The notes beneath the pieces are model-generated. The model was not told where the DNA came from, ran no database searches, and saw only the letters and a list, made by a program, of their open reading frames with translations. A DNA stretch of 64,000 bases from Sinimarinibacterium arenosum. Its GTDB lineage: Bacteria; Pseudomonadota; Gammaproteobacteria; Nevskiales; Nevskiaceae. Of this stretch, positions 1 to 64,000 are shown piece by piece; the first letter of the stretch is position 1, and each line of letters opens with the position of its first letter. The stretch covers positions 298,745 to 362,744 of the forward strand of contig NZ_SUKF01000001.1 in NCBI RefSeq assembly GCF_005047655.1. The letters are read 5' to 3'. The position numbers were made by a program, and so were the translations under genes.

Positions 1-1926
1 AAGAGCTCGTTCAACGTGCCGCTATCGGATGAGCTGGCGGTGAAATTTGCGTTTCTGGCGCGGACCAGCGACGGCTTCGTCGACAACACCGGCGAGGGCG
101 AGGACTTCGGTGATCGCAAGGCCTTGGGGCTGCGTTTCGACACGCGCTGGCTGCCGACGGATTCACTGACTGTCGACTATGGTTACGACTACACCGATCT
201 GGAGTATGTGAACTACATGTTCCAGGGCGTGCTGCTGCCTGAGACCAATCACGGTCTGGCGGAGTACTTCAAGCCCTATGCGGTTGCCAATTCCGTGTAC
301 TCGCGTCACCGCCTGGATGCGCTGGCTTCCGGTGCGCCGATGGAGGCGTCCACTGCCAAGGTCAGCGGCCATACACTGACTTTGGCGCAGCAGTTCGATG
401 GTTTCGAGCTGAAGTACATCGGGGCCTACCGCAAGCTCGAGGATTCGCAGTATCCCGATCTCAGCGGTGGTGGCGGCGACACCGGGTATCGCATTGATCT
501 CAACGTCTACGACAGCGCAGCAGCGCGCATGGTCAACAACGGCGAACCGACGCCCCTGGTGATTCCCACCACGTTCCAGTCCCAGTGGTCGCACGAGCTG
601 CAGCTCAGCGGCAGCCTCTGGGATGATCGCCTGAGCTATATCGCCGGGCTTTACTACTTCACCGAGGAGGGCGGCGAGGATGGTGGACCGATACATCACA
701 TCCAGAGCGCAACAATCGATCCTCAGCAGGCCGATGTCGTTCTCGGCCTGCTACCGGCGGAACTGCGCGGTCAGCTGCAGGACAATGTGTTGCCGCGACT
801 GTCTGCCTACTGGGACTACCTCTACGGCATCGAGAACGAGGCCTACGCGGCCTATAGTCAGCTCAGCTTCCGGCCGCAGCTGTTCGACCGCCGCCTGAAT
901 TTCACCATCGGCCTGCGTGCATCGCATGACAAGCGTTACGCGATCAAGGACTTCATCCAGCGCCAGTACGTCGAAGTGCGCTTGGCCGATGCGAGTCTGG
1001 CCGCGGTTCCGGTGCCGTCCGCAGCGGTCGGTGGGCCGGATGACTTTGTCGGCGTCGAGGCCCACAGTGAATACGACGATTTTTCGCCGTCGGCGAACAT
1101 CCAGTTCGACATCACCGACATGGCGACGACGTACCTGTCGTATTCCACGGCGTACAAGAGCGGCGGCTTCAATCTGCGCGATCCGCAGATCTCGGGCGAC
1201 TCGGGGGCGGCGTCTGATGGGACCAACTACGGGTTCGGATTTGTCGAGGGGTTCAAGCCGGAGCGCGTGAAGTCCTGGGAGCTCGGGTTGAAGAGCGAGT
1301 GGCTGCAGCGTGCGTTGCGCCTCAATGCCGCAGCGTTCTACAGCGACTACAGCGACATGCAGACCAACTTCATGATCTCCGGCACGATCTCCGATACCAA
1401 GGCGCGCAACGCCGGCAAGGCACGGATGACCGGTCTCGAGCTCGAAGGCGCGTTTATTCCAGCCGAGAATCTGATGCTCGGCTTCCAGTACGCCTATCTG
1501 GATGCCGAGGTGTTGGAAGTCATCGACATCAACGGCAACAACGTTGCCAATCTTTATCCCTTCATCGCAGCGCCGCCGCACTCCGGTGTGCTGTTTGCCG
1601 ACTGGACCGTCGCTCGACTCGGCTGGGGCGATCTGCGCGCGTATGCGAGCTGGAATTACATCGGTGATCGCACCGGCTTCGTCATTACTGAGGCGCGGCG
1701 CGGCCTCACCGCGATTGACGGTTACGGGATGCTCAACGCGCGGCTGATGGCCAACGGCATCCGCTTCGGCAACAAGGGTTCGCTGGACGTCGCGTTGTGG
1801 GGCAAGAACCTGCTCGACAAGGAATACGAGCTGACTGCGATCGACAACCTGCCGCAGGCTGACCGTGCGGTGATCTGGGGTGATCCGCGCACCATCGGCA
1901 TTGATCTGATCTATCGCTACGAGTAG
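1..1926 (+). CDS. TonB-dependent outer-membrane receptor, C-terminal part
   Basis: The reading frame is open from base 1, so the start, signal peptide, TonB box and plug domain lie upstream of the window. What remains, about 640 residues, looks like an outer-membrane beta-barrel: alternating aromatic and polar strands, the segment TYLSYSTAYKSGGFN typical of these receptors, and a C-terminal part with NLLDKEYE shortly before the terminal strand. The family imports siderophores, cobalamin or other large substrates using TonB energy. The barrel alone does not show the substrate. The lipid/steroid-type genes downstream make a hydrophobic substrate possible, but that is inference. A GTG at base 16 is an internal codon, not a credible start. 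Confidence 0.93.
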   Translation, partial: KSSFNVPLSDELAVKFAFLARTSDGFVDNTGEGEDFGDRKALGLRFDTRWLPTDSLTVDYGYDYTDLEYVNYMFQGVLLPETNHGLAEYFKPYAVANSVYSRHRLDALASGAPMEASTAKVSGHTLTLAQQFDGFELKYIGAYRKLEDSQYPDLSGGGGDTGYRIDLNVYDSAAARMVNNGEPTPLVIPTTFQSQWSHELQLSGSLWDDRLSYIAGLYYFTEEGGEDGGPIHHIQSATIDPQQADVVLGLLPAELRGQLQDNVLPRLSAYWDYLYGIENEAYAAYSQLSFRPQLFDRRLNFTIGLRASHDKRYAIKDFIQRQYVEVRLADASLAAVPVPSAAVGGPDDFVGVEAHSEYDDFSPSANIQFDITDMATTYLSYSTAYKSGGFNLRDPQISGDSGAASDGTNYGFGFVEGFKPERVKSWELGLKSEWLQRALRLNAAAFYSDYSDMQTNFMISGTISDTKARNAGKARMTGLELEGAFIPAENLMLGFQYAYLDAEVLEVIDINGNNVANLYPFIAAPPHSGVLFADWTVARLGWGDLRAYASWNYIGDRTGFVITEARRGLTAIDGYGMLNARLMANGIRFGNKGSLDVALWGKNLLDKEYELTAIDNLPQADRAVIWGDPRTIGIDLIYRYE

Positions 1927-1947
1927 TCCGCGGCAGCGGTTGACTGC

Positions 1948-2325
1948 TCAGCGCAAATGAAGGGCGCGCAGGATCGCATCGCGATTCAGGCAGAACGATG
2001 GCGGCGTGCTCGCTGCGCGACGGCTTTCGGGGCGGTCGCAGCGGCCGGAAAACGGACAGCGCAGGCAGTTGGCCACCGCAGACTCGATTTGTGCGCCGGG
2101 CGTTGCGGCCAGAAATGTCCAGACATCAATTCTGCGATTGCGCAGCATTTCACCCAGCGGTGATCCCAGCAGCCAGGACACCCCTGGTTCTTGCTGCGAT
2201 GGACTTGTGGATTGCCGTCGTGCGCGCGCGCCTGTGCGCGGCGATGACCAGGATCCGAAGGCCAGATACAGCATGGCTGCCGCGACCAGCAACATCAGCC
2301 CGAAAAACAGCGTCATCGTCTGCAT
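1948..2325 (-). CDS. DUF6455-like membrane-anchored cysteine-rich protein
   Basis: A 125-residue protein. The ATG at 2325 is chosen because AAGGGG lies 7 bases upstream and a hydrophobic helix follows at once (about residues 4-22). A longer frame to 2403 has no such support. The C-terminal half carries C-x2-C-x4-C (CLRCPFSGRC) and then PPSFCLNRD, the cysteine pattern of DUF6455 proteins, whose function is unknown. Four cysteines could bind metal or form disulfides. It lies downstream of the SDR operon but beyond that operon's terminator, so it is probably transcribed on its own. Family assignment rests on the cysteine pattern alone. Confidence 0.65.
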   Translation of the reverse strand: MQTMTLFFGLMLLVAAAMLYLAFGSWSSPRTGARARRQSTSPSQQEPGVSWLLGSPLGEMLRNRRIDVWTFLAATPGAQIESAVANCLRCPFSGRCDRPESRRAASTPPSFCLNRDAILRALHLR

Positions 2326-2421
2326 GGGTGCGCCCCTTGTCCCTTTTGGTCCCCAGCCGAGCTGCGTCATTTCCCAAAACGACGACATCGGCTCAGACGC
2401 CATTCAAGCAGGCGCGCATGC

Positions 2422-2452
2422 AAAAACGGCCACCGGGTTCACCGGCGGCCGT
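2422..2452 (-). terminator. rho-independent terminator of the DUF1214-sulfotransferase-SDR operon
   Basis: Read on the minus strand, ACGGCC-CCGG pairs with CCGG-GGCCGT around a 5-base loop, with one mismatched base per arm, and is followed by TTTTT. It starts about 60 bases past the SDR stop codon, as expected for an intrinsic terminator. Confidence 0.8.
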
Positions 2453-2512
2453 TCGGGCGGGACAGACGGTTGCGCCCCCGTCGTCGTCGCGCACTTCTTC
2501 AATGCATGCTGA

Positions 2513-3304
2513 TCAGGGCATGTAGGCGCCGCCATTGGCGTCCAGCGCGGCACCGGTGACGGCGCTGGCGTAGTCCGAAACCAGGAACAATGCTGCGCGC
2601 GCGCATTCATCGTCCGTCGGAATTCGGCCCAGCGGGATGCCCGAGGCAATCTGCTGCTTGAGCTGCTCCTCGGGCACGCCGAGTTCGCCGGCCTGCCAGG
2701 TGACGTAACCCTGCACCGGGGCGCCCCACATCCAGCCCATGTGGACCGAGTTGACGCGGATGTTGTCGCCACCGACTTCCTTGGCCAGATACTTCACCGA
2801 GTTGGCCAGTGCGGCCTTGGAGGCTGCGTAGCCGGCCTCGCCCAGCGGTGGCACCTGACGTGCGGCCATGGTGTTGATCATCACGATTGCGCCGCCGCCC
2901 TGCTTTTTCATCTGCGGCAGAACGGACTGCGTCAGCTTCAGGGTGCCGAGCAGGTTGGTGCCGAGCACGGCGTTCCAGCTGTCGAGATCGGCGCTGGAGA
3001 CATAGTCCATCGCGCCATGAAAGAACGCACTGTTGACCAGCGCGTCGATGCGGCCGAAACGCTCAGCGGTTTGCCCGGCCAGCGCTTCGCATTGCTGGCG
3101 GTCGGTGATGTCGGTGACGCATTTGAGCACCTGGGTGTTGCCGCCCAGTGCGCGGATGCGGGCTTCGGCCTCGTCCAGCTTCTCGGCGCTGCGCGCGGCG
3201 ACCGCGACCGCCTTGGCGCCTTCGCGCGCGGCTTCAATGGCCAGCTTGATGCCGAGACCCGGTCCGATACCCGAAACGATGACCACTTTGTCCTGCAGCA
3301 GCAT
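2513..3304 (-). CDS. short-chain dehydrogenase/reductase
   Basis: A 263-residue classical SDR. The start at 3304 has the strong site AAGGAG 7 bases upstream. The N-terminal nucleotide-binding motif reads SGIGPGLG and the catalytic pair is YAASK. The usual catalytic serine region reads INTMAARQ, so a threonine seems to replace serine about 14 residues before the tyrosine. Activity through Thr is possible but untested. The family oxidises or reduces hydroxyl/keto groups of small molecules with NAD(P)(H). It is the last gene of an operon with a DUF1214 protein and a sulfotransferase, and lies 28 bases after the sulfotransferase stop. Substrate unknown; a hydrophobic alcohol or ketone is plausible from context. 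Confidence 0.88.
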   Translation of the reverse strand: MLLQDKVVIVSGIGPGLGIKLAIEAAREGAKAVAVAARSAEKLDEAEARIRALGGNTQVLKCVTDITDRQQCEALAGQTAERFGRIDALVNSAFFHGAMDYVSSADLDSWNAVLGTNLLGTLKLTQSVLPQMKKQGGGAIVMINTMAARQVPPLGEAGYAASKAALANSVKYLAKEVGGDNIRVNSVHMGWMWGAPVQGYVTWQAGELGVPEEQLKQQIASGIPLGRIPTDDECARAALFLVSDYASAVTGAALDANGGAYMP

Positions 3305-3332
3305 AGGATTCTCCTTCCAGTATCCGAATGGT

Positions 3333-4505
3333 TCAGCGCAGATAGGGTTCGACGTAGCGCGCGCGGTACTCGGCAAAATCACGTTTGATCTGCGCTTCGC
3401 TGAGGCCGTACTCCTGCATCGTGTATTCATGCGAGCCGCGGTCGTCGCGACGGTTGGCCTCCATCCAGCGGTGCATCGCGGCTTCGGTTTCCGGCGTCAG
3501 CGTCAGGCCGGCAAAGGCGTAGATCTCACGTACGATCTCGAACGGACGCTTGACCGTGTCGATGAACTGAACGTCGAAGAACTGATCCGGTGCCTGTTCG
3601 CGCACGGCCATCGTGTGCTTGAGGGCGCGCGCCATCAGCGCATTCCATTCCTCGCCGGCGGCTTCCTTGCGAGCATCGGCGCCGTAGATTGCCCACAGCG
3701 TATGCAGGAAGCTGGCGATCGACGGAATGGTGTCGATCGGATCGCGGTGGGTCTGGATCACCTTGACGCCGGGGAACAGCTCCAGCAGCAGGTGCATGCG
3801 CAGCAGATGGTGCGGCGCCTTCAGTACCCAGCGCTGGCCAACGATCCCGCGCTGGCGTTTCTGCCACTGCAGGAACTTCATCATCCGCTTCAGATAGGTA
3901 TAGGCCGGGCGTTCGTCGGTCTGCGCCAGCCAATTCATGTAGCTGGGGATGTAGGCATAAGTGTTCATCGCGGCGATGAACGAATGCTCCATCAGCACGA
4001 CTTCCTCGTCGGCCTGATCGGCATCCATCGGATGGATCGTCAGCAGCTTGGGCATCGCCTCGATCATGATCTTGACCTCGGCGCGGGCCTGGCCGATGCG
4101 CTGCTCGGGATCTTGCAGCGATTCCCCGGCGAACGGCACCGGGTAGCGTGTTTCCCACCACTGCATCGAGTAGAACTGCGGATCGCAGGCCAGAATGCGC
4201 TGCAGCAGAGTCGTGCCGGTGCGCGGCAGGCCGACGATGACCAGTGGCGCTTCGATCACCTCGTCTTCGATCTCGGGATGACGGCGATACCAGTCTTCAA
4301 TGCCGAGCCGGTTGCTCAACAGCTCGATGAACTTCTGGTGCAGCAGTCCGCGTCCGAAGTCGGAGAGATTGGCGTCGGATTCCAGTGCGCTGCAGAACTT
4401 TTCCAGGCCTTCGAGAAATGCCGGGTCGCCGAAGTCGTTGAGCCCGGTCTTGTCGCGGGCTTCCTGCATCAGGGCTGCGGGTTCGAATCGCGCGGGTGTG
4501 CTCAT
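3333..4505 (-). CDS. PAPS-dependent sulfotransferase family protein
   Basis: A 390-residue protein of the Sulfotransfer_3 type. The 5'-phosphosulfate-binding loop reads VGLPRTGTTLLQRIL and the 3'-phosphate-binding strand reads IQTHRDPIDTIPS, both well preserved. The family moves sulfate from PAPS to a hydroxyl or amine; bacterial members modify lipids, steroids or peptides. The ATG at 4505 overlaps the stop of the upstream DUF1214 gene by four bases (ATGA), which implies translational coupling and decides the start. Many bacterial homologues sit in lipid-catabolic clusters and are not experimentally characterised, so the acceptor is unknown. Confidence 0.88.
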   Translation of the reverse strand: MSTPARFEPAALMQEARDKTGLNDFGDPAFLEGLEKFCSALESDANLSDFGRGLLHQKFIELLSNRLGIEDWYRRHPEIEDEVIEAPLVIVGLPRTGTTLLQRILACDPQFYSMQWWETRYPVPFAGESLQDPEQRIGQARAEVKIMIEAMPKLLTIHPMDADQADEEVVLMEHSFIAAMNTYAYIPSYMNWLAQTDERPAYTYLKRMMKFLQWQKRQRGIVGQRWVLKAPHHLLRMHLLLELFPGVKVIQTHRDPIDTIPSIASFLHTLWAIYGADARKEAAGEEWNALMARALKHTMAVREQAPDQFFDVQFIDTVKRPFEIVREIYAFAGLTLTPETEAAMHRWMEANRRDDRGSHEYTMQEYGLSEAQIKRDFAEYRARYVEPYLR

Positions 4506-5635
4506 GCGGCGAGTGCCTTGGTCGAGAGGGTTTGTTCGAGATCGTTCAGCTTGATGATCTGGGTGAGTGGGTCGACCTGAACGTCGGCCCCCACCCAGCG
4601 CAGGCACATCGTGCCGCTGTCATGGCCGGCTGTCTGCAGCCAGTTCGGATGTCCCGGGTCGGTATGCGCCAGCACCATCGTGACGCCGCCGTCGGTGTCG
4701 AGGCGGGCGGAGTGCTGGTTCAGGCAGATGCGGTGATACCGGTAATCCAGCGATTCCATCCAGTAGTTGTTGATCTGCAGATTCCAGAAGCGGCATTCCG
4801 GGACCCGCGGCACATGGATGACCAGCGCTTCATCCGGCGCCAGGCGCCAGTGCGAGTGGTAGTAGACGATGTTCGGATCGCCGCCGACCGACTGGCACAG
4901 TGCTTGATCCGACGGTGGCAACGCATTGCTGTGCGGCAGATAGCTCTGTGCCCAGTTGGCGAACAGGCGTGCGGTGCCTTCGACGAAGTCTGCGGTGCGC
5001 GTCAGGCCGGTCATCAGGCGTTCGGTCGACAGGGGCTGTGGCGCAGCGTCGCTACCCAGGCGCGCGATGCTCATTTGCGCCGGACGCTCGGCTTTGCGGT
5101 CAAGAAAGGTCTGGCGCACGATCACTGCGTTGGATTCGGGTTCAAGGCGAACCCAGTTGCGCGGCCGTGGGGTCTGGCTCAGCACGACCTCAAAGTTGCC
5201 GTCGGCATCAAGCTCGAGGTCGCGGGCATCAAGGAAACCAGTCTGTTCCATCTTGCCGTTGGTTTCGTAGCCGCCCTTCTGCGTGCCAAAGCTGAGATAC
5301 GGCACCGTGCCGCGCTGGCCACGGATGATGTACTCGTTGCACCCGTTGAGGCGTCCCATCAGGTACAGATTGTCCGGGTTGTCGGCGCCGATCTTGCCGG
5401 TTTCGTGCGACGGCGCGAAGAAGCCCGGGAAGTCCGGATCGGCAAACTCCAGATGCATTTCCAGACCGATGCGCAGCAGGCGCGTCAGATAGCGATAGCC
5501 TTCGGCCCGATCCAGCGGGGTATCCGGCGCTTCGGCGCGCAGAATCTGCTGTCCGGCCTGTTTCAGGCGATCACAGAATGCTTCCCAGGCCTGGCCGCTG
5601 ACAACGGCGTCGTCGATATCCTTGTTCTGGCTCAT
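4502..5635 (-). CDS. DUF1214 domain protein
   Basis: A 377-residue cytosolic-looking protein without signal peptide. The C-terminal two thirds match the DUF1214 pattern: FWNLQINNYWMESLDYRYH, then a segment with LAHTDPGHPNWLQTAGH near the end. The N-terminal third is helical. It is the first gene of the operon and overlaps the sulfotransferase by four bases. DUF1214 proteins have no settled biochemical function. They often sit beside SDR and sulfotransferase genes, which suggests action on the same metabolite. A palindromic operator candidate lies 40 bases upstream of its start. Confidence 0.85.
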   Translation of the reverse strand: MSQNKDIDDAVVSGQAWEAFCDRLKQAGQQILRAEAPDTPLDRAEGYRYLTRLLRIGLEMHLEFADPDFPGFFAPSHETGKIGADNPDNLYLMGRLNGCNEYIIRGQRGTVPYLSFGTQKGGYETNGKMEQTGFLDARDLELDADGNFEVVLSQTPRPRNWVRLEPESNAVIVRQTFLDRKAERPAQMSIARLGSDAAPQPLSTERLMTGLTRTADFVEGTARLFANWAQSYLPHSNALPPSDQALCQSVGGDPNIVYYHSHWRLAPDEALVIHVPRVPECRFWNLQINNYWMESLDYRYHRICLNQHSARLDTDGGVTMVLAHTDPGHPNWLQTAGHDSGTMCLRWVGADVQVDPLTQIIKLNDLEQTLSTKALAA

Positions 5636-5674
5636 GCCGGTCTCCTCCCGTCTGCGCGGGTGCTGCGCCTTGAG

Positions 5675-5692
5675 TTAAGGTCATGACCTTAA
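5675..5692. promoter_or_regulatory. perfect 18-bp palindrome, probable operator
   Basis: TTAAGGTCATGACCTTAA is its own reverse complement over all 18 bases. It lies 40 bases upstream of the DUF1214 gene start, where a repressor of that operon would bind, and downstream of the stop of the response-regulator gene. TetR-, GntR- and MarR-type dimers use sites of this size. No candidate regulator gene is adjacent. Confidence 0.55.
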
Positions 5693-5744
5693 GCAGGCCG
5701 TGCCGTCACCGCTTCATCTGTTTGCATGAGGGGGTTTTGGTGCC

Positions 5745-6686
5745 CTACATCAGTCGTTTGACGACGCTGCGCAACGAACGGATCCGATCCATCAAGCGGC
5801 CTGTCGTTGAGGCCGGGGCCGGTTCGGGTGCGGCGACGACCTCGTAGCGCTGCAGCAGTTGCGGCGCCTGACTCAGGCGCTGATGCTGACGCAACGCCGA
5901 GGACACCGTGATCTTGCACTGACTTTCGTGCAGCGGTTTGGTGATGAAGCGATAGATCTGTCCCTGATTGATCAAATCAATCGCTGTGCCGGCATCGGCA
6001 CGCTCGGTCAGGATCACCGAGACCAGTTCGGGATGATGCTGTTTCAGCGTGCTGATCAGGCCGATCACCGCCTGGTCCTGTACACGTGTGTCCGACACGA
6101 CGACGCCGATGCGCTCGCGTTCAAGCGTTGATACCGCATCGTCCATGCTGGTGGCGCTGAGCACGCGGATTGCGTCGCCGAGGATGGACTGGATCTGTGC
6201 CGGCACGCGGGGGTCGTCATCGACCACCAGAATGCCTGGCTCCGCGCCGAGCGAAGTCGGTGTGGTGTCGCCGGCGCGTGTGGCGTCGGCACTGGCGCGT
6301 GCCGCCGTCACCGCGCGAGCGACGGTCTGCGTCAGGTCTTCGTTCGACCACGGCTTGTTGACGAAGCGGAAGATCTCGCCTTCGTTGATCGAGCCGATGA
6401 TTGCGTTCAGATCCGAATAGCCGGTCAGCAGGATGCGCATGGCATCCGGATTGAGTTCGCGTGCAGCGCGCAACAGTTCGATGCCAGTCATGCCTGGCAT
6501 GCGCTGATCGCTGACGATGACGTCGACCGGGGTCGAGCGCAGAAAGTCCAGGGCCTTTGCGCCGCTTTCCGAAAAATGCAGCTCGTAGCGGTTGCGGAAC
6601 AGCATGCGCATCGTCGTCAGCACACGCGGCTCATCGTCGACGAACAGAACGCGGGCGCGGGCAGTGGGTTCGGCGGTTTCGTTCAT
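5745..6686 (-). CDS. response regulator with two receiver domains
   Basis: 313 residues. REC domain 1 (about 12-125) has the acidic pair near residue 17, the phospho-acceptor Asp60 in VIVSDQRMPGMTG, and RFVNKPW at the lysine position. REC domain 2 (about 151-270) has VVDDD, Asp199 in VVVSDTRVQD and RFITKP. After that comes a short basic tail with no recognisable output domain. Domain 1 resembles the receiver of RpfG-type regulators. It may act by protein contact or as a phosphate relay or sink. It starts 8 bases after the kinase stop, so the two form an operon. Confidence 0.88.
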   Translation of the reverse strand: MNETAEPTARARVLFVDDEPRVLTTMRMLFRNRYELHFSESGAKALDFLRSTPVDVIVSDQRMPGMTGIELLRAARELNPDAMRILLTGYSDLNAIIGSINEGEIFRFVNKPWSNEDLTQTVARAVTAARASADATRAGDTTPTSLGAEPGILVVDDDPRVPAQIQSILGDAIRVLSATSMDDAVSTLERERIGVVVSDTRVQDQAVIGLISTLKQHHPELVSVILTERADAGTAIDLINQGQIYRFITKPLHESQCKITVSSALRQHQRLSQAPQLLQRYEVVAAPEPAPASTTGRLMDRIRSLRSVVKRLM

Positions 6687-6694
6687 GCGCGGTC

Positions 6695-8524
6695 TCAGGC
6701 GGCGAGGGCTTCGGTGGCCGGCGGCGTTTCGGGACGCGCCTGCTTCAGCGGCAGATGAATCGCGAATTCGCTGCCCTTGCCGGGGGTCGAGCGCACATCA
6801 ATGTGTCCGCCGTGGTCTTCGATGATGCGGAACACGATCGACAGTCCCAGTCCGGTGCCTTTACCCACCGGCTTGGTGGTGAAGAATGGTTCGAAGATGC
6901 GGGCGCGGACGTCCTCGGCCATGCCGCTGCCGGTATCCAGAATGCGGATCGCGACGCCGCGCGGGCCGGGCGCGGTATGGATGTACAGCTTGCCTTCGCC
7001 TTCGATGGCCTGCGCGGCGTTGTTGAACAGATTCAGGAAGACCTGGTTCAGCTGCGATGGCGAGCACTCGATGGCCGGCAGCTGGGCGTAGGACTTCACC
7101 ACTTCGATGCGATGCTTGAGCTGGTTGTGGCAGATCTTCAGTGCTGCCTCGAGGCCGTCGTTGACGTCGAACAGATCCGTGCGCGAGCGGTCGACGCGGG
7201 AAAAGTCCTTGAGGCTGCCGACCAGATCGGAGATCTGTGCCAGGCCGTGATCGGTATCGCCGAGCAGGGTGTCGAGTTCATCCACCAGCTCGGAGGCGCC
7301 AATCGATTCGGCGATGCCCTGTGCGGCCGCAACGGACTGCGCGATGTCGTCGTCGCTGGCATCGTCCTGCGTCAGCAGATTCAATGCGCGGCTCTGCGCG
7401 TCGACCAGGCTGCGGATGTCGGCCAGCGAGGTGCGCACGATCTCGGCGTTGCTGCGCGCATAGCCCAGCGGTGTGTTGATCTCGTGGGCGACGCCGGCCA
7501 CCATCTGGCCCAGCGATGCCATCTTCTCCGACTGGATCAGCTGCGCCTGTGATGCCTGCAGTTCCTTGAGCGCTGCCTGGAGGTCATGAGTGCGCGCATC
7601 GACTTGTTCCTCCAGATGTTCGTTGGCGTGCGACAGCTCTGCATTGGCGCGATCCAGGTCGCGATAGCTGCGACGCAGACGCAGGCCCAGCCACGCCAGT
7701 ACCAGCAGCAGGATTGCCGCATAAGCGGCCAGCCACGATCGATACTGATTGGCGACCGCGACCTGCGTGCCGTGCCAGTCCATGTACGCCTGTTCGACCG
7801 CGTGCAGCTGCGGCGCGGTCGGGCGCGCCAGAAAGTTGCCCAGACGCCCGACCAGTTCCTGCTTGTCGGCAATGACGTCGGCACTGCGCGCACGCAGTGA
7901 ACGCAGCGCACCAACGAATGCTTCCGACTGTCCGGGCGCGAGCGCGTCGAGCTGGGTCAGCAACGCATGAATGCGGTCTTCGTTGACCGGGGTCTGGACG
8001 ACGCCAAAGGTGTTCACCTCGGTGCGGAGCTGACGCAGCAGGCCGGCGACCATGTCGTGCGTCGCCGTGTCTGCAGCCGCGAGCACCGCGTCAGCCATCA
8101 CGGGCACCGCGTCGATGCCCGCGATCAGGCGCTGGTTGACCAGGATGTTGCGGGCCTCGAAATCGAAGGCGAGCTCGAATTTGGATTCGACGGTGTCGAG
8201 GAAGGTGTCGAGCGCCTGGTCCAGTGCAGGACTGAGTCCCCGCAGCGAGGTGGGGCCCTGCTCCAGCGCGTTGAGTGCGTCGCCCAGTTGCGCGGTGGTC
8301 GTTGCGCGGTCGTTGGTGACGTTGACCATGGTGCTGACGCCGACCTGTGTCACGGCGCGGTTCAGGCCCACATCGAGCGCATCGACGACGCGGATCTGAT
8401 GGAGTCGCTGAAGATGCAATGTGTTGTCGACCGCCTGGGTGCGCTGCGCCAGAAACGCCAGCAGGCCGATCGCCCCTGCAGCCAGCAGCAGCGCCAGCGG
8501 GGGCAGCAGTTTGCGCCAAGTCAT
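6695..8524 (-). CDS. membrane sensor histidine kinase
   Basis: 609 residues from the ATG at 8524, chosen because a positively charged N terminus and a membrane helix (about 7-26) follow at once. An upstream ATG at 8569 would add 15 residues. A long helical sensor region, possibly DAHL-like (about 30-260), is followed by a second helix (about 267-285) and a coiled coil. The H-box is MVAGVAHEINTPLG with His347. The ATPase domain has NLFNNAAQAI, DTGSGM, FEPFFTTK and GTGLGLS. Its partner is the double-receiver protein encoded 8 bases downstream. The signal is unknown. Confidence 0.9.
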   Translation of the reverse strand: MTWRKLLPPLALLLAAGAIGLLAFLAQRTQAVDNTLHLQRLHQIRVVDALDVGLNRAVTQVGVSTMVNVTNDRATTTAQLGDALNALEQGPTSLRGLSPALDQALDTFLDTVESKFELAFDFEARNILVNQRLIAGIDAVPVMADAVLAAADTATHDMVAGLLRQLRTEVNTFGVVQTPVNEDRIHALLTQLDALAPGQSEAFVGALRSLRARSADVIADKQELVGRLGNFLARPTAPQLHAVEQAYMDWHGTQVAVANQYRSWLAAYAAILLLVLAWLGLRLRRSYRDLDRANAELSHANEHLEEQVDARTHDLQAALKELQASQAQLIQSEKMASLGQMVAGVAHEINTPLGYARSNAEIVRTSLADIRSLVDAQSRALNLLTQDDASDDDIAQSVAAAQGIAESIGASELVDELDTLLGDTDHGLAQISDLVGSLKDFSRVDRSRTDLFDVNDGLEAALKICHNQLKHRIEVVKSYAQLPAIECSPSQLNQVFLNLFNNAAQAIEGEGKLYIHTAPGPRGVAIRILDTGSGMAEDVRARIFEPFFTTKPVGKGTGLGLSIVFRIIEDHGGHIDVRSTPGKGSEFAIHLPLKQARPETPPATEALAA

Positions 8525-8780
8525 CTGTGGATCCCCATCCTTACGCACTGTGTTCGGACGGCCGTTCATTGACTGCCATCTCGCGACCTTCCGTGGTCTT
8601 TTCCCCCAGCAACTCGGAGGTTCCGTCGTGCGGACCTCTTCAGAAGACGAAATTAGCGCTGTGATCGGGCTGCGGCGTCATCTGTTTGCAGTAGCCGACA
8701 TACGCCGAACGGGGGATTCGGTCGTCGTGGTGCTGCGGTCAACTGCAGCTCGAAGCTACAGACTGATCGGGGGAAATGAC

Positions 8781-9278
8781 GTGGATATCAGCCGCATCGA
8801 AGCAAGACTGCAGGCGCTGGAAGACGCCGAGGCGATTCGTACACTGAAGGCGCGCTATCTGTTCAGCTGCGACCGCAAGGATACCGCCGGCATGCGCGCC
8901 TGCTTCGCCGATGGCGAGGTTCAGATCGACTACGGTGTCATCGGGACCTTCACGAGCGCTGACGCGCTGGTGCAGGTGTTCAGGGAAATCGGCTGCCATG
9001 ACCATATGGTCGAGATGCATCACGGCGCCAACCCGCAGATTGAGGTGCTGGATGCCAGCCGGGCACGCGGGACCTGGAGTCTGCAGTACGGCTTGATCAA
9101 CACACAGGCCGGGACCGTGACCCAGCTTGGCGGCTATTACGAAGACGAGTACCGCAAAATCGATGGCGCCTGGAAGATGACCGCCACGCGCTTCGTCGCC
9201 ACTTCCACCTTGGTGCTGCAGTTGGGGGCGGACAAGGTGCAGAGCCTGTTTGCCGGGCGTCAGCCGCCGGTGGGCTGA
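8781..9278 (+). CDS. SnoaL-like / NTF2-fold protein
   Basis: 165 residues from a GTG start at 8781, supported by GGGGG about 8 bases upstream. The frame stays open further upstream, but that part is not protein-like. The N terminus has the helix [18 protein letters not shown], and the rest matches the SnoaL_4 group of the NTF2 fold, with a conical pocket closed by HGANPQIEV and the late strands. The fold includes steroid delta-isomerase, limonene epoxide hydrolase and dehydratases, as well as non-catalytic ligand binders. I cannot name the reaction. The steroid-reductase-like gene 0.8 kb downstream makes a hydrophobic ligand attractive. Confidence 0.8.
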
Positions 9279-9396
9279 GCGGTGCTGCGCGAATCGGGAT
9301 AGCGTTGGGTGGCAAAGCGCCGGGTGTCACGCGGGCGAATGGGGAACTTCGCTAGAATCCCGCTCCGTTACCTCACATCATTCGAGTCGCCCATCC

Positions 9397-9996
9397 ATGT
9401 CGCTGCAAACGCCGAAGTCGCTGGGTCCCCTGCCATCCGTCATTTTCTCATCGCGCTGGATGCAGCTGCCGCTGTATCTGGGCCTGATCGTGGCGCAGGC
9501 GGTCTACGTCATCCTGTTCGTCAAGGAGCTGTTGCACCTGACCCACGGCGCATTCGCGCTGGGCGAGCAGGAAGTCATGCTGATCGTGCTGGCGCTGATC
9601 GACGTGGTGATGATCTCGAACCTGCTGGTGATGGTCATCGTCGGCGGCTACGAGACCTTCGTCTCGCGGCTGGGGCTGGAAGGTCATCCGGATCAGCCGG
9701 AGTGGCTCAGTCACGTCAACGCCTCGGTGCTCAAGGTCAAACTGGCCATGGCGATCATCGGCATCTCGTCGATCCATCTGCTGAAGACCTTCATCGAGGC
9801 CGGCTCGATCGGGGGGCTGCCGCTGTGTGCAACCGTCGAGGCCGGGGTCAAGTGCACCACGATCACCGCCGAAGGCGTGATGTGGCAGACCATCATCCAC
9901 CTGACCTTCATCGTCTCGGCGGTCGGAATTGCCTGGACCGACAAGCTGATGCAGTCGGCGACCACGCGTGCCAAAGGGGCCGCTGCCGCGCATTGA
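9397..9996 (+). CDS. UPF0114 / TIGR00645 (YqhA-type) membrane protein
   Basis: 199 residues with four predicted helices (about 23-45, 62-85, 115-135, 165-185). The conserved core [18 protein letters not shown] and the later [13 protein letters not shown] are typical of the UPF0114 family, found in most gammaproteobacteria and without an established function. The start at 9397 matches the family N terminus; the frame upstream of it is not conserved-looking. It appears to be a single gene. Confidence 0.88.
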
Positions 9997-10071
9997 CCCG
10001 GCGTTGCGCCGGCATTGCCCGGCGCAACCCGCTGCACTAGTCTCGGCGGACTTCCCGCGCGGATCCAGCAG

Positions 10072-10860
10072 ATGACAACAATGACGCCGGCGCAGTGGTA
10101 CGAGTGGACGCTGTGGGCGATCCTGCTGTCGTCGCCGGTCGTGTTTGGCGTGCTGATGCTGCTGCCCGCCGCCTACGGACGCCACAAGCAGGGACACAGC
10201 AAGTGGTGGGGGCCGGGCATCCCGACGCGCTGGTCCTGGGTCATCATGGAAGCGCCATCGTCACTGGGCTTCGCGGCAATCTTCTTCGCCGGCGCCCACG
10301 CGCTGCAGTGGGCGCCGCTGATTCTGTTCGCGATGTGGCAGGCGCACTACTTCCAGCGCAGTTTCATCTTTCCGTTCCGGATCAAGGTGCGGCCGGGCGA
10401 TACCACACCGGTTTCAATTCCGGTGATCGCTGTCGTCACCAACCTGATGGTTTCGTTCCTGAATGCGGCGATTCTGTCGTGGGACGGCATCGGCCACGGC
10501 TATCCGGCAAGCTGGCTCACCGATCCGCGCTTCGTTATCGGCGCGTTGCTCTTCGTCGTCGGCTATCGCATCAACCGCAAGGCCGACGCGATGCTGGCCG
10601 CGCTGCGCAGGCCCGGCGAAACCGGCTACAAGATTCCGCGCGGCTGGTTGTACGAACGGATCAGCTGTCCGAACTACTTCGGCGAGTTCCTGATCTGGAG
10701 TGGATGGGCGATTGCGACATGGTCGTGGGGTGGCCTTGCGTTCCTGCTGTGGACACTGGCCAATCTGCTGCCACGCGCGCTGACCAATCACCGCTGGTAT
10801 CGCGAAAAATTTCCCGACTATCCGGTGCAGCGCAAGGCCGTCATTCCATATCTGCTGTAG
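10072..10860 (+). CDS. steroid 5-alpha-reductase family membrane enzyme
   Basis: 262 residues from ATG 10072, or 259 from ATG 10081, about the length of human SRD5A1. Six or seven membrane helices are predicted. The C-terminal domain is strikingly like the eukaryotic enzymes: GYKIPRGWLYE, then SCPNYFGEFLIWSGWA, and HRWYREKFPDYP before a hydrophobic end. These regions form the NADPH site in the family. The expected reaction is NADPH-dependent reduction of a 3-oxo-delta4-steroid or another enone lipid. It is a single gene, convergent with the SET gene, with 3 bases between stops. The substrate is not shown. Confidence 0.88.
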   Translation: MTTMTPAQWYEWTLWAILLSSPVVFGVLMLLPAAYGRHKQGHSKWWGPGIPTRWSWVIMEAPSSLGFAAIFFAGAHALQWAPLILFAMWQAHYFQRSFIFPFRIKVRPGDTTPVSIPVIAVVTNLMVSFLNAAILSWDGIGHGYPASWLTDPRFVIGALLFVVGYRINRKADAMLAALRRPGETGYKIPRGWLYERISCPNYFGEFLIWSGWAIATWSWGGLAFLLWTLANLLPRALTNHRWYREKFPDYPVQRKAVIPYLL

Positions 10861-10863
10861 GGC

Positions 10864-11274
10864 TCAGGCCGCGACGCGCGGCGCGCGCAGATAGGGAATA
10901 TCTTCGGGTTCGTTGAAATCGAAGTAATCGCAGGTCAGCTCGGTGCCGGCAGCGATGTCTCCGACCGCGATATAGCACTCGCGGTCTTCCTGCCACAGAC
11001 AGTTCGGCGTGTCGCTGTGATTGAAGAAGCGCGCATCGTCGATGCAGAAATAGTAGGCACCGCTGAGGCGGTGAATGCCACGGCCCCGATAGCAGTAGCG
11101 CAGGATGCTGTCGCGGACCTGCAGCGGGTACGACGCGATTTCGGCATCAGCAATGATCCGGGTCGTACGCGGATCGCAGGTATAGATGACGCTGCCTGCC
11201 GGCACGAACTCGGACGAGAACAAGCCCACTCCCGCGATCGCACTGGCGCGGACATGATGCGCGATATGCAACAT
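10864..11274 (-). CDS. short SET-domain protein, putative lysine methyltransferase
   Basis: 136 residues, essentially only a SET domain. The SAM-binding motif FFNHSDTPNC and the catalytic-tyrosine motif ELTCDYFDF are both present, and the N terminus GVGLFSSEFVPAG fits the first strand. SET proteins methylate lysines. Short bacterial members have few known targets. The ATG at 11274 fits the family start; an ATG at 11304 would add ten residues. It is convergent with the 5-alpha-reductase-like gene. Confidence 0.8.
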   Translation of the reverse strand: MLHIAHHVRASAIAGVGLFSSEFVPAGSVIYTCDPRTTRIIADAEIASYPLQVRDSILRYCYRGRGIHRLSGAYYFCIDDARFFNHSDTPNCLWQEDRECYIAVGDIAAGTELTCDYFDFNEPEDIPYLRAPRVAA

Positions 11275-11382
11275 AGGCACTGACCCTGGCACATGCTCCT
11301 GCATGCCGCGCCATTCTGATCCTGTCCGGGCTCGCTGCGCTAGAGGCCCCCGAGCGAACGGATCGCTGTCGCCGGAATGGCC

Positions 11383-12057
11383 CTAGGAGGCCGTTTCGAG
11401 TGCGACGTCGGCGTCGAAATCGGCGTCGCCCAGGCGGCTCATGTGGGCGTAATGCTCGGCAAATGTGGCGCGCATGTCGGCCAGCGGTACGTCGTCATGC
11501 TCGCCGCGCAGATTCAGGTATTCCATGTGCCGGTTGCCGGCGCGGTCGAACGGGTGATAGATCGAATCGGCCGTGCCGTCGAACTCCAGCGGCAACATGC
11601 CGAAGCGGTCGCATAACTCGATATTGAAGGCCGGGGTTGCCTTCAGCCATTGGCCGTCGAGCTGGATCGCGGTATAGCCGTGCCAGTAGAACACATCGGT
11701 CTTCATGGTCTGGCGCAGGCGTTCGGTCGACAGGTGATTACGCACGTCGGCGAAGCCCAGGCGTGCCGGGATGCTGACGACGCGACACACGGCAGCCAGC
11801 AGAACCGACTTGGTGACACACCAGCCCCGGCCGGTCTGCAGCACACGGCTGGCGCTGAGGCCCTGAGGTGTCAGATCCAGCTCATAGGGGTCGTAGCGGA
11901 TGCTGTCGCGTACGGCGTAATACAGCGAGACCGCCTGGCTGCGTGGATCCGCTGCGCTGCCGCGATGGGCGTGGGCGAAAGCGATCACCTCAGGATGGTC
12001 GGCGTTGACGATCGTGGTGGACGACAGCGAAGGTGGAGTGACGGGCATCAGAAACAT
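11383..12057 (-). CDS. transglutaminase-like cysteine protease-fold protein
   Basis: 224 residues without signal peptide. The transglutaminase-like core has the catalytic cysteine in GRGWCVTKSVLLAA, the histidine in FYWHGYTAIQLD, and an acidic/Asn position shortly after at TPAFN. Bacterial members are mostly peptidases or amidases of unknown substrate. The start at 12057 lies 5 bases past the stop of the pseudouridine synthase gene, so co-transcription is likely. The ATG at 12048 is an alternative. Confidence 0.82.
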   Translation of the reverse strand: MFLMPVTPPSLSSTTIVNADHPEVIAFAHAHRGSAADPRSQAVSLYYAVRDSIRYDPYELDLTPQGLSASRVLQTGRGWCVTKSVLLAAVCRVVSIPARLGFADVRNHLSTERLRQTMKTDVFYWHGYTAIQLDGQWLKATPAFNIELCDRFGMLPLEFDGTADSIYHPFDRAGNRHMEYLNLRGEHDDVPLADMRATFAEHYAHMSRLGDADFDADVALETAS

Positions 12058-12062
12058 TCTCT

Positions 12063-12980
12063 CTACAGCGTGCGGCGGCTGGTGAACCGCAGCGCGCGCT
12101 GACTCAGGGGGTCAATGAAGGCGATCGAGTGTGCCAGCAATTTCAACGGGCGGTCATAGGTCTCGACGTCCGTCTGCTGCACCACGGGGTACATCGGATC
12201 ATTGGCAATGGGGGCGCCGAGTGCGGCCATATGCACCCGCAACTGGTGTTTCTTGCCGGTGACCGGGCGCAGCCGGTAGCACTGCAGTGTGCCATGTGCC
12301 GTGGCGGACTCGATCACCGTCTCGCTGTTGGCCGGGCCCTCGGTTTCGCAGCTGCGGAAGAAGGGTTCTCCTCGCACCAGACGGCTGCGTCGCGTCAGCG
12401 GCAGCTCGACACCGTGTATTGCCGGCGCCAGTGCCAGATAGCCTTTCTCGATGGCGCGGGTGGCGAACAGCTGCTGGTAGCGTCCGCGGCTGTGGCGATT
12501 GACCGAGAAGATCACCAGCCCGGCAGTGCCGCGATCGATGCGGTGCAGCGGGGTCAGCTCGGGCAGGTTCAGCTCCCGGCGCAGGCGCACCAGCAGGGTC
12601 TGCTGCAGAAAGCGGCCCGAAGGCAGGACCGGCAGAAAATGCGGCTTGTCCGCGACCAGCAGATGTTCGTCGCGGTGCAGCACCTCGGCGTCGAATGGAA
12701 TCCGGGGCTCCGGCGGCAGTTCGCGGAAGTAGTACAGATGCTGACCTGCGGTGTAGGGGGCGTCGGCGTCGAGGGGCGCGCCGCTGGCGTCGCAGACCAG
12801 CCCGCGTTCAAACCGCGAGCGCCATTGACCGGTATCGATGGCCGGAAAGCGTGCTGACAGAAACGCCAGCGGTGACGGCCAATCGCCGGCAGGCAGCCAC
12901 ACCGTGCTGGCGCCGACGCCGTCGCGCATCGGCGGCGTCGCGTCGTCGGTGGTGGTGGTCGGGGTCGTCATCGCCGGCAT
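12063..12980 (-). CDS. RluA-family pseudouridine synthase
   Basis: 305 residues from ATG 12980 (302 from ATG 12971). The active-site motif reads LHRIDRGTAGLVIF, with Asp as the catalytic residue of the HRLDRxTSG signature. It is followed by EKGYLAL and GKKHQLRVHMAALG, both diagnostic of the family. The enzyme isomerises uridine to pseudouridine in rRNA or tRNA. The target cannot be set from sequence alone. There is no clear S4 domain. The frame extends about 450 bases further upstream, but that part is low-complexity and overlaps the divergent lipoprotein gene, so it is rejected. Confidence 0.88.
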   Translation of the reverse strand: MPAMTTPTTTTDDATPPMRDGVGASTVWLPAGDWPSPLAFLSARFPAIDTGQWRSRFERGLVCDASGAPLDADAPYTAGQHLYYFRELPPEPRIPFDAEVLHRDEHLLVADKPHFLPVLPSGRFLQQTLLVRLRRELNLPELTPLHRIDRGTAGLVIFSVNRHSRGRYQQLFATRAIEKGYLALAPAIHGVELPLTRRSRLVRGEPFFRSCETEGPANSETVIESATAHGTLQCYRLRPVTGKKHQLRVHMAALGAPIANDPMYPVVQQTDVETYDRPLKLLAHSIAFIDPLSQRALRFTSRRTL

Positions 12981-13137
12981 TGTCGCAAAGTGGAACGGAG
13001 CTGGCGCAGGGCATTGCAACCCTTTGTCGCGCTGGCGCATCTGTGCGGGCAGGGGCACGCGCGCGTGCCCCTGCTGCGCGGCGCATACTGCGCGCCGATC
13101 CCGCGACACCATCGGGCTCTCGAGGAGACTCAGAAGA

Positions 13138-13944
13138 ATGCGTACAGCACGGTTGTTGTTCGGTGGTGTGTCTCTGGTGCTGGCGGCCTGCCAGCCGTCA
13201 TCGTCCGAAACCCCGGTGGCCGCGGTGTCGCCGCCAGCGCAGGCGGCATGCATGCTCAACGTCGGCTGGGATCCCTGGGAGCCATACCAGTATGAGGATG
13301 CCGGCGGCGCGGTCAGCGGCATGGATGTGGAAATCATCAGACAGCTGGCGGCGGACGCAGATTGCGGCGTGTCCTTCGTGCGCGGTAGTTGGCAGGACCT
13401 GCTGGCCCAGGTTCGCGACGGCACTGTCGACATTCTGATGGGCGCGACGCCGACCGCCGAACGTCAGGCCTATGCGCGATTTTCGCCGTCGTACCGGCAT
13501 GAAACCTTTGCGCTGTTTACGCGCAAGGACGATGCCGAGGCGCTGGCGCCGAAGACGCTGACGCAACTGACGCAGACCGGCCGCCATATCGGCGTGACGG
13601 ACGGCTACTACTACGGGCCGGTGGCAACCCAGCTGATCCTTGACGAGGCAACGGCCGCTGCGTTCGTGACGGCGCCGCTGGTCGAGCTGAACTACACGCG
13701 TCTGGTCGCCGGTGAGATCGATGCGCTGCTGGACGATCCCTTTGTCGCCGCCGCCGTAATGCGGCGCAAGGGCTGGGATCAGCAGATCGTGCAGCATCCG
13801 CAGGAGATCACCAGCGGTGAAGTGTCGCTGATGTATTCCAAGGCCGGGCTCGATGCTTCGACGATGGACAAGCTCGATGCGGCGCTGCAGGCCCGCAAGG
13901 GCAGCGGAGCGCTGGAGGCTGTGATCGCCAAGTATCGCGAGTGA
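13138..13944 (+). CDS. solute-binding lipoprotein, SBP_bac_3 type
   Basis: 268 residues. ATG 13138 has GAGGAG 10 bases upstream. The signal peptide ends in a lipobox (LVLAAC, Cys near residue 18), so it is an envelope lipoprotein. The mature part has the family-3 binding-protein pattern: VGWDPWEPYQYED, GMDVEIIRQLA, and VDILMGATPTAERQ with the loop that holds the amino-acid carboxylate. Family members bind polar amino acids for ABC import or serve as sensor modules. No permease or ATPase gene is adjacent, so this is an orphan whose partner lies elsewhere or is absent. Confidence 0.85.
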   Translation: MRTARLLFGGVSLVLAACQPSSSETPVAAVSPPAQAACMLNVGWDPWEPYQYEDAGGAVSGMDVEIIRQLAADADCGVSFVRGSWQDLLAQVRDGTVDILMGATPTAERQAYARFSPSYRHETFALFTRKDDAEALAPKTLTQLTQTGRHIGVTDGYYYGPVATQLILDEATAAAFVTAPLVELNYTRLVAGEIDALLDDPFVAAAVMRRKGWDQQIVQHPQEITSGEVSLMYSKAGLDASTMDKLDAALQARKGSGALEAVIAKYRE

Positions 13945-13971
13945 TCACGCGCCGCCGGGCGGTGTCGTGGC

Positions 13972-16900
13972 TCAGCGGAAATCGCGTGACAGATGTGGCA
14001 GACCGGCGAGCCAGTGTGAGCGGTCGGCGAAAGCTTCGGCCAGCACATGCGTCACGCCCTGCTCGCGTTGCAGTTTGCCGCGCACCAGCACGAAACCGGC
14101 GCCGACGATGATGTCACGCTGACGCTCGATCAGTCGGGGCCAGATGATCAGGTTGACGATGCCGGTGTCGTCTTCCAGGGTCATGAACATCGTGCCCTTC
14201 GCGGTGCCAGGTCGCTGGCGGAACATCACGATGCCGGCGACCCGCACTGGTTGGCCATTGTCGATCTGCTGCAGCTGCGCATTGGGCACGACGTGGTGGC
14301 GTTCGAGTCGCTCGCGCAGCAAGGCGGAGGGATGCCGGCGCAGGGACAGGCCGGTGCTGCGGTAGTCGGCGAGAATCTCTTCACCTTCGGCCGGCGTCGT
14401 CAACTGCACCGGGTCGTCCGGCAGCGCGGCGTCTTGCAGCAGGCCGTCAAGGCGTGCGTGTCCACGCGTCTGCCAGCGGGCGTGATAGCGATGACCGGCG
14501 AGTCCGCGCAGCGCGTCGGCGGCGGCCAGCGCTTCGAGTTCGCGGGCATTGAGCTGTGTGCGCCGCGCCAGATCCTCGACGCTGTCGAAGGGCCGTGTGC
14601 GTCGCGCATCGGCCAGCCGCAGGCCGGCATGCACGTTGAAGCCGGAAACCAGTCGTAGCCCGAGCCGGATCGCCGGTCGCTGTTGCCGATCCGGCACCAG
14701 CGCGCAGTCCCAGTGGCTGGCGCGCACATCGACCGCGCCGACCTTGACCCCGAGTCTTCGGGCCTCGCCGACCAGCATCGACACCGGATAGAAGCCCATC
14801 GGCTGGCTGTTGATCAGGCCACAGAGGAACGCGGCCGGATGGTGACACTTGAGCCAAGCCGAGGCGTAGGCGAGCAGGGCGAAGCTGGCCGCATGGCTTT
14901 CCGGAAAGCCGTAGCTGCCGAAGCCGAGGATCTGCTTGTAGATGCGTTCGGCGAAGTCGGCGTCATAGCCGCGCGCTGCCATGCCGTCCTTGAGCTTGCG
15001 TTCGAATTTCTCCAGGCCGCCGGAGCGTTTCCACGCTGCCATCGAGCGGCGCACCTGGTCGGCCTCGTCGGCGGAGAAGCCGGCGGCGACCATGGCGATG
15101 CGCATCACCTGTTCCTGGAAGATCGGCACGCCATAGGTGCGGCCGAGCACGCTTTTCAGGCGTGGCGGATAGTCGACCGCCTCGAGCCCGGCGCGCCGGC
15201 GCAGGTAGGGATGCACCATGTCGCCTTCGATCGGTCCCGGGCGCACGATCGCGACCTGCACGGTCAGGTCGTAGAGGTTCTCGGGCCTCAGCCGCGGCAG
15301 CATCGACATCTGCGCCCGCGATTCGATCTGGAACACGCCGAGGGTTTCGGCACGGCCGATCATGGCGTAGGTCGCCGCGTCGTCTGTCGGAATCCGCTGC
15401 AGATCGAGCGCGGTACCGTCGAAGGTGCGCAGGTGCTCGAAGGTCCGGCGCAGTGCGCTGAGCATGCCCAGCGCCAGCACGTCGACTTTCAGCAGACCGA
15501 GCGCTTCGAGGTCGTCCTTGTCCCACTGGATGATCGTGCGATCCGGCATTGCCGCGTTCTCGACCGGGACGAGTTCGGACAGCGGCGCGTCGGAGATCAC
15601 GAAGCCGCCGACGTGCTGCGACAGATGTCGCGGGAACTCCAGCAGGTCGCGCGCCAGACGCAGCCACAGCCGGATTGCGCGGGCCTTCGGATCGACGCCG
15701 ATGCTGCGCAGGCGTTCGGGCAGGCCGTCCGGGTCGTCCCACCAGGCCAACGACTTGGCGACGCGGTCGATGACCTCCGCGCTGATGTCGAGCGCGCGGC
15801 CGACGTCGCGTAGCGCCGAACGTGGTCGGTAGCGGATCACCGTGGCGGCGATCGCCGCGCGCTCGCGGCCGTACTTGTCGTAGACGTACTGGATGACCTC
15901 TTCGCGACGCTCGTGCTCGAAGTCGACGTCGATGTCCGGCGGCTCGTCGCGTTCGTTGGAGACGAAGCGCTCGAACAGCAGATCGGTGAAGCCCGGATCC
16001 ACCGCGGTGATGCCCAGGGTGTAACAGACCACCGAGTTGGCGGCGCTGCCGCGGCCCTGGCACAGGATGTTCTGTTTCCGCGCGTATAGGACGATGTCGT
16101 AGACGGTCAGGAAGAAGGCCTCGTAGCGCTTCTGCGTGATCAGCGTGAGTTCCTTCTCGATCAGTGCGCGCACCTCCGGCGGACAGCCCTGTGGCCAGCG
16201 CTCGGGGATGTGCTGTTCGACCAGTGCGCGCAGCCAGCTTTGCAGGGTGTGTCCCGCCGGCACGATCTCGCGCGGGTAGTCGTACTTCAGCGTGCCGAGC
16301 CGGAACGCGCAGCGCTCGGCGATGTGCAGCGTTTCACGCAACAGCGCGGGCGGATACAGCGCCTGCAGATCCTGCAGCGTGCGCAGGTGGCGCTCGCCAT
16401 TGGCGAACAGGCGATGTCCGCAGCGCGCGACCGGCTGATGATGACGCAGGGCCGTCAGCACGTCCTGCAATGCGCGGCGCGCACGCACGTGCATGTGCAC
16501 ATCGCCGCTGGCGACCCGCGGAACGGCGAAGCGTTGGGACAGGGCCTGCAGGCGCTGCAACTGCTCGGCGTCGCGACCGTCGCGATGCAGCTCGACCGCG
16601 ATCCACAGGCGGCCGGCATAGCGCTCGCGCAACCACGCGAGTTCCTCGACGTCACCGGGGCCGCGGGGAATCCACAGCGCACAGACCTCCGGGATGGGGG
16701 CGTCCAGATCGCGGCGCTGCAGGTTGTACCGACCCTTGATGGCCGCGCGGCGGCCGCGCGTGATCGCCCCGCAGATGCCGGCGTAGCCGCGCTGGGTTTC
16801 GGCGAGCAGGACGAGTTTGGGGCCATCGTGGAGGGTGAACTCGCTGCCGGCGATGACCGGCAGGCCGCAGTCGCGGCCGGCCTGCCAGGCGCGCACGGCG

Positions 16901-17034
16901 CCGGCCATCGAACACTCGTCGGTCAGCGCGAGTGCGCGGTAGCCGAGTTCAGCGGCGCGCTCGACCAGCTCCGGCGGCAGCGAGGCGCCGCGCTGGAAAC
17001 TGAAGGCGGACAGGGCATGCAGCTCTGCATACAT
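13972..17034 (-). CDS. dnaE2: error-prone DNA polymerase DnaE2 (ImuC)
   Basis: 1020 residues, usual length for DnaE2 and shorter than replicative DnaE. An N-terminal PHP domain (ELHALSAFSFQRGAS) is followed by the polymerase domain with QGRGSAANS (326-334), the catalytic PDIDVDF (366-372, Asp367 and Asp369) and the third aspartate in KVDVLALG. A C-terminal OB domain follows (RVAGIVMFRQRP). It extends mismatched or damaged primers during SOS mutagenesis and works with ImuA and ImuB. It is the last gene of the lexA-imuA-imuB-dnaE2 operon, starting 3 bases after the imuB stop. Confidence 0.96.
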   Translation of the reverse strand: MYAELHALSAFSFQRGASLPPELVERAAELGYRALALTDECSMAGAVRAWQAGRDCGLPVIAGSEFTLHDGPKLVLLAETQRGYAGICGAITRGRRAAIKGRYNLQRRDLDAPIPEVCALWIPRGPGDVEELAWLRERYAGRLWIAVELHRDGRDAEQLQRLQALSQRFAVPRVASGDVHMHVRARRALQDVLTALRHHQPVARCGHRLFANGERHLRTLQDLQALYPPALLRETLHIAERCAFRLGTLKYDYPREIVPAGHTLQSWLRALVEQHIPERWPQGCPPEVRALIEKELTLITQKRYEAFFLTVYDIVLYARKQNILCQGRGSAANSVVCYTLGITAVDPGFTDLLFERFVSNERDEPPDIDVDFEHERREEVIQYVYDKYGRERAAIAATVIRYRPRSALRDVGRALDISAEVIDRVAKSLAWWDDPDGLPERLRSIGVDPKARAIRLWLRLARDLLEFPRHLSQHVGGFVISDAPLSELVPVENAAMPDRTIIQWDKDDLEALGLLKVDVLALGMLSALRRTFEHLRTFDGTALDLQRIPTDDAATYAMIGRAETLGVFQIESRAQMSMLPRLRPENLYDLTVQVAIVRPGPIEGDMVHPYLRRRAGLEAVDYPPRLKSVLGRTYGVPIFQEQVMRIAMVAAGFSADEADQVRRSMAAWKRSGGLEKFERKLKDGMAARGYDADFAERIYKQILGFGSYGFPESHAASFALLAYASAWLKCHHPAAFLCGLINSQPMGFYPVSMLVGEARRLGVKVGAVDVRASHWDCALVPDRQQRPAIRLGLRLVSGFNVHAGLRLADARRTRPFDSVEDLARRTQLNARELEALAAADALRGLAGHRYHARWQTRGHARLDGLLQDAALPDDPVQLTTPAEGEEILADYRSTGLSLRRHPSALLRERLERHHVVPNAQLQQIDNGQPVRVAGIVMFRQRPGTAKGTMFMTLEDDTGIVNLIIWPRLIERQRDIIVGAGFVLVRGKLQREQGVTHVLAEAFADRSHWLAGLPHLSRDFR

Positions 17035-17037
17035 GGC

Positions 17038-18489
17038 TCATGCCCACCATCCATGCAGATACCAGCGCTGGTCGATGTGATCGCGGAACACCCAGGCGCG
17101 TGCGTCATGTCCGATGGCGCCGACCTCGGTGCCCATTTCGGCGCCCATCTCTGCAGTGTAGTAATCGCGACGCAGATCGCCGGCATCCCACCAGCCCGCC
17201 TCGATGCGTTCGGGCTCGCCGGCGACCTGCGGTGCGCGCGGGAGCGGCACCGGCGTCGGCAGCAGCCACAGCGGGCGCCGCTGCGCGACGGTGGCCGGCG
17301 TTCTGCCGCTGGCGCCGGGGGTGGCGCGCGCCATCGCGCGCTCGGGGCGATGATCCTCGTGCAGCACCGGGCTCCACAGCGCTGACTCGCCGAGGCGTGC
17401 CAGCAGCCGCTCGACGGTCTCGGTCCACTGCTGCTGGGTGTCGGTGGCGGCGTCGAACAGATTGCCCTGACCGAGCGCGGCGGTGGCCAGGTCCTCGGCT
17501 TTCAGCAGCAGTGCGCGCACCGCGGCTGCCGGCGCCTGGCGTTCGAGGCGTTCGCGCAGCGCGGTAAAGATGCGCTGGCCGTCGCGATGCGCGCTCAGAA
17601 AGCGCAGGCGCATCACCGAGCGCTGACGGTTGGCATGCTCGAACTGCAGTTCGATGCTGCGCACGCCGACGTCGCGGCTGCGCAGCCAGGCCTGCAGCTC
17701 CTGCGTCAGGCGCCGCAGCGGGAACAATAAACTTTCGGTGGATTCGATTTCGCCGGGCAGTTCGAAGCGGCGCCGGAAGACCGGGGGCGGCACGATCGCC
17801 GGCGCCGGGTCTGGTTGCAGTCCGCGCAGCCGGTCCAGCGCACGCAGGCGTTCGACCCCGAAGCGGCGTGCAAAGGCTGCGCGCGGCAGTTCGAACAGAT
17901 CGCCGATGCGGCGCAGGCCGACGCCGTGCAGCGCGTCCAGTTGTGCCTGCGGCCACGGCAGCCATGCGCTGGGCAACGCGCTCAGCCGGGTCTCCAGTGC
18001 GTCGAGCCCGTAGACCGGTGCCGGGTTGTCTTCCAGTGTCAGCAGGGCGGCACCGCCGCGCGTCGGCGCGATTGCCAGGCGGGCGACCGGCTGCAGCTCG
18101 GCGAGGTCGTTGCGGATCGCTGTCAGCAGCGCGTCGAGGCCGCCGAACAGGCGTTCGCTGGCGCCGATCTCGACCCACAGCAGATAGCGCGGCGCGCGGC
18201 CGGGTTCGGCCGGATCGTCGATCTGCAGATGCACCGGACTGCCGTAGCGGTAGATCCAATGCGCGAGGCTTTTCAGCAGCGCGCGTTCGGCATTGAGTTT
18301 GCGCGGATGCGCGCGCAGCGCCGGGCGCAGGGCCAAGGCGTCGGCCAGCGCCATGCCGGGCGCGCATCCTTCACTGGCGGTGATCAGCCAGCGTTGCGCG
18401 CTGCGGCTGTCGGTGATGACATCCAGCGGATCGCGGAGGCCCTGAGCCTCCGCCGGCAGCTGCGGGAATGAAAGACAGAGCCAGAGCAT
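17038..18489 (-). CDS. imuB: ImuB, inactive Y-family polymerase of the mutasome
   Basis: 483 residues with a Y-family polymerase layout but without its metal-binding acids: the first strand reads LWLCLSFPQLP with no Asp, and the later catalytic region reads VEIGASERLFGG instead of a S-x-DE motif. This loss is characteristic of ImuB, which acts as a scaffold. A likely beta-clamp peptide, QGNLFD, sits at 341-346 and fits the QxxLF consensus. In known systems ImuB bridges the clamp, ImuA and DnaE2. It lies 7 bases after imuA and 3 before dnaE2. Confidence 0.93.
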   Translation of the reverse strand: MLWLCLSFPQLPAEAQGLRDPLDVITDSRSAQRWLITASEGCAPGMALADALALRPALRAHPRKLNAERALLKSLAHWIYRYGSPVHLQIDDPAEPGRAPRYLLWVEIGASERLFGGLDALLTAIRNDLAELQPVARLAIAPTRGGAALLTLEDNPAPVYGLDALETRLSALPSAWLPWPQAQLDALHGVGLRRIGDLFELPRAAFARRFGVERLRALDRLRGLQPDPAPAIVPPPVFRRRFELPGEIESTESLLFPLRRLTQELQAWLRSRDVGVRSIELQFEHANRQRSVMRLRFLSAHRDGQRIFTALRERLERQAPAAAVRALLLKAEDLATAALGQGNLFDAATDTQQQWTETVERLLARLGESALWSPVLHEDHRPERAMARATPGASGRTPATVAQRRPLWLLPTPVPLPRAPQVAGEPERIEAGWWDAGDLRRDYYTAEMGAEMGTEVGAIGHDARAWVFRDHIDQRWYLHGWWA

Positions 18490-18496
18490 GGGATCG

Positions 18497-19132
18497 TCAC
18501 GCGCTCAGTGCGTAGCGTCCGGGCGGGCGCATGCCGCGGCATTTGAGCACCTGTACCTGCGATTGGCCGTGACGGCGTTCGATCTGCAGGCGCAGCGCGG
18601 CGATGCCGCCCTGCGCCAGGTTCGCCGGTGTCGCCGGCCGCAGCAGCAGCGCGATGCCGTCGCCGGCTTCGGCGGCCAGTTGCAGGCGGCGTGATGCGGT
18701 CAGTTCGATCCGCTCCAGCCACAGCAGCACTGCGCCGGCGCCGGCGTGCAGCAGTTGTTCGGCCGACCACAGGGCGTCGGTGTCGGTCTGCGGCGTCACC
18801 ACCAGCAGCTGCGGCAAGGCCACGCCGGCGGCGGCCAGGGCCGGCGCATAGGGCAGATGCGCCGGGCGGATCATCGCCACCGGCGTGCCGGCCCGGGTCA
18901 GCTGGCGCAGCAGCGGCAGGACCAGTGACAGCTCGCCGACGCCGCTGCGGGCGTAGAGGATTTCGCTGAGCGCGCCCAGCGGCCAGCCTTGTCCGGGCAG
19001 GACCGCATCCAGCGCGGGATGTTCGCTGGCCTGCGCGCGCACGGGCGCGACGCTGTCGCCGCGCCACAGGCGGCGATCGCGCAGCAACGCCTGCAGCGGC
19101 AGCGCCGCTTGCGTCTGTGTTGCCGGGGTCAT
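18497..19132 (-). CDS. imuA: ImuA, RecA/SulA-like mutasome protein
   Basis: 211 residues. The core has the degenerate RecA-like fold of Imu[20 protein letters not shown] near residues 41-59, then a strand [13 protein letters not shown] and later AVLLWLERI. No complete Walker A motif is seen. ImuA is needed together with ImuB and DnaE2 for damage-induced mutagenesis. Its ATG overlaps the lexA stop by four bases (19129-19132), so translation is coupled to the repressor gene. Confidence 0.9.
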
Positions 19133-19767
19133 GCCAGCACGAAGCCGCCGGTGCGCAGCAGGCCGACGGCGCGGCCTTCGATGGCCAGCTCCTCCCGGCG
19201 CAGGTCGATGCGGATCGGCGTGAAGTCCGGATTGGCCGGCAGCAGCTGCACCTGCTCGCCGCGGCGCTGGAAGCGCTTGACCGTGACTTCGTCGCCGAGG
19301 CGGGCGACGACGATCTGGCCGTTCTCGGCGATAGCGGTGCGCTGCACTGCGAGCAGGTCGCCCGGCAGGATGCCGGCGTCGCGCATCGACCAGCCCTGCA
19401 CCCGCAGCAGGAAGTCCGGTTGCGGGTGGAACAGATGACGGTCGAGGCGGTACCAGGATTCGATCTGCTCGATCGCGGTGATCGGCACGCCGGCGGCGAC
19501 CTTGCCGACCAGCGGCAGGCTGTCCTCGTCATTGGCCGCCGCGGCCAGCGTCGGCTCGTCGAGCAGGCGGATGCCGCGCGAGGCGCCGGGGCGCAGCTCG
19601 ATCGCGCCCTTGCGCGCCAGCGCACGCAGATGATCGTCCGCCGCGGTCAGCGAGCGGAAGCCGAACGCGTTGACGATCTCTGCGCGTGTCGGCGGCAGGC
19701 CCTGTTCGGCAATCTGTCTGCGGATGAAATCAAGGATTTCGGTCTGCCGCGATGTCAGCGGGTCCAT
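19129..19767 (-). CDS. lexA: LexA repressor
   Basis: 212 residues from ATG 19767. The N-terminal winged helix-turn-helix covers about 1-65, with recognition helix region [16 protein letters not shown]. The self-cleavage site is Ala92-Gly93 in VAAGVPI. The catalytic Ser127 lies in [13 protein letters not shown] and Lys164 in EVTVKRF. On RecA filaments LexA cleaves itself and releases SOS genes. It heads the imuA-imuB-dnaE2 operon and has its own box 14 bases upstream of the start, implying autoregulation and damage induction of the whole cassette. Whether the genome has a second LexA cannot be seen here. Confidence 0.95.
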
Positions 19768-19781
19768 GGCGCGATCCAATA

Positions 19782-19797
19782 CTGTAGAAATATACAG
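19782..19797. promoter_or_regulatory. LexA (SOS) box
   Basis: CTGTAGAAATATACAG fits the gammaproteobacterial consensus CTG-N10-CAG with an AT-rich centre. It lies 14 bases upstream of the lexA start, where bound LexA would block transcription of the lexA-imuA-imuB-dnaE2 operon. On the minus strand TTGACA (19817-19822) lies upstream of it, but the spacing to a TATATT hexamer is too long to call a promoter firmly. Confidence 0.88.
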
Positions 19798-19976
19798 TGA
19801 TTGAATCGTGAGTGACTGTCAATCCGCCGGGGCGCGGGTGTGATGACCGGGTATCGTCCGACCGACGGTGGGATGATGTGGCTGCGATGGGATGTTTGAT
19901 CGACATCAGGTCATGGCGTGTCTCTGAGTGCGACGGTAAGCTGCCACAGTAGAACGTCGACATAAGGGAAACCATC

Positions 19977-22220
19977 ATGCGCCAATGGCACGCTCGCATT
20001 TGGGGAAGTTTGCTTGCCGCACTGATCCAGCTGTCGGCGTGGGCAGCCGATACTGAGCTCACGCCGGAGGCGGTGCCGCCACCGCTGCAGTCGCGCACGC
20101 TCGATTTTCAGGACATGGGCTGGTACGGGCCGGTGCAGCTGCGCGGTGTCGAGGGCGTGATGAATCTGCCATTCGGCGTGCGCCTCGATGAAGTGGTCAG
20201 CTCGGCAACCTTGCATCTGCGCTACAGCTATTCGCCGGCTTTGATTCCTGAGCTGTCGCATCTGCGGGTGCTGATGAACAATCAGGTGGTCGCGGCGCTG
20301 CCGATGACCAAGGAAGAGGCCGGGCATGAAGTGACGCGCGATATCACGCTCGATCCACGCCTGTTCGTTGACTACAACAATCTGCGTTTCGATCTGATCG
20401 GGCACTACAGCTGGGAATGCGAGGATCCGGTGCATTCGAGTCTGTGGGCATCGATCAGCGAGCAGAGCACGCTGGAACTGAATCTGCGCCCGCTGGCGCT
20501 GGGCGATGAACTGGCGCTGCTGCCGGCGCCGTTCTTCGATGCGCGTGACAACCGGCGTCTTGAGCTGCCGGTGGTGCTGCCGCAGGGCGCGTCACAGGAA
20601 ACACTGCGCAGCGCCGGTGTGGTCGCCTCGTGGTTCGGTGCGCTGGCGGCTTATCGCAGCGCACGTTTTCCGGTCAGCATCGACTCCCTGCCGGAGCGCA
20701 ACGCCGTCGTATTCCTCTCCGGTGAGCAGCGCCCGCAGGGCCTGGATCTGAAAACCGTGCCGCCCGTCGATGCGCCGACGATTTCGGTGATCGAGCATCC
20801 GGCAAAACCCGGCGTCAAGCTGTTGCTGATCCAGGGCCGTGACGACGCCCAGCTCAAGCTGGCTGCCGATGCTCTGGTACTGGGGCAGTACGTGATTTCA
20901 GGTCACTCCGCCACGGTTGAAAACATTGACTACGGCCCAGCCCGCGGACTGTTCGATACGCCGAACTGGGTGCGTACCGACCGTCCCGTGAAACTGGGCG
21001 AGCTGGTGCAGGACCCGCAGGCACTGCAGGCCAGCGGCTACGTTGCGGCGCCGGTGCGGATCAATCTGCAGGTACCGCCGGATCTGCTGACCTGGAACCG
21101 CGAAGGCGTGCCGCTGGATATCAAGTATCGCTACACGCCGCCGGTCGAACGCGACAACTCGATGCTGATGGTCAAAATCAATGATCAACTGCTGAAGGCG
21201 TTCCATCTGCATCCGGCCGAAAGCGATGATCAGGTTGTCGGCAAGCTGCTGGTGCCGCTATTCGACGACGGTCTGGCGCATGACGAAAAGTCGCTGGTGA
21301 TTCCATCGCTGCAGATCGGCTCGCGCAACCAGCTGCAGTTCCAGTTCCTGATCGAATATCAGAAGCGTGGCTGGTGCCGCGATACCGCCTACGATCCTTC
21401 ACGCGGTGCGATCGATCCGGATTCGACGCTGGATTTCTCCGGCTTCGCGCATTACACGGCGATGCCTAATCTGGCGCTGTTCGCCAATGCCGGATTCCCG
21501 TTCGCCAAATACGGCGATCTGGCCGAGACCGCGCTGCTGATCTCGCCGCAGCCGCAGGCGGGCGAGATCGAGACGATGTTGTTCATGCTCGGGCGCCTGG
21601 GGCGGATCACCGGAGTTCCGGCGATCCGTTACGCACTGGTCAATCGCACACAGGTCGACAGCGTTGCGGATCGCGATCTGCTGATGGTCAATGGATCGGG
21701 TGAAGAGGAGTTGCTGGCGAAGTGGCAGCACGCGCCGAAGCTGGTGTTCGATCAAGGCCAGCGGCAGGCGACGGTACTTGATCCGAAGACCGGTCTGCCG
21801 ATGGACCCGCTGCGGCTGCACGCCGGACCGGCGCCGGAGGCTTCGGTGCGGCTGTCGAGCAAGGGCGCGCTGGCGGCGCTGGTCGGGTTTGAGTCGCCAC
21901 TCAAGAGCAAGCGCACGGTGATTGCGCTGATGGCGACGCAGCCCGGCGGCGAATCGGTGATCGCCGACGTGCTTGAGGATGACGGTCGTGTGCGCATGGT
22001 GCGGGGTGATACCGCCGTGGTCCGTGGCGACCAGGTGGTCAGCTTCGAGTCCGAACCGGTTTATCACGTCGGTGAACTCAGCTGGTGGATGTGGCTGTGG
22101 TTCTATATCTCGCAGGTGCCGCTGGCGGTGGTGCTGCTCGGCATGCTTGCCGGCATCCTGTTCGCCTTCTGGCTCTACGGGGCTCTGCGCCGATCCGCGG
22201 CGCGACGCCTGCCGCAATGA
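19977..22220 (+). CDS. bcsB: cellulose synthase periplasmic subunit BcsB
   Basis: 747 residues. A signal peptide ends near AWAAD (about residue 24). The mature part has the BcsB pattern of two carbohydrate-binding/flavodoxin-like repeats, for example MGWYGPVQLRGVEG and WECEDPVHSSLWA. It ends in a membrane helix (MWLWFYISQVPLAVVLLGML, about 706-735) that packs against BcsA. BcsB guides the nascent glucan across the periplasm and is required for BcsA activity. AAGGGA lies 8 bases before the start. It is first in the bcsB-bcsZ-bcsC operon and overlaps bcsZ by four bases. Confidence 0.94.
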   Translation: MRQWHARIWGSLLAALIQLSAWAADTELTPEAVPPPLQSRTLDFQDMGWYGPVQLRGVEGVMNLPFGVRLDEVVSSATLHLRYSYSPALIPELSHLRVLMNNQVVAALPMTKEEAGHEVTRDITLDPRLFVDYNNLRFDLIGHYSWECEDPVHSSLWASISEQSTLELNLRPLALGDELALLPAPFFDARDNRRLELPVVLPQGASQETLRSAGVVASWFGALAAYRSARFPVSIDSLPERNAVVFLSGEQRPQGLDLKTVPPVDAPTISVIEHPAKPGVKLLLIQGRDDAQLKLAADALVLGQYVISGHSATVENIDYGPARGLFDTPNWVRTDRPVKLGELVQDPQALQASGYVAAPVRINLQVPPDLLTWNREGVPLDIKYRYTPPVERDNSMLMVKINDQLLKAFHLHPAESDDQVVGKLLVPLFDDGLAHDEKSLVIPSLQIGSRNQLQFQFLIEYQKRGWCRDTAYDPSRGAIDPDSTLDFSGFAHYTAMPNLALFANAGFPFAKYGDLAETALLISPQPQAGEIETMLFMLGRLGRITGVPAIRYALVNRTQVDSVADRDLLMVNGSGEEELLAKWQHAPKLVFDQGQRQATVLDPKTGLPMDPLRLHAGPAPEASVRLSSKGALAALVGFESPLKSKRTVIALMATQPGGESVIADVLEDDGRVRMVRGDTAVVRGDQVVSFESEPVYHVGELSWWMWLWFYISQVPLAVVLLGMLAGILFAFWLYGALRRSAARRLPQ

Positions 22221-23380
22221 ATCGCGACCGGCGTCGCCGCCGGTCCGGCGTTGCGGCGGTGATGATCGCCGTAGTGTCGTTGCTGTTGGGCAACGCCGGC
22301 GCGGCGCCATCCGCGCAGGCGCCGCGTTGCGACGGCGCGTGGACCGACTGGCGGCGGTTCAAGCTGCAATACCTGAGTGCGGATGGCCGCGTGATCGATC
22401 CGTCGCGCACGGATGCGCGCACCGTGTCCGAGGGGCAGGCGTATGCCCTGTTCTTTGCGCTGGTGGCGAACGACCGCGCGACGTTCGAGCAGTTGCTGCG
22501 CTGGACTGAAAACAATCTGGCGGACGGCGATCTGACCCAGGCCTTGCCGGCATGGCATTGGGGTCGTCGTGCTGACGGCAGTTGGGGTGTGATCGACGCC
22601 AACTCGGCATCGGATGCCGATGTCTGGCTGGTCTATACGCTGGATCAGGCCGGGCGCCTGTGGCAGCAGCCGTACTACCGCACGCTGGCGGCGGTGATCG
22701 GCGCCCGGGTGTTCGCGCGCGAAACCGCGACGTTGCCGGAGCTCGGGCTGACCTTGCTGCCCGCACCGTTCGGATTCCAGCCGCAGGACGATCTGTGGCG
22801 GCTGAATCCGAGTTATCTGCCGCCGATGCTGTTGTCGGCGCTGGCGCGGCATCAGCCCGAGCACGATTGGCGCGCATTACACGACAGTGCGTTGCGGTTG
22901 CTCGTTGGCAGTGCCCCCAGGGGTTTTGCGCCGGACTGGGTTGCTTACCGCGGCGATCACGGTTTTGTTGTCGACGAAGCGACCGCTGGTGTCGGCAGCT
23001 ATGACGCCATCCGTGTGTATCTGTGGCTGGGGTTGATGTCGGTAAAGGCGCAGGATCGCGCCGCATTGTTGCGGCACTTCGCGCCGATGGCGGTATTGCT
23101 GCGCACGCGCGCACTGCCGCCGGCGTCGATCGACACCGCCAGTGGGGTCGTTTCGGGCGATGGCCCGGTTGGGTTTTCCGCGGCACTGGTCCCGTTTCTG
23201 AAAGCGTCGGCGGAAGCTGATGCAGCGGCGCGACTGCAGCGGCAGATCCAGCAGCAGCGTGGTCCGCAGTTCAGCGGCTATTACGACGCGGTGCTGAGCC
23301 TGTTCGGTCTGGGCGCAGGGCAGCATTATCAATTTGATGCTGCCGGCGATCTGCTGCCGGCATGGAGTCGCCCATGCTGA
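22217..23380 (+). CDS. bcsZ: cellulase of the cellulose synthase locus, GH8
   Basis: 387 residues from ATG 22217, which overlaps the bcsB stop as ATGA. The N terminus is very basic (MNRDRRRRRSG) followed by a hydrophobic stretch ending GNAGAAPS, a Sec signal peptide. The GH8 catalytic acid is Glu72 in TVSEGQAYALFF and the second carboxylate region is SASDADVWLVY (about 130-140). BcsZ is a periplasmic endo-beta-1,4-glucanase that trims or untangles nascent cellulose. The length is usual for the family. Confidence 0.93.
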   Translation: MNRDRRRRRSGVAAVMIAVVSLLLGNAGAAPSAQAPRCDGAWTDWRRFKLQYLSADGRVIDPSRTDARTVSEGQAYALFFALVANDRATFEQLLRWTENNLADGDLTQALPAWHWGRRADGSWGVIDANSASDADVWLVYTLDQAGRLWQQPYYRTLAAVIGARVFARETATLPELGLTLLPAPFGFQPQDDLWRLNPSYLPPMLLSALARHQPEHDWRALHDSALRLLVGSAPRGFAPDWVAYRGDHGFVVDEATAGVGSYDAIRVYLWLGLMSVKAQDRAALLRHFAPMAVLLRTRALPPASIDTASGVVSGDGPVGFSAALVPFLKASAEADAAARLQRQIQQQRGPQFSGYYDAVLSLFGLGAGQHYQFDAAGDLLPAWSRPC

Positions 23381-26300
23381 GTCGGCGTCGCTTGGGGGTG
23401 GTGCTGCTGGTCCTGGGCGTTCATGGCGCTGCGCTGATGCCGGCGATCGTGACCGCGGCCGATGCCGCGGTATCCGAGCTGCTGCGCAGTGCGCGGCTGT
23501 GGGAAACCAGCGGGCGTTACGATCTTGCGCTGCAAACCCTGCAGAAAGCGCGCTTGACGCAGGCGGATAGCGCCTTGGCGCAGTTGCGGATCGGGTTGCT
23601 CGATGTACGCGCCGATCAGCTCAAGCACGCGGCCGACGTGCTGGCGCAGATGCAGGTGCAGTTTCCGCAGACATTCGAAACCCAGCAGTTGCAGATTGCC
23701 TATCGCGTTGCGACGCAGGACCGTATGCGCATGGCTTCGATACGGCGTCTGTTGGAAATCCAGCAGTTCGGTCAGGCAATGATGTTGTTGCGCGAACTGT
23801 TCCCGGAGGGGCCACCCGGGTTTGATCTGGGTCTCGAATATTTCCAGGTGGTCGCGAAGGATGATGCGTCCTGGGCCGTGGCGCGCGACGGGTTCGAAGC
23901 GCTGGTGCGGCAGGACCCGGAGAACCCGCGCTATCGCCTGGCGCTGGCGCGGCATCTGCTGCGTCAGCCGCAGACGCGCGCGCAGGGTGTCGAGATGCTC
24001 AAAGCACTGAGTCGTGAGCAGGACGTGACGACCGACGCTGCGGCGACTGCGCTGGCGAACCAGCCAAGCCCGAGTGCAGCGGTTTCGTCGCAGACGGGAG
24101 CGCGTCCGGACGATGCGCAGGCGCTTGCGCGCCAGCGGCAGTTGCAACGCAATCGCCGCTTTCTCGCGGCGCCGGACCTGGGCCGCATCGACGATGCCGC
24201 ACTGCGTCAGCGCATCGGCAGCGCACATCGCGAACTGGATCAGCGCTTGCGCGCGCTTGATCCGGGATCGGTGCCGACGTCTGCAGCGCGTCTCCGGGAG
24301 AACGTGGTTGTCGGCGATTCGCTGCAGGCATGGCCGTTGGCGCGCTTGCAGAGCCTGCCGCGTGATGTCGATGGACGTCGTCGCGTTCAGCATCTGCGTG
24401 AGCAGGCCCTGGGGTTGCACTGGTGGCGCCTTGGCGTGATTGCCGAAGGCCAGGGCGACTGGTCGCGTGCCCAGTTGCAGCTGGAGCTGGCGCTATTGGC
24501 CTGGGATGGTCGCCTGTATGCCGCCGGGGATGCGATGCAGGCATTGGGTGTGCTCGATCCGACGGTGGCCGAAGTACGCTACCGCGAGGCACTGGATATC
24601 GAGCCGGACAGTACGGCGATGCGCAGCGGATTGGTGGGCCTGCTTGCCGCCCAGGGTCGCATGTACGACGCGCTGGTTACTGCGGGCACCGACGATTCGC
24701 CGGAGATCCGCGCCAAGGTGCTGGCGGTACGTGCGCAGCGTGCGCTCGATAACGACCAGACCGGAGCAGCCTTGCGCGACTTTGAAGCGGCGCTGCAGCT
24801 GAATCCGGGCGATGCGTGGTTGCGCTATGACCTCGCACGCCTGTATCGGCGGCTGGGACTGGCCGAGCGCGGCCGGTCGTTGATGAATGACGGCGTGATT
24901 GCGGCGGCGAACAAGGCCGACGCGCGCTATGCGCAGGCTTTGTATCTCTCATTGCTTGATGATCATCAGGCGGCCTTGGACGCGCTGCAGGCGATCCCTC
25001 CGGCTCAGCGCTCCGACAGCATGAATCGCATGCTTGGGGAACTGCAGATTCCGGCCCTGCTGGATCAGGCTGTGGAATTGCGCGATGCGCAACACCAGGA
25101 TCAGGCGGATCAGGTGCTGATGCGCGCACAGACGCTGGCGCGACGGAATCCTCAGCAGCTGTTGGTGGTGGCGCGTGCATGGGTTGCGGCCGGACAGCGG
25201 CAGCGTGCCTATGCTCTGCTGAGCGGGGCATCGGGGGTTGGGGCCAAAGATCGGGTCGACCTGCAGTTGGCACTGGGTCGTCTGTATGCCGAGGTACCCG
25301 AGCGCGAGGCGTTGGAAGCCCTGCTGGCAGCGCTGGGCAGCGGTACGGCGATGACCCCGGAGCAGACGCAGGAGTATGCGCAGCTGCAGCAGCGGGCCGA
25401 GCGCCTGGCGATTGAACAATTGCGTGATGCCGGGCAGACCCGGCAGGCGCTGGCCCGGGTCGAAGCCGCGCTCCAGCAGACGCCGCAGTCTGCGTCGCTG
25501 CAGCACTTGCGGGCCGATCTGCTGGTTGAGCGTGGGCGGCCGCGTGATGCCGTGGCGCTGTACATGCGCCTGCTCGATGACGCCCCGGACGATATTGGTC
25601 TGCGCTTCGACTATGCCGGAGCGCTGGCGCAGCTCGGGCAGCGTGCCGCGGCGATCGCACAACTCGATCAGATCGAGGCGCAACTCGGCGACGACGACCG
25701 CGGTTATCGCCAGCTGCTGTTCTGGCGTCGCTATGGTCTGGACGACTATGCCGGCGCGCAGCGGGTCATCAATACCCAGTTGCAGCGGTATCCGAATGAT
25801 CCCGAAATTGTCGCGGCGTCCGCAGAACTGGCACGTGCGCGCGGCCGTTCGGACGCGGCGGTTTCCGCATTCCGTCAGTCCGCGGATCTGCTGGTCGCGC
25901 GCGGTGACGAAGCCAGTGCGACTCGTGCTGCGGAGTACCGCGGCCAGGCAGAACGCATTGCCTCTGCGAACCGGGGCTGGATCGCTGCCGGCTTCGATGC
26001 AATGCACAAACCCGGCAGCGATGGCGTATCGAAGCTCAACGCTGTCATCGTTCCGGTCGAAGCCCGCTTCACCATCAACGCCCGCAGCCACTGGTTCGCG
26101 CTTGCCGATGGCGTCGATCTTTCGGCCGGCACACTGCCCGCGGACTATGACGCGGCGGGTGGCTTCGGCACGGTCTACGCGGCGGGCCCCAGTGCGGTGA
26201 ATCAGTTCCCGGCGGGCTATGCGGTTGAGGATCGCGGTGTTGCCGTTGGCGTCGGTTACCGGTCCGATCGGCTGCGCATTGACATTGGTTCAACTCCGCT

Positions 26301-27120
26301 GGGATTTGAAGTCGAGGATGTGGTCGGAGGGGCGCAGCTGTACTTCGATGTCGGCCGCCTCGATCTGGCGCTGGATGTGTCACGCCGGCCGGTGACCAGC
26401 AGTCTGCTGTCCTATGCGGGCATCGTCGATCCGGTCAGCGGAGAAACCTGGGGTGGCGTGCGTTCTACTGGCGTCGGTGTGCGCGCCGGGCGTTATGAGG
26501 CGGACTACAGTTTCAGCGGCAGTCTGGAGTATCGCTGGTTGCAGGGGCGTAACGTTCTCGACAATCGTTATGCCGGCGCGCGGCTGGCTGCGGATCACCG
26601 TATTGTCGGCGGGGCGGATTGGGAACTGTCAGCAGGTCTGACCCTGAACTACTGGCACTACGACGAGAATCAGCGCTATTACAGTTTCGGGCATGGGGGG
26701 TATTACAGCCCGCAGCGCTATGTCTCGGTTTCGCTGCCGCTGGATTTGCGCGGTCGTGCGGATCAGCTCAGCTACGTCCTGCGGGGCGCTGTGACTTACT
26801 CGTCCAGTCGCGAGGATGCGGCGCTGGTGTATCCGACCGACCCTGCGTTGCAGGCTGCGGCGCAGGCGCAGCCTGATGCCCCGGGAAATTTCAGCGCGCC
26901 GGTGTATCGCGCCGGTGGGGGTGATGGTGTCGGCCTGTCAGCGCAAGGTGCGATTGAATATGGCCTGACGCCGGAATGGTTCCTGGGTGCACGTGCACAG
27001 ATCGATCGTTCCGATTACTACGAGCCGGAATCCTTCGGTGTCTATGTGCGACGGGAGTTCACGCCGCGCAGTCAGCCCGAGCGGCCCCCGAGAGCGCCTG
27101 CACTGTACTCCGACTTCTAG
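23374..27120 (+). CDS. bcsC: cellulose export protein BcsC (TPR plus outer-membrane barrel)
   Basis: 1248 residues from ATG 23374, which overlaps the bcsZ stop by seven bases; ATG 23362 is an alternative adding four residues. A signal peptide ends around IVTAADAA. A long tetratricopeptide superhelix follows (about 35-850, many ALxxxPxxxxxRxxLA-type repeats). The C-terminal 380 residues are the BCSC_C outer-membrane barrel (from about SKLNAVIVPVEARF to the last strand GVYVRREF). It carries cellulose across the periplasm and outer membrane. Its stop faces the bcsG stop 34 bases away. Confidence 0.94.
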   Translation: MLSRRRLGVVLLVLGVHGAALMPAIVTAADAAVSELLRSARLWETSGRYDLALQTLQKARLTQADSALAQLRIGLLDVRADQLKHAADVLAQMQVQFPQTFETQQLQIAYRVATQDRMRMASIRRLLEIQQFGQAMMLLRELFPEGPPGFDLGLEYFQVVAKDDASWAVARDGFEALVRQDPENPRYRLALARHLLRQPQTRAQGVEMLKALSREQDVTTDAAATALANQPSPSAAVSSQTGARPDDAQALARQRQLQRNRRFLAAPDLGRIDDAALRQRIGSAHRELDQRLRALDPGSVPTSAARLRENVVVGDSLQAWPLARLQSLPRDVDGRRRVQHLREQALGLHWWRLGVIAEGQGDWSRAQLQLELALLAWDGRLYAAGDAMQALGVLDPTVAEVRYREALDIEPDSTAMRSGLVGLLAAQGRMYDALVTAGTDDSPEIRAKVLAVRAQRALDNDQTGAALRDFEAALQLNPGDAWLRYDLARLYRRLGLAERGRSLMNDGVIAAANKADARYAQALYLSLLDDHQAALDALQAIPPAQRSDSMNRMLGELQIPALLDQAVELRDAQHQDQADQVLMRAQTLARRNPQQLLVVARAWVAAGQRQRAYALLSGASGVGAKDRVDLQLALGRLYAEVPEREALEALLAALGSGTAMTPEQTQEYAQLQQRAERLAIEQLRDAGQTRQALARVEAALQQTPQSASLQHLRADLLVERGRPRDAVALYMRLLDDAPDDIGLRFDYAGALAQLGQRAAAIAQLDQIEAQLGDDDRGYRQLLFWRRYGLDDYAGAQRVINTQLQRYPNDPEIVAASAELARARGRSDAAVSAFRQSADLLVARGDEASATRAAEYRGQAERIASANRGWIAAGFDAMHKPGSDGVSKLNAVIVPVEARFTINARSHWFALADGVDLSAGTLPADYDAAGGFGTVYAAGPSAVNQFPAGYAVEDRGVAVGVGYRSDRLRIDIGSTPLGFEVEDVVGGAQLYFDVGRLDLALDVSRRPVTSSLLSYAGIVDPVSGETWGGVRSTGVGVRAGRYEADYSFSGSLEYRWLQGRNVLDNRYAGARLAADHRIVGGADWELSAGLTLNYWHYDENQRYYSFGHGGYYSPQRYVSVSLPLDLRGRADQLSYVLRGAVTYSSSREDAALVYPTDPALQAAAQAQPDAPGNFSAPVYRAGGGDGVGLSAQGAIEYGLTPEWFLGARAQIDRSDYYEPESFGVYVRREFTPRSQPERPPRAPALYSDF

Positions 27121-27154
27121 TCGCACGGCGTCAGCCGAAGGGGCGTGGTCGCCC

Positions 27155-28732
27155 TCAGCGTTGCGTCGAGTCGTACTCCGTCCAGCTGCCATCCGGTGTG
27201 CGCATCATGAAGCGATCGCCGACCTGCATGATCACGGTGTTCTCGTTTTCCGACACAAACTGCGTTTGCGGCAGGGCAGTAACGTAGTCGCTCAGTGGCG
27301 GGCGTGACGGCGAGAATGGATCGTTGCCGATGACGTTGGAAAGCAGCTGTGCCAGGGCCAGGAAACTACTGGGCTGGTCGACTGTCAGGGGCTGCGGATC
27401 CGGGGTGAATTCCGGGCCGATCAGTGCAATCCCCAGCGGAACATGGGTGATGGCCGGTGTCGGAATTTCACGCAGGCCGGAAATCTGCATGCGGTCGCCG
27501 CGCACGGCGGCGCCATGCTCCGGAACCAGCACCACCACGGCACGCCGATGGGACTGCTCAATCAGCTGGATGAAACGCTCCAGATCGTCGAGATAGCGCG
27601 TCAGGCGTTGCTTGTAGTAGTCCTTGTTCGAGCTGGGGCGATTGCCGATGGCGCGGTTGCCGTCATGCAGGCTGACGCCGCTGTAGTACAGCGCGACGCG
27701 AGGCTCCGCCGATTGTTCGCGCTGGGTCCACCAGTGCGACAGCACGTCATAGTCGTCATAGACCGGCGAACCGTCGAAGGCACGCTGTATCACTTCGGCA
27801 TCGCGGTCTTCGCGGTACTGGGCATCGACTCCGAGGTTGGCACGGACCTGATCGGCGAAACCGCCGAAGGCGCCATCGTGGTTCATCTCCCATTCCGGCG
27901 AGAAGCCGGACTGCTGCAGTTGCCGCATCAACAGGCAGCTGGCATCGGCTTCGTTGTACAGCGTGGAATGTTTCTGCTGGCCGCAGGGTGCACGCAGTAC
28001 CCGGATCGCGGCCGGACCGCTGTAGCTGGCTGCCGAGTTGAAGTGATTGAACATCACATTGAAGCGCTTCAGCAGCGGATGCTCACGCAGGCCGACGAAG
28101 TCGATGTCGTCCCAGGCCAGCGAACAGGTGTGCAGCAGCACGATGTCAAAGGGCGCATCGCCCTGCCGCACTTGCGAAAACTGCACCCGGCGTTTTGCCT
28201 CGGAGGTGTAAAAGTTCTGCAGCGCGGCGTCCAATGCCTCGGGTGTGCTGGGAAGCGTCTGCGTGGTAGTAGTGGTCGTTGCCGCGGGCACTGCCGTGGG
28301 CGTGGTCAGTGCGGTCACCGATGTCTGTACCAGAGTGACCAGGGGCACCAGCAGAATACCCAGGATCGCAAAGCTGGACATGCGCAGCTTGCGGTTCAGC
28401 AAGGTGTAGATCAGAAAGATCAGGATCAGGATCAGCAGGGTGCGTACGTCGACGAAACGCCCGAGCAATTCGAGCAGATACATCGCGTCGAAACTCAGCA
28501 GCAGTGGCAACTTCGACAAGGCCTGCGCTGCAGGTGGCATCCACGCGTCGTGATACAGCAACGCGATGCCGGCCGGGACCGCGATGATCTGCCGCGCGAT
28601 GCGCAGGCTGCGTCGAGTCAGCGGCACGACCAGCGCCACCGCAAAGCCGAGATTCAGCCAGACGTGAAAGTCGATGTACCGGGTGAAGTACAGGAACAGT
28701 TTGGCGAAGAAGTAGTAGCTCCAGAGGCCCAT
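27155..28732 (-). CDS. bcsG: cellulose phosphoethanolamine transferase BcsG
   Basis: 525 residues. Four or five N-terminal membrane helices (to about residue 140) are followed by a Thr-rich linker and a periplasmic alkaline-phosphatase-fold domain. The nucleophile region is NSAASYSGPAAIR (232-244), followed by the conserved CGQ. A metal-site cysteine is Cys203 in LHTCSLAW, and VPEHGAA supplies acidic and His ligands. BcsG transfers phosphoethanolamine from phosphatidylethanolamine to glucose O6 of cellulose. It follows bcsA by 15 bases instead of sitting in a bcsEFG group, so it is co-transcribed with the synthase here. Confidence 0.93.
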   Translation of the reverse strand: MGLWSYYFFAKLFLYFTRYIDFHVWLNLGFAVALVVPLTRRSLRIARQIIAVPAGIALLYHDAWMPPAAQALSKLPLLLSFDAMYLLELLGRFVDVRTLLILILIFLIYTLLNRKLRMSSFAILGILLVPLVTLVQTSVTALTTPTAVPAATTTTTTQTLPSTPEALDAALQNFYTSEAKRRVQFSQVRQGDAPFDIVLLHTCSLAWDDIDFVGLREHPLLKRFNVMFNHFNSAASYSGPAAIRVLRAPCGQQKHSTLYNEADASCLLMRQLQQSGFSPEWEMNHDGAFGGFADQVRANLGVDAQYREDRDAEVIQRAFDGSPVYDDYDVLSHWWTQREQSAEPRVALYYSGVSLHDGNRAIGNRPSSNKDYYKQRLTRYLDDLERFIQLIEQSHRRAVVVLVPEHGAAVRGDRMQISGLREIPTPAITHVPLGIALIGPEFTPDPQPLTVDQPSSFLALAQLLSNVIGNDPFSPSRPPLSDYVTALPQTQFVSENENTVIMQVGDRFMMRTPDGSWTEYDSTQR

Positions 28733-28747
28733 GTGCGTATTCGGTGC

Positions 28748-31291
28748 TCAGGCGGTCGCAGTGAGTGGGGTGCGGCGTCGCAGGCGATAAAGCCGCGTGC
28801 TCAGCAACGCGAACGCGCTGCTGAGCAGATGGCCGTATCCCAGCGCACCAAAGCGGATGATTTCACCGAGGCTGGCCAGCGGCCGGTCCTGCGGGGTGTC
28901 GGCGCCGGCGTCGAGCCAGGCGTCGGCGCGGGCAAAGGTGCATTCGATCAGGTGACGTTCGTCGTCCAGGCTCAGGCGCTCGAATCGCAGGCCTGCGCGC
29001 GTATCGGTCAGCGAGGTGATGGTGGTCTGGAACACAAATTCGCGGTCGCCGCGCGACAGCGCGATCTTGACCGGTGCCTCGATCGAGGCTGCCAGCGGCG
29101 CATCGAGGGAAATGCCGAGACCCCGCGTCGAGTAGTCACTGGTCGTGCAGACCACGGCGCGGCCGTCATCGAAATACAGCGTTGCCGGAATGCGCAGCGG
29201 TACGCGATGCGCGACGCGCACCTGACGTGATTCCGCAGCGACGCCGAGCGCGGCGCCGAGCATCAGGATGTTGTATGCGGTCCATGCCAAATTCATCAGC
29301 ACTGTACCGATCTCGTGCGTGTTCCAGAACAGCAGGCGACCCACGCCGACGATGAATCCGGCGCTGTTGAGAACGGTCAGCACGATATAAGGGATCGAGA
29401 TCTTCCAGTCGAAATAACCGTGCTCGATCAAACCGCCTTTGGCGGTGATATTGAAGCGGCCAGCCCGTGGATTGATCAGTGCCATCATCGCGGGCACCGC
29501 GATATACCACGCCAGCACCGATTCGTAGGCTTCGGCCCAGAACGAATGACGGTAGTGCCCCTGGATGCGCGAGCCCACCAGTTCCGCCTGAATCAGATGA
29601 GGAAGCACGTAGACCGCAATGGTCGTGGCCCAGGCATTGATGATGTGATATTCGAAGAACAGATAGCCCAGCGGTGCGCTGAGGAACACCAGCCGCGGCA
29701 GTCCGTTGAAGAAGTGAATCATCGAATTCGCATAGCAGATGCGTTGCAGCAACGTCAGTCCACGACCGAACAGCGGATTGTCGATGCGGAACATCTGCGC
29801 CATGCCGCGTGCCCAGCGCATGCGCTGCTTGATGTGGCTGGGCAGGGTTTCGGTGGCCAGACCCGCGGCCTGGGTCAGCCTGACATAGGCACTGGTGTAG
29901 CCGTGCCGGTGCAGCCGTAGGGCCGTGTGCGCGTCCTCGGTCAGGGTCTCGACGGCAAACCCGCCGATATGTTCCAGCGCAGAGCGTTTGAGGACCGCGC
30001 AGGACCCGCAGAAGAACGTCGCATTCCAGAGATCGTTGCCGTCCTGGATCACGCCATAGAACAAGGCGCTTTCGTTGGGGACGCGGCCAAAGGTCCCGAG
30101 GTTGCGCTCGAACGGGTCGGGCGAGAAGAAGTGATGCGGCGTCTGCACCAGCGCGCATTTTGGGTCGCGCAGGAACCAGCCGACGGTGGTCTGCAGGAAG
30201 GAGCGCACCGGGATGTGATCGCAGTCGAATACAGCCACCAGATCACCGCGCGTCATGCTCAGGGCGTGATTCAGATTGCCGGCCTTGGCGTGAAAATTGT
30301 TGCTGCGGATGATGTACTGCGCGCCCACGCTTTCGGCGAAGCGACGCAGTTCCTCGCGGCGACCGTCGTCGAGGATGCAGACGTTGAGCTTGTCCTTGGG
30401 CCAGTCGAGACTGAGTGCCGCCAGTACAGTCGGCTTGATGACGCTGAGCGCTTCGTCGTAGGTGGTGATAAAGACGTCGACACTGGGCCAGGTCTGCGGC
30501 GTCGGCGGTAGCGGTGCGACCGGGCGCTTCAGGGCCCACGCGTCCTGCACGTAGCGCAGAATCAGGACCAGCCAGGTGTAGCACTCCGCCAGCACCAGAC
30601 CGATGCCCATGACCATTTCCGCGCCGGGCTGCAGATCCAGGGTTTCGGTCAGGCGCCACCAGATGTAACGGGATGACGCGACCAGCGAAAAACCGACCAT
30701 GATCAGCGTCGGCACCTTGCCCGGAAGCCGGCGCAACAGCAAGGTCGTGCCCCACATCAGAATCAGGAGTGCGAACTGTGCGCCCGGCGACAGCGGTGTT
30801 GTTGCGCACACCGCCAGTAGCAGCGTGACGCTGATGACCATCAAGTAGCCGATCAGCGGATAACGTTCGGTGGTCAGTCGAGCGAAGGATTCGAGACGGC
30901 GGTCCGCCGGGCCGTAGTCGACACGGTCGAGTCGTGCCGACAGGCGCTGCATCGGCCACCACATCAACTTCAGTACGAACCAGAGCGGCTGCAGGAGTTC
31001 AATCAGTGGTGCGTGCCAGGCTTCGGTGGGAGCATCCGGGCTTGCCGGGCGCAACAGCAGACATGCGGCGATCCAGTCACGAGGACTGTCTGGTTTACGC
31101 ACGCCGAGCTCGCGGATCAGGACTACGCGCAGACGTAGCCAGATCAGCTCCAGCAGCAGAGGTAATGGCCGACGTTGCTCCGCAGGCAGGACGAACAGGC
31201 GCCAGAGCCACTGGGACAGCCGGTGCGGATCGCTCACCCCCAGGCGTTGTGACAGCATGCCGCGCGAAGTCTTGGCGTCGGCTTCAGGCAT
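28748..31291 (-). CDS. bcsA: cellulose synthase catalytic subunit BcsA
   Basis: 847 residues from ATG 31291, overlapping the bcsQ stop by eight bases; a GTG two codons upstream is possible. The GT2 domain has DDG (about 308), DCD (about 356), TED (about 451) and QRMRW (about 489), the UDP-glucose and acceptor-site motifs. Membrane helices flank it on both sides. A C-terminal PilZ domain carries RxxxR (RVAHR, about 692) and DYSTRG (about 719), so synthesis should be activated by c-di-GMP. No diguanylate cyclase or phosphodiesterase gene is in the window. Confidence 0.96.
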   Translation of the reverse strand: MPEADAKTSRGMLSQRLGVSDPHRLSQWLWRLFVLPAEQRRPLPLLLELIWLRLRVVLIRELGVRKPDSPRDWIAACLLLRPASPDAPTEAWHAPLIELLQPLWFVLKLMWWPMQRLSARLDRVDYGPADRRLESFARLTTERYPLIGYLMVISVTLLLAVCATTPLSPGAQFALLILMWGTTLLLRRLPGKVPTLIMVGFSLVASSRYIWWRLTETLDLQPGAEMVMGIGLVLAECYTWLVLILRYVQDAWALKRPVAPLPPTPQTWPSVDVFITTYDEALSVIKPTVLAALSLDWPKDKLNVCILDDGRREELRRFAESVGAQYIIRSNNFHAKAGNLNHALSMTRGDLVAVFDCDHIPVRSFLQTTVGWFLRDPKCALVQTPHHFFSPDPFERNLGTFGRVPNESALFYGVIQDGNDLWNATFFCGSCAVLKRSALEHIGGFAVETLTEDAHTALRLHRHGYTSAYVRLTQAAGLATETLPSHIKQRMRWARGMAQMFRIDNPLFGRGLTLLQRICYANSMIHFFNGLPRLVFLSAPLGYLFFEYHIINAWATTIAVYVLPHLIQAELVGSRIQGHYRHSFWAEAYESVLAWYIAVPAMMALINPRAGRFNITAKGGLIEHGYFDWKISIPYIVLTVLNSAGFIVGVGRLLFWNTHEIGTVLMNLAWTAYNILMLGAALGVAAESRQVRVAHRVPLRIPATLYFDDGRAVVCTTSDYSTRGLGISLDAPLAASIEAPVKIALSRGDREFVFQTTITSLTDTRAGLRFERLSLDDERHLIECTFARADAWLDAGADTPQDRPLASLGEIIRFGALGYGHLLSSAFALLSTRLYRLRRRTPLTATA

Positions 31292-32033
31292 CGACACGCG
31301 CCGGGACGACAGTACTCGTCAGTGCCTGCAACAGACGCTCGGCGAGCATCTCGAGGTCCATTATCGCGCGGCTGCGTGGCGCGTATTCAAAGGGATTCTG
31401 ATTCGCGGCGATGGACTCGCACAGCGCCTCATCGCGGTGAATCGGCGCGAGTAGCTGTGACCCCAACCGCGCTCGCAGCAACGCGTGCAGATCGGATTGC
31501 AGGCGTCGCGTCGGATCCATCTGGTTGATCAAATGCAGCGTGCGATCGGGTGTCGGCAGTGTCGCTGCGAGCCGCGCATAGGACGCCACGTCGGCGCGCC
31601 AGAGCTGCACGCTCAGATCGGCGGCGGCCTGAGCCTGATCGGCATAGACGCTGGGCTGACGCGGCGTGTCGATGAGCACTACGGTGTCGTCCTGCAGCCC
31701 GAGTCGGCGCAGGATGTCGCGCAGGCGTGAAGGATGTTCGCGCAAGATGGCCGGGGCCGATGGAAAAGCCGTATTCCCGACCGAGAGGATGCGGATGCCG
31801 TCGGAATTCTGTATGGCGTTCAGTGCGGTTGCACCTGACGTGTCGACCAGACTGGCGTGCAGGCCGGAGTCGTGTGGCGCCGTTGCGCCCAGGTATGTCG
31901 GCAACAGGTCTGCCGGATCGAGGTCCAGCGCCAGCACCGGCCGTCCACGCCGTGCAAATGCGCTGGCCAGCGCCGCGGTCAAGGTGGTTCGGCCGCTGCC
32001 ACCGAGGCAGGACACCATGGCGATGACTTTCAT
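31284..32033 (-). CDS. bcsQ: BcsQ, ParA/MinD-like cellulose biosynthesis protein
   Basis: 249 residues. The P-loop reads CLGGSGRTTL (9-18): the deviant Walker A lysines are missing or changed to Arg15, in line with other BcsQ proteins that keep GG-x-G-x-T but not the lysines. The BcsQ-type segment IHRDEALCESIAANQNP is present. BcsQ localises and supports the synthase, together with BcsR in enterobacteria. Its start overlaps the bcsF stop and its stop overlaps bcsA, so all are translationally coupled. Confidence 0.9.
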   Translation of the reverse strand: MKVIAMVSCLGGSGRTTLTAALASAFARRGRPVLALDLDPADLLPTYLGATAPHDSGLHASLVDTSGATALNAIQNSDGIRILSVGNTAFPSAPAILREHPSRLRDILRRLGLQDDTVVLIDTPRQPSVYADQAQAAADLSVQLWRADVASYARLAATLPTPDRTLHLINQMDPTRRLQSDLHALLRARLGSQLLAPIHRDEALCESIAANQNPFEYAPRSRAIMDLEMLAERLLQALTSTVVPARVDA

Positions 32034-32272
32034 GGTTCAGGATCCACGACGACTTCGCGCGGACCAGCCGGGCGATCGGTACGGGTCGGGTTGGCCTGCA
32101 ATGACTGCAGCAGCTGCGGATGCCACTGCGCGCCGAAGCCCAGGGCACGTCGTAGTCGGCGCCAGCGCAAACGCAGGGTCACAGGGCGCAGCAGGGCCAG
32201 CGCAATCGTGGTGGCCAGGATGCCAAACAAGGCGCTGAGCAAGAGCAGGGCGAGGGTGATGGCGGCGGTCAT
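32030..32272 (-). CDS. bcsF: BcsF-like small membrane protein
   Basis: 80 residues: one N-terminal membrane helix (about 5-30) and then a basic cytosolic tail (RLRWRRLRRALGFGAQ). In enterobacteria BcsF has this layout and recruits BcsE to the synthase. Its place between bcsE and bcsQ, with four-base overlaps on both sides, supports the name. Sequence similarity alone would be too weak for so short a protein, so the name rests on topology and position. Confidence 0.65.
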   Translation of the reverse strand: MTAAITLALLLLSALFGILATTIALALLRPVTLRLRWRRLRRALGFGAQWHPQLLQSLQANPTRTDRPAGPREVVVDPEP

Positions 32273-33915
32273 GCGGGCATGCCCTCGCTCTGCGCGGGCA
32301 GTAGCGGCATCGATACCGCTGTGATTTTCCGTACTGGCTGGGGCGCTGCAGAATCTCCGGCGGTCGGCTCATCCGCTTCACTCAGATCCAGCGCCATCGC
32401 AACGCTGCTTGCCGATGTGAAGTCCGGAAGGTTCAGATGAGCGCCACGCGCTTCCAGTTCGGCCAATGCGCGGCGGATCGCCGAGGGATCGGTGTGCTGA
32501 ACGTGGCCGACGAACAATTCGGCGATCGGACGTGCAAACAGACGTGCCAGTGTCATCGCGACGTCGTGTTCCCAGCAGCCGTACAGGAATACATACAGGC
32601 TGCGATTGTCGACGGTGAAAACGTCGCCGCCGCGGCGCGTCCGGCATAGGCTGATTGCCTCGTCCATGCGGACATCCGGCAGCAGGAACAAGCGCACCAT
32701 TGCGCATTCGATGCCGCTGGCCTCGGCTTTGTTCAGGCTCTGCTGACACTGCTTGCCAAAGGCGTCGAGTGACAGAAAGCCGAGCGAGGCAGGAGGCTCC
32801 AGCGCGTCCAGCGCGGCTTCGGGGTCGTCGGGCAGGGGCTTCAGGAACAGCTGATCACGCAAGGCTTCGAACACCGTCACCAGCTGGGTCGGCCCATACG
32901 TGGCGCTGACCACGACATTGGCTCCCATGCGTTGCAGGATCAGCTTCTGCACGGTGCGCAGCCGTTGCGTGTGATCACGAATCACGATCTTGACGCCCGA
33001 GCCCACCTGACGACGCAAAGCGCAAACCAGCAGAGCAAGGCTGCGAAAACGTTCCGGCGGGCCTGCTTCCAGAAAGCAGGTGCACGCCACGAGTGCGTCG
33101 GCGCGCTTCAGCAGATCTTCGGGCTCATCGACGACGGTCCAGTCCGACGGCGGGCGTGGATCCTGCAGCGCGGTTTCGCGTGTGATGTAAACCTGATCCC
33201 GGTCCTTGGCCCCTTCCAGCTGCGCGGGTTCAGTGAAGTGCCTTGCCGGCAGTTCCGGTCGCAGCTCAAAAGCGTGATCCGGTGTTTCGCGCAGAAGATA
33301 GTCATGTGCCGATGGCATGCCATGCCACAGCTCCAGGCGCAGGGCCAGATCTCCGCTGTATTCACCCAGATTGGCGACCCCGACGAAACCGGCTCCGGCC
33401 TGGCGCAGCCGTTCGATCCGGCTGTGCGCTTCCAGGTCGTTGAACACCATCACCACGGCGGTGAGGGTTTCCGCCGCCCAGTCGCGCAGCCAGCGCAGCT
33501 GCCGACGCAATCCGGCGTCATCGCTGGACAGCAGATCTTCGGGGTCGGTGAGGATCAGGACACTGCCGGCCGCACCGAAGAAATCGAGTTCATCGATCAA
33601 ACGGATCGTATTGTTGCGCGCGCCATCACGTAGCGGCGGCGGTTGGTGCCCCAGGATGATCAGGCGTTCACGCTCGCTGGCCGTACCGGCGCCGCGGCGT
33701 TCCAGCGCCGACTGCCATGCGCGTGAGCGGGCACCAAGCACGACAGTGACGCGCTGAAGTTGTTCGCGCGCATCGTCGATCAGGCCGCTGATCAGCGGGC
33801 AGGCGAGGTCCGGGGTTTCACACGCCAGCGCATACAGCTGACCGGGATGGATCGCCCCGACGGCCATCGGAAGCCGCCGAATACCGAGTGTCAGACGGGC
33901 TTCGGTCGTGCTCAT
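32269..33915 (-). CDS. bcsE: BcsE, c-di-GMP-binding cellulose biosynthesis protein
   Basis: 548 residues, cytosolic. The N-terminal part is a degenerate receiver/NTPase-like tandem and the C-terminal part the GIL domain. The I-site-like arginine/aspartate motif is RRGGD with Arg428 and Asp431 (RxxD), in the context CRTRRGGDVFTVDNR. BcsE binds c-di-GMP there and boosts cellulose output. It overlaps bcsR by four bases upstream and bcsF by four downstream. The last 40 residues are a Pro/Ala-rich tail of unclear role. Confidence 0.9.
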   Translation of the reverse strand: MSTTEARLTLGIRRLPMAVGAIHPGQLYALACETPDLACPLISGLIDDAREQLQRVTVVLGARSRAWQSALERRGAGTASERERLIILGHQPPPLRDGARNNTIRLIDELDFFGAAGSVLILTDPEDLLSSDDAGLRRQLRWLRDWAAETLTAVVMVFNDLEAHSRIERLRQAGAGFVGVANLGEYSGDLALRLELWHGMPSAHDYLLRETPDHAFELRPELPARHFTEPAQLEGAKDRDQVYITRETALQDPRPPSDWTVVDEPEDLLKRADALVACTCFLEAGPPERFRSLALLVCALRRQVGSGVKIVIRDHTQRLRTVQKLILQRMGANVVVSATYGPTQLVTVFEALRDQLFLKPLPDDPEAALDALEPPASLGFLSLDAFGKQCQQSLNKAEASGIECAMVRLFLLPDVRMDEAISLCRTRRGGDVFTVDNRSLYVFLYGCWEHDVAMTLARLFARPIAELFVGHVQHTDPSAIRRALAELEARGAHLNLPDFTSASSVAMALDLSEADEPTAGDSAAPQPVRKITAVSMPLLPAQSEGMPA

Positions 33916-34103
33916 TGCGGAGGGGGCGGTGGGGAAGGGGGCGTGGACGCTGTGTCACGTGTGGCGATTTCCCGCAGCAGCGGCCAGTGCTTTAGCGCCA
34001 GATCAACGGCGGCATGTAGCTGCGCGTCGAAATAGTCGGCAGCGTTCAAGCTGGTCCTTTCGGCAAGATGCTCGACGTCGCTGTGATGTTCGATCGTGCT
34101 CAC
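33912..34103 (-). CDS. bcsR: BcsR-like small cellulose regulator
   Basis: 63 residues from a GTG start. The segment DLALKHWPLLREIA near residues 34-47 matches the diagnostic C-terminal motif of BcsR (Leu-Lys-x-Trp-Pro-Leu-Leu), and NAADYFD precedes it as in BcsR (DYAD-type motif). A short Pro-rich tail (STPPSPPPPPQ) is added. In enterobacteria BcsR forms a complex with BcsQ and stabilises the synthase. It heads the operon and overlaps bcsE by four bases. No strong Shine-Dalgarno site is seen. Confidence 0.75.
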   Translation of the reverse strand: MSTIEHHSDVEHLAERTSLNAADYFDAQLHAAVDLALKHWPLLREIATRDTASTPPSPPPPPQ

Positions 34104-34577
34104 GGCTAAAGCATGTGCAGTTCCGGAACGTTGCGCAAGTCGTCAAATTATCGGGTCATCGCGCCCGCTTCTGCCGTTTATCCGCGGGAGTGGCATGTTC
34201 GGGGCACCGCCGCGGTCACGGTTGCCCTGTCAGGGCTGGCCGGACCGGTGGTGAGGGGCGTTCGGACGGGCGACGTGTCTCAATACGATCTGCGGAACTC
34301 TGGCACCACGGAAGGACTCTTAGGTGGATAGGGGTCATTGTCATTCGCCGTATTTGAAAGGCGGGGGTTGGTTGCGATCCTTTTGAGATGGCACGAACGC
34401 TGCTTCGGCTGGTGCTACGGCGCAGGGCGGGAATCGGGTGCTATATTTTGAATATGGAATGTCGGTTTCATTTCAGGTAAACGACACAGTCGGCGAAAGA
34501 CCGGCGTGAATGGTTTTGGATGTGCTGCGATCGTCGGGCGCTTCGACGCAGATCCCTTGAACATAGAGGGCTGAGAA
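34104..34577. other. 474-base divergent intergenic region
   Basis: Separates bcsR (-) from the serine hydrolase gene (+) and should hold both promoters. Near bcsR it has two short palindromes, GTTCCGGAAC (34120-34129) and TTGCGCAA (34131-34138). Toward the plus-strand gene it has a sigma-54-like element (34389-34404) and an extended -10-like TGCTATATT (34439-34447). No credible gene is seen. Confidence 0.6.
34389..34404 (+). promoter_or_regulatory. candidate sigma-54 promoter
   Basis: TGGCACG-AACG-CTGCT has GG and GC separated by exactly 10 bases and an exact TGGCACG -24 element; the -12 element deviates (CTGCT for TTGCA). It points at the serine hydrolase gene 174 bases downstream. No enhancer-binding protein gene is adjacent. 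Confidence 0.35.
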
Positions 34578-35585
34578 TTGAGCAAGAAGCGAAAGCTGCG
34601 TTCCGCGGCAAAGAAATCCTTCCGCAGTCTGCGTGGCGTGATGCTGGGCGCCGGCTTGGCTGCGTTGACGACGCCGGTGATGTCAGCCGACGGCAATCTG
34701 ACCCGCACCTCGACTGCACGACCATCGGCATCGGTCTCCGGTCATGGGACCTACGCGGCTTTGCGGGCGGCCCTGAATGGGGACATGCAGGCCGCGCTTG
34801 AGCGTTCGCTGCAGGCCTTGCAGCTGGATCGCGCGGCGCGCAACGGCCGGCTTGCCGTTGCTCTGGTCGACATCACTGACCCAGAGCGTCCACGGATGGC
34901 ACAGGTCAATGGCGACAAAATGGTTTATGCGGCAAGTCTGCCGAAGATCGCGATCCTGCTGGGTGCGTTCCAGAAAGCGGCTGAACGCGGTCTGACCCTC
35001 GATACGGCGGCGATCGACGAACTCAAGCAGATGATCCGGAAGTCGTCCAACGCTGCCGCGACGGACATGCTTCAGAAGGTCGGCACACAGTATCTGGCCG
35101 GGGTGCTGCAATCGCCGCGCTACCGGCTGTATGACCCCGCGTTGGGAGGTGGTTTGTGGGTTGGCAAGCCGTACAGCGCCGGTGGTGCGAGCCAGCGCGA
35201 TCCGCTGCATAACATTTCGCATGGCGCCACGGCATATCAGGTGGCGCGCTTCTACTATCTGTTGGAAACCGGGCGTCTGGTCTCGCCGGAAGCCAGCCGG
35301 CAGATGAAGGAAATCATGGGTTCGCCGGAGATTCATCACAAATTCGTCGCCGGTCTCGAGAAGACCCATCCGGATTCGAAGATCTTCCGCAAGTCCGGCT
35401 CGTGGCGCAGCTATCACGCCGACAGCGCGATCGTTGAGCGCGACGGCCGCCGTTACATCGCGGTTGGGTTGGCTGACGATCCGAATGGCGGAGCCTGGAT
35501 GAGCGAGCTGATCGTTGCGATGGACGACATCGTGTTCGGCCGTCCGGTTCGCGTCGCGGCCCGGGCGGCGAATCAGAAAACCTGA
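34578..35585 (+). CDS. exported class A beta-lactamase-fold serine hydrolase
   Basis: 335 residues from a TTG start at 34578, supported by GAGGG 7 bases upstream and by the signal peptide that follows: a very basic n-region (MSKKRKLRSAAKKSFRSLRG), a hydrophobic core, and cleavage near VMSADG. The catalytic motifs are Ser120-x-x-Lys123 (SLPK), SSN at 156-158 and KSG at 272-274. These are the three active-site elements of penicillin-interactive enzymes. Whether it cleaves beta-lactams, peptidoglycan peptides or another ester is unknown. It converges on the Npt gene with one base between stops, and a paralogue lies two genes further. Confidence 0.85.
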   Translation: MSKKRKLRSAAKKSFRSLRGVMLGAGLAALTTPVMSADGNLTRTSTARPSASVSGHGTYAALRAALNGDMQAALERSLQALQLDRAARNGRLAVALVDITDPERPRMAQVNGDKMVYAASLPKIAILLGAFQKAAERGLTLDTAAIDELKQMIRKSSNAAATDMLQKVGTQYLAGVLQSPRYRLYDPALGGGLWVGKPYSAGGASQRDPLHNISHGATAYQVARFYYLLETGRLVSPEASRQMKEIMGSPEIHHKFVAGLEKTHPDSKIFRKSGSWRSYHADSAIVERDGRRYIAVGLADDPNGGAWMSELIVAMDDIVFGRPVRVAARAANQKT

Positions 35586-35586
35586 G

Positions 35587-36900
35587 TCAGGTTGCCGTTG
35601 CCGGGGGCGTCTCGGCAGCGGCAGCGTTCAGGCGCAGATAGTCGTTGCGGATTGCCCACACGGCGTAGATCCAGCCCGCACAGAGTGCGACCACGACCCA
35701 GCTGAGCCCGGCGTCGCTGACCGGCCACGCCAGCCACTGCGTCAGTAGCAGGATCACGACGTTGCCGATGATCTTGAAGCTGCGATAACCGACCATGTCG
35801 ATCCAGGCCTTGGCGCGGAAGATCGTTGCTGCGTCAGTCGGGATGTACAGCAGCTCGCGTGACGCGCGGTTGATCGAGTATGACAGGGCGCGATCGGCGA
35901 TCTTCATCGTGCCGGCAATCCACAGCTGCTGGCGGATGGTGAACAGCATCGCCGCGGCCCCCAGGACCACGGGTTGCACCATCAAGCCGGCAATGGCGCC
36001 GAAGCCGCGGTGCACGATCGGTGTCACGATCAGGTTCACCATCAGTGCCACGGCGTTGAGCACGCTCAGGAACGTCGACAGGAATGCGGTGCGCGCATCG
36101 GCCTCGGTATAACTGCGCTCCACCAGATGCAGGAACTGGTATTCGACGATCGGTTCACACACCTGTGACAACAGCAGGATCAGCGCGATCAGCATCAGAT
36201 AGCGGCTGCCGCGCAGTGTGCGCCAGGCTTCGGCGGCACTGCCGTGGCTGGCGCTCACAGGTTCGGCCTCGGGGTGTGCCTCGGGTTCGCCGCGTTCATA
36301 CAGGCCGAAGCGCGACAGTCCGTTGAGCATCACCATCATCAGTACCAGCAGTGCCGCCGCGACCAGCAGCAGGTCCGGCGTCTGCAATGGCGTCAGCCGG
36401 ATCAGCGCACTGGCGACGGTGCCGCCGGCCAGGCCACCGACCAGGCCGCCACTGGCGATCAGGCCATACCAGCGCTTGCCGTCCGAACTGCGGAACACGC
36501 TGTCGGTGAGGCTCCAGAATTGTTCGACCAGAATCACGCTGAAGACGTCGACCAGCAGATAGAAACCGATCGCGACCGCGGCGCTCGGATGCACCATCAA
36601 CAGCCGGAACACGATCAGCAGCAGGGCGATCACGCCGCAGGTGCCGAGCACCAGATGCAGGCGGCTGTAGCGCCGCACCATGCGCTGGTACATCGGCATC
36701 AGGGCGATCAGCAACGCAGCGCTGCCGGTCCACAGGTACGGCAGTTGCGCGGCGCTGGCGTATTCCAGGAACAGCGAGCGACTGGCCGGCTTGACCTGGT
36801 AATAGGCCAGGATGATCAGGAAGAAGTTCAGGAACAGCAGGCCCGAACGGAGTCCCGGATGACGCAGCAGGCGGTGGGTCGCCATCGGCTTCTCAGTCAT
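35587..36900 (-). CDS. Npt1/Npt2-type nucleotide transporter
   Basis: 437 residues and about 12 membrane helices in an MFS-like layout. The first helices carry LAYYQVKPASRSLFLEY, and later segments RELLYIPTDAATIFRAKAWIDMVGYRSFKIIGN match the conserved core of ATP/ADP-translocase (Npt) proteins. Classical members in Rickettsia and Chlamydia exchange ATP for ADP across the membrane. Free-living proteobacteria carry related proteins of unknown direction and substrate. The start at 36900 overlaps the upstream serine hydrolase stop by four bases. The operon with two exported proteins, one of them ATP-grasp, suggests nucleotide supply to the periplasm; this is inference. Confidence 0.82.
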   Translation of the reverse strand: MTEKPMATHRLLRHPGLRSGLLFLNFFLIILAYYQVKPASRSLFLEYASAAQLPYLWTGSAALLIALMPMYQRMVRRYSRLHLVLGTCGVIALLLIVFRLLMVHPSAAVAIGFYLLVDVFSVILVEQFWSLTDSVFRSSDGKRWYGLIASGGLVGGLAGGTVASALIRLTPLQTPDLLLVAAALLVLMMVMLNGLSRFGLYERGEPEAHPEAEPVSASHGSAAEAWRTLRGSRYLMLIALILLLSQVCEPIVEYQFLHLVERSYTEADARTAFLSTFLSVLNAVALMVNLIVTPIVHRGFGAIAGLMVQPVVLGAAAMLFTIRQQLWIAGTMKIADRALSYSINRASRELLYIPTDAATIFRAKAWIDMVGYRSFKIIGNVVILLLTQWLAWPVSDAGLSWVVVALCAGWIYAVWAIRNDYLRLNAAAAETPPATAT

Positions 36901-38252
36901 TGTTCAGGGCCATTCGAGTTGGCGTCATCGGTGTCGTCGACCGGGACCTGAGGATAAGCTTGCTCGGGCACCTGCGTCTCGACCTCGGATTGCGGGTGCA
37001 GTTTTTCGATCAGACGGTGAATGCGCATAGCCAGCGTCTGATGCGCCACCGCCGAGTTCACGTAGAGCACGTTGGACATCACCGCGACCAGATAGTGAAT
37101 CCGCGGCGCACCCGCCGGCGATTCGACGATCGCGATCGATGCCAGGCGGTTGGTCTTGTCGCCCTTGTACTTGGCGCAGCTGCCCGGCTTCAGGCACTGG
37201 AAGAACGAACCGGATTTGAAGTACACCGCCGCATCGTTGAGCGCCGGATGCGAGGCATAGCGGATGCGGCGCTGGGTCATGTACAGCAGGCGCTTGATCT
37301 CGGCGCTGCTGTAGGGATCGACCAGGGTGCCGGCCTCGAGCCGGAACAGGTACTCGACCAGGGCCTGCGGCGTGCCGTAGCTCGACGTCGTCGGAATGCG
37401 CTGATTGCCCGAGCGGGTGAAGAAGCTGCCCTGACGCAGCTGTTCCGGATCCAGGCCGTTGCGCGTTGTCGCGCTGTCCATCGTCGTGCGCATGATCTCG
37501 CCGAGTTGCGCGCGCGGGGTGTCGGCGAAGAATGCCGCTTCCTGTTCCGTGCCGGGCGGATAGGCGCGGCCGAAATGGCGCAGCGCGATCAGTTCTTTCT
37601 GCACCATGCCTGCGGCGGAATTGGAGCTGGCCGACAGCATCCAGTCGAGGTATTCCCACAGACTGCCCCGATCCCCGATCCGGATCGATCGGCTCTGGCG
37701 CTTGCGTGTCTCCGGATTCCAGAACACGACATGATGGTGGTCGTACTGACTGAAGATATCAGCGGTGATGCGGGTTTCGCGCAGTACCCGTTCACGCGCC
37801 GCGATGTCGTCCGGATACAGGTCGGCCAGTTGCTGGAACAGCGCCAGCGCGACCATGATTTTTCCGACGCTGCCGATGTTGGCGCGTATGTCGGCGTTGT
37901 GCGTGCCATACCGTGGATGGTCCGGATCGCTCAGGTCGAGGACGGCAATGCCGTAGTTCGGGCGAGCATTGGCATCCAGCAGCAAGCCCAGTTTGCGGCT
38001 GAATTCAGGATCTGGCGCGGGCAATCGTGAACCGTCCGATGCGGTCCAGCGCGGCGCGATTGCACGGGATGGAAGGTATTGCCCGGGTTGCAGTCGCCGT
38101 CCTGGAATCTCACCGGATTCGACCTGGGCGGCATAGTCGAGCCGGCGGATGCCCGTGCGCGCGTAATCGTCCAGCGGGTAGGCTTGCAGCAGCGACGGCA
38201 GCGCCGCGCAGAGCAGGACCAGGGCCGGGCGTATCCGCGCCACGTGCGTCAT
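36897..38252 (-). CDS. exported serine hydrolase, beta-lactamase fold
   Basis: 451 residues with a signal peptide (MTHVARIRPALVLLCAALPSLLQAYP). The active-site motifs are Ser128-x-x-Lys131 (SVGK), SSN at 209-211 and KSG at 346-348. A long insertion between the first two (FSQYDHHHVVFWNPETRKR region) and a Pro/Asp-rich tail distinguish it from class A beta-lactamases. It overlaps the gene upstream and the transporter gene downstream by four bases each. It shares the motif set with the hydrolase at 34578, but the two are diverged and not a recent duplication. Confidence 0.85.
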   Translation of the reverse strand: MTHVARIRPALVLLCAALPSLLQAYPLDDYARTGIRRLDYAAQVESGEIPGRRLQPGQYLPSRAIAPRWTASDGSRLPAPDPEFSRKLGLLLDANARPNYGIAVLDLSDPDHPRYGTHNADIRANIGSVGKIMVALALFQQLADLYPDDIAARERVLRETRITADIFSQYDHHHVVFWNPETRKRQSRSIRIGDRGSLWEYLDWMLSASSNSAAGMVQKELIALRHFGRAYPPGTEQEAAFFADTPRAQLGEIMRTTMDSATTRNGLDPEQLRQGSFFTRSGNQRIPTTSSYGTPQALVEYLFRLEAGTLVDPYSSAEIKRLLYMTQRRIRYASHPALNDAAVYFKSGSFFQCLKPGSCAKYKGDKTNRLASIAIVESPAGAPRIHYLVAVMSNVLYVNSAVAHQTLAMRIHRLIEKLHPQSEVETQVPEQAYPQVPVDDTDDANSNGPEQ

Positions 38253-41248
38253 GGCAGTTCGCTCAGCGGGGGCAGCATCATGTTCACGCGTTGGGTCGAC
38301 GCCGCCGACAGTGCGGCGTCGAGCTCGAGCAGCGTCTGACTGCGTGCAGCGGCACGGTTCTGCAGGAACGGTCTGATCTGGAACAGCATCAGCCGGCTGT
38401 CAACGAAGCCGAATTCGACATCGGCTGGCGCCGGCTGACCGCTGCTGTCGATCAGCTGGGGCATCTGTCGCGGCAGTGCGCGTGCCAGTCCGATCAGCTG
38501 TGCGATCTCATTGCTGTGCAGCAGGTATTCCGGCGCATCGGCTCGGGTCATCTTGATACCACCGCCGGCCGGGAGGATGCGCTGGGTGCGCGCGCTGGAT
38601 GAAGACAGCAGATGTACGACGTTGTTGTTGATATTGATGCGCAGCGCTTCAGCGGCCTGGCCGTCGACGCCGCCGCCGACGCCGGGGCTGGTGACCACGG
38701 TCAGCGTGCCGCGGTCGCCCGTGTCGATGTCGGCGGTGACCAGCACGCCCGACTTTTCCGAAGGCACGCTGCGGTGCAGCAGCACCGAGGCGTAGACGTG
38801 TTCGGGGTGATCCATCAGGCTTTGTCGCCAGCTGAACGCTCGCTCGCTGAACGGCGACGCCCAGACCGTGCGGATCGCAGCAACGATGGCGTCGAAGCCG
38901 ACCACATTCGGCACGGTCTTGTTGAGTCCGGCACCAGTGAAGCCCGGCAGATCCTCGACGTTGGTGTCGCTGCGCACGAACACGCCGTAGCTACCGTCTT
39001 CCCCGAACGTGTCCTGCATCGCCGAATGCAGACGCGCCAGGAAGGCCGGATCCAGCGGGGCCTGGGCGATCCAGTGCCGCACGAACGCCAGGAACTCGGC
39101 CAGCTGCTGCGGATACCGCTGCGGCGCGGCGGTCTTCAGCTGGGCCAGCTCGGCGTACTGTGCACGCATCCAGTCGAACATCGACGGTGCCGTCGTGCCG
39201 GTCTTCAGTGGTTGATCCAGCAGCGCGCGAAATTCGCCGAACGGAATCGCCAGGCCGGGGGAAACATGATCCGGAAACGCCTGCGTCAGCTCGCCGACGC
39301 CTGCGGCCTTGGGCCCGACGATGCGGCCCGCATCGGTCGAACGCAGCTGGCGGGTCGGGATCGGCTCCCGGCTTCTGAGATCCAGCTTGTCCAGGTCCAC
39401 GGTGATGGTTGTCGACGGCACTGCAGCGGTCGCGGAGCCGAAGATCGCGTCCCACTGCGGACCGTCGCGTTCGATATGCACTACGCCGGCATGGCTGGCG
39501 GCGACGACGATCCCGTGGCCACGTGCGCGCTGCAGTTCTTCCAGCACCGCCGGACCGACCACGACATTGGGAATTCCGAGATTGCGCGCCAGCAGCTGCA
39601 CGTGCGACAGCGCATTGCCTTCGTTGGCCGTGAGGATGCCGGCGACGGCCGGCAGGTCGGCGGTGGTTTCCGGCACCAGCACGATGGCGTGGGACGGATC
39701 GGCGTTCGGCTGGCGCAGGTCCTCCGGGGTCATCAGCACGCCACGGGCCAGACCCGGATTGAGACGGCGCAGATCGCCGCCGACGCTGCGCCCGAACAAC
39801 AGGCGTTCGGTGCCGCCGAGTTGATCGGCGTCGCGCGCCAGCAACTCGACCACCGACGAATAGAACAGCATCACACTACCGCGCAGGCGGTCAGGCACGA
39901 ACATCGACGCCAGCGGTTCGATCGGTTCGAAACGTTCGATTGCGTCGCCGAAGTGGTAGTCGAGCCGTCGCGCTGCCCACGCCGGCGCGCGTTCGAGTAT
40001 CTGCAGCTGGCGCCGATAGTCGCCGACACTAGCCTCGCTGCGGGCGAGTGCCTCCAGGGCCTGCGATAGTTCGCCGAGTTCGCGAAAGCTCAGCAGGCCC
40101 ATGCCGTACATGGCCTGCGATGCGCTGTCGAGCCAGTCAAGCAGGTGGGCGCGACTTGCGCGCGGCACCGCATCGAGCAGCTGGCGGCTGTCGCTGAAGG
40201 CGTTGACGCCGGCCTGCAGGCTGGCATCCAGCGCGATCAGGCGCACGCTGGGCAGGCCGAGTTCGAGCAGGTGACTGCGGATTAGGGCCAATGCATCGGC
40301 GGCGATGCGCAGCTGCTGTTCATGCCCGGGTTCGGCGTCGAGCGCAGTACCCATTGCACGCAGCTGCCGCGCCAGATCCGGTGGACGGGTGCGAGCCGCC
40401 AGCGAGCGCAGTGCGGTCGAAAGGGGCTTGCGGGTGTAGGCCGTGGTGATCGTCTGCGCCAGCTGCTGGTATTCGGCTTGCAGCTCGGGTCGCGACTGAG
40501 CGCTGTGGGCGTAGTCGAGCACGCGCTGGGCGTCATCGACGTCCGGCGCCAGGTGGATCTTCGAGCGCAGGCCGTCGAAGCGCGGGTCGCGAGCGGCGAT
40601 CGACGTCGCTAGCCCGCGCATTTCGGTCAGCACCGCGCTGTCGGCGCCGTGCGGCAGCAGGCGCGCGGTTTCACGCAGCATCAGGAATTGCTGGCGCCAG
40701 TGCGGATCGCCGAGCAGCGCCAGCAGGATCGCGCTGGCACTGTCGCGTTCGTTGTATTCCTGGAACGCGCCACGATAGAAGCGCGCCTGTCGCAGGATCC
40801 AGCCGTCATCGAAGGCGATCAGGAACTTTTCCAGCAGGATCGTGCTGAGCCGTTCCGGCGGCGCGTCGGGGCCAGTGAAGTCCGTGGGCTTGAGATCGGC
40901 CAGTACGTTGGCGATGGGGTAGCCGGCCGCCCGCAGCTGCTGGGTGCGCTCGGTCCACTCGCCGTGCTGTACGCCGCCACCGTGATCAGCGCAGTTGTAG
41001 GCACTGGGTTCAAGCACGGCGCCATCGGCACAGAACCAGCGCAGGCGCGAGAACGGACCGCGCGGCGCCGATTTCATTTCGACGATCCAGCTGCGCGCAG
41101 TTGCAGCCGACACCTTCGGCAGGGGTTCAGAAACGGGTGCAGGCGTCGTCGCCTGGGCCGCTGCAGTCGATGCCGCCGTCAGGCCGATCCAGGCCAGGGC
41201 CAGCGTGCATAGCGGGTTCGGTGGGTTGCGGAGCCAGCGTGTGTTCAC
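38249..41248 (-). CDS. exported PEP/pyruvate-binding (phosphohistidine plus ATP-grasp) protein
   Basis: 999 residues from a GTG start. A Sec signal peptide is clear (hydrophobic core, cleavage near TAAAQA at about 31). Residues 60-500 are helical and unassigned. The swivel domain follows, with the phospho-accepting histidine at His549 in NEGNALSHVQLLARNLGIP. After it comes a PPDK_N-type ATP-grasp domain (about 640-965) with VRSDTNVEDLPG (758-769) and QIRPF (957-961). No PEP-binding barrel is present. Swivel before ATP-grasp is the order of plant glucan water dikinases, the reverse of pyruvate phosphate dikinase. Export of an ATP-dependent enzyme is odd. It is first gene of the operon. Confidence 0.85.
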   Translation of the reverse strand: MNTRWLRNPPNPLCTLALAWIGLTAASTAAAQATTPAPVSEPLPKVSAATARSWIVEMKSAPRGPFSRLRWFCADGAVLEPSAYNCADHGGGVQHGEWTERTQQLRAAGYPIANVLADLKPTDFTGPDAPPERLSTILLEKFLIAFDDGWILRQARFYRGAFQEYNERDSASAILLALLGDPHWRQQFLMLRETARLLPHGADSAVLTEMRGLATSIAARDPRFDGLRSKIHLAPDVDDAQRVLDYAHSAQSRPELQAEYQQLAQTITTAYTRKPLSTALRSLAARTRPPDLARQLRAMGTALDAEPGHEQQLRIAADALALIRSHLLELGLPSVRLIALDASLQAGVNAFSDSRQLLDAVPRASRAHLLDWLDSASQAMYGMGLLSFRELGELSQALEALARSEASVGDYRRQLQILERAPAWAARRLDYHFGDAIERFEPIEPLASMFVPDRLRGSVMLFYSSVVELLARDADQLGGTERLLFGRSVGGDLRRLNPGLARGVLMTPEDLRQPNADPSHAIVLVPETTADLPAVAGILTANEGNALSHVQLLARNLGIPNVVVGPAVLEELQRARGHGIVVAASHAGVVHIERDGPQWDAIFGSATAAVPSTTITVDLDKLDLRSREPIPTRQLRSTDAGRIVGPKAAGVGELTQAFPDHVSPGLAIPFGEFRALLDQPLKTGTTAPSMFDWMRAQYAELAQLKTAAPQRYPQQLAEFLAFVRHWIAQAPLDPAFLARLHSAMQDTFGEDGSYGVFVRSDTNVEDLPGFTGAGLNKTVPNVVGFDAIVAAIRTVWASPFSERAFSWRQSLMDHPEHVYASVLLHRSVPSEKSGVLVTADIDTGDRGTLTVVTSPGVGGGVDGQAAEALRININNNVVHLLSSSSARTQRILPAGGGIKMTRADAPEYLLHSNEIAQLIGLARALPRQMPQLIDSSGQPAPADVEFGFVDSRLMLFQIRPFLQNRAAARSQTLLELDAALSAASTQRVNMMLPPLSELP

Positions 41249-41375
41249 AGTCCATGTCTACAGATGCTGTGAGCGCATGCTAATGCAGCGGCGGTTGCAG
41301 CGAATTGCCGCAGATCAGCGGCGGGCGGTCACAACCACACGTCGTCCCGGCAAACGCCACCGCCGGTCGGCACGT

Positions 41376-42455
<1,080 letters not shown>

Positions 42456-42468
42456 GGTCGTTTCCGGC

Positions 42469-43215
42469 TCAGCCCATCTTGGCGACGGTTTTCAGTGGCA
42501 GATTCCGCATCAGCACCCCGATCGCAGTCCACGGCCAGCGCGGCACACAGGCGGTGGCCGGTTCGCGTTCGATCGCCGCAACCAGCGCGCGGCAGCCGGT
42601 TTCAGTGTCGACCATGAATGGCGTCTTCTTCACGCGTTCGTTGATTTCGGAGCGGATGTAGCCGGGAAAGATCGTGCTGACCTTGATCGGCGTTTTCATC
42701 AGCTCGGCGCGGATGCCTTCGGTCAGCGTGGCGAGGCCGGCCTTGGTTGCGGCGTAGACCGTCAGCGCCCTCGGCATGCCGCGCATCGCGCTCATCGACG
42801 AGATCGTCACCAGGTGGCCGGCATTCTGCTCGCGGAAGATTTCGACCGCGGCTTCGCACTGCGCCAGCGCGGCGACGAAATTGGTTTCGGCGGTCTGGCG
42901 GTTGGCGTAGAAATAGCCGGTGCCGATCGGTGCGCCCTTGCCCATGCCGGCGTTGACGATCACGCGATCCAGCGTGCCGAGTTCGTCCCGGAACGACTTG
43001 AAGACGTCGAACACCTGATCGTAGTCCATCACGTCCAGCGCGCGGATGGCGACGTGGATGTTCGGATGCGCCGCGGTGAGTTCGGCCTTCAGCTCCTCCA
43101 GGCGCTCGGTCCGGCGGGCGCACAGCGCCAGATTGCAGCCGCGGGCGGCGAACTCGCGGGCCATGCCGCGACCGAGGCCGGAACTGGCGCCGGTGATCAG
43201 GATGTTCTTGCGCAT
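42469..43215 (-). CDS. short-chain dehydrogenase/reductase
   Basis: 248 residues. The cofactor motif is TGASSGLG (8-15), the NAG motif is present in VIVNAGMG, the catalytic serine lies in TISSMSAMRG and Tyr-x3-Lys in YAATK. It resembles the short-chain reductases that act on lipid or ketone substrates. The basic residues ARRTERLEEL after the second strand suggest NADPH. It lies 7 bases after the phosphatase gene and 13 before the reductase gene, so the three form an operon. Confidence 0.9.
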   Translation of the reverse strand: MRKNILITGASSGLGRGMAREFAARGCNLALCARRTERLEELKAELTAAHPNIHVAIRALDVMDYDQVFDVFKSFRDELGTLDRVIVNAGMGKGAPIGTGYFYANRQTAETNFVAALAQCEAAVEIFREQNAGHLVTISSMSAMRGMPRALTVYAATKAGLATLTEGIRAELMKTPIKVSTIFPGYIRSEINERVKKTPFMVDTETGCRALVAAIEREPATACVPRWPWTAIGVLMRNLPLKTVAKMG

Positions 43216-43222
43216 GTCAGGG

Positions 43223-43915
43223 TTACCGATAGGTGATCAGATGGCTGAGCGCGCCTTCGAAATGCGCGTGCTCGTTGAGCGTGGACAGGTACAGGCTGCG
43301 CTCCGAGTAGATCAGCTTGGTGACGCTGGCGTTGGCCATCGTCCAGTTCAGCTGGTAGGTGTGCGTGTCGTTCAGGTGCAGCAGGTGCTGCGCCACAGAG
43401 GAGATGACGCCGCCGGAGGTGAACACCAGCGCGGTCTGCGACTTGCCCAGGCGTTCGCGCAGTCCCCGTAGTGCGCCGTCGACCCGCGCGCAGAAACCGG
43501 CCCAGCTTTCCGGGTAGTCGTCGTTGTACAGCCCGCTGACCCAGCGCTCGACCGCGGCGGCGAACGCAGTCTGGAACGCTTGGTGCGGATTGGGCAGGCG
43601 CGCAAGTTCAGCGCGCATCAGGGTCTGGTCTGCCCACTGCGGCCGGTACGCCGCCAGCACCGCGACATGGTCGTACTCGCGCCAGGCGTCGTCGTCGTTC
43701 CACTGCAGCGGCAGGCCCATGGCCTGCAATGCGCCTTCGGCGGTCTGCCGGTGGCGACGCATGCCGCCACAGAGACACAGATCGACCGACGGGATGCGCG
43801 GCTTCAGCGCGGCGCCGAGCACGCGACTCTGTTCGATGCCCCGTTCGGACAGGGCGTCGTAGTCGGCCGCGCCGAACGAGGCCTGGCCATGACGGACCAG
43901 ATAGATCGCGCCCAT
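43223..43915 (-). CDS. histidine phosphatase superfamily protein
   Basis: 230 residues. The phospho-accepting RHG motif is in YLVRHGQASFG (His9). The second half has the fold but the usual second histidine (SHG) reads FTSGGVIS, so a Ser takes its place. Some subfamilies share this change. Whether it is an active phosphatase is therefore open. First gene of a three-gene operon with two reductases. No clear ribosome-binding site is seen. Confidence 0.82.
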   Translation of the reverse strand: MGAIYLVRHGQASFGAADYDALSERGIEQSRVLGAALKPRIPSVDLCLCGGMRRHRQTAEGALQAMGLPLQWNDDDAWREYDHVAVLAAYRPQWADQTLMRAELARLPNPHQAFQTAFAAAVERWVSGLYNDDYPESWAGFCARVDGALRGLRERLGKSQTALVFTSGGVISSVAQHLLHLNDTHTYQLNWTMANASVTKLIYSERSLYLSTLNEHAHFEGALSHLITYR

Positions 43916-44112
43916 TTCAGAACGGCGCTCGAGGCAACGGGGCAGCGGTGGCAGTCGTGCGGCATGCCATGTGCGGATGTCCGGAGAGGAGGTCGGCGCA
44001 CACGGTAGCCGGGCTCAGGGCATCATACAAATCAATGCCATGAATCCCGTGACATTCACCTTGCGCATGTTTGAGCGCATGTCGGTGGTTCTCTTCGAGG
44101 TGAATGCAGGCC

Positions 44113-45021
44113 TCAGAAGTCGACTGCGGTGGTCTCGGCGGTTTCCACGGTGGCGTCCGCGCTGGCGATGAAGTTGAGGCCGTCGCTTGCGGTCGGGTCC
44201 TCGGCGTCGGCCTCGCAGGTCAGCGCCAGCGTATAAGTGCCGGGGGCGACGTCGTCGAAACGGTAGCTCCAGTCGCCCGAGCTGTCGTCGTGGCGGGCAC
44301 TGGCTGAGCCGATCGGGAGCGTGCTGGAAACCACCGCGCCGTTGTCGACGTAGTCGGTCGGCGTGATGCCGCTGCCCGCGTATAGATAGATCGCCACGCC
44401 GGTGCCGAGCGTGCGGTCGGCATGGCAGTCGTCGTCCTCGATCGTGGCGTCGGCGAGCGTGCCTTCGATCGTGCCGGCGCTGTCCGCATCGACCACCCGC
44501 ACCACCGGCAGCAACTGGTAGACGCCGAGACTGTCAACGCGGTCGATCAATGAAAAGCGCAGCTCCAAGTGCATCGCCAGTGCGACCGAGTGGGTATCGT
44601 CTAGCGAGAACGACAGGGTGGCGTAATCGCCCTGAGTAAAGACGTCGATCGGAATGCGGTCGCCGTCGGCGGTCAGCACGTAGGCATCGGTGTCGTCGAC
44701 ACGTGGCCGGATGCCGATGAAGTCGTCGTCGTCATCGGTGTCGGCGGAAATCAGCCGCAAGGTGTCGCCTTCGCTGTAGTTCAGCAGATTGAAGCTTGCA
44801 GTGTGGTCCGTGTCGAGATTGACCACGTTGCCGCTGCTGCTCAGGAGGTCAATCGACGGGACTGCCAGCACAGCCTGCTCGACTGCGTCGGTGTCGCTCG
44901 TGCCCAGATCGACCACCAGTTCACCCTGACAGGCGCCCAACAGTAACCCTGTCGCTATGGCAATCAGACCCATTTGCAGATAGCGGAAAAAGAAGATGGG
45001 GGAAGCTGCGGCGGCAGACAT
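44113..45021 (-). CDS. DUF4382-type lipoprotein
   Basis: 302 residues from ATG 45021; ATG 44973 would begin directly at the signal peptide and is equally possible. Neither has a good Shine-Dalgarno site. The lipobox is LLLGAC, so it is a lipoprotein. The following 150 residues match the DUF4382 pattern (a beta-rich domain with an early TDAVEQAVLAVPSIDL and a closing LPVVRVVDADSAGTIEG). A second beta-sandwich follows with the carboxypeptidase-regulatory-like look (YRFDDVAPGTYTLALTC). It is very acidic, with DTDDDDD, and may bind calcium. Divergent from the response-regulator gene. Confidence 0.72.
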   Translation of the reverse strand: MSAAAASPIFFFRYLQMGLIAIATGLLLGACQGELVVDLGTSDTDAVEQAVLAVPSIDLLSSSGNVVNLDTDHTASFNLLNYSEGDTLRLISADTDDDDDFIGIRPRVDDTDAYVLTADGDRIPIDVFTQGDYATLSFSLDDTHSVALAMHLELRFSLIDRVDSLGVYQLLPVVRVVDADSAGTIEGTLADATIEDDDCHADRTLGTGVAIYLYAGSGITPTDYVDNGAVVSSTLPIGSASARHDDSSGDWSYRFDDVAPGTYTLALTCEADAEDPTASDGLNFIASADATVETAETTAVDF

Positions 45022-45197
45022 GGTCGGTTGCGATATGAAAACGTTTGCGGACTCTAGGGGGATCGATGCCGGCAGTCCTTTCCGGCGTGTCCGCGTTTGT
45101 TTCAATCTGTTTCCAGATGGAACGGGTCTGTGTTTGTTTGAGTCACACTCACCGTACGCCCCGATGAGGGCGGCGTTCCCCTGAGAGTCCGGTCGAT

Positions 45198-45905
45198 ATG
45201 AAAGCGAAGGTTTTGCTGGTAGACGACGATGCGCGGTTGCGTCAGATGCTGGCTGAATATCTGGCGCGCCACGGCATTGAATCCGATGGCGCGCCAACTG
45301 CGGCGCATGCGCTGCGCTGCCTGCAGCGCGAACACTATGATCTGGTCGTGCTCGACCTGATGCTGCCGGACGACGACGGCATCTCGGTGTGCCGGCGTCT
45401 GCGCGAGGCCAGCGTGACGGTGCCGATCATCATCCTGTCGGCCAAGGGCGACGATGTCGACCGCATCGTCGGGCTCGAAGTCGGGGCCGACGACTATCTG
45501 GCCAAGCCGTGCAATCTGCGCGAACTGGTCGCCCGCATCTTCACCGTGCTGCGGCGCATCGGGAATCCCGAACGTCCTGCCGCGGGTGATGTGCAGCACC
45601 TGCGGATCGGCCCGTTCGAACTGGACCTGTGGGCGCGCACCCTGCGCCGTGATGGCGAACCGGTGCGGATCACCACCGGCGAATACCAGCTGCTTGAAGT
45701 ACTGGTGCGCAACAGCCGGCGCGTGCTCAATCGGGATGAATTGATGCGCCTGTCCAGCGGCCGCCGCAACGACTCGTTCTCGCGCAGCGTCGACATTCTG
45801 GTTTCAAGACTGCGGCAGCTGCTGGAGCCCGACCCGTCATCGCCGCGTTATATCCAGACCGTCTGGGGCCGCGGCTACATGTTTGTGCCCGACGTACCGG
45901 CATGA
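45198..45905 (+). CDS. OmpR-family response regulator
   Basis: 235 residues. The receiver has the acidic cluster DDD (9-11), phospho-acceptor Asp53 in VVLDLMLP, and Lys in DDYLAKPCN. The C-terminal winged helix ends YIQTVWGRGYMFVP, as in OmpR proteins. It pairs with the kinase gene that starts 40 bases downstream. The closest type is the OmpR group with GDDVDRIVGLEVGADDY. Target genes are unknown; the divergent lipoprotein and the two downstream lipoproteins are candidates by position. Confidence 0.93.
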   Translation: MKAKVLLVDDDARLRQMLAEYLARHGIESDGAPTAAHALRCLQREHYDLVVLDLMLPDDDGISVCRRLREASVTVPIIILSAKGDDVDRIVGLEVGADDYLAKPCNLRELVARIFTVLRRIGNPERPAAGDVQHLRIGPFELDLWARTLRRDGEPVRITTGEYQLLEVLVRNSRRVLNRDELMRLSSGRRNDSFSRSVDILVSRLRQLLEPDPSSPRYIQTVWGRGYMFVPDVPA

Positions 45906-45945
45906 GTGCACCGACGCCAAAATTGCGCCACCACAAGGAGCACCA

Positions 45946-47094
45946 ATGAGTCTGCGCTGGCTGATCGGACTGCTGGTGGCCGCTGCACTGTTGCTGGTCC
46001 CGTTGGCGACCTCTGTGCTGCTGCGTTGGTCGCCGCCGCCGGATTTCACGGTGCGTCTGGTGCCCTGCTCCGATGGTGTGCCGTCGCCGGATCATCCCTG
46101 CATTCCGCTGGAGGAATGGGGCGCTCGCGGCCCTTCCCTAGGGGGCGGTTCTGACACACAACCGTCTTTGCGCATGCCGCCGCATGGCGGTCCGCAGGGG
46201 CAGCTGTTCCGCTTCGGCGGGCCGCAGCTGTCTCCGATTCGACGCCATTTCATGGTCGTCAATCTGATCAGTTCGGCACTGGTGGTGGGTCTGGCGATTG
46301 GGGTGGCTTCAATGCTGCTGCGTCGTCCGTTCCGTGCCGTACAGCAGGCAATTGGCGATATCGAGCAGGGGGCGGTACCGCCGGCCTGGGCATTCTCGGG
46401 CCCAACCGAGCTGCGCCGGATCGGTGTCGCGCTGGGCCGTCTCGGCCAGCAGTTGCGCTCCAATCTGCAGGAGCGCGATCTGATGCTGGCAGGGCTGTCG
46501 CATGATCTGAGATCGCCACTGGCGCGAATCCAGGCCGCGCTGGAGCTGCGCGCAATTGATGGCGAGCGCTGGGACGATACCCTGCACGATGTGCGCGAGA
46601 TTGATCATATCGTCGGCCAGTTCATCGACTTCGCGCGTGACGGTCGCGACGAACCGCTGAGTCGGGTCAGTCTTGACGATCTGGTGCGTTCGGTGCTGCG
46701 CCCGGACGCTGATGCAGGCCTGAGCCTGCAGCTGGCGGCAGCGACGCCGTTGCAGGTGCGCAGCTCGGCGCTGCGGCGGGCATTGCGCAACCTGGTCGAC
46801 AACGCGCGGACGCATGGGGCCGAGCCGGTGGTAGTGCGTACCTTTATCGCCGACGGTTGTGCCTGCCTGCAGGTCGAAGACGCCGGGGCTGGTATCGCGG
46901 TCGCCGATTGGGAGCGCCTGTTGCAGCCGTTCGCACGCGGGAGTGTCGAACGCAGTGACGGTGGTGCCGGACTGGGATTGGCGATCGTGCGGCGCGTTGC
47001 CGATATGCACGGCGGCGAACTGAAAATGGTGCCGCGCGAGCGTGAGCAGCGCTTTGTCATCGAATTGCGCATTCCGATACGACACACGGATTAA
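45946..47094 (+). CDS. EnvZ-like sensor histidine kinase
   Basis: 382 residues. ATG 45946 has AAGGAG 5 bases upstream, which rules out the longer frame. Two membrane helices (about 5-27 and 105-124) flank a small periplasmic loop of about 75 residues with two cysteines (CSDGVPSPDHPC). HAMP is followed by the H-box LAGLSHDLRSPLARIQ with His186. The ATPase has NLVDNARTHG, DAGAGI and GGAGLGLAIV. The short periplasmic domain suggests sensing at the membrane. Partner: the OmpR-type regulator just upstream. Confidence 0.92.
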   Translation: MSLRWLIGLLVAAALLLVPLATSVLLRWSPPPDFTVRLVPCSDGVPSPDHPCIPLEEWGARGPSLGGGSDTQPSLRMPPHGGPQGQLFRFGGPQLSPIRRHFMVVNLISSALVVGLAIGVASMLLRRPFRAVQQAIGDIEQGAVPPAWAFSGPTELRRIGVALGRLGQQLRSNLQERDLMLAGLSHDLRSPLARIQAALELRAIDGERWDDTLHDVREIDHIVGQFIDFARDGRDEPLSRVSLDDLVRSVLRPDADAGLSLQLAAATPLQVRSSALRRALRNLVDNARTHGAEPVVVRTFIADGCACLQVEDAGAGIAVADWERLLQPFARGSVERSDGGAGLGLAIVRRVADMHGGELKMVPREREQRFVIELRIPIRHTD

Positions 47095-47205
47095 CGCTTC
47101 GTTACATCTCGATTCAGACAGAGGCTCCACGCTTCGGCAAGCTCCACGGCATTGACAGCGCAAACTCGCGCTGCATCCGACGTGGCGATTGAGGAGCACT
47201 CATAC

Positions 47206-48453
47206 ATGATCTTTTTCGACGGTCCGGCACGCCGGTCTGTGCAGGCGTCCGCAGTGTTTCGGGGCGTCGTCGTAGTGTCGGCACTGCTTGCCGTGAGTCT
47301 GATGCTGAACGCCTGCGGCGGTAGCGGCAGCAGCAGTGACAAGGTCGAACTGATTGAGGCGTTCAACGTGGTCGGGCAGGGCAGTTTCGCCGCGTCCAGT
47401 CCGAACCGTGGCGGCAGTGTCGCTGCGGACACTTTGTCGCAGCCATTGGGCAATGTCGCAACGGACGGCACAATGCTGTTCGTCGCTGATACCTCCAATA
47501 ACCGCGTTCTTGGCTACAGCAGTGTTCCGGCCGACCTTGGTACGGCTGCCGACCTGGTTTTCGGGCAGGCATCAATGCAGACCAATACAGCGGGGACCGG
47601 ACGCGATCACATGGCATTCCCGGGTGCAGTATTCATCGGTGGTGGATATATGGTTGTTGCCGATTCCGGAAACAACCGTGTGCTGATCTGGAACGCTGTG
47701 CCGACGGCGTCGAATACGCCACCGGATGTCGTTGTCGGTCAGGACGATTTCGATACCTCGAACTCCGCAACAACCGCGACGAGACTGGCGTACCCGGTCG
47801 CGGCAATTGTCGCCAACGGCCGACTGGTTGTGGCGGACCAGAACAACAACCGCGTACTGATCTGGAGCGCGGTGCCCACAAGCAACGGTACGGCAGCCGA
47901 TCTGGTCCTGGGACAGCCGGATTTCACCAGCTATGGCAACGATGACGAAGCTGACGAAATGAATCGTCCGGCCGGCCTTTGGAGTGACGGCTTTCGTCTG
48001 CTGGTCAGTGATACCGGAAACAACCGTGTGCTGTACTGGGCCTTGTTTCCCCAGAGCATTGCCCGCAAGGCAGACTACGTTATCGGACAGTCCGCGTTCA
48101 GCCGTTCGACGGCAGGCACCTCGGCGTCAACCCTGCGAACACCTTTCGGCATTTCGTCCGATGGCACAAGCATCTTCGTCGCCGACTCCGGGAACAATCG
48201 CGTCGTCGAGTTTGATTCGTTTCCGATTGAAAACGGGACACAGGCCAGTGCGGTCTACGGACAGGCGTACGACAACTTCTCAACCAATACCGCAAACGAC
48301 GACGATCAGGACAGCTCCGCCGACGACAGCCCCAGTGCGCGAACCCTGAGCGGGCCGTCAGGTGTCTACGTTCACAACGGTGTGCTCTATGTCAGCGATC
48401 GTAGCAACAATCGTCTGATGATGTTTCCGGTGTGTGACTGCGCAGACGACTGA
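47206..48453 (+). CDS. NHL-repeat beta-propeller lipoprotein
   Basis: 415 residues. GAGGAG lies 9 bases before ATG 47206. A lipobox ends the signal peptide (LMLNAC, Cys near residue 37). Five or six NHL-type blades follow, each with a VADxxNNRVL-like core: VADTSNNRVL, VADSGNNRVL, VADQNNNRVL, VSDTGNNRVL, VADSGNNRVV and VSDRSNNRLM, with FGQ/GQ strands in between. NHL propellers bind proteins, nucleic acids or glycans. The regular NNR motif is unusually uniform. It shares a TGATG stop/start with the next lipoprotein gene. Confidence 0.85.
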   Translation: MIFFDGPARRSVQASAVFRGVVVVSALLAVSLMLNACGGSGSSSDKVELIEAFNVVGQGSFAASSPNRGGSVAADTLSQPLGNVATDGTMLFVADTSNNRVLGYSSVPADLGTAADLVFGQASMQTNTAGTGRDHMAFPGAVFIGGGYMVVADSGNNRVLIWNAVPTASNTPPDVVVGQDDFDTSNSATTATRLAYPVAAIVANGRLVVADQNNNRVLIWSAVPTSNGTAADLVLGQPDFTSYGNDDEADEMNRPAGLWSDGFRLLVSDTGNNRVLYWALFPQSIARKADYVIGQSAFSRSTAGTSASTLRTPFGISSDGTSIFVADSGNNRVVEFDSFPIENGTQASAVYGQAYDNFSTNTANDDDQDSSADDSPSARTLSGPSGVYVHNGVLYVSDRSNNRLMMFPVCDCADD

Positions 48454-49724
48454 TGATTTCCAGCTTGCGCGCGTGCTGGTTTGCGGGCGCGGCGCTGATC
48501 CTCGCCGCTACTGTCGTCGCATGCGATGGTGTCGGTAGCGGTGCGGCGCCGACGCGCATTTCAATTTCCTATGGTGATTCGAAACAGGAGTATCAGACCT
48601 TCGAATGTGCCGCATTCGCACTTGCCGCGAACGCACATTTCAGCGGCAGCGCGGCCGATAGCGAGGATAGCGATATCAGCTCTCGGGCTCGGTGGCGTTC
48701 TAGCAATCCCGGCGTGATTGACGTGAGCAACGGCGATATTGAGGCCGAACCAGGATCGGGCACGGTATTTCCCGCCGGGACCGTGATTGTGCGTGGCCCG
48801 GGATCAGCGGTGATCCGCGCCGACTACATCGGCTTGAGCGCGTCATTCAGCGTCAGTGCGCGTCCGATCAGCGGATTGCGCATGACGCCAGAGTTGACGC
48901 GGATGGCGCCTTCGTCTTCGGTGACGTTTGCGCTGTATGTGACGTTTGCCGAGGGGGATGAAGAATACGATCTGACCAGCAGCGCGATATGGTCATTGGC
49001 AACTATCGGGGCGCCTGCTGATCTATCCGGTTCGATGGTGAAAGCCGTGTCCGATCCTCTCGACCAACCGTTTGTACTGGAGGCGAGACTGTTTACCTGC
49101 GAGCGCAGCGTCAGCCGTACGCTGCAACTCGGTGCGGTGCGTGAGCTGCAGATCAGCTACGAACAGTCAAAGGATCTGGCTTTGCCGCTGGCAATCACAG
49201 ATGAAGTCAGGGTTGCCGCGGTTTTCGACGACACCAGTGCGCCAAATCAGGATCTGTCTGCGCAGCTTGAGATCGAACAGGTTGTCGGCGCTGAGGACGA
49301 CGCGGCCATTGGTGTCGGTCAATATCTGACCGTAAACGGTTACAAGGAAGGCATGCCGTCGCAGTTTCGCCTGCGATACGAGCCATTGAATCTGTCGGTG
49401 TTGACCCGGGTGTATTCCTTTGCCGACCTGAAGTTGCGATCGCTGCGGGTTTCGCCATCGACAGCGTTGCTCAGCTATCCGGATACGTTGCAGTTGCAGG
49501 CTTACGGGATGTTCGATGATGGCTACGAGCGCCCTGTTCGTCGCAGCGTCAGCTGGAGCAGTCTTGACAGTGAACTGGCATCGGTGACCACTGGTACGAC
49601 CGATGCCGGCTTGGTCACGCCGGCAGAGTTGCTCGGAGGCAATGTTTCAATCCGGGCGTATACGGCAAACTCGGAAGGCTCGCTGACTTCCGACGCCGAG
49701 ATTGGAATCAACATGGACAATTGA
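48453..49724 (+). CDS. Ig-like-domain lipoprotein of unknown function
   Basis: 423 residues. The lipobox ATVVAC ends the signal peptide. The mature part is beta-rich with at least three Ig-like units of bacterial type: RWRSSNPGVIDVSNG near residue 80, a middle unit, and ARWSS-like SVSWSSLDSELASVTTG near residue 370 (Big_2-like pattern). The start shares its A with the preceding stop (TGATG), so translation is coupled. Surface or periplasmic adhesion or scaffold role is only a guess. No family name can be given safely. Confidence 0.72.
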   Translation: MISSLRACWFAGAALILAATVVACDGVGSGAAPTRISISYGDSKQEYQTFECAAFALAANAHFSGSAADSEDSDISSRARWRSSNPGVIDVSNGDIEAEPGSGTVFPAGTVIVRGPGSAVIRADYIGLSASFSVSARPISGLRMTPELTRMAPSSSVTFALYVTFAEGDEEYDLTSSAIWSLATIGAPADLSGSMVKAVSDPLDQPFVLEARLFTCERSVSRTLQLGAVRELQISYEQSKDLALPLAITDEVRVAAVFDDTSAPNQDLSAQLEIEQVVGAEDDAAIGVGQYLTVNGYKEGMPSQFRLRYEPLNLSVLTRVYSFADLKLRSLRVSPSTALLSYPDTLQLQAYGMFDDGYERPVRRSVSWSSLDSELASVTTGTTDAGLVTPAELLGGNVSIRAYTANSEGSLTSDAEIGINMDN

Positions 49725-49755
49725 GGCCACTGCGCGCGGTGCGGCGTCACGTGCC

Positions 49756-50652
49756 TCAGTCACGCGGAGCGTTGATCGCGGTCGCCAGATCTTTCAGCAG
49801 GGCGCTGTACTCGCCACTCATCAGTGTGAAATTGGCTTCGAACTCCGCTTCGGCATCAAGGCCGTCCTGTTCCTCTCGCACGCGTTCGATGTCGAGGAAT
49901 TTCAGCCGTTTGACCTGCAGCTTGTCGTTGATCAGCAAACTGATGCGCCCGTTCCAGGTCAGTGACAGGCGCGTCACCACTTTACCGTGCGACAGGTGAT
50001 TGGCGATGTCCTTGCCGTCGAGTGCGTGATGCAGATAACGCACCGTCGACTTGTTTTCGTCGGTGGACGTGAGCTCGCACTCGTCGTCGAGGTCGAATGC
50101 GCCCGGCGCCTGCATCGACGACAGCCACTGCGTGAGCAGTGCGCCCATCGACGGTTCCGACTGCATCGGAGTTGCCGGCAGTTCGCCCAGGGCATCGCGC
50201 AGCGCCTGGGTGAAATCGTCGGCCCGGCTGGGCGTCGAGGTGTCGACCACCAGCCATCCTCCGGAAAAGTCGAGCCAGCCCAAGGTCACGCGGCGCCGTG
50301 AGAATGCGCGCGGCAGCAGCTCAGCCTGAATCTGTTCCTTGATCTCGCGCTTGTGCTTGCGCCCGATCTTGAAGCCCTTCTGCTGTTCCAGCGCGCGAAT
50401 CTTTTCGTCCGCAGTCTGGTTGACCACCGACGCCGGCAGCAATTTTTCTTCGGTGCCCAGCGCGATCAGTACTTGTTTTTCCTGGCCATAAGCCATCTGC
50501 CCGGCGTCGTTGATCGGCACCCAGCCACGGGTTTGCAGCGCCTGGCCGACACAGGGCTTCAGCGGAAACTCGGTCAGGGTTGTCTCGATCTCGGCGGCGG
50601 TGCGGCTCCAGCCTTCGGGGAGCCGGTAAATCGTGAGGTTCTTGAACCACAT
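49756..50652 (-). CDS. rdgC: recombination-associated protein RdgC
   Basis: 298 residues, usual length for RdgC. The N terminus MWFKNLTIYRLPEGW is characteristic, and later segments RGWVPINDAG, SRRRVTLGWLDFSGGWLVVDT and GKVVTRLSLTWNGRISLLIND follow the family. RdgC is a ring-shaped dimeric DNA-binding protein that counters RecA. The start at 50652 fits the family exactly; the long open frame upstream is not coding. Single gene, convergent with the lipoprotein gene. Confidence 0.95.
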   Translation of the reverse strand: MWFKNLTIYRLPEGWSRTAAEIETTLTEFPLKPCVGQALQTRGWVPINDAGQMAYGQEKQVLIALGTEEKLLPASVVNQTADEKIRALEQQKGFKIGRKHKREIKEQIQAELLPRAFSRRRVTLGWLDFSGGWLVVDTSTPSRADDFTQALRDALGELPATPMQSEPSMGALLTQWLSSMQAPGAFDLDDECELTSTDENKSTVRYLHHALDGKDIANHLSHGKVVTRLSLTWNGRISLLINDKLQVKRLKFLDIERVREEQDGLDAEAEFEANFTLMSGEYSALLKDLATAINAPRD

Positions 50653-50797
50653 GGTGTCTGGACGCGTCGTTGAGGCAAGCGAATGGCCGCGCTGGCGGCG
50701 GCACGGGTCGGTCGCCGCAGGCGCGGCAATCGACAGGGGGCGGCGATGATAGCAAAGCGTCCCCGTGTGCCGAGTCCGCAATGCTTGACGCCGACCT

Positions 50798-50821
50798 ATA
50801 TTTCCATAACGATCGAAATAT
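50798..50821. promoter_or_regulatory. inverted repeat, possible ArsR-type operator
   Basis: ATATTTC (50798-50804) and GAAATAT (50815-50821) form a perfect 7-base inverted repeat with a 10-base spacer, 123 bases before the arsenic-type gene start. A TTGACG hexamer (50785-50790) lies just upstream, so the repeat would cover the -10 region. AT-rich sites of this type are bound by ArsR/SmtB repressors. Confidence 0.45.
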
Positions 50822-50943
50822 CGTGACCGGCGTCGTGATCGACAAACATACAAGTCCGGCGAGCGGGACGGGCGAATGATGCCGTCATCGTCCTGCAGCA
50901 CGGGTACAGCAAAGTCGCGGAATTTGCGGCTGACCACCATGCG

Positions 50944-51870
50944 ATGAACATACAAGCGGCGACCGCGTCCGATCTGTCCGATATCTGCCAGCTGCTCAGT
51001 ACGGCCGGACTGCCGGTGGACGATATCGAAGCGCTGCGACCGCAAGGTTTCATGGTGCTGCGTGAAGGTGGGCGTCTGGTTGCCACGGTCGGCGTCGAGC
51101 CTTGCGGCTCGGTCGCGCTGCTGCGATCGCTGGTCGTGGTTGAGTCACTGCGCGGAGGGGGTGTCGGGGCTGCCTTGATCGAGGCGGCGCAGCGGCGCGC
51201 GCGGATCGATGGATACAAAGCGCTGTACCTGCTGACGACGACGGCGGCAGACTATTTCGCGCGGTTCGGCTTTCTGCCGGTTGCGCGTGACGAGGCGCCA
51301 GCAGAGATTCGCGCAACGACTCAATTCGAAACCCTGTGTCCGGCCACGGCCGTGCTGATGAGAAAAATGATGAGTCACCATCCCTATAACGTGCTGTTCC
51401 TGTGCACCGGCAATTCGGCGCGGTCCATCCTGGCAGAAGCCCTGATCAACAATGTGCCCGGCCATGTCGGCAAGTTCCGGGGCTTCAGTGCCGGCAGTCA
51501 GCCCAAGGGCGAGGTGCACCCGATGGCGTTGCAGATGTTGCAGGATGCCGGCTTGCCCACCGCGGGCCTGCACAGCAAGAGTTGGGATGAATTCGCGGCC
51601 GATGGTGCGCCGAGCATGGATTTTATCTTCACCGTCTGTGACAACGCCGCCAATGAGACCTGTCCGGTCTGGCCGGGCCATCCGGCGACTGCGCACTGGG
51701 GACTGCCGGATCCTGCTGCGGTGACCAGCGACGAGTCAGCCCAGCGGCTGGCGTTCCACCAGGCGCTGATCGCGTTGCGCCGGCGTATTGATCTGTTTGC
51801 CGAGCTGCCGTTCGACAAGCTTGACCGCATGAGCCTGCAGCAGAAGCTGCACGAGGTCGGTCGCAGCTGA
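50944..51870 (+). CDS. ArsN2 acetyltransferase fused to ArsC arsenate reductase
   Basis: 308 residues with two domains. Residues 1-142 are a GNAT domain of the ArsN2 type: SLVVVESLRGGGVGAALIEAA is the acetyl-CoA loop, and FETLCPATAVLM the usual end. Residues 147-308 are a low-molecular-weight-phosphatase-type ArsC with C-x5-R (Cys154-Arg160, CTGNSAR) and Cys232/Cys240 in VCDNAANETCP, as in thioredoxin-linked arsenate reductases. It should reduce arsenate to arsenite; the GNAT half may acetylate an organoarsenical. No ars transporter or regulator gene is adjacent. Fusion in one frame without internal stop is clear. Confidence 0.9.
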   Translation: MNIQAATASDLSDICQLLSTAGLPVDDIEALRPQGFMVLREGGRLVATVGVEPCGSVALLRSLVVVESLRGGGVGAALIEAAQRRARIDGYKALYLLTTTAADYFARFGFLPVARDEAPAEIRATTQFETLCPATAVLMRKMMSHHPYNVLFLCTGNSARSILAEALINNVPGHVGKFRGFSAGSQPKGEVHPMALQMLQDAGLPTAGLHSKSWDEFAADGAPSMDFIFTVCDNAANETCPVWPGHPATAHWGLPDPAAVTSDESAQRLAFHQALIALRRRIDLFAELPFDKLDRMSLQQKLHEVGRS

Positions 51871-52231
51871 GCCCTGGGTCCGCCGGATCCCAGGATCAGC
51901 GACCGCCAGCGGTGCGCCGCGGCGCCCGAAGCTTGTGCCGGGCTGGGGCATGGCTGCCTGCAATCGGGCCTGGCGGTCGGGCGGTGAACTGCGACAAATC
52001 CTTGAAAACGCGGCGACAAACGGTAGTTCACCGAGTCGACACCGCTGGGGCAAGTGTGTACAGTGCCGCCCGCAGTCGTTTCAAGCAGTGTGTTTTCCGC
52101 GGTTTTTCTTACCCGTCAATTTTCAGCAGACGGTGCTGTGTAAGTTCCCCGGCTACCTTTCTTGATCGCTTGCACCCCTAGCGGGCGGGCAGCTCGTAAT
52201 TTTTGTTGTTTTCAAGTTAAGGAAGTTAGTT
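51871..52231 (+). other. 361-base leader region upstream of the cold-shock gene
   Basis: No credible gene. The first part has a GC stem (51873-51894) with no T run, so it is at best a weak terminator of the arsenic gene. The last 150 bases are richer in A and T than the surroundings and end in TTAAGGAAGTTAGTT before the start, with AAGGAAG as the ribosome site. A long untranslated leader is usual for cspA-type genes, where folding controls translation in the cold. Confidence 0.5.
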
Positions 52232-52444
52232 ATGTCGAATATTTCTACTGGCACCGTTAAGTGGTTCAACGAAGCCAAGGGCTTTGGCTTCATCACTCCG
52301 GAAGGCGGCGGCGAAGATCTCTTCGCGCATTTCCGTGAAATTCAGGGCACGGGCTTCAAGACCCTGACCGAAGGCCAGAAGGTGCAGTTCGAAACGCGCC
52401 GCGGCCCGAAGGGCATGCAGGCCGCAGCGATCCGTCCGCTCTAA
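52232..52444 (+). CDS. cold-shock domain protein (CspA family)
   Basis: 70 residues, one cold-shock domain. RNP1 reads KGFGFI and RNP2 reads [21 protein letters not shown] near the start is the family hallmark. The protein binds single-stranded nucleic acid and melts mRNA structure. Good ribosome site (AAGGAAG) and a strong terminator 23 bases past the stop make it a complete single-gene unit. Which csp paralogue it is cannot be told. Confidence 0.96.
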
Positions 52445-52466
52445 GCGACGACGCGCGGTAACAAGA

Positions 52467-52491
52467 CCCCGGCTATATGCCGGGGTTTTTT
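52467..52491 (+). terminator. rho-independent terminator of the cold-shock gene
   Basis: CCCCGGC pairs with GCCGGGG across the loop TATAT, followed by six T. It overlaps the last coding bases and stop of the convergent kinase gene. Confidence 0.92.
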
Positions 52492-53831
52492 GTTGTCTGC
52501 GTGCCGGGGCTGGACGCCGTGAAACGCAGACTGACACACAGCCCGGTGCCGCCTGATTCGGCCGAGGTGAAACGCAGTTCTGCCCGGTGCAGGTCGGCGA
52601 TGCGCCTTACGATCGACAGTCCCAGCCCGGTGCCGCCGGTGTCGGCCCGTCCCAGGCGCTGGAAGCGCTGTCCGAGTCGTGCGCGGTCGGCGGCGGCGAC
52701 GCCTGGGCCGTGATCGATGACCTGAAGCTGAGGTGCGCCGTCGATGACGCCGACGCGTACGTTCACCTGCGCGCCGTCGGCGCCATAGCGCACGGCATTG
52801 TCGATCAGGTTGCGCAGCAGGATCGCCAGCAGGGCGGGATACCCGTCGACCACACAGTCTTCCGCGTCCAGTGACAGCTCGACCTGACGCTGCAGCGCGG
52901 CCGGCGCCATTTCGGCAACGACTCCCGCCGCGAGCGTGCGCAGTGAGACCGGGTTGGCGCGGCTGTCCAGGTGCGAAGGCTGCAGGCGCCCGAGTGTCAG
53001 CAGCTGTTCGATCAGACGTGCGGCGCGATCGCAGCCCAGCAGGACCTGATCCAGCGCGTGTCGGCGTGTGGCGTCGTCGATCGCATCACGCACGACCTGC
53101 GCCTGGATCTTCAGCGCGGCGATCGGCGTACGCAGCTCATGCGCGGCGTCGGCAGTGAAGCGGCGCTCCGACTCCAGCGAGTTCGAAAGCTGCCCCAGCA
53201 GCGTATTGAGTCGGTCAACCAGGGGGCGCAGCTCGGTGGGCATGTCGTCACGGGTGCCGATCGGTTCGAGATGATCCGGCGCGCGCCGGCCGACGTCCTG
53301 CGATAGCTGCAACAAGGGCCGCAGGCTGCCGCGCACGCTCCAGGCAATCAGCAGTCCGAGGATCGGCAAGCCGAGAATGATCGGCAGGATCAGATTGCGG
53401 CCGACGCCACGAGCGATCGAGGAACGCGCGCGGCTCTCCTCGGCCACCTGAATCAGCAGATCGTCGTTCCAGACCGAGAATACGCGCCAGCGCACGCCAT
53501 CGATGCGGCTGTCGGAAAAGCCGTCATCGCTTTTCGACAAGCGACGATCCGGCGCGTTGAGGGAATGCAGGCGCAGTTCGGTTCCGTGTTCCCAGACCTG
53601 GAATGCGACGCGCCGGCTGTACTTGTGCAGCAGTGACGTATGGTCGGTATCGAGCTCATCAAGTTCGCCACTCTGGGCAATCAGCAGGGTTGCGGCCTGT
53701 GCCAGATGCGCGTCGAGCAACTCGTCCACTTCATGCAGCGCGTCGCGATAGGCCAGCACTGCAGTCACGGCCCAGATCAACGCCGCGGCGCCGAGCAGAG
53801 ACAGCAACAGACGTCCGCGGATCGATCGCAC
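52473..53831 (-). CDS. QseC-like sensor histidine kinase
   Basis: 452 residues. Two membrane helices (about 7-27 and 145-167) flank a periplasmic sensor domain; HAMP follows. The H-box is FTADAAHELRTPIAALK with His231. The ATPase has NLIDNAVRYG, DHGPGV and GGTGLGLSIV. This pattern is typical of QseC/PmrB-type kinases. Its stop lies in the cold-shock terminator stem, so its last residues (NPGI) are coded by that hairpin. Paired with the regulator gene 9 bases upstream, and both lie downstream of the haem genes in the same direction. Confidence 0.92.
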   Translation of the reverse strand: MRSIRGRLLLSLLGAAALIWAVTAVLAYRDALHEVDELLDAHLAQAATLLIAQSGELDELDTDHTSLLHKYSRRVAFQVWEHGTELRLHSLNAPDRRLSKSDDGFSDSRIDGVRWRVFSVWNDDLLIQVAEESRARSSIARGVGRNLILPIILGLPILGLLIAWSVRGSLRPLLQLSQDVGRRAPDHLEPIGTRDDMPTELRPLVDRLNTLLGQLSNSLESERRFTADAAHELRTPIAALKIQAQVVRDAIDDATRRHALDQVLLGCDRAARLIEQLLTLGRLQPSHLDSRANPVSLRTLAAGVVAEMAPAALQRQVELSLDAEDCVVDGYPALLAILLRNLIDNAVRYGADGAQVNVRVGVIDGAPQLQVIDHGPGVAAADRARLGQRFQRLGRADTGGTGLGLSIVRRIADLHRAELRFTSAESGGTGLCVSLRFTASSPGTQTTKNPGI

Positions 53832-53840
53832 GTGCAGGTC

Positions 53841-54503
53841 TCAGTCGGCGCGCGGCATCAGATACCCGACGCCACGCACTGTGCGAATGACTTCGGGTTC
53901 GAGTTTGCGCCGCAGATGATGGATGTGGACTTCGATCGCGTTGCTCTCGACTTCGTCGCCCCAGCCGTACAGCCGGCTCTCGAGCTGTTCCCGCGTCAGT
54001 ACCCGGCCGGCGCCGAGGAGCAGCTCGTGCAGCAGGGCGAATTCGCGTGCGCCGAGTTCCACCGGCTGCCCGCGAAAATGCACCGTGTGTGTCGCTGGAT
54101 TCAGCACGAGCTCGCCATTGCGCAGCTCGGGTTGCGCTTCGCCATGTGCCCGCCGCACCAGTGCGCGCAGGCGCGCTGCGAGCTCATCAATGTCGACCGG
54201 TTTGAGCACGTAGTCGTCGGCGCCGCCATCCAGGCCGCGGATGCGGTCGTCGATGGCATCGCGCGCGGTCAGGATCAGCACCGGGACGGCGCTGCGCTGC
54301 GCGCGCAGCTGGCTCAGCACTTCCATGCCGTCGATGCCGGGCAGCCCCAGATCGAGCACCGTCGCTGCATAGGATTCGCTGCGTACTGCCAGCAGGGCGG
54401 CGCTACCGTCGCGCACCCAATCCGCGTCGAAACCGCGCTGCCGAAGGCCGGCCTGCAGGCCGTCCCCCAGCAGCGCGTCGTCTTCGACGATCAGGATGCG
54501 CAT
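53841..54503 (-). CDS. QseB-like OmpR-family response regulator
   Basis: 220 residues. Phospho-acceptor Asp51 in TVLDLGLPGIDG and the lysine in DDYVLKPVD are present. The winged-helix end reads IEVHIHHLRRKLEPEVIRTVRGVGYLMP, as in QseB/PmrA. It begins 6 bases after the cytochrome b gene stop and is followed by the kinase, so the module is SHP, diheme cytochrome, cytochrome b, regulator, kinase. Confidence 0.93.
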   Translation of the reverse strand: MRILIVEDDALLGDGLQAGLRQRGFDADWVRDGSAALLAVRSESYAATVLDLGLPGIDGMEVLSQLRAQRSAVPVLILTARDAIDDRIRGLDGGADDYVLKPVDIDELAARLRALVRRAHGEAQPELRNGELVLNPATHTVHFRGQPVELGAREFALLHELLLGAGRVLTREQLESRLYGWGDEVESNAIEVHIHHLRRKLEPEVIRTVRGVGYLMPRAD

Positions 54504-54509
54504 CCGGGC

Positions 54510-55256
54510 TCAGTCGTCGTCTTCATCATGGTCGCCAGCCTGCCCCGTCGACTGGGCGTCCGCAAGCTGCTCGACCGGCGCTCCGACCAGCGTGTCACGA
54601 ACGCCGTTGACATTGAGCCAGAAGCCGAACACTGCGGCGGCCAGGGCCGCGCCCACGATCCAGCGTGGTCCGCGTATGGCCTGCGCCGACTCACCCTGCT
54701 TGTAGCCATCGACCATGCTGCGCGGCAGGTTCTCGCGATGCAGCAGGCTGCTGACCACGACGCCGAGGATGTGCACGATGACGACGAGCAGCACCGCGTT
54801 GCCGAAGAACTCATGCACCTCTTCAAAGGCTTCGCCGCCGATGTCGTTGTACAGGGCGTAGCCGCTGAGGCCGATGGCCAGCCCGCCAAGCAGAATCGCG
54901 TAGATCGCCCAACTGCCGGCCGGGTTGTGGCCGACATGATGCTCGGGCTTCGATGACAGCAGGCTGCGCAGGTAACGCATCACACTACGCGGCCCGAAGG
55001 CGAAGTCGCTGAAACGTGCGTGACGCGTGCCGACGACGCCCCAGACCAGCCGGAACAGAATCAGGCCGGCAAAGGTGTAGCCCAGTGTTGCGTGCGTCAG
55101 TGCCCAGGACTCGGACTCGGCTGTGATATAGGCGCCGGCAAAGCTCAGCGCCAGCAGCCAGTGAAAGACGCGGGTCGGCACATCCCAGACGAGGATGCGC
55201 ATCGTCTGGCCGGGGCTCGATGAGGATTGAGGTTTGGAACTTGGAATCGCGCTCAT
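54510..55256 (-). CDS. cytochrome b561-type membrane protein
   Basis: 248 residues from ATG 55256, which has AGGAG 7 bases upstream. Four main helices with haem-ligand candidates: RVFHWLLALSFAGAY, THATLGYTFAGLILFRLVWG, and EVHEFFGNAVLLVVIVHILGVVV. A conserved GPRWIVGAALA and an acidic Asp/Glu tail (GDHDEDDD) follow. It likely passes electrons from the membrane to the exported haem proteins encoded upstream. Confidence 0.9.
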   Translation of the reverse strand: MSAIPSSKPQSSSSPGQTMRILVWDVPTRVFHWLLALSFAGAYITAESESWALTHATLGYTFAGLILFRLVWGVVGTRHARFSDFAFGPRSVMRYLRSLLSSKPEHHVGHNPAGSWAIYAILLGGLAIGLSGYALYNDIGGEAFEEVHEFFGNAVLLVVIVHILGVVVSSLLHRENLPRSMVDGYKQGESAQAIRGPRWIVGAALAAAVFGFWLNVNGVRDTLVGAPVEQLADAQSTGQAGDHDEDDD

Positions 55257-55279
55257 GGCGTTGCTCCTATCAATAAATT

Positions 55280-55735
55280 CTAACGGGGAATGCGGATGCC
55301 GCGTTCGCTGAAATCGCCGGTGTCGGCCTGGCGATGGCAGGCCGCACAATTGGCTGGCGATCCGATCGCCTTGCGTTGCCAGGTCGCCATCGGAACTTCA
55401 TCGTGTTCATGACGGAACCAACGGGTTTCGGTGATGCGCAGCGGCGCCGGATTCGCTGCGCGGCCGGCATGCGTCTGCGCGTAGCGCAACAGGTCGGCCG
55501 CGACAGCCGGATCGAGCGTGGCGTCGCTGCCGAAGTGATCGCCCAGCGTCGCGAAGATGCGATCCCATGATGCCGCCGGCAACAGTTGCGGCGGATAGGC
55601 GACGTGGCAGCTGCCGCATTCAGCCTGCCAGGTGGGGTCGACGGGGAACTGTTTCTGCTCGGCTGCGGCGGTGCCGATCGATACGGCGCACAGACCGGCT
55701 GACAGCAGTGCAAGACGGGAAAATCGAATCAGCAT
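55280..55735 (-). CDS. exported diheme cytochrome c
   Basis: 151 residues from ATG 55735, with AGGG upstream, or 156 from ATG 55750, whose overlap with the upstream stop (ATGA) also suits coupling. Signal peptide ends near TAAAEQ. Two haem-binding sites CGSCH and CAACH are at the start and end of the mature part. It matches the diheme cytochrome c (DHC) found with SHP. Confidence 0.9.
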   Translation of the reverse strand: MLIRFSRLALLSAGLCAVSIGTAAAEQKQFPVDPTWQAECGSCHVAYPPQLLPAASWDRIFATLGDHFGSDATLDPAVAADLLRYAQTHAGRAANPAPLRITETRWFRHEHDEVPMATWQRKAIGSPANCAACHRQADTGDFSERGIRIPR

Positions 55736-55746
55736 GGTCAAGGCCC

Positions 55747-56154
55747 TCATTGCAGCGACAACAGGTAAGTGATGACGTCGCCCTTCTCAGCGGCACTGCA
55801 TTCACGTGCGACGACGTCACGGCAGTTGCGGCGGAACCATTTGTCGACCTTGGCCGGATCGGTCAGTCGTTGTGGATTGGCGGAGGGCGCCAGCGCGGCG
55901 ATGGGTCTGCCGGTGGCGGCATGGCGACCGTCATTGCGCGGGTCAGGGGTGTGGCAGGACGCACAGCTCCACTTCCCGCCGTGCTTGTCGGCGAAGAAGC
56001 GGCCGCCGCGTTCGGCCGAGAAGCCAGCAAATGCCGGGTCGTCCTGCCGTGCCTGGGATTCCAGCGGGGGCAGCAGGGTCGCTGGCGGCGCGGCCATTGC
56101 CGTGCCTGCCAGCATCGCGGCCAGAAGGCCCGCAAGCACTCGGATTCGTGTCAT
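55747..56154 (-). CDS. DUF1924 / SHP-type cytochrome c
   Basis: 135 residues. Signal peptide ends near TAMAAPP. One haem site, CASCH, and GFSAERGGRFFADKHGGKWSCASCHT match DUF1924 (sphaeroides haem protein group). SHP binds oxygen or NO at a labile sixth ligand and takes electrons from DHC. First gene of the module. The stop at 55747 may overlap the next start. Confidence 0.9.
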   Translation of the reverse strand: MTRIRVLAGLLAAMLAGTAMAAPPATLLPPLESQARQDDPAFAGFSAERGGRFFADKHGGKWSCASCHTPDPRNDGRHAATGRPIAALAPSANPQRLTDPAKVDKWFRRNCRDVVARECSAAEKGDVITYLLSLQ

Positions 56155-56287
56155 TTCGCAGCTCCGTGATGACTTTACGGAGGCGACGATAGGCGCCGAG
56201 TCTTAAATCAGGCTTAAGCCTCGCGGGTGTTACGGCGCAGCGCGATTCCAGGCGGCCCGGTTCGTCTTTCGTCTGGGGCGCGCTGCA

Positions 56288-56668
56288 TCAGCCGGTCAAC
56301 AGCGTCGCGGCCAAGGTCGCCAGGCCGAACAGTTCGAACAGATAGGTCGCGCCGGCGCCGATCCGGCGCGCATTGAATGCCACCGCCAACATGCCATAGG
56401 CATGAAGCACGCGCGCCAGCGAAAAACCGATGACCAGCACGGCCTGCAGTGTCGGCGAGGCCCGCAACAGACTCAGCGCCAGGATGACCAGCGCATAGAC
56501 AACAACGTGTTCAACTCCATTCAGATGTGCGCGGATCGCCTTCTTCAGCGAGATCAGGCCGCCGTCACCGTTGGCGACGCGCTCCTGTAGGCGCAGGCGC
56601 GAGACGTTCATGGCCAACAGCGTCAGCAGCAGAACGTTGAATAGAACGAACAGTCCGAACCACTGCAT
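56288..56668 (-). CDS. MAPEG-family membrane protein
   Basis: 126 residues, four helices. The ATG at 56668 has GGGAG 6 bases upstream. The MAPEG signature is seen in AIRAHLNGVEHVVVYAL and ARVLHAYGM. Family members are glutathione-dependent membrane enzymes, but bacterial ones are mostly uncharacterised. It lies 14 bases downstream of the dodecin gene. Confidence 0.85.
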   Translation of the reverse strand: MQWFGLFVLFNVLLLTLLAMNVSRLRLQERVANGDGGLISLKKAIRAHLNGVEHVVVYALVILALSLLRASPTLQAVLVIGFSLARVLHAYGMLAVAFNARRIGAGATYLFELFGLATLAATLLTG

Positions 56669-56682
56669 GGTCGCTCCCTGGC

Positions 56683-56895
56683 TCAGGCGGTCTCGACCCG
56701 GAAGCCGACTTTCAGCGTGACCTGATAATGCGCGACCTTGCCGTCGACGATATGGCCGCGGGTGTCGATGACCTCGAACCACTCCATGTGCTGGACCGAT
56801 CGCGCGCACTCGCGCAGGGCATTGTCGATGGCATCCTCAATGCCATTCCTGGACGAACCGACAATTTCCACCTTCTTGTAGACGTGGTCGGACAT
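56683..56895 (-). CDS. dodecin
   Basis: 70 residues with the full dodecin pattern: [23 protein letters not shown], Trp in [13 protein letters not shown] that stacks on flavin, and the closing [12 protein letters not shown]. Dodecins form hollow 12-mers that store flavin or CoA. AGGAG lies 8 bases upstream of the start. Likely co-transcribed with the MAPEG gene. Confidence 0.95.
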
Positions 56896-57054
56896 TTGCG
56901 CACTCCTGACTGCGGGTATGACGCCATGCTAGTCCGATTCGGCTTCGGACATCGACTGCAAGTGATAGGGCGTATTGATTGACGCTGGGTGTGATGGCGC
57001 CGCCGCCTGGAATCGTCGAGGATTGGCGTTTGACACCTGAATCGGGATGCTTTG

Positions 57055-58086
57055 ATGATGAAATCCACTTCACCCCCCGCGCCGCCGAATTCATCGCGCC
57101 GGTTGCTGGCGGGTGCGATTCAACTCGAAGCCGAGGTCGGCAACGTCGCGACCAATCTCGAGCGCATCGAGCGGCTGGTTGACGAGGTTGCCGCGCGCGG
57201 TGCCAAGCTGATCGCGATCCCGGAGTTCTGCACCTCGCGGCTGCCGTTCGATCCGCGTGCTCATGATGCGGTGCTGCCGGTCGATAATATTGCGGTCGAT
57301 CTGCTGCGGCGCCTGGCGGCACGGCATCACTGCCGGCTCGGTGCTTCGATGCTGATCGCCGAAGGCGGCGAGATCTACAACCGCTATCACTTCGTCGAAC
57401 CCGACGGCACGATCCACTGCCATGACAAGGATCTGCCGACGATGTGGGAAAACGCGTTCTACGGCCCGGGGCACGACGACGGCGTATTTGAAACCGGCCT
57501 CGGCGGCGTCGGTGTGGCGGTGTGTTGGGAGTTGATTCGCACGCAGACGGTGCGGCGGATGTTGGGCCGTATCGATGTCGCGGTGACCGGCACGCATTGG
57601 TGGACGATGCCGTCGAACTGGGGTTCGCCGGTTGACCGCGGACTGGCGGCACTGGGGCAGTACAACCGCTATCTGGCTGAAAATGCGCCGGCGGAGTTTG
57701 CACGGCGGCTCGGCGCGCCGGTGCTGCAGGCGTCCCATTGCGGGCGTTTCAGTACCGGCTTCATGCTGGCGCCGGGGCTACCCTGGTCGGCACCCTACGA
57801 CACCGAGTACGTCGGCTGTACCCAGATCGTCGATGCCGACGGTCATGTCCTGGCGCAGCGCCAGACCGCCGAAGGGCCGGGGGTGGTGGTGGCCGAGATC
57901 GAACTCGGTGCACATGCGCCGCGGGTGCCGCTGGAAGACCGCTACTGGATTCCGCAGTTGCCGCTGTTTCTGCACGCGTACTGGCATCAGCAGAATCTGT
58001 GCGGCAAGGCGTACTACCGCAGTCGCGGACGCGCCGCGGGTCTGTCTGCCGCAAGGCACCATGAAGCAACCAAGGGGGCGCGATGA
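57055..58086 (+). CDS. nitrilase-superfamily carbon-nitrogen hydrolase
   Basis: 343 residues from ATG 57055, with GGGA 7 bases upstream. The catalytic triad is Glu57 (IPEFC), Lys125 (HDKDLPT) and Cys157 (VCWELIR). The family hydrolyses amides or nitriles. There is no signal peptide. The Cys context CWELIR is not that of classic nitrilases (CWE-N), so the branch is unclear. It overlaps the next gene by four bases. Confidence 0.87.
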   Translation: MMKSTSPPAPPNSSRRLLAGAIQLEAEVGNVATNLERIERLVDEVAARGAKLIAIPEFCTSRLPFDPRAHDAVLPVDNIAVDLLRRLAARHHCRLGASMLIAEGGEIYNRYHFVEPDGTIHCHDKDLPTMWENAFYGPGHDDGVFETGLGGVGVAVCWELIRTQTVRRMLGRIDVAVTGTHWWTMPSNWGSPVDRGLAALGQYNRYLAENAPAEFARRLGAPVLQASHCGRFSTGFMLAPGLPWSAPYDTEYVGCTQIVDADGHVLAQRQTAEGPGVVVAEIELGAHAPRVPLEDRYWIPQLPLFLHAYWHQQNLCGKAYYRSRGRAAGLSAARHHEATKGAR

Positions 58087-58520
58087 ACGCTGCGGATTTC
58101 TGTTTGCTGGGTGCGGGGGTGTTCTTCCTGTCCGGCCTGCTGAGCGGGGTGTGGAAGTACCGCGCGATCATGACCTCGGAGCAGGCTCAGGCGCCCGTCT
58201 ACATCGATATCACACACCGGGCCAGCCTGATGTATGCGTTCTCGGCATTACTGCTGCGCGAGTTCGTGCCGTACTCGCCGTTGTCGGCGAGCGTCACGCT
58301 GTGGGTCGTCGCCGTGCCGCTGCTGTTCTTTGCTTCGGCGATCGTGACGTACATCGTGCACGGGGTGCTGCGCGATACCGACAATCAGCTGCGCCGGCCG
58401 CATGTGCTTGGACGGGGGCAGGTGTCCGGAGTCTTGATCGGTGGCTATATGGCGGCGCTTATCGCCGGTGAGATCGGTGGCTTTGCGATCCTGTTCTACG
58501 GTTTTCTGCGCGGTCTCTAA
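58083..58520 (+). CDS. four-helix membrane protein of unknown function
   Basis: 145 residues with four hydrophobic helices (about 7-25, 47-60, 69-95, 115-143). Conserved-looking residues are KYR after helix 1 and DIThRASLMY before helix 2. No family recognised. It begins inside the amidase stop (ATGA), so the two are coupled. Its stop overlaps the EamA stop on the other strand. Confidence 0.72.
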   Translation: MNAADFCLLGAGVFFLSGLLSGVWKYRAIMTSEQAQAPVYIDITHRASLMYAFSALLLREFVPYSPLSASVTLWVVAVPLLFFASAIVTYIVHGVLRDTDNQLRRPHVLGRGQVSGVLIGGYMAALIAGEIGGFAILFYGFLRGL

Positions 58521-59365
58521 GCCGCAGCTTTTGCGCGCGGGCGGATCACCAGGGCAATGCCCCCGAGAATCGCGATCGAAGTCAGCAACAGACGCGGGGT
58601 CAGCGCCTCGCCGAGCAGCACGATGCCGCCGATCGATGCCAGCACCGGAACGCTGAGTTGCACTGTGGCAGCACTGGTGGTGCGCAGCCCCGGCAATGCT
58701 GCGTACCACAGTGCGTAACCCAGGCCGGAGGTTATTGCGCCGGACACCGTAGCATAGAGGGCGCCGGTGGGATCAAACTGGACCTGCCTGAACATCACGG
58801 AGCTCAACAGGACTGCCATTGGGACCGTGCGCAGAAAATTGCCTGCGGTCGCCAGCGTTGGATCGCCGGTGCCGCGGGCGCGCAGCGAATACACGCCCCA
58901 GGCCGCGCCCGACGCCAGCATCAGCGCAGCATGGCCCAGTGGCGGGCGCGTCAGCCCGGGCAGCACCAGGCCGATCAGGCCAGCAACGGCGAGCAGCAGG
59001 CCCAGTGTCTGCTGAATGTGCAGGCGTTCGCCGCGCCGCAAGGCCGTGCCGATCATCGTTGTCTGTACGGCGCCAAACAGCAGTAATGCGCCGACGCCGG
59101 TGTCGAGGCCGATGTAGGCGTAGGACAGCAATGCGGCGTACGCAAACAACGCGGCGGCAGAGCCCCAGCTGCCACCGCTGCGTGCTGCAGCGTCGCGCCA
59201 GCGCAGGAGCAGCCACAACGCCAGCGCGCCGGAGATCAGACGCACGCTGGTGAAGCTGGTGGCGTCGATTGCGGTGTGTTTCAGTGCGGCACGACACAAC
59301 AGCGAATTGCCCGCGAAAGCGAGCATCGCCAGCAGCGTCAGCAACGCCGTTCGCGCCGGACTCAC
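58517..59365 (-). CDS. EamA-type (DMT) transporter
   Basis: 282 residues, ten helices in two EamA halves. GTG 59365 overlaps the AraC stop (GTGA), which sets the start; a longer frame upstream is in the AraC gene on another frame. The family exports metabolites such as amino acids or purines. Regulated by or co-transcribed with the upstream AraC gene. Substrate unknown. Confidence 0.88.
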   Translation of the reverse strand: MSPARTALLTLLAMLAFAGNSLLCRAALKHTAIDATSFTSVRLISGALALWLLLRWRDAAARSGGSWGSAAALFAYAALLSYAYIGLDTGVGALLLFGAVQTTMIGTALRRGERLHIQQTLGLLLAVAGLIGLVLPGLTRPPLGHAALMLASGAAWGVYSLRARGTGDPTLATAGNFLRTVPMAVLLSSVMFRQVQFDPTGALYATVSGAITSGLGYALWYAALPGLRTTSAATVQLSVPVLASIGGIVLLGEALTPRLLLTSIAILGGIALVIRPRAKAAA

Positions 59366-60402
59366 GAGGTCTTTGCGGCCGGCCGCGCTGCGCTGTGTGC
59401 CCGATAGACACTGGGCGCCTGTCCTTTCCAGCGCTTGAAGGCGTGGATGAAGCTGGAGGTCTCGGCGTAACCGAGCCGCGCCGCGATGTCCTCGATCGAC
59501 AGTCCTGCGGTACGCAGAAGCTCCTCGGCCAGCGCTTCGCGCACTTCGTCGACCAGAGCGCGGAAGCTGCTGCCCTCGTCGAGCAATTTGCGGCGCAAGG
59601 TGCGGGTGGTGACATGCAGCTCGGCGGCGATCGTTTCCATGTCCGGCATCTGTCCGGGGCGATGCAGCAGGCGATCGCGCACCTTTCCGGCAACGCCGTC
59701 GCGGCTGCGGCGCTCGCTGAGCAGCTTGCGGCATTGCGCTTCGCACAGCTCGGCGGTGATCGCGTTGGCCTGCAGAAGCGGCTGATCGAGGACGTCGGGT
59801 TCGAAGCTCGCGACGTTTCGAGCGGCGTCGTACTGCGCCTCGATGCCGAACAGCCGGGTGATGCTGTCGGCATACGAGGGTCGCGGAAACCGCAGCTGCA
59901 GGCTGCGCAGCGGCGCCGCGTGTCCGACCAGTTCACGCTGGATGGTCAGTGTCGCAGCGGCATCGCGTTCGACGCAGAAGCGACGCACATCGTCCGGAAT
60001 CTCATGATCGTCCAGCACCAGCCGTGTTTCCTCCGCGTCCTGCTCCAGCAGCATGCGGTTGAAGGTGTAAGTCAGATGCAGGTAACGCAGTGCGACATTG
60101 ACCGCGCTGCGGAAGTTGGGACTGGAGGTCAGTGCAAAGCCCCAGATGCCGTAGGTCGTCAGGTGATAGCGCGTGCCGGCAATCAGGCCCAAGGTCGGCA
60201 CCGCGGGCAGGGCCTGAACCACATTGCGGATCAGCTGCAGTTCCTGCCGCGCTTCGACTTCCGCCGTGGGTGCGCGTAGCTGGTCCGCAGTAATTCCAGT
60301 GTTCCGCAGCACGGTGTCCAGCGGCACGCCGTATTCGGCGGCCAGTTCGGCCAGCAGGCGTGCACTGACGATGCTACGGCGGAAATCCCAGGCGGCTTTC
60401 AT
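59362..60402 (-). CDS. AraC-family transcriptional regulator
   Basis: 346 residues. N-terminal arabinose-binding-like domain of the OruR/ArgR type (Arabinose_bd, about 20-200) and C-terminal double helix-turn-helix with MPDMETIAAELHVTTRTLRRKL and DIAARLGYAETSSFIHAFKRWKGQAPS. It sits between the transporter it overlaps and the divergent monooxygenase, either of which could be its target. Confidence 0.9.
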   Translation of the reverse strand: MKAAWDFRRSIVSARLLAELAAEYGVPLDTVLRNTGITADQLRAPTAEVEARQELQLIRNVVQALPAVPTLGLIAGTRYHLTTYGIWGFALTSSPNFRSAVNVALRYLHLTYTFNRMLLEQDAEETRLVLDDHEIPDDVRRFCVERDAAATLTIQRELVGHAAPLRSLQLRFPRPSYADSITRLFGIEAQYDAARNVASFEPDVLDQPLLQANAITAELCEAQCRKLLSERRSRDGVAGKVRDRLLHRPGQMPDMETIAAELHVTTRTLRRKLLDEGSSFRALVDEVREALAEELLRTAGLSIEDIAARLGYAETSSFIHAFKRWKGQAPSVYRAHSAARPAAKTS

Positions 60403-60564
60403 GTGAGCGGAATATGGCGATGTCCGAAAGTATCAAATTTCTGTCCCGAAGAGCCATCGTTTCATCGACGTGCGACCGCTAGGCTTGCGCCTCATTGCAC
60501 CGGGCCATCGGAGGCGGCGGTGCGTGTGGCGCAGGCGCAAACAAACCGAAACAGGTGCGGGAAC

Positions 60565-62043
60565 ATGAAAAAACACACGGCAATGGTCTGCATTATCGGG
60601 ACCGGCTTTGGCGGGCTCGGCATGGCGATCCGGCTCAAGCAGGAAGGCATCGACGACTTCATCCTGCTGGAGAAGGCGCACGAGGTCGGCGGCTGCTGGC
60701 GTGACAATCACTACCCGGGCGCGGCTTGTGACGTGCCGTCGCATCTGTACTCGTTTTCGTTCGAGCCGAAGACCGACTGGTCGCGCAAGTTTGCGCCACA
60801 GCCGGAGATCTACGACTACCTGCGGCACTGCGCGGACAAGTACGGACTGCGCTCTCACATCCGTTTCGGTACCGAGGTCGCGTCCGCGGCGTTCGATGCG
60901 GAACGCGGTGTCTGGACTGTGCGCAGTACCGATGATCGGGTGTTCGAGGCGCGCATGCTGGTATCCGCCTGCGGCCAGCTGAACCGACCGGCCTATCCCA
61001 AGGTTGAAGGCCTGGATGATTTCGCCGGTCCGCGCTTTCATTCCGCGCGCTGGGACCATGACGTCGATCTGCGCGGCAAACGTGTCGCAGTGATCGGTAG
61101 CGGCGCCAGCGCGATCCAGTTCGTGCCGCAGATCGCGAAGCAGGTTGGGCATCTGGATCTGTATCAGCGCACAGCACCGTATGTGATGCCGAAGCCGGAC
61201 CGGCGCTATTCAGTCATTGAGAAGCAGCTGTATTCGCACCTGCCCGCAGTGCAGCGGATGGATCGTATCGCGCAGTACTGGACGCATGAGGTCCGTGCCC
61301 TCGCGTTTACGCGGTTCTCCGGGTTGCTGAAGCCGTACCGCTGGCGCTTTCACAAGTATCTGCAGCGCAATATTCACGATCCGGCACTGCGGCAGCGTCT
61401 GGAGCCGGACTACCCGATTGGCTGCAAGCGGGTGCTGATTTCCAACGACTGGTTCGAGGCGTTGGCGCGGCCCAACGTCGAGGTCGTGACCGAAGCCATC
61501 GAACGTGTGACGCCGCGGGGCATCCGCACGCGCGACGGCCGGGAACATGCGGCCGATGTGCTGATTTACGGCACCGGGTTCCAGGCAACCGACTTTCTGG
61601 CGCCGATGCAGATCCGCGGGCTTGGCGGCGTGGAACTGAATGAAGCCTGGCGGGGCGGCGCGGAGGCGTATCTCGGCATGGCGGTCTCGGGCTTCCCGAA
61701 CCTGTTCATGCTTTACGGCCCGAACACCAATCTTGGTCACAGCTCGATCGTGTACATGCTCGAAAGCCAGATCGGCTACGTGATGCAGGCGCTTGAGAAG
61801 CTGCGTGCCGGCATGCGCTGGCTGGACGTCAAGCCGCAGGTGCAGCAGCGCTTCAACCGTGCGCTGCAGGAGCGCATCAAGCATACCGTCTGGGATCAGG
61901 GTTGCAGCAGCTGGTACAAGACGGCGGACGGCAAGAACACCAACAATTGGCCGGGCTTTACCTTCGAGTACCGGCGCAGCACGCGCACTCTGGACCCGGA
62001 CGCATACACGCTGGAGCCGACGACGTCAGCGGCGGCGGCCTGA
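60565..62043 (+). CDS. flavin-containing Baeyer-Villiger-type monooxygenase
   Basis: 492 residues from ATG 60565. FAD motif GTGFGGLG (12-19), NADPH motif GSGASA, and the Baeyer-Villiger fingerprint FxGxxxHxxxW at 153-163 (FAGPRFHSARW). The family inserts oxygen next to a ketone, for instance in cyclic ketones or steroids. Divergent from the AraC gene, 162 bases away. Substrate unknown. Confidence 0.92.
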   Translation: MKKHTAMVCIIGTGFGGLGMAIRLKQEGIDDFILLEKAHEVGGCWRDNHYPGAACDVPSHLYSFSFEPKTDWSRKFAPQPEIYDYLRHCADKYGLRSHIRFGTEVASAAFDAERGVWTVRSTDDRVFEARMLVSACGQLNRPAYPKVEGLDDFAGPRFHSARWDHDVDLRGKRVAVIGSGASAIQFVPQIAKQVGHLDLYQRTAPYVMPKPDRRYSVIEKQLYSHLPAVQRMDRIAQYWTHEVRALAFTRFSGLLKPYRWRFHKYLQRNIHDPALRQRLEPDYPIGCKRVLISNDWFEALARPNVEVVTEAIERVTPRGIRTRDGREHAADVLIYGTGFQATDFLAPMQIRGLGGVELNEAWRGGAEAYLGMAVSGFPNLFMLYGPNTNLGHSSIVYMLESQIGYVMQALEKLRAGMRWLDVKPQVQQRFNRALQERIKHTVWDQGCSSWYKTADGKNTNNWPGFTFEYRRSTRTLDPDAYTLEPTTSAAAA

Positions 62044-62071
62044 GCCCAGGGCCCGCCGCCGCTGGATTGAA

Positions 62072-62533
62072 CTACTGATCCCGCATCGGACGGTCCGCAC
62101 GTTTCGGCCGTTCCGGGAGGTCCGGGCGGTCCTGACGGCCATTGAAGCGCGGACCGACGCGTGGCACCCAGTCGGCGTCCAGTTCGGTGGCCTGATCCGG
62201 GGTGATCATTCCCGACTGCAATGCCTTGGCCACCACATTCTTGCGCGCCTGTTCGTGGACTTCGCGCATTGCCGCGCGATCGAGCTTGAGCGATTCATAA
62301 ATCGGTGTGGTACGCGGATCGCTGGTGTCCATCAGTTCGCTGAGCGCGGTGACGGATTGGCCGGTTTTCTGTGAAAGCGCCTCCAGCACGGCATTGCGCA
62401 TGATTGCGCCTTCGAGAGAGGGTGGACGGTGGCGTTTGGCTGGCGCCGCGTCGTCAGCGGCAAGCGCGCAGGTCGCGGATCCGGCCAGCATCAATGCGGC
62501 AACGAGGCCGAGTGAGCGTCTAACTGGGTACAT
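62072..62533 (-). CDS. small exported protein of unknown function
   Basis: 153 residues from ATG 62533, with GGAGA 6 bases upstream. Signal peptide ends near CALAADD. The mature part is helical and charged, with ARKNVVAKALQSGMITPDQATEL, and a Pro/Arg/Asp-rich tail. No family recognised. It is divergent from the sensor kinase gene and could be an envelope-stress target or partner of it. Confidence 0.65.
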   Translation of the reverse strand: MYPVRRSLGLVAALMLAGSATCALAADDAAPAKRHRPPSLEGAIMRNAVLEALSQKTGQSVTALSELMDTSDPRTTPIYESLKLDRAAMREVHEQARKNVVAKALQSGMITPDQATELDADWVPRVGPRFNGRQDRPDLPERPKRADRPMRDQ

Positions 62534-62686
62534 ATCATTCTCCATTCGGGGGGCAGCGCCAGCACCGTGTGGCGGCGTTGGACGACGTCAGCACGGTAAT
62601 CCTGAATTGTGGGAAAACCGTGTAGAAATCGCGGAATCTGTCTGCACAGCCGCGCCCGGGGGGAGTCACGCCACTATCATGGACGC

Positions 62687-64000
62687 ATGCGCTCGCCCTT
62701 GTTCTGGAAGCTGTTCGTTGTGCAGGTCTGTGCCGCCCTGCTGCTGGTCAGCGGGGCGCTGGCGATCCAGCGTGCGCACACAGCGCACAGCTTTTCCGAA
62801 TATGTCGAGTTGCAGCAGCGCGCGCAGATGCGCGAACTTGCCGAACGCATTGCCGAGGGCGTTGCCAGCGGCGATACGCTGATCGCTGCCGCACGCGAGG
62901 TGTTCCGTGAGGGGCGTCGCGCCGCGCGGCAACAACGCGATGCGAATGGGCCGCCGCCTCGCGCGGCGGCGCCGCCGGTGGGACCGCAGGGAAGGGCCCC
63001 ACTGCGCGTCGTGGATGGCGAGGGTCGCGCGATCATCGGCCAGGAGCGTCCATACCCTTCGCCTGGTGAGCCATTGCGCGAACCGATCGAGCTCGATGAC
63101 CGGACGATCGGCTACGTGGTGCACCCGCCGCTGCCGCAGAGCCCTGCCGGTGTCGACGATGCACGATTCTCGCAGCGGCAGACCCGTGCCGCGGTGCTGG
63201 TCGCGCTGGCGGCCGTCCCACTGGCGGCATTGTTTGCCGGCCTGATTACCGTGATGATCCTGCGTCCGATCCACACGCTGTCTGACGGCGTTTCGGCGCT
63301 GGCGCAGCGGCGCTTCACCACCCGCCTGCCGGTCAACAGCGGCGATGAACTGGGCCGGCTGGCGCAGGGGTTCAATCACCTGGCCGAGGCGCTCGAACGC
63401 TTCGATGCGCGTCAGCGCCAGTGGCTGGCCGACATTGCGCACGAACTGCGCACGCCGCTGGCGGTGTTACGCGGAGAGCTGGAAGCCGTGATCGATGGCG
63501 TGCGACCTGCCGACAATGCCAATGTCCGCTCACTGCACCAGGAATCGTTGCGCCTGACCGCTCTGGTCGAGGATCTGCACCTGTTGTCGAGCGCCGAGTC
63601 CGGGGGGCTGGCACTGCATCGTGAGCCAAACGACATCGCCGCGCTGGTGCGTGATACGGGACAGCGCTTTGCGGGCCGTTACGCTGATGCGGGTTACGTG
63701 CTGGAGATTGCAGTCGAGGATGACGACGCGCTGACTGCCGCTATCGATTTGCAGCGCATCGAGCAGGTGCTCGCAAATCTGCTGGAAAACGCGCTACGTC
63801 ACGCACAGCCGGGTCCGGTTGCCCTCCGCGCGTGTCGACGTGGATCCGGGATCGAAATCAGTGTCTGTGATGCCGGTCCCGGCGTGCCGGAGGCACTGCT
63901 GCCAAAGCTGTTCGATCGACTGTTCCGTGCCGACGTTGCGCGTGCGCGCGGGGGCAGTGGCCTCGGACTGGCGATCTGCCGTTCGATTGTCGAGGCCCAT
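62687..64000 (+). CDS. BaeS-like sensor histidine kinase, truncated by window end
   Basis: 438 residues seen; the 3' end is beyond the window. Two helices (about 8-26 and 168-192) flank a Pro/Arg-rich periplasmic domain. HAMP is followed by the H-box WLADIAHELRTPLAVL with His252. The ATPase has NLLENALRHA, DAGPGV, FDRLFRAD and GSGLGLAI. This matches BaeS-type kinases. No regulator gene precedes it, so one may follow downstream. The start ATG 62687 has no clear ribosome site. Confidence 0.9.
   Translation, partial: MRSPLFWKLFVVQVCAALLLVSGALAIQRAHTAHSFSEYVELQQRAQMRELAERIAEGVASGDTLIAAAREVFREGRRAARQQRDANGPPPRAAAPPVGPQGRAPLRVVDGEGRAIIGQERPYPSPGEPLREPIELDDRTIGYVVHPPLPQSPAGVDDARFSQRQTRAAVLVALAAVPLAALFAGLITVMILRPIHTLSDGVSALAQRRFTTRLPVNSGDELGRLAQGFNHLAEALERFDARQRQWLADIAHELRTPLAVLRGELEAVIDGVRPADNANVRSLHQESLRLTALVEDLHLLSSAESGGLALHREPNDIAALVRDTGQRFAGRYADAGYVLEIAVEDDDALTAAIDLQRIEQVLANLLENALRHAQPGPVALRACRRGSGIEISVCDAGPGVPEALLPKLFDRLFRADVARARGGSGLGLAICRSIVEAH

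What the first reader, a model, noticed from the sequence alone, without database searches (positions are those of the whole stretch)
34578..41248. Four-gene block linking an Npt nucleotide transporter to a secreted ATP-grasp/phosphohistidine protein and two secreted serine hydrolases
Sequence shows three minus-strand genes coupled by four-base overlaps: an exported swivel plus ATP-grasp protein, an exported SxxK/SSN/KSG hydrolase, and an Npt-type transporter. They converge, with one base between stops, on a second exported hydrolase. ATP-grasp enzymes need ATP, which the periplasm lacks; Npt proteins move ATP/ADP across membranes. Inference: the transporter supplies nucleotide to the envelope so the dikinase-like protein can phosphorylate an envelope or extracellular substrate, perhaps a glucan given the adjacent cellulose locus. 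I know of no described system of this kind.
Basis: partly seen in the sequence, partly recalled or inferred. Interest (0 to 1): 0.78.

Follow-up and report, generated by a model that had tools for sequence, protein, structure and literature searches.

The report
Periplasmic dikinase module with nucleotide carrier
A four-gene set shared by scattered Gram-negative bacteria pairs an ATP-using phosphate-transfer enzyme that carries an export signal with a transporter of the ATP/ADP-carrier family, which suggests that these bacteria supply energy-rich nucleotides to a compartment normally thought to have none.

Summary
It is a conserved module. In the window's order, full-length dikinase and NTT gene occur in the same 9 of 85 genomes, adjacent in all nine. 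In a class sample of 370 genomes, 34 of 36 dikinase genomes have an NTT gene, against 30 of 334 others. Of 80 loci, 48 have enough flank; 39 of these hold all four genes, and no other family is in more than 7 of the 80. On the dikinase tree the transporter type changes at least 8 times, each time within the NTT family. Four tested catalytic residues are kept in 52 of 52 dikinases. The 451-aa hydrolase has a class A/PBP-A fold. Best reading: the NTT protein supplies ATP to the periplasm, the dikinase phosphorylates an envelope acceptor, and the PBP-A-like enzymes prepare or trim it. The cellulose link fails: the window's bcs genes match nothing in the other loci. Direction, nucleotide and acceptor are untested, and one of four charged NTT residues is lost.

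The parts
34578..35585 (+). Exported PBP/class A-like serine hydrolase H335 (S120-L-P-K123, S156-S-N158, K272-S-G274)
   Evidence: PF13354 61.6 bits; S120, K123, S156, N158, K272, S273, G274 in 51 of 51 rows
35587..36900 (-). NTT/TLC-family nucleotide transporter NPT437 (type NPT1); 4-base overlap with the next gene
   Evidence: PF03219 63.7 bits; ADP,ATP carriers 9j3n, 9j3j; tree; charged residues
36897..38252 (-). Exported PBP-A/class A-fold serine hydrolase H451 (S128xxK131, S209-S-N211, K346-S-G348; invariant C353, C359); 4-base overlap with the next gene
   Evidence: PF13354 26.5 bits; 41 rows; S210 nearly invariant, the other named residues invariant; model pLDDT 90.8; PBP-A Z 24.8, 2.8 A, 258 aligned
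38249..41248 (-). Exported dikinase DIK999: unknown N-domain, phosphohistidine swivel, C-terminal ATP-grasp
   Evidence: (model pLDDT 90.3)
41156..41248 (-). Predicted signal peptide of DIK999 (residues 1 to about 31)
   Evidence: hydropathy with controls; helix 12-28, then low-confidence 29-41; cleavage site is my estimate
39809..41107 (-). DIK999 residues 48-480: conserved, mostly helical N-domain with invariant C73 and C86; no Pfam match; possible acceptor-binding part
   Evidence: the whole-model fold search barely tests it
39449..39781 (-). DIK999 residues 490-600 (my limits; Pfam 524-571): swivel domain; catalytic His549 = window 39602-39604
   Evidence: aligned with the swivel His of PEPS/RPH; RPH His825
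38354..39376 (-). DIK999 residues 625-965: ATP-grasp; K647, R759, T778 align with RPH Lys22, Arg117, Thr136
   Evidence: (RPH 5hv1 Z 32.9, 2.0 A, 308 aligned)

Best explanation
The block is a self-contained envelope phosphotransfer module. An NTT-family carrier in the inner membrane moves nucleotide, most likely ATP out in exchange for spent nucleotide. A dikinase exported to the periplasm grips ATP in its C-terminal ATP-grasp domain, moves a phosphate to His549 of the swivel domain (releasing AMP and Pi, as rifampin phosphotransferase does), swings it to the conserved N-terminal domain, and passes it to an envelope or extracellular acceptor. The two exported serine enzymes have the active-site motifs and, for H451, the fold of PBP-A, a peptidoglycan DD-peptidase; they probably make, expose or trim the acceptor, so a peptidoglycan-derived acceptor is my first guess. 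Shown: gene linkage, export-type N-termini, complete catalytic residues, NTT family of the carrier. Inferred: periplasmic ATP, direction of transport, reaction, acceptor.
For: Order: full-length dikinase and TLC in the same 9 of 85 genomes, next to each other in all nine; within genus g1, 2 of 11 genomes have both and the other 9 neither. Class: 34 of 36 against 30 of 334, Fisher 5.8e-28, uncorrected for kinship; the 36 carry 24 family codes. Loci: 39 of 48 with enough flank hold all four genes; the six without a nearby NTT all have a TLC match elsewhere in the genome. No family lying outside the four genes is in more than 7 of 80 loci. Transporter type changes at least 8 times on the dikinase tree, within the NTT family. 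K647, R759, T778, H549 invariant in 52 of 52. Signal-like N-terminus in 52 of 52, against 165 of 401 neighbour frames and 0 of 8 PEP-synthase-like paralogues; from residue 59 on, 40 of 52 have exactly two Cys, the invariant C73 and C86, as for a disulphide. H451 fold nearest PBP-A, tied with class A enzymes. NPT1 keeps D118/E253/K376, matching E245/E385/K527 of plant NTT1; K527 is probably the ATP-binding lysine.
Against: The periplasm is held to lack ATP (PMC5740924, passage), and the characterised NTTs are importers or organelle carriers (PMC5381601). K155, apparently needed for ADP binding in plant NTT1, is Trp in 36 of 36 NPT1 proteins; NPT2 and NTT-HEAT carriers lack the K527 equivalent (14 of 15 and 3 of 3 have Asp), so they may carry something else. 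Two of 36 class genomes with the dikinase have no TLC match at E 0.001 (G373 a sub-threshold one at E 0.003), and G373 has a general MFS protein near the module. In 10 of the 34 class genomes with both, the places I compared are not within 12 kb (9 on another contig, 1 at 30 kb). H335 was not found in the fetched neighbourhoods of 3 of 9 order-level genomes (L038 ends at its contig edge). In 198 genomes around a Desulfobacterium genome only the centre has the dikinase, so it is rare there. No acceptor-specific partner gene recurs.
Confidence: 0.58

Rival explanations
1. The carrier is NTT-like in fold but moves a different substrate, such as the phosphorylated product or a muropeptide, into the cytosol (an uptake and recycling pathway with periplasmic activation by phosphorylation). 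The dikinase would then get its nucleotide some other way.
For: K155 equivalent lost in NPT1; K527 equivalent lost in NPT2 and NTT-HEAT types; MFS_1 also scores weakly on NPT437 (25.1 bits, below cut-off 33.4); G373 has a general MFS near the module; hydrolases of peptidoglycan-enzyme type.
Against: All swaps found stay inside the NTT family, though only loci with an NTT hit were labelled; NPT1 keeps D118, E253 and K376; an ATP-grasp protein in the periplasm still needs a nucleotide source.
Confidence: 0.17
2. The module runs the other way: the periplasmic dikinase makes ATP from AMP and an external phospho-compound, and the NTT protein imports it (energy or nucleotide scavenging).
For: Pyruvate phosphate dikinase is reversible (recalled), and NTTs of intracellular bacteria import ATP (PMC5381601, parts 1-3 of 4 read).
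Against: The 36 class genomes with the dikinase are 2.3 to 5.7 Mb, not reduced, and named members include Hydrocarboniphaga and Guyparkeria (free-living, recalled); no PEP/pyruvate-binding domain in the protein; the role of the hydrolases is then unclear.
Confidence: 0.12
3. A detoxification cassette: the dikinase inactivates an antibiotic as rifampin phosphotransferase does, and the class A-like proteins act on beta-lactams.
For: Best structural match of the ATP-grasp domain is rifampin phosphotransferase (Z 32.9); class A fold of H451, with beta-lactamases within Z 1 of PBP-A; two nearly invariant acidic residues, E306 and D312, lie between SxN and KSG, so a deacylating base is not excluded.
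Against: RPH domain order and equivalog score are not met; neither acidic residue is invariant in 41 rows; no match to the dikinase at E 1e-30 in the plasmid collection; PADLOC gives nothing at E 0.01.
Confidence: 0.08
4. The linkage is incidental: inherited gene order without shared function.
For: Trees show some vertical inheritance within families.
Against: Loci from several phyla keep these four genes while other neighbours change; gene order and strand vary while membership stays; dikinase and TLC are present or absent together within one genus.
Confidence: 0.03

Closest known systems
Rifampin phosphotransferase (RPH) and phosphoenolpyruvate synthase
   Same: ATP-grasp plus swivel His; RPH Lys22, Arg117, Thr136, His825 all have counterparts in the dikinase
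   Different: Those enzymes have no export signal that I know of (recalled; 0 of 8 PEP-synthase-like paralogues pass the hydropathy test) and start with the ATP-grasp domain; here the order is N-domain, swivel, ATP-grasp, and no PEP/pyruvate domain was found
Plant alpha-glucan, water dikinase (GWD/PWD)
   Same: Domain order substrate part, phosphohistidine domain, C-terminal ATP-binding domain (recalled)
   Different: GWD1_pHisD scores 12.8 bits against a cut-off of 27; no carbohydrate-binding domain among the Pfam matches
NTT/TLC nucleotide transporters (plastid NTT1, chlamydial and rickettsial Tlc, free-living NTTs of Major et al. 2017, PMC5381601)
   Same: PF03219; E385 and K527 equivalents kept, E245 as Asp; NTT-HEAT and cNBD relatives described there also occur beside some modules
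   Different: Far below NCBIfam TIGR00769 (47.6 against 387.2 bits); K155 equivalent is Trp; the linkage with a dikinase is not mentioned in the parts of that paper I read (1-3 of 4)
PBP-A of Thermosynechococcus (DD-peptidase of class A beta-lactamase fold, PMC11189452, passages)
   Same: H451 fold (Z 24.8, 2.8 A, 258 aligned, 15% identity), SxxK/SxN/K[ST]G motifs
   Different: Longer protein with an invariant Cys pair and N-terminal extension; class A beta-lactamases tie within Z 1; whether the omega-loop Glu is absent as in PBP-A was not settled; activity unknown
Luminal kinases of the eukaryotic secretory pathway fed by ER/Golgi ATP carriers (recalled)
   Same: ATP-using enzyme outside the cytosol with a carrier that brings ATP
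   Different: Unrelated proteins, eukaryotic compartment

Membership tests
Swivel/ATP-grasp dikinases (PPDK_N superfamily) | PPDK_N and PEP-utilizers domains above cut-off | tested here: met
   99.5 (27) and 27.7 (23.1) bits
Swivel/ATP-grasp dikinases (PPDK_N superfamily) | Catalytic residues equivalent to RPH Lys22, Arg117, Thr136, His825 | tested here: met
   K647, R759, T778, H549 invariant in 52 rows, aligned; RPH residues from PMC4844700 passages
Swivel/ATP-grasp dikinases (PPDK_N superfamily) | ATP-dependent phosphotransfer | not testable with these tools
   needs biochemistry
PEP synthase / pyruvate phosphate dikinase | PEP/pyruvate-binding C-terminal domain and equivalog score | tested here: not met
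   no such domain among the Pfam matches up to E 1; all NCBIfam PEPS/PPDK models far below cut-off
Rifampin phosphotransferase | NF041857 equivalog score; ATP-grasp first, swivel last | tested here: not met
   81.3 against 999 bits; swivel precedes ATP-grasp
Alpha-glucan water dikinase | GWD phosphohistidine domain PF22973 above cut-off | tested here: not met
   12.8 against 27 bits
NTT/TLC transporters | PF03219 above cut-off | tested here: met
   63.7 against 21 bits; ADP,ATP carrier 9j3n E 4.9e-17 with profile A3
NTT/TLC transporters | Four charged residues important in plant NTT1 (K155, E245, E385, K527) | tested here: inconclusive
   D118 36/36, E or D at 253 36/36, K or R at 376 36/36; W57 at the K155 column 36/36, in a weakly anchored part
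NTT/TLC transporters | Nucleotide transport | not testable with these tools
   needs uptake or liposome assay
Class A serine beta-lactamase (H451) | SxxK, SxN, K[ST]G | tested here: met
Class A serine beta-lactamase (H451) | Catalytic omega-loop Glu166 | tested here: inconclusive
   no invariant Glu/Asp between SxN and KSG in 41 rows, but E306 and D312 are nearly invariant; not superposed residue by residue
PBP-A-type DD-peptidase (H451) | Same fold and motifs | tested here: met
   2j7v_A Z 24.8, 2.8 A, 258 aligned; class A enzymes tie within Z 1
PBP-A-type DD-peptidase (H335) | Same fold; no omega-loop Glu | tested here: inconclusive
   PF13354 and motifs only; no structure predicted; conserved D186 of unknown role

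The most novel reading that the evidence does not exclude
Some Gram-negative bacteria keep a dedicated periplasmic ATP supply: an NTT carrier delivers ATP across the inner membrane to an exported dikinase that phosphorylates a cell-envelope molecule prepared by PBP-A-like enzymes. This would be an ATP-driven modification system outside the cytosol with its own fuel line.
Probability: 0.5. Interest if true: 0.92.

Novelty: categorically new. Interest (0 to 1): 0.8.

Why it matters
It would give free-living NTT transporters, of which few have been characterised (PMC5381601), a concrete partner and task, and would challenge the working rule that the periplasm has no ATP. It makes the question testable with one operon: purify two or three proteins and ask whether ATP crosses and where the phosphate goes.

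Tried and rejected
Cellulose/glucan link: BcsA, BcsE, BcsQ and three genes of the other flank had no blastp match at E 1e-5 in the 80 loci; in the eight other order-level neighbourhoods the only hit of those six queries is a weak SDR match in L041. Extra partner genes: among clusters of all frames in 80 loci, those found in more than 7 loci lie over the four genes themselves (other frames or antisense; checked, which leaves stray members in at most 7 loci); the largest clusters outside are in 7 of 80. Plasmid carriage: no match at E 1e-30. Defence library: none at E 0.01. A second phylum as a replicate: in 198 genomes around G452 only the centre itself has the dikinase; I did not run TLC on that set. 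The H335 profile A4 found no solved structure at E 0.01. I first took H451 to have no conserved acidic residue between its motifs; on recheck E306 and D312 are nearly invariant, so the point is left open. Literature: ten searches ran, of which 21, 34, 42, 67, 78, 79 and 85 bear on this system; none listed a described system of this kind. Most subscription journals are not in that library. Read: PMC5381601 parts 1-3 of 4; passages of PMC3306366, PMC4256464, PMC4844700, PMC11189452, PMC5740924; all others as search listings only.

Rows dropped before counts: 80 of 268 relatives were kept by the tool; the dikinase alignment A5 has the window, 49 of the 80 loci and two order-level rows, the H451 alignment A6 the window, 38 loci and two; cut or overlong frames and some near relatives were left out. 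The transporter tree uses complete frames only; the dikinase tree uses the window and the 56 of 80 loci with an NTT hit over 60 bits. The surveys overlap: L042, L043, L045, L046, L050 have the contig lengths of G045, G007, G008, G055, G009, and L059, L090 those of G259, G378; L072 and L075 come from one MAG.


Full report
WHAT IS THERE. The four ORFs stand as described. On the minus strand, 38249-41248 (999 aa), 36897-38252 (451 aa) and 35587-36900 (437 aa) overlap by four bases at each junction. On the plus strand, 34578-35585 (335 aa) meets the last of them with one base between stops. Pfam gives PEP-utilizers plus PPDK_N, Beta-lactamase2, TLC, and Beta-lactamase2. I call them DIK, H451, NPT and H335.

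IT IS A CONSERVED MODULE. In the window's order (85 genomes, own included) full-length DIK orthologues (E below 1e-190) are in 9 genomes; the other matches are partial, at E 2.5e-18 to 9e-11. TLC is in exactly the same nine. In genus g1 both are in 2 of 11 genomes and neither in the other nine. All nine neighbourhoods keep DIK, H451, NPT in that order on one strand; H335 lies convergent in 6 of 9, window included. DIK and H451 overlap by four bases in 6 of the 8 other genomes. In a sample of 370 genomes of the class, DIK (E at most 1e-60) is in 36 and TLC (E at most 0.001) in 64; 34 have both (expected about 6; Fisher 5.8e-28, not corrected for kinship). Of the 34, by the places I compared, 24 have them on one contig within 12 kb, one at 30 kb and nine on different contigs. 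The two without are G288 and G373.

WIDER SURVEY. A scan of GTDB genomes with the nine-row alignment found 268 relatives, of which the best 80 were kept; what follows concerns these 80, which include five genomes of the order-level set. Where titles and labels name a phylum it is Pseudomonadota, Thermodesulfobacteriota, Myxococcota or Nitrospirota, all Gram-negative. With profiles of the four order-level families and a 60-bit floor, 48 loci have at least 5 kb after and 3 kb before DIK: H451 is in 46, an NTT protein in 42, H335 in 41, all four in 39. The six with no NTT nearby (L059, L080, L085, L105, L116, L119) all have a TLC match elsewhere in the genome. Order and strand vary while membership stays. 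No family lying outside the four genes is in more than 7 of 80 loci. The window's Bcs proteins have no counterpart there. In 198 genomes around a Desulfobacterium genome, only that genome has DIK: the spread is patchy.

THE CARRIER SLOT. A tree of 74 transporters puts the window's type (NPT1, 36 rows, support 100/99) apart from a second clade (NPT2, 14 rows, 100/100), a NTT-HEAT group (3 rows) and one single case (L056) that joins another NTT. On the DIK tree (56 loci with an NTT nearby plus the window; quick method) the carrier type changes at least 8 times; starred branches alone force 4 changes for NPT1 and 7 for NPT2. The slot is refilled each time by an NTT-family protein. I take this as the strongest sign that nucleotide transport is what the module needs. 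Limits: the rows were chosen for having an NTT; the label of L081 rests on a cut frame; and G373 has a general MFS protein near its module.

THE CARRIER'S RESIDUES. Four charged residues matter in plant NTT1: K155, E245, E385, K527 (PMC4256464 passage); K155 is probably in the ADP site and K527 in the ATP site (PMC3306366 passages). In NPT1 the equivalents are W57 (36/36), D118 (36/36), E253 (33 E, 3 D) and K376 (35 K, 1 R). The K155 column is weakly anchored, though seven outgroup NTTs have Lys there. NPT2 (L056 counted in) and NTT-HEAT types have Asp at the K527 column (14 of 15 and 3 of 3), so their substrate may differ.

THE DIKINASE. Its model (pLDDT 90.3) has a helical N-domain (48-480), a swivel domain and a C-terminal ATP-grasp domain that matches rifampin phosphotransferase (5hv1, Z 32.9, 2.0 A, 308 aligned) and PEP synthase (2ols, Z 30.9, 2.2 A, 300 aligned). 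The RPH residues Lys22, Arg117, Thr136 and His825 (PMC4844700 passages) align with K647, R759, T778 and H549, all invariant in 52 rows. All 52 rows have a hydrophobic N-terminal stretch. This test is crude: 165 of 401 neighbour frames pass it too, but 0 of 8 PEP-synthase-like paralogues do, and with a slightly different cut 51 of 52 dikinases pass. From residue 59 on, 40 of 52 rows have exactly two Cys; C73 and C86 are invariant, as for a periplasmic disulphide. No pyruvate-binding domain was found, and every NCBIfam model listed is far below its cut-off, so I do not file it as PEP synthase, PPDK or RPH.

THE HYDROLASES. H451's model (pLDDT 90.8) has the class A fold; PBP-A ranks first (Z 24.8, 2.8 A, 258 aligned), with beta-lactamases within Z 1. 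PBP-A is a DD-peptidase that lacks the omega-loop Glu of beta-lactamases (PMC11189452 passages). H451 has SxxK, SxN and KSG. Between SxN and KSG no Glu or Asp is invariant in 41 rows, but E306 and D312 are nearly so; without a superposition I leave open whether one is a deacylating base. H335 has the same motifs in 51 of 51 rows (position 157 varies); its fold was not predicted.

MECHANISM. Shown: linkage, export-type N-termini, a complete dikinase active site, an NTT-family carrier, PBP-A-like hydrolases. Inferred: ATP crosses the inner membrane through the carrier; the dikinase forms phospho-His549, giving AMP and Pi; the phosphate goes to an acceptor held by the N-domain; the hydrolases prepare or trim that acceptor. 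Peptidoglycan is my first guess because of PBP-A, with low confidence (about 0.3). The main rival is a carrier of another substrate.

NOVELTY. The parts belong to known superfamilies, but I found no description of an exported dikinase with a nucleotide carrier (searches, in an open-access library). I rate the system categorically new, with the mechanism still a hypothesis.

Noticed in passing
L074:15182-17500, L121:15228-17417, L090:16960-19107, L066:6795-9956: Long NTT proteins (715-772 aa; HEAT matches below cut-off in L074 and L121) stand beside some modules, with or without an NPT1 gene, and L066 has a 1053-aa protein with a cyclic-nucleotide-binding domain.
   Followed up: partly
L122:4713-8948 (+), 4734-5819 (-), 1623-2546 (-): Genome G238 has a second, divergent dikinase (498 bits against the DIK profile) with its own divergent Beta-lactamase2 neighbour and a TIR-domain gene nearby: perhaps a second subfamily of the module.
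   Followed up: partly
L128:13838-15331: In G373, one of two class genomes with the dikinase but no TLC match at E 0.001, a general MFS_1 transporter (169 bits) lies near the module; no blastp match to it at E 1e-5 in the 80 loci.
   Followed up: partly
window 28748-33915: BcsQ and BcsE genes (Pfam) and a probable BcsA run away from H335 on the other strand, with a 662-base gap; a separate cellulose locus.
   Followed up: partly
L043:5378-7327, L069:15687-17135 and five other loci: A gene that reads like pyruvate kinase (my reading of the letters, no Pfam call) lies in the flanks of 7 of 80 loci.
   Followed up: no
window about 41800-41870: The saccharopine-dehydrogenase-like gene 41376-42455 contains a DGDGDGDGDG run, the trace of a short six-base repeat (seen in the translations).
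   Followed up: no
G259:C6, G347:C381, G141:C13, G091:C52, G425:C71, G316:C92: Dikinase matches reported with one in-frame stop (TAA, TAG or TGA) inside the matched stretch; perhaps upstream of the true start or at a contig edge, not checked.
   Followed up: no
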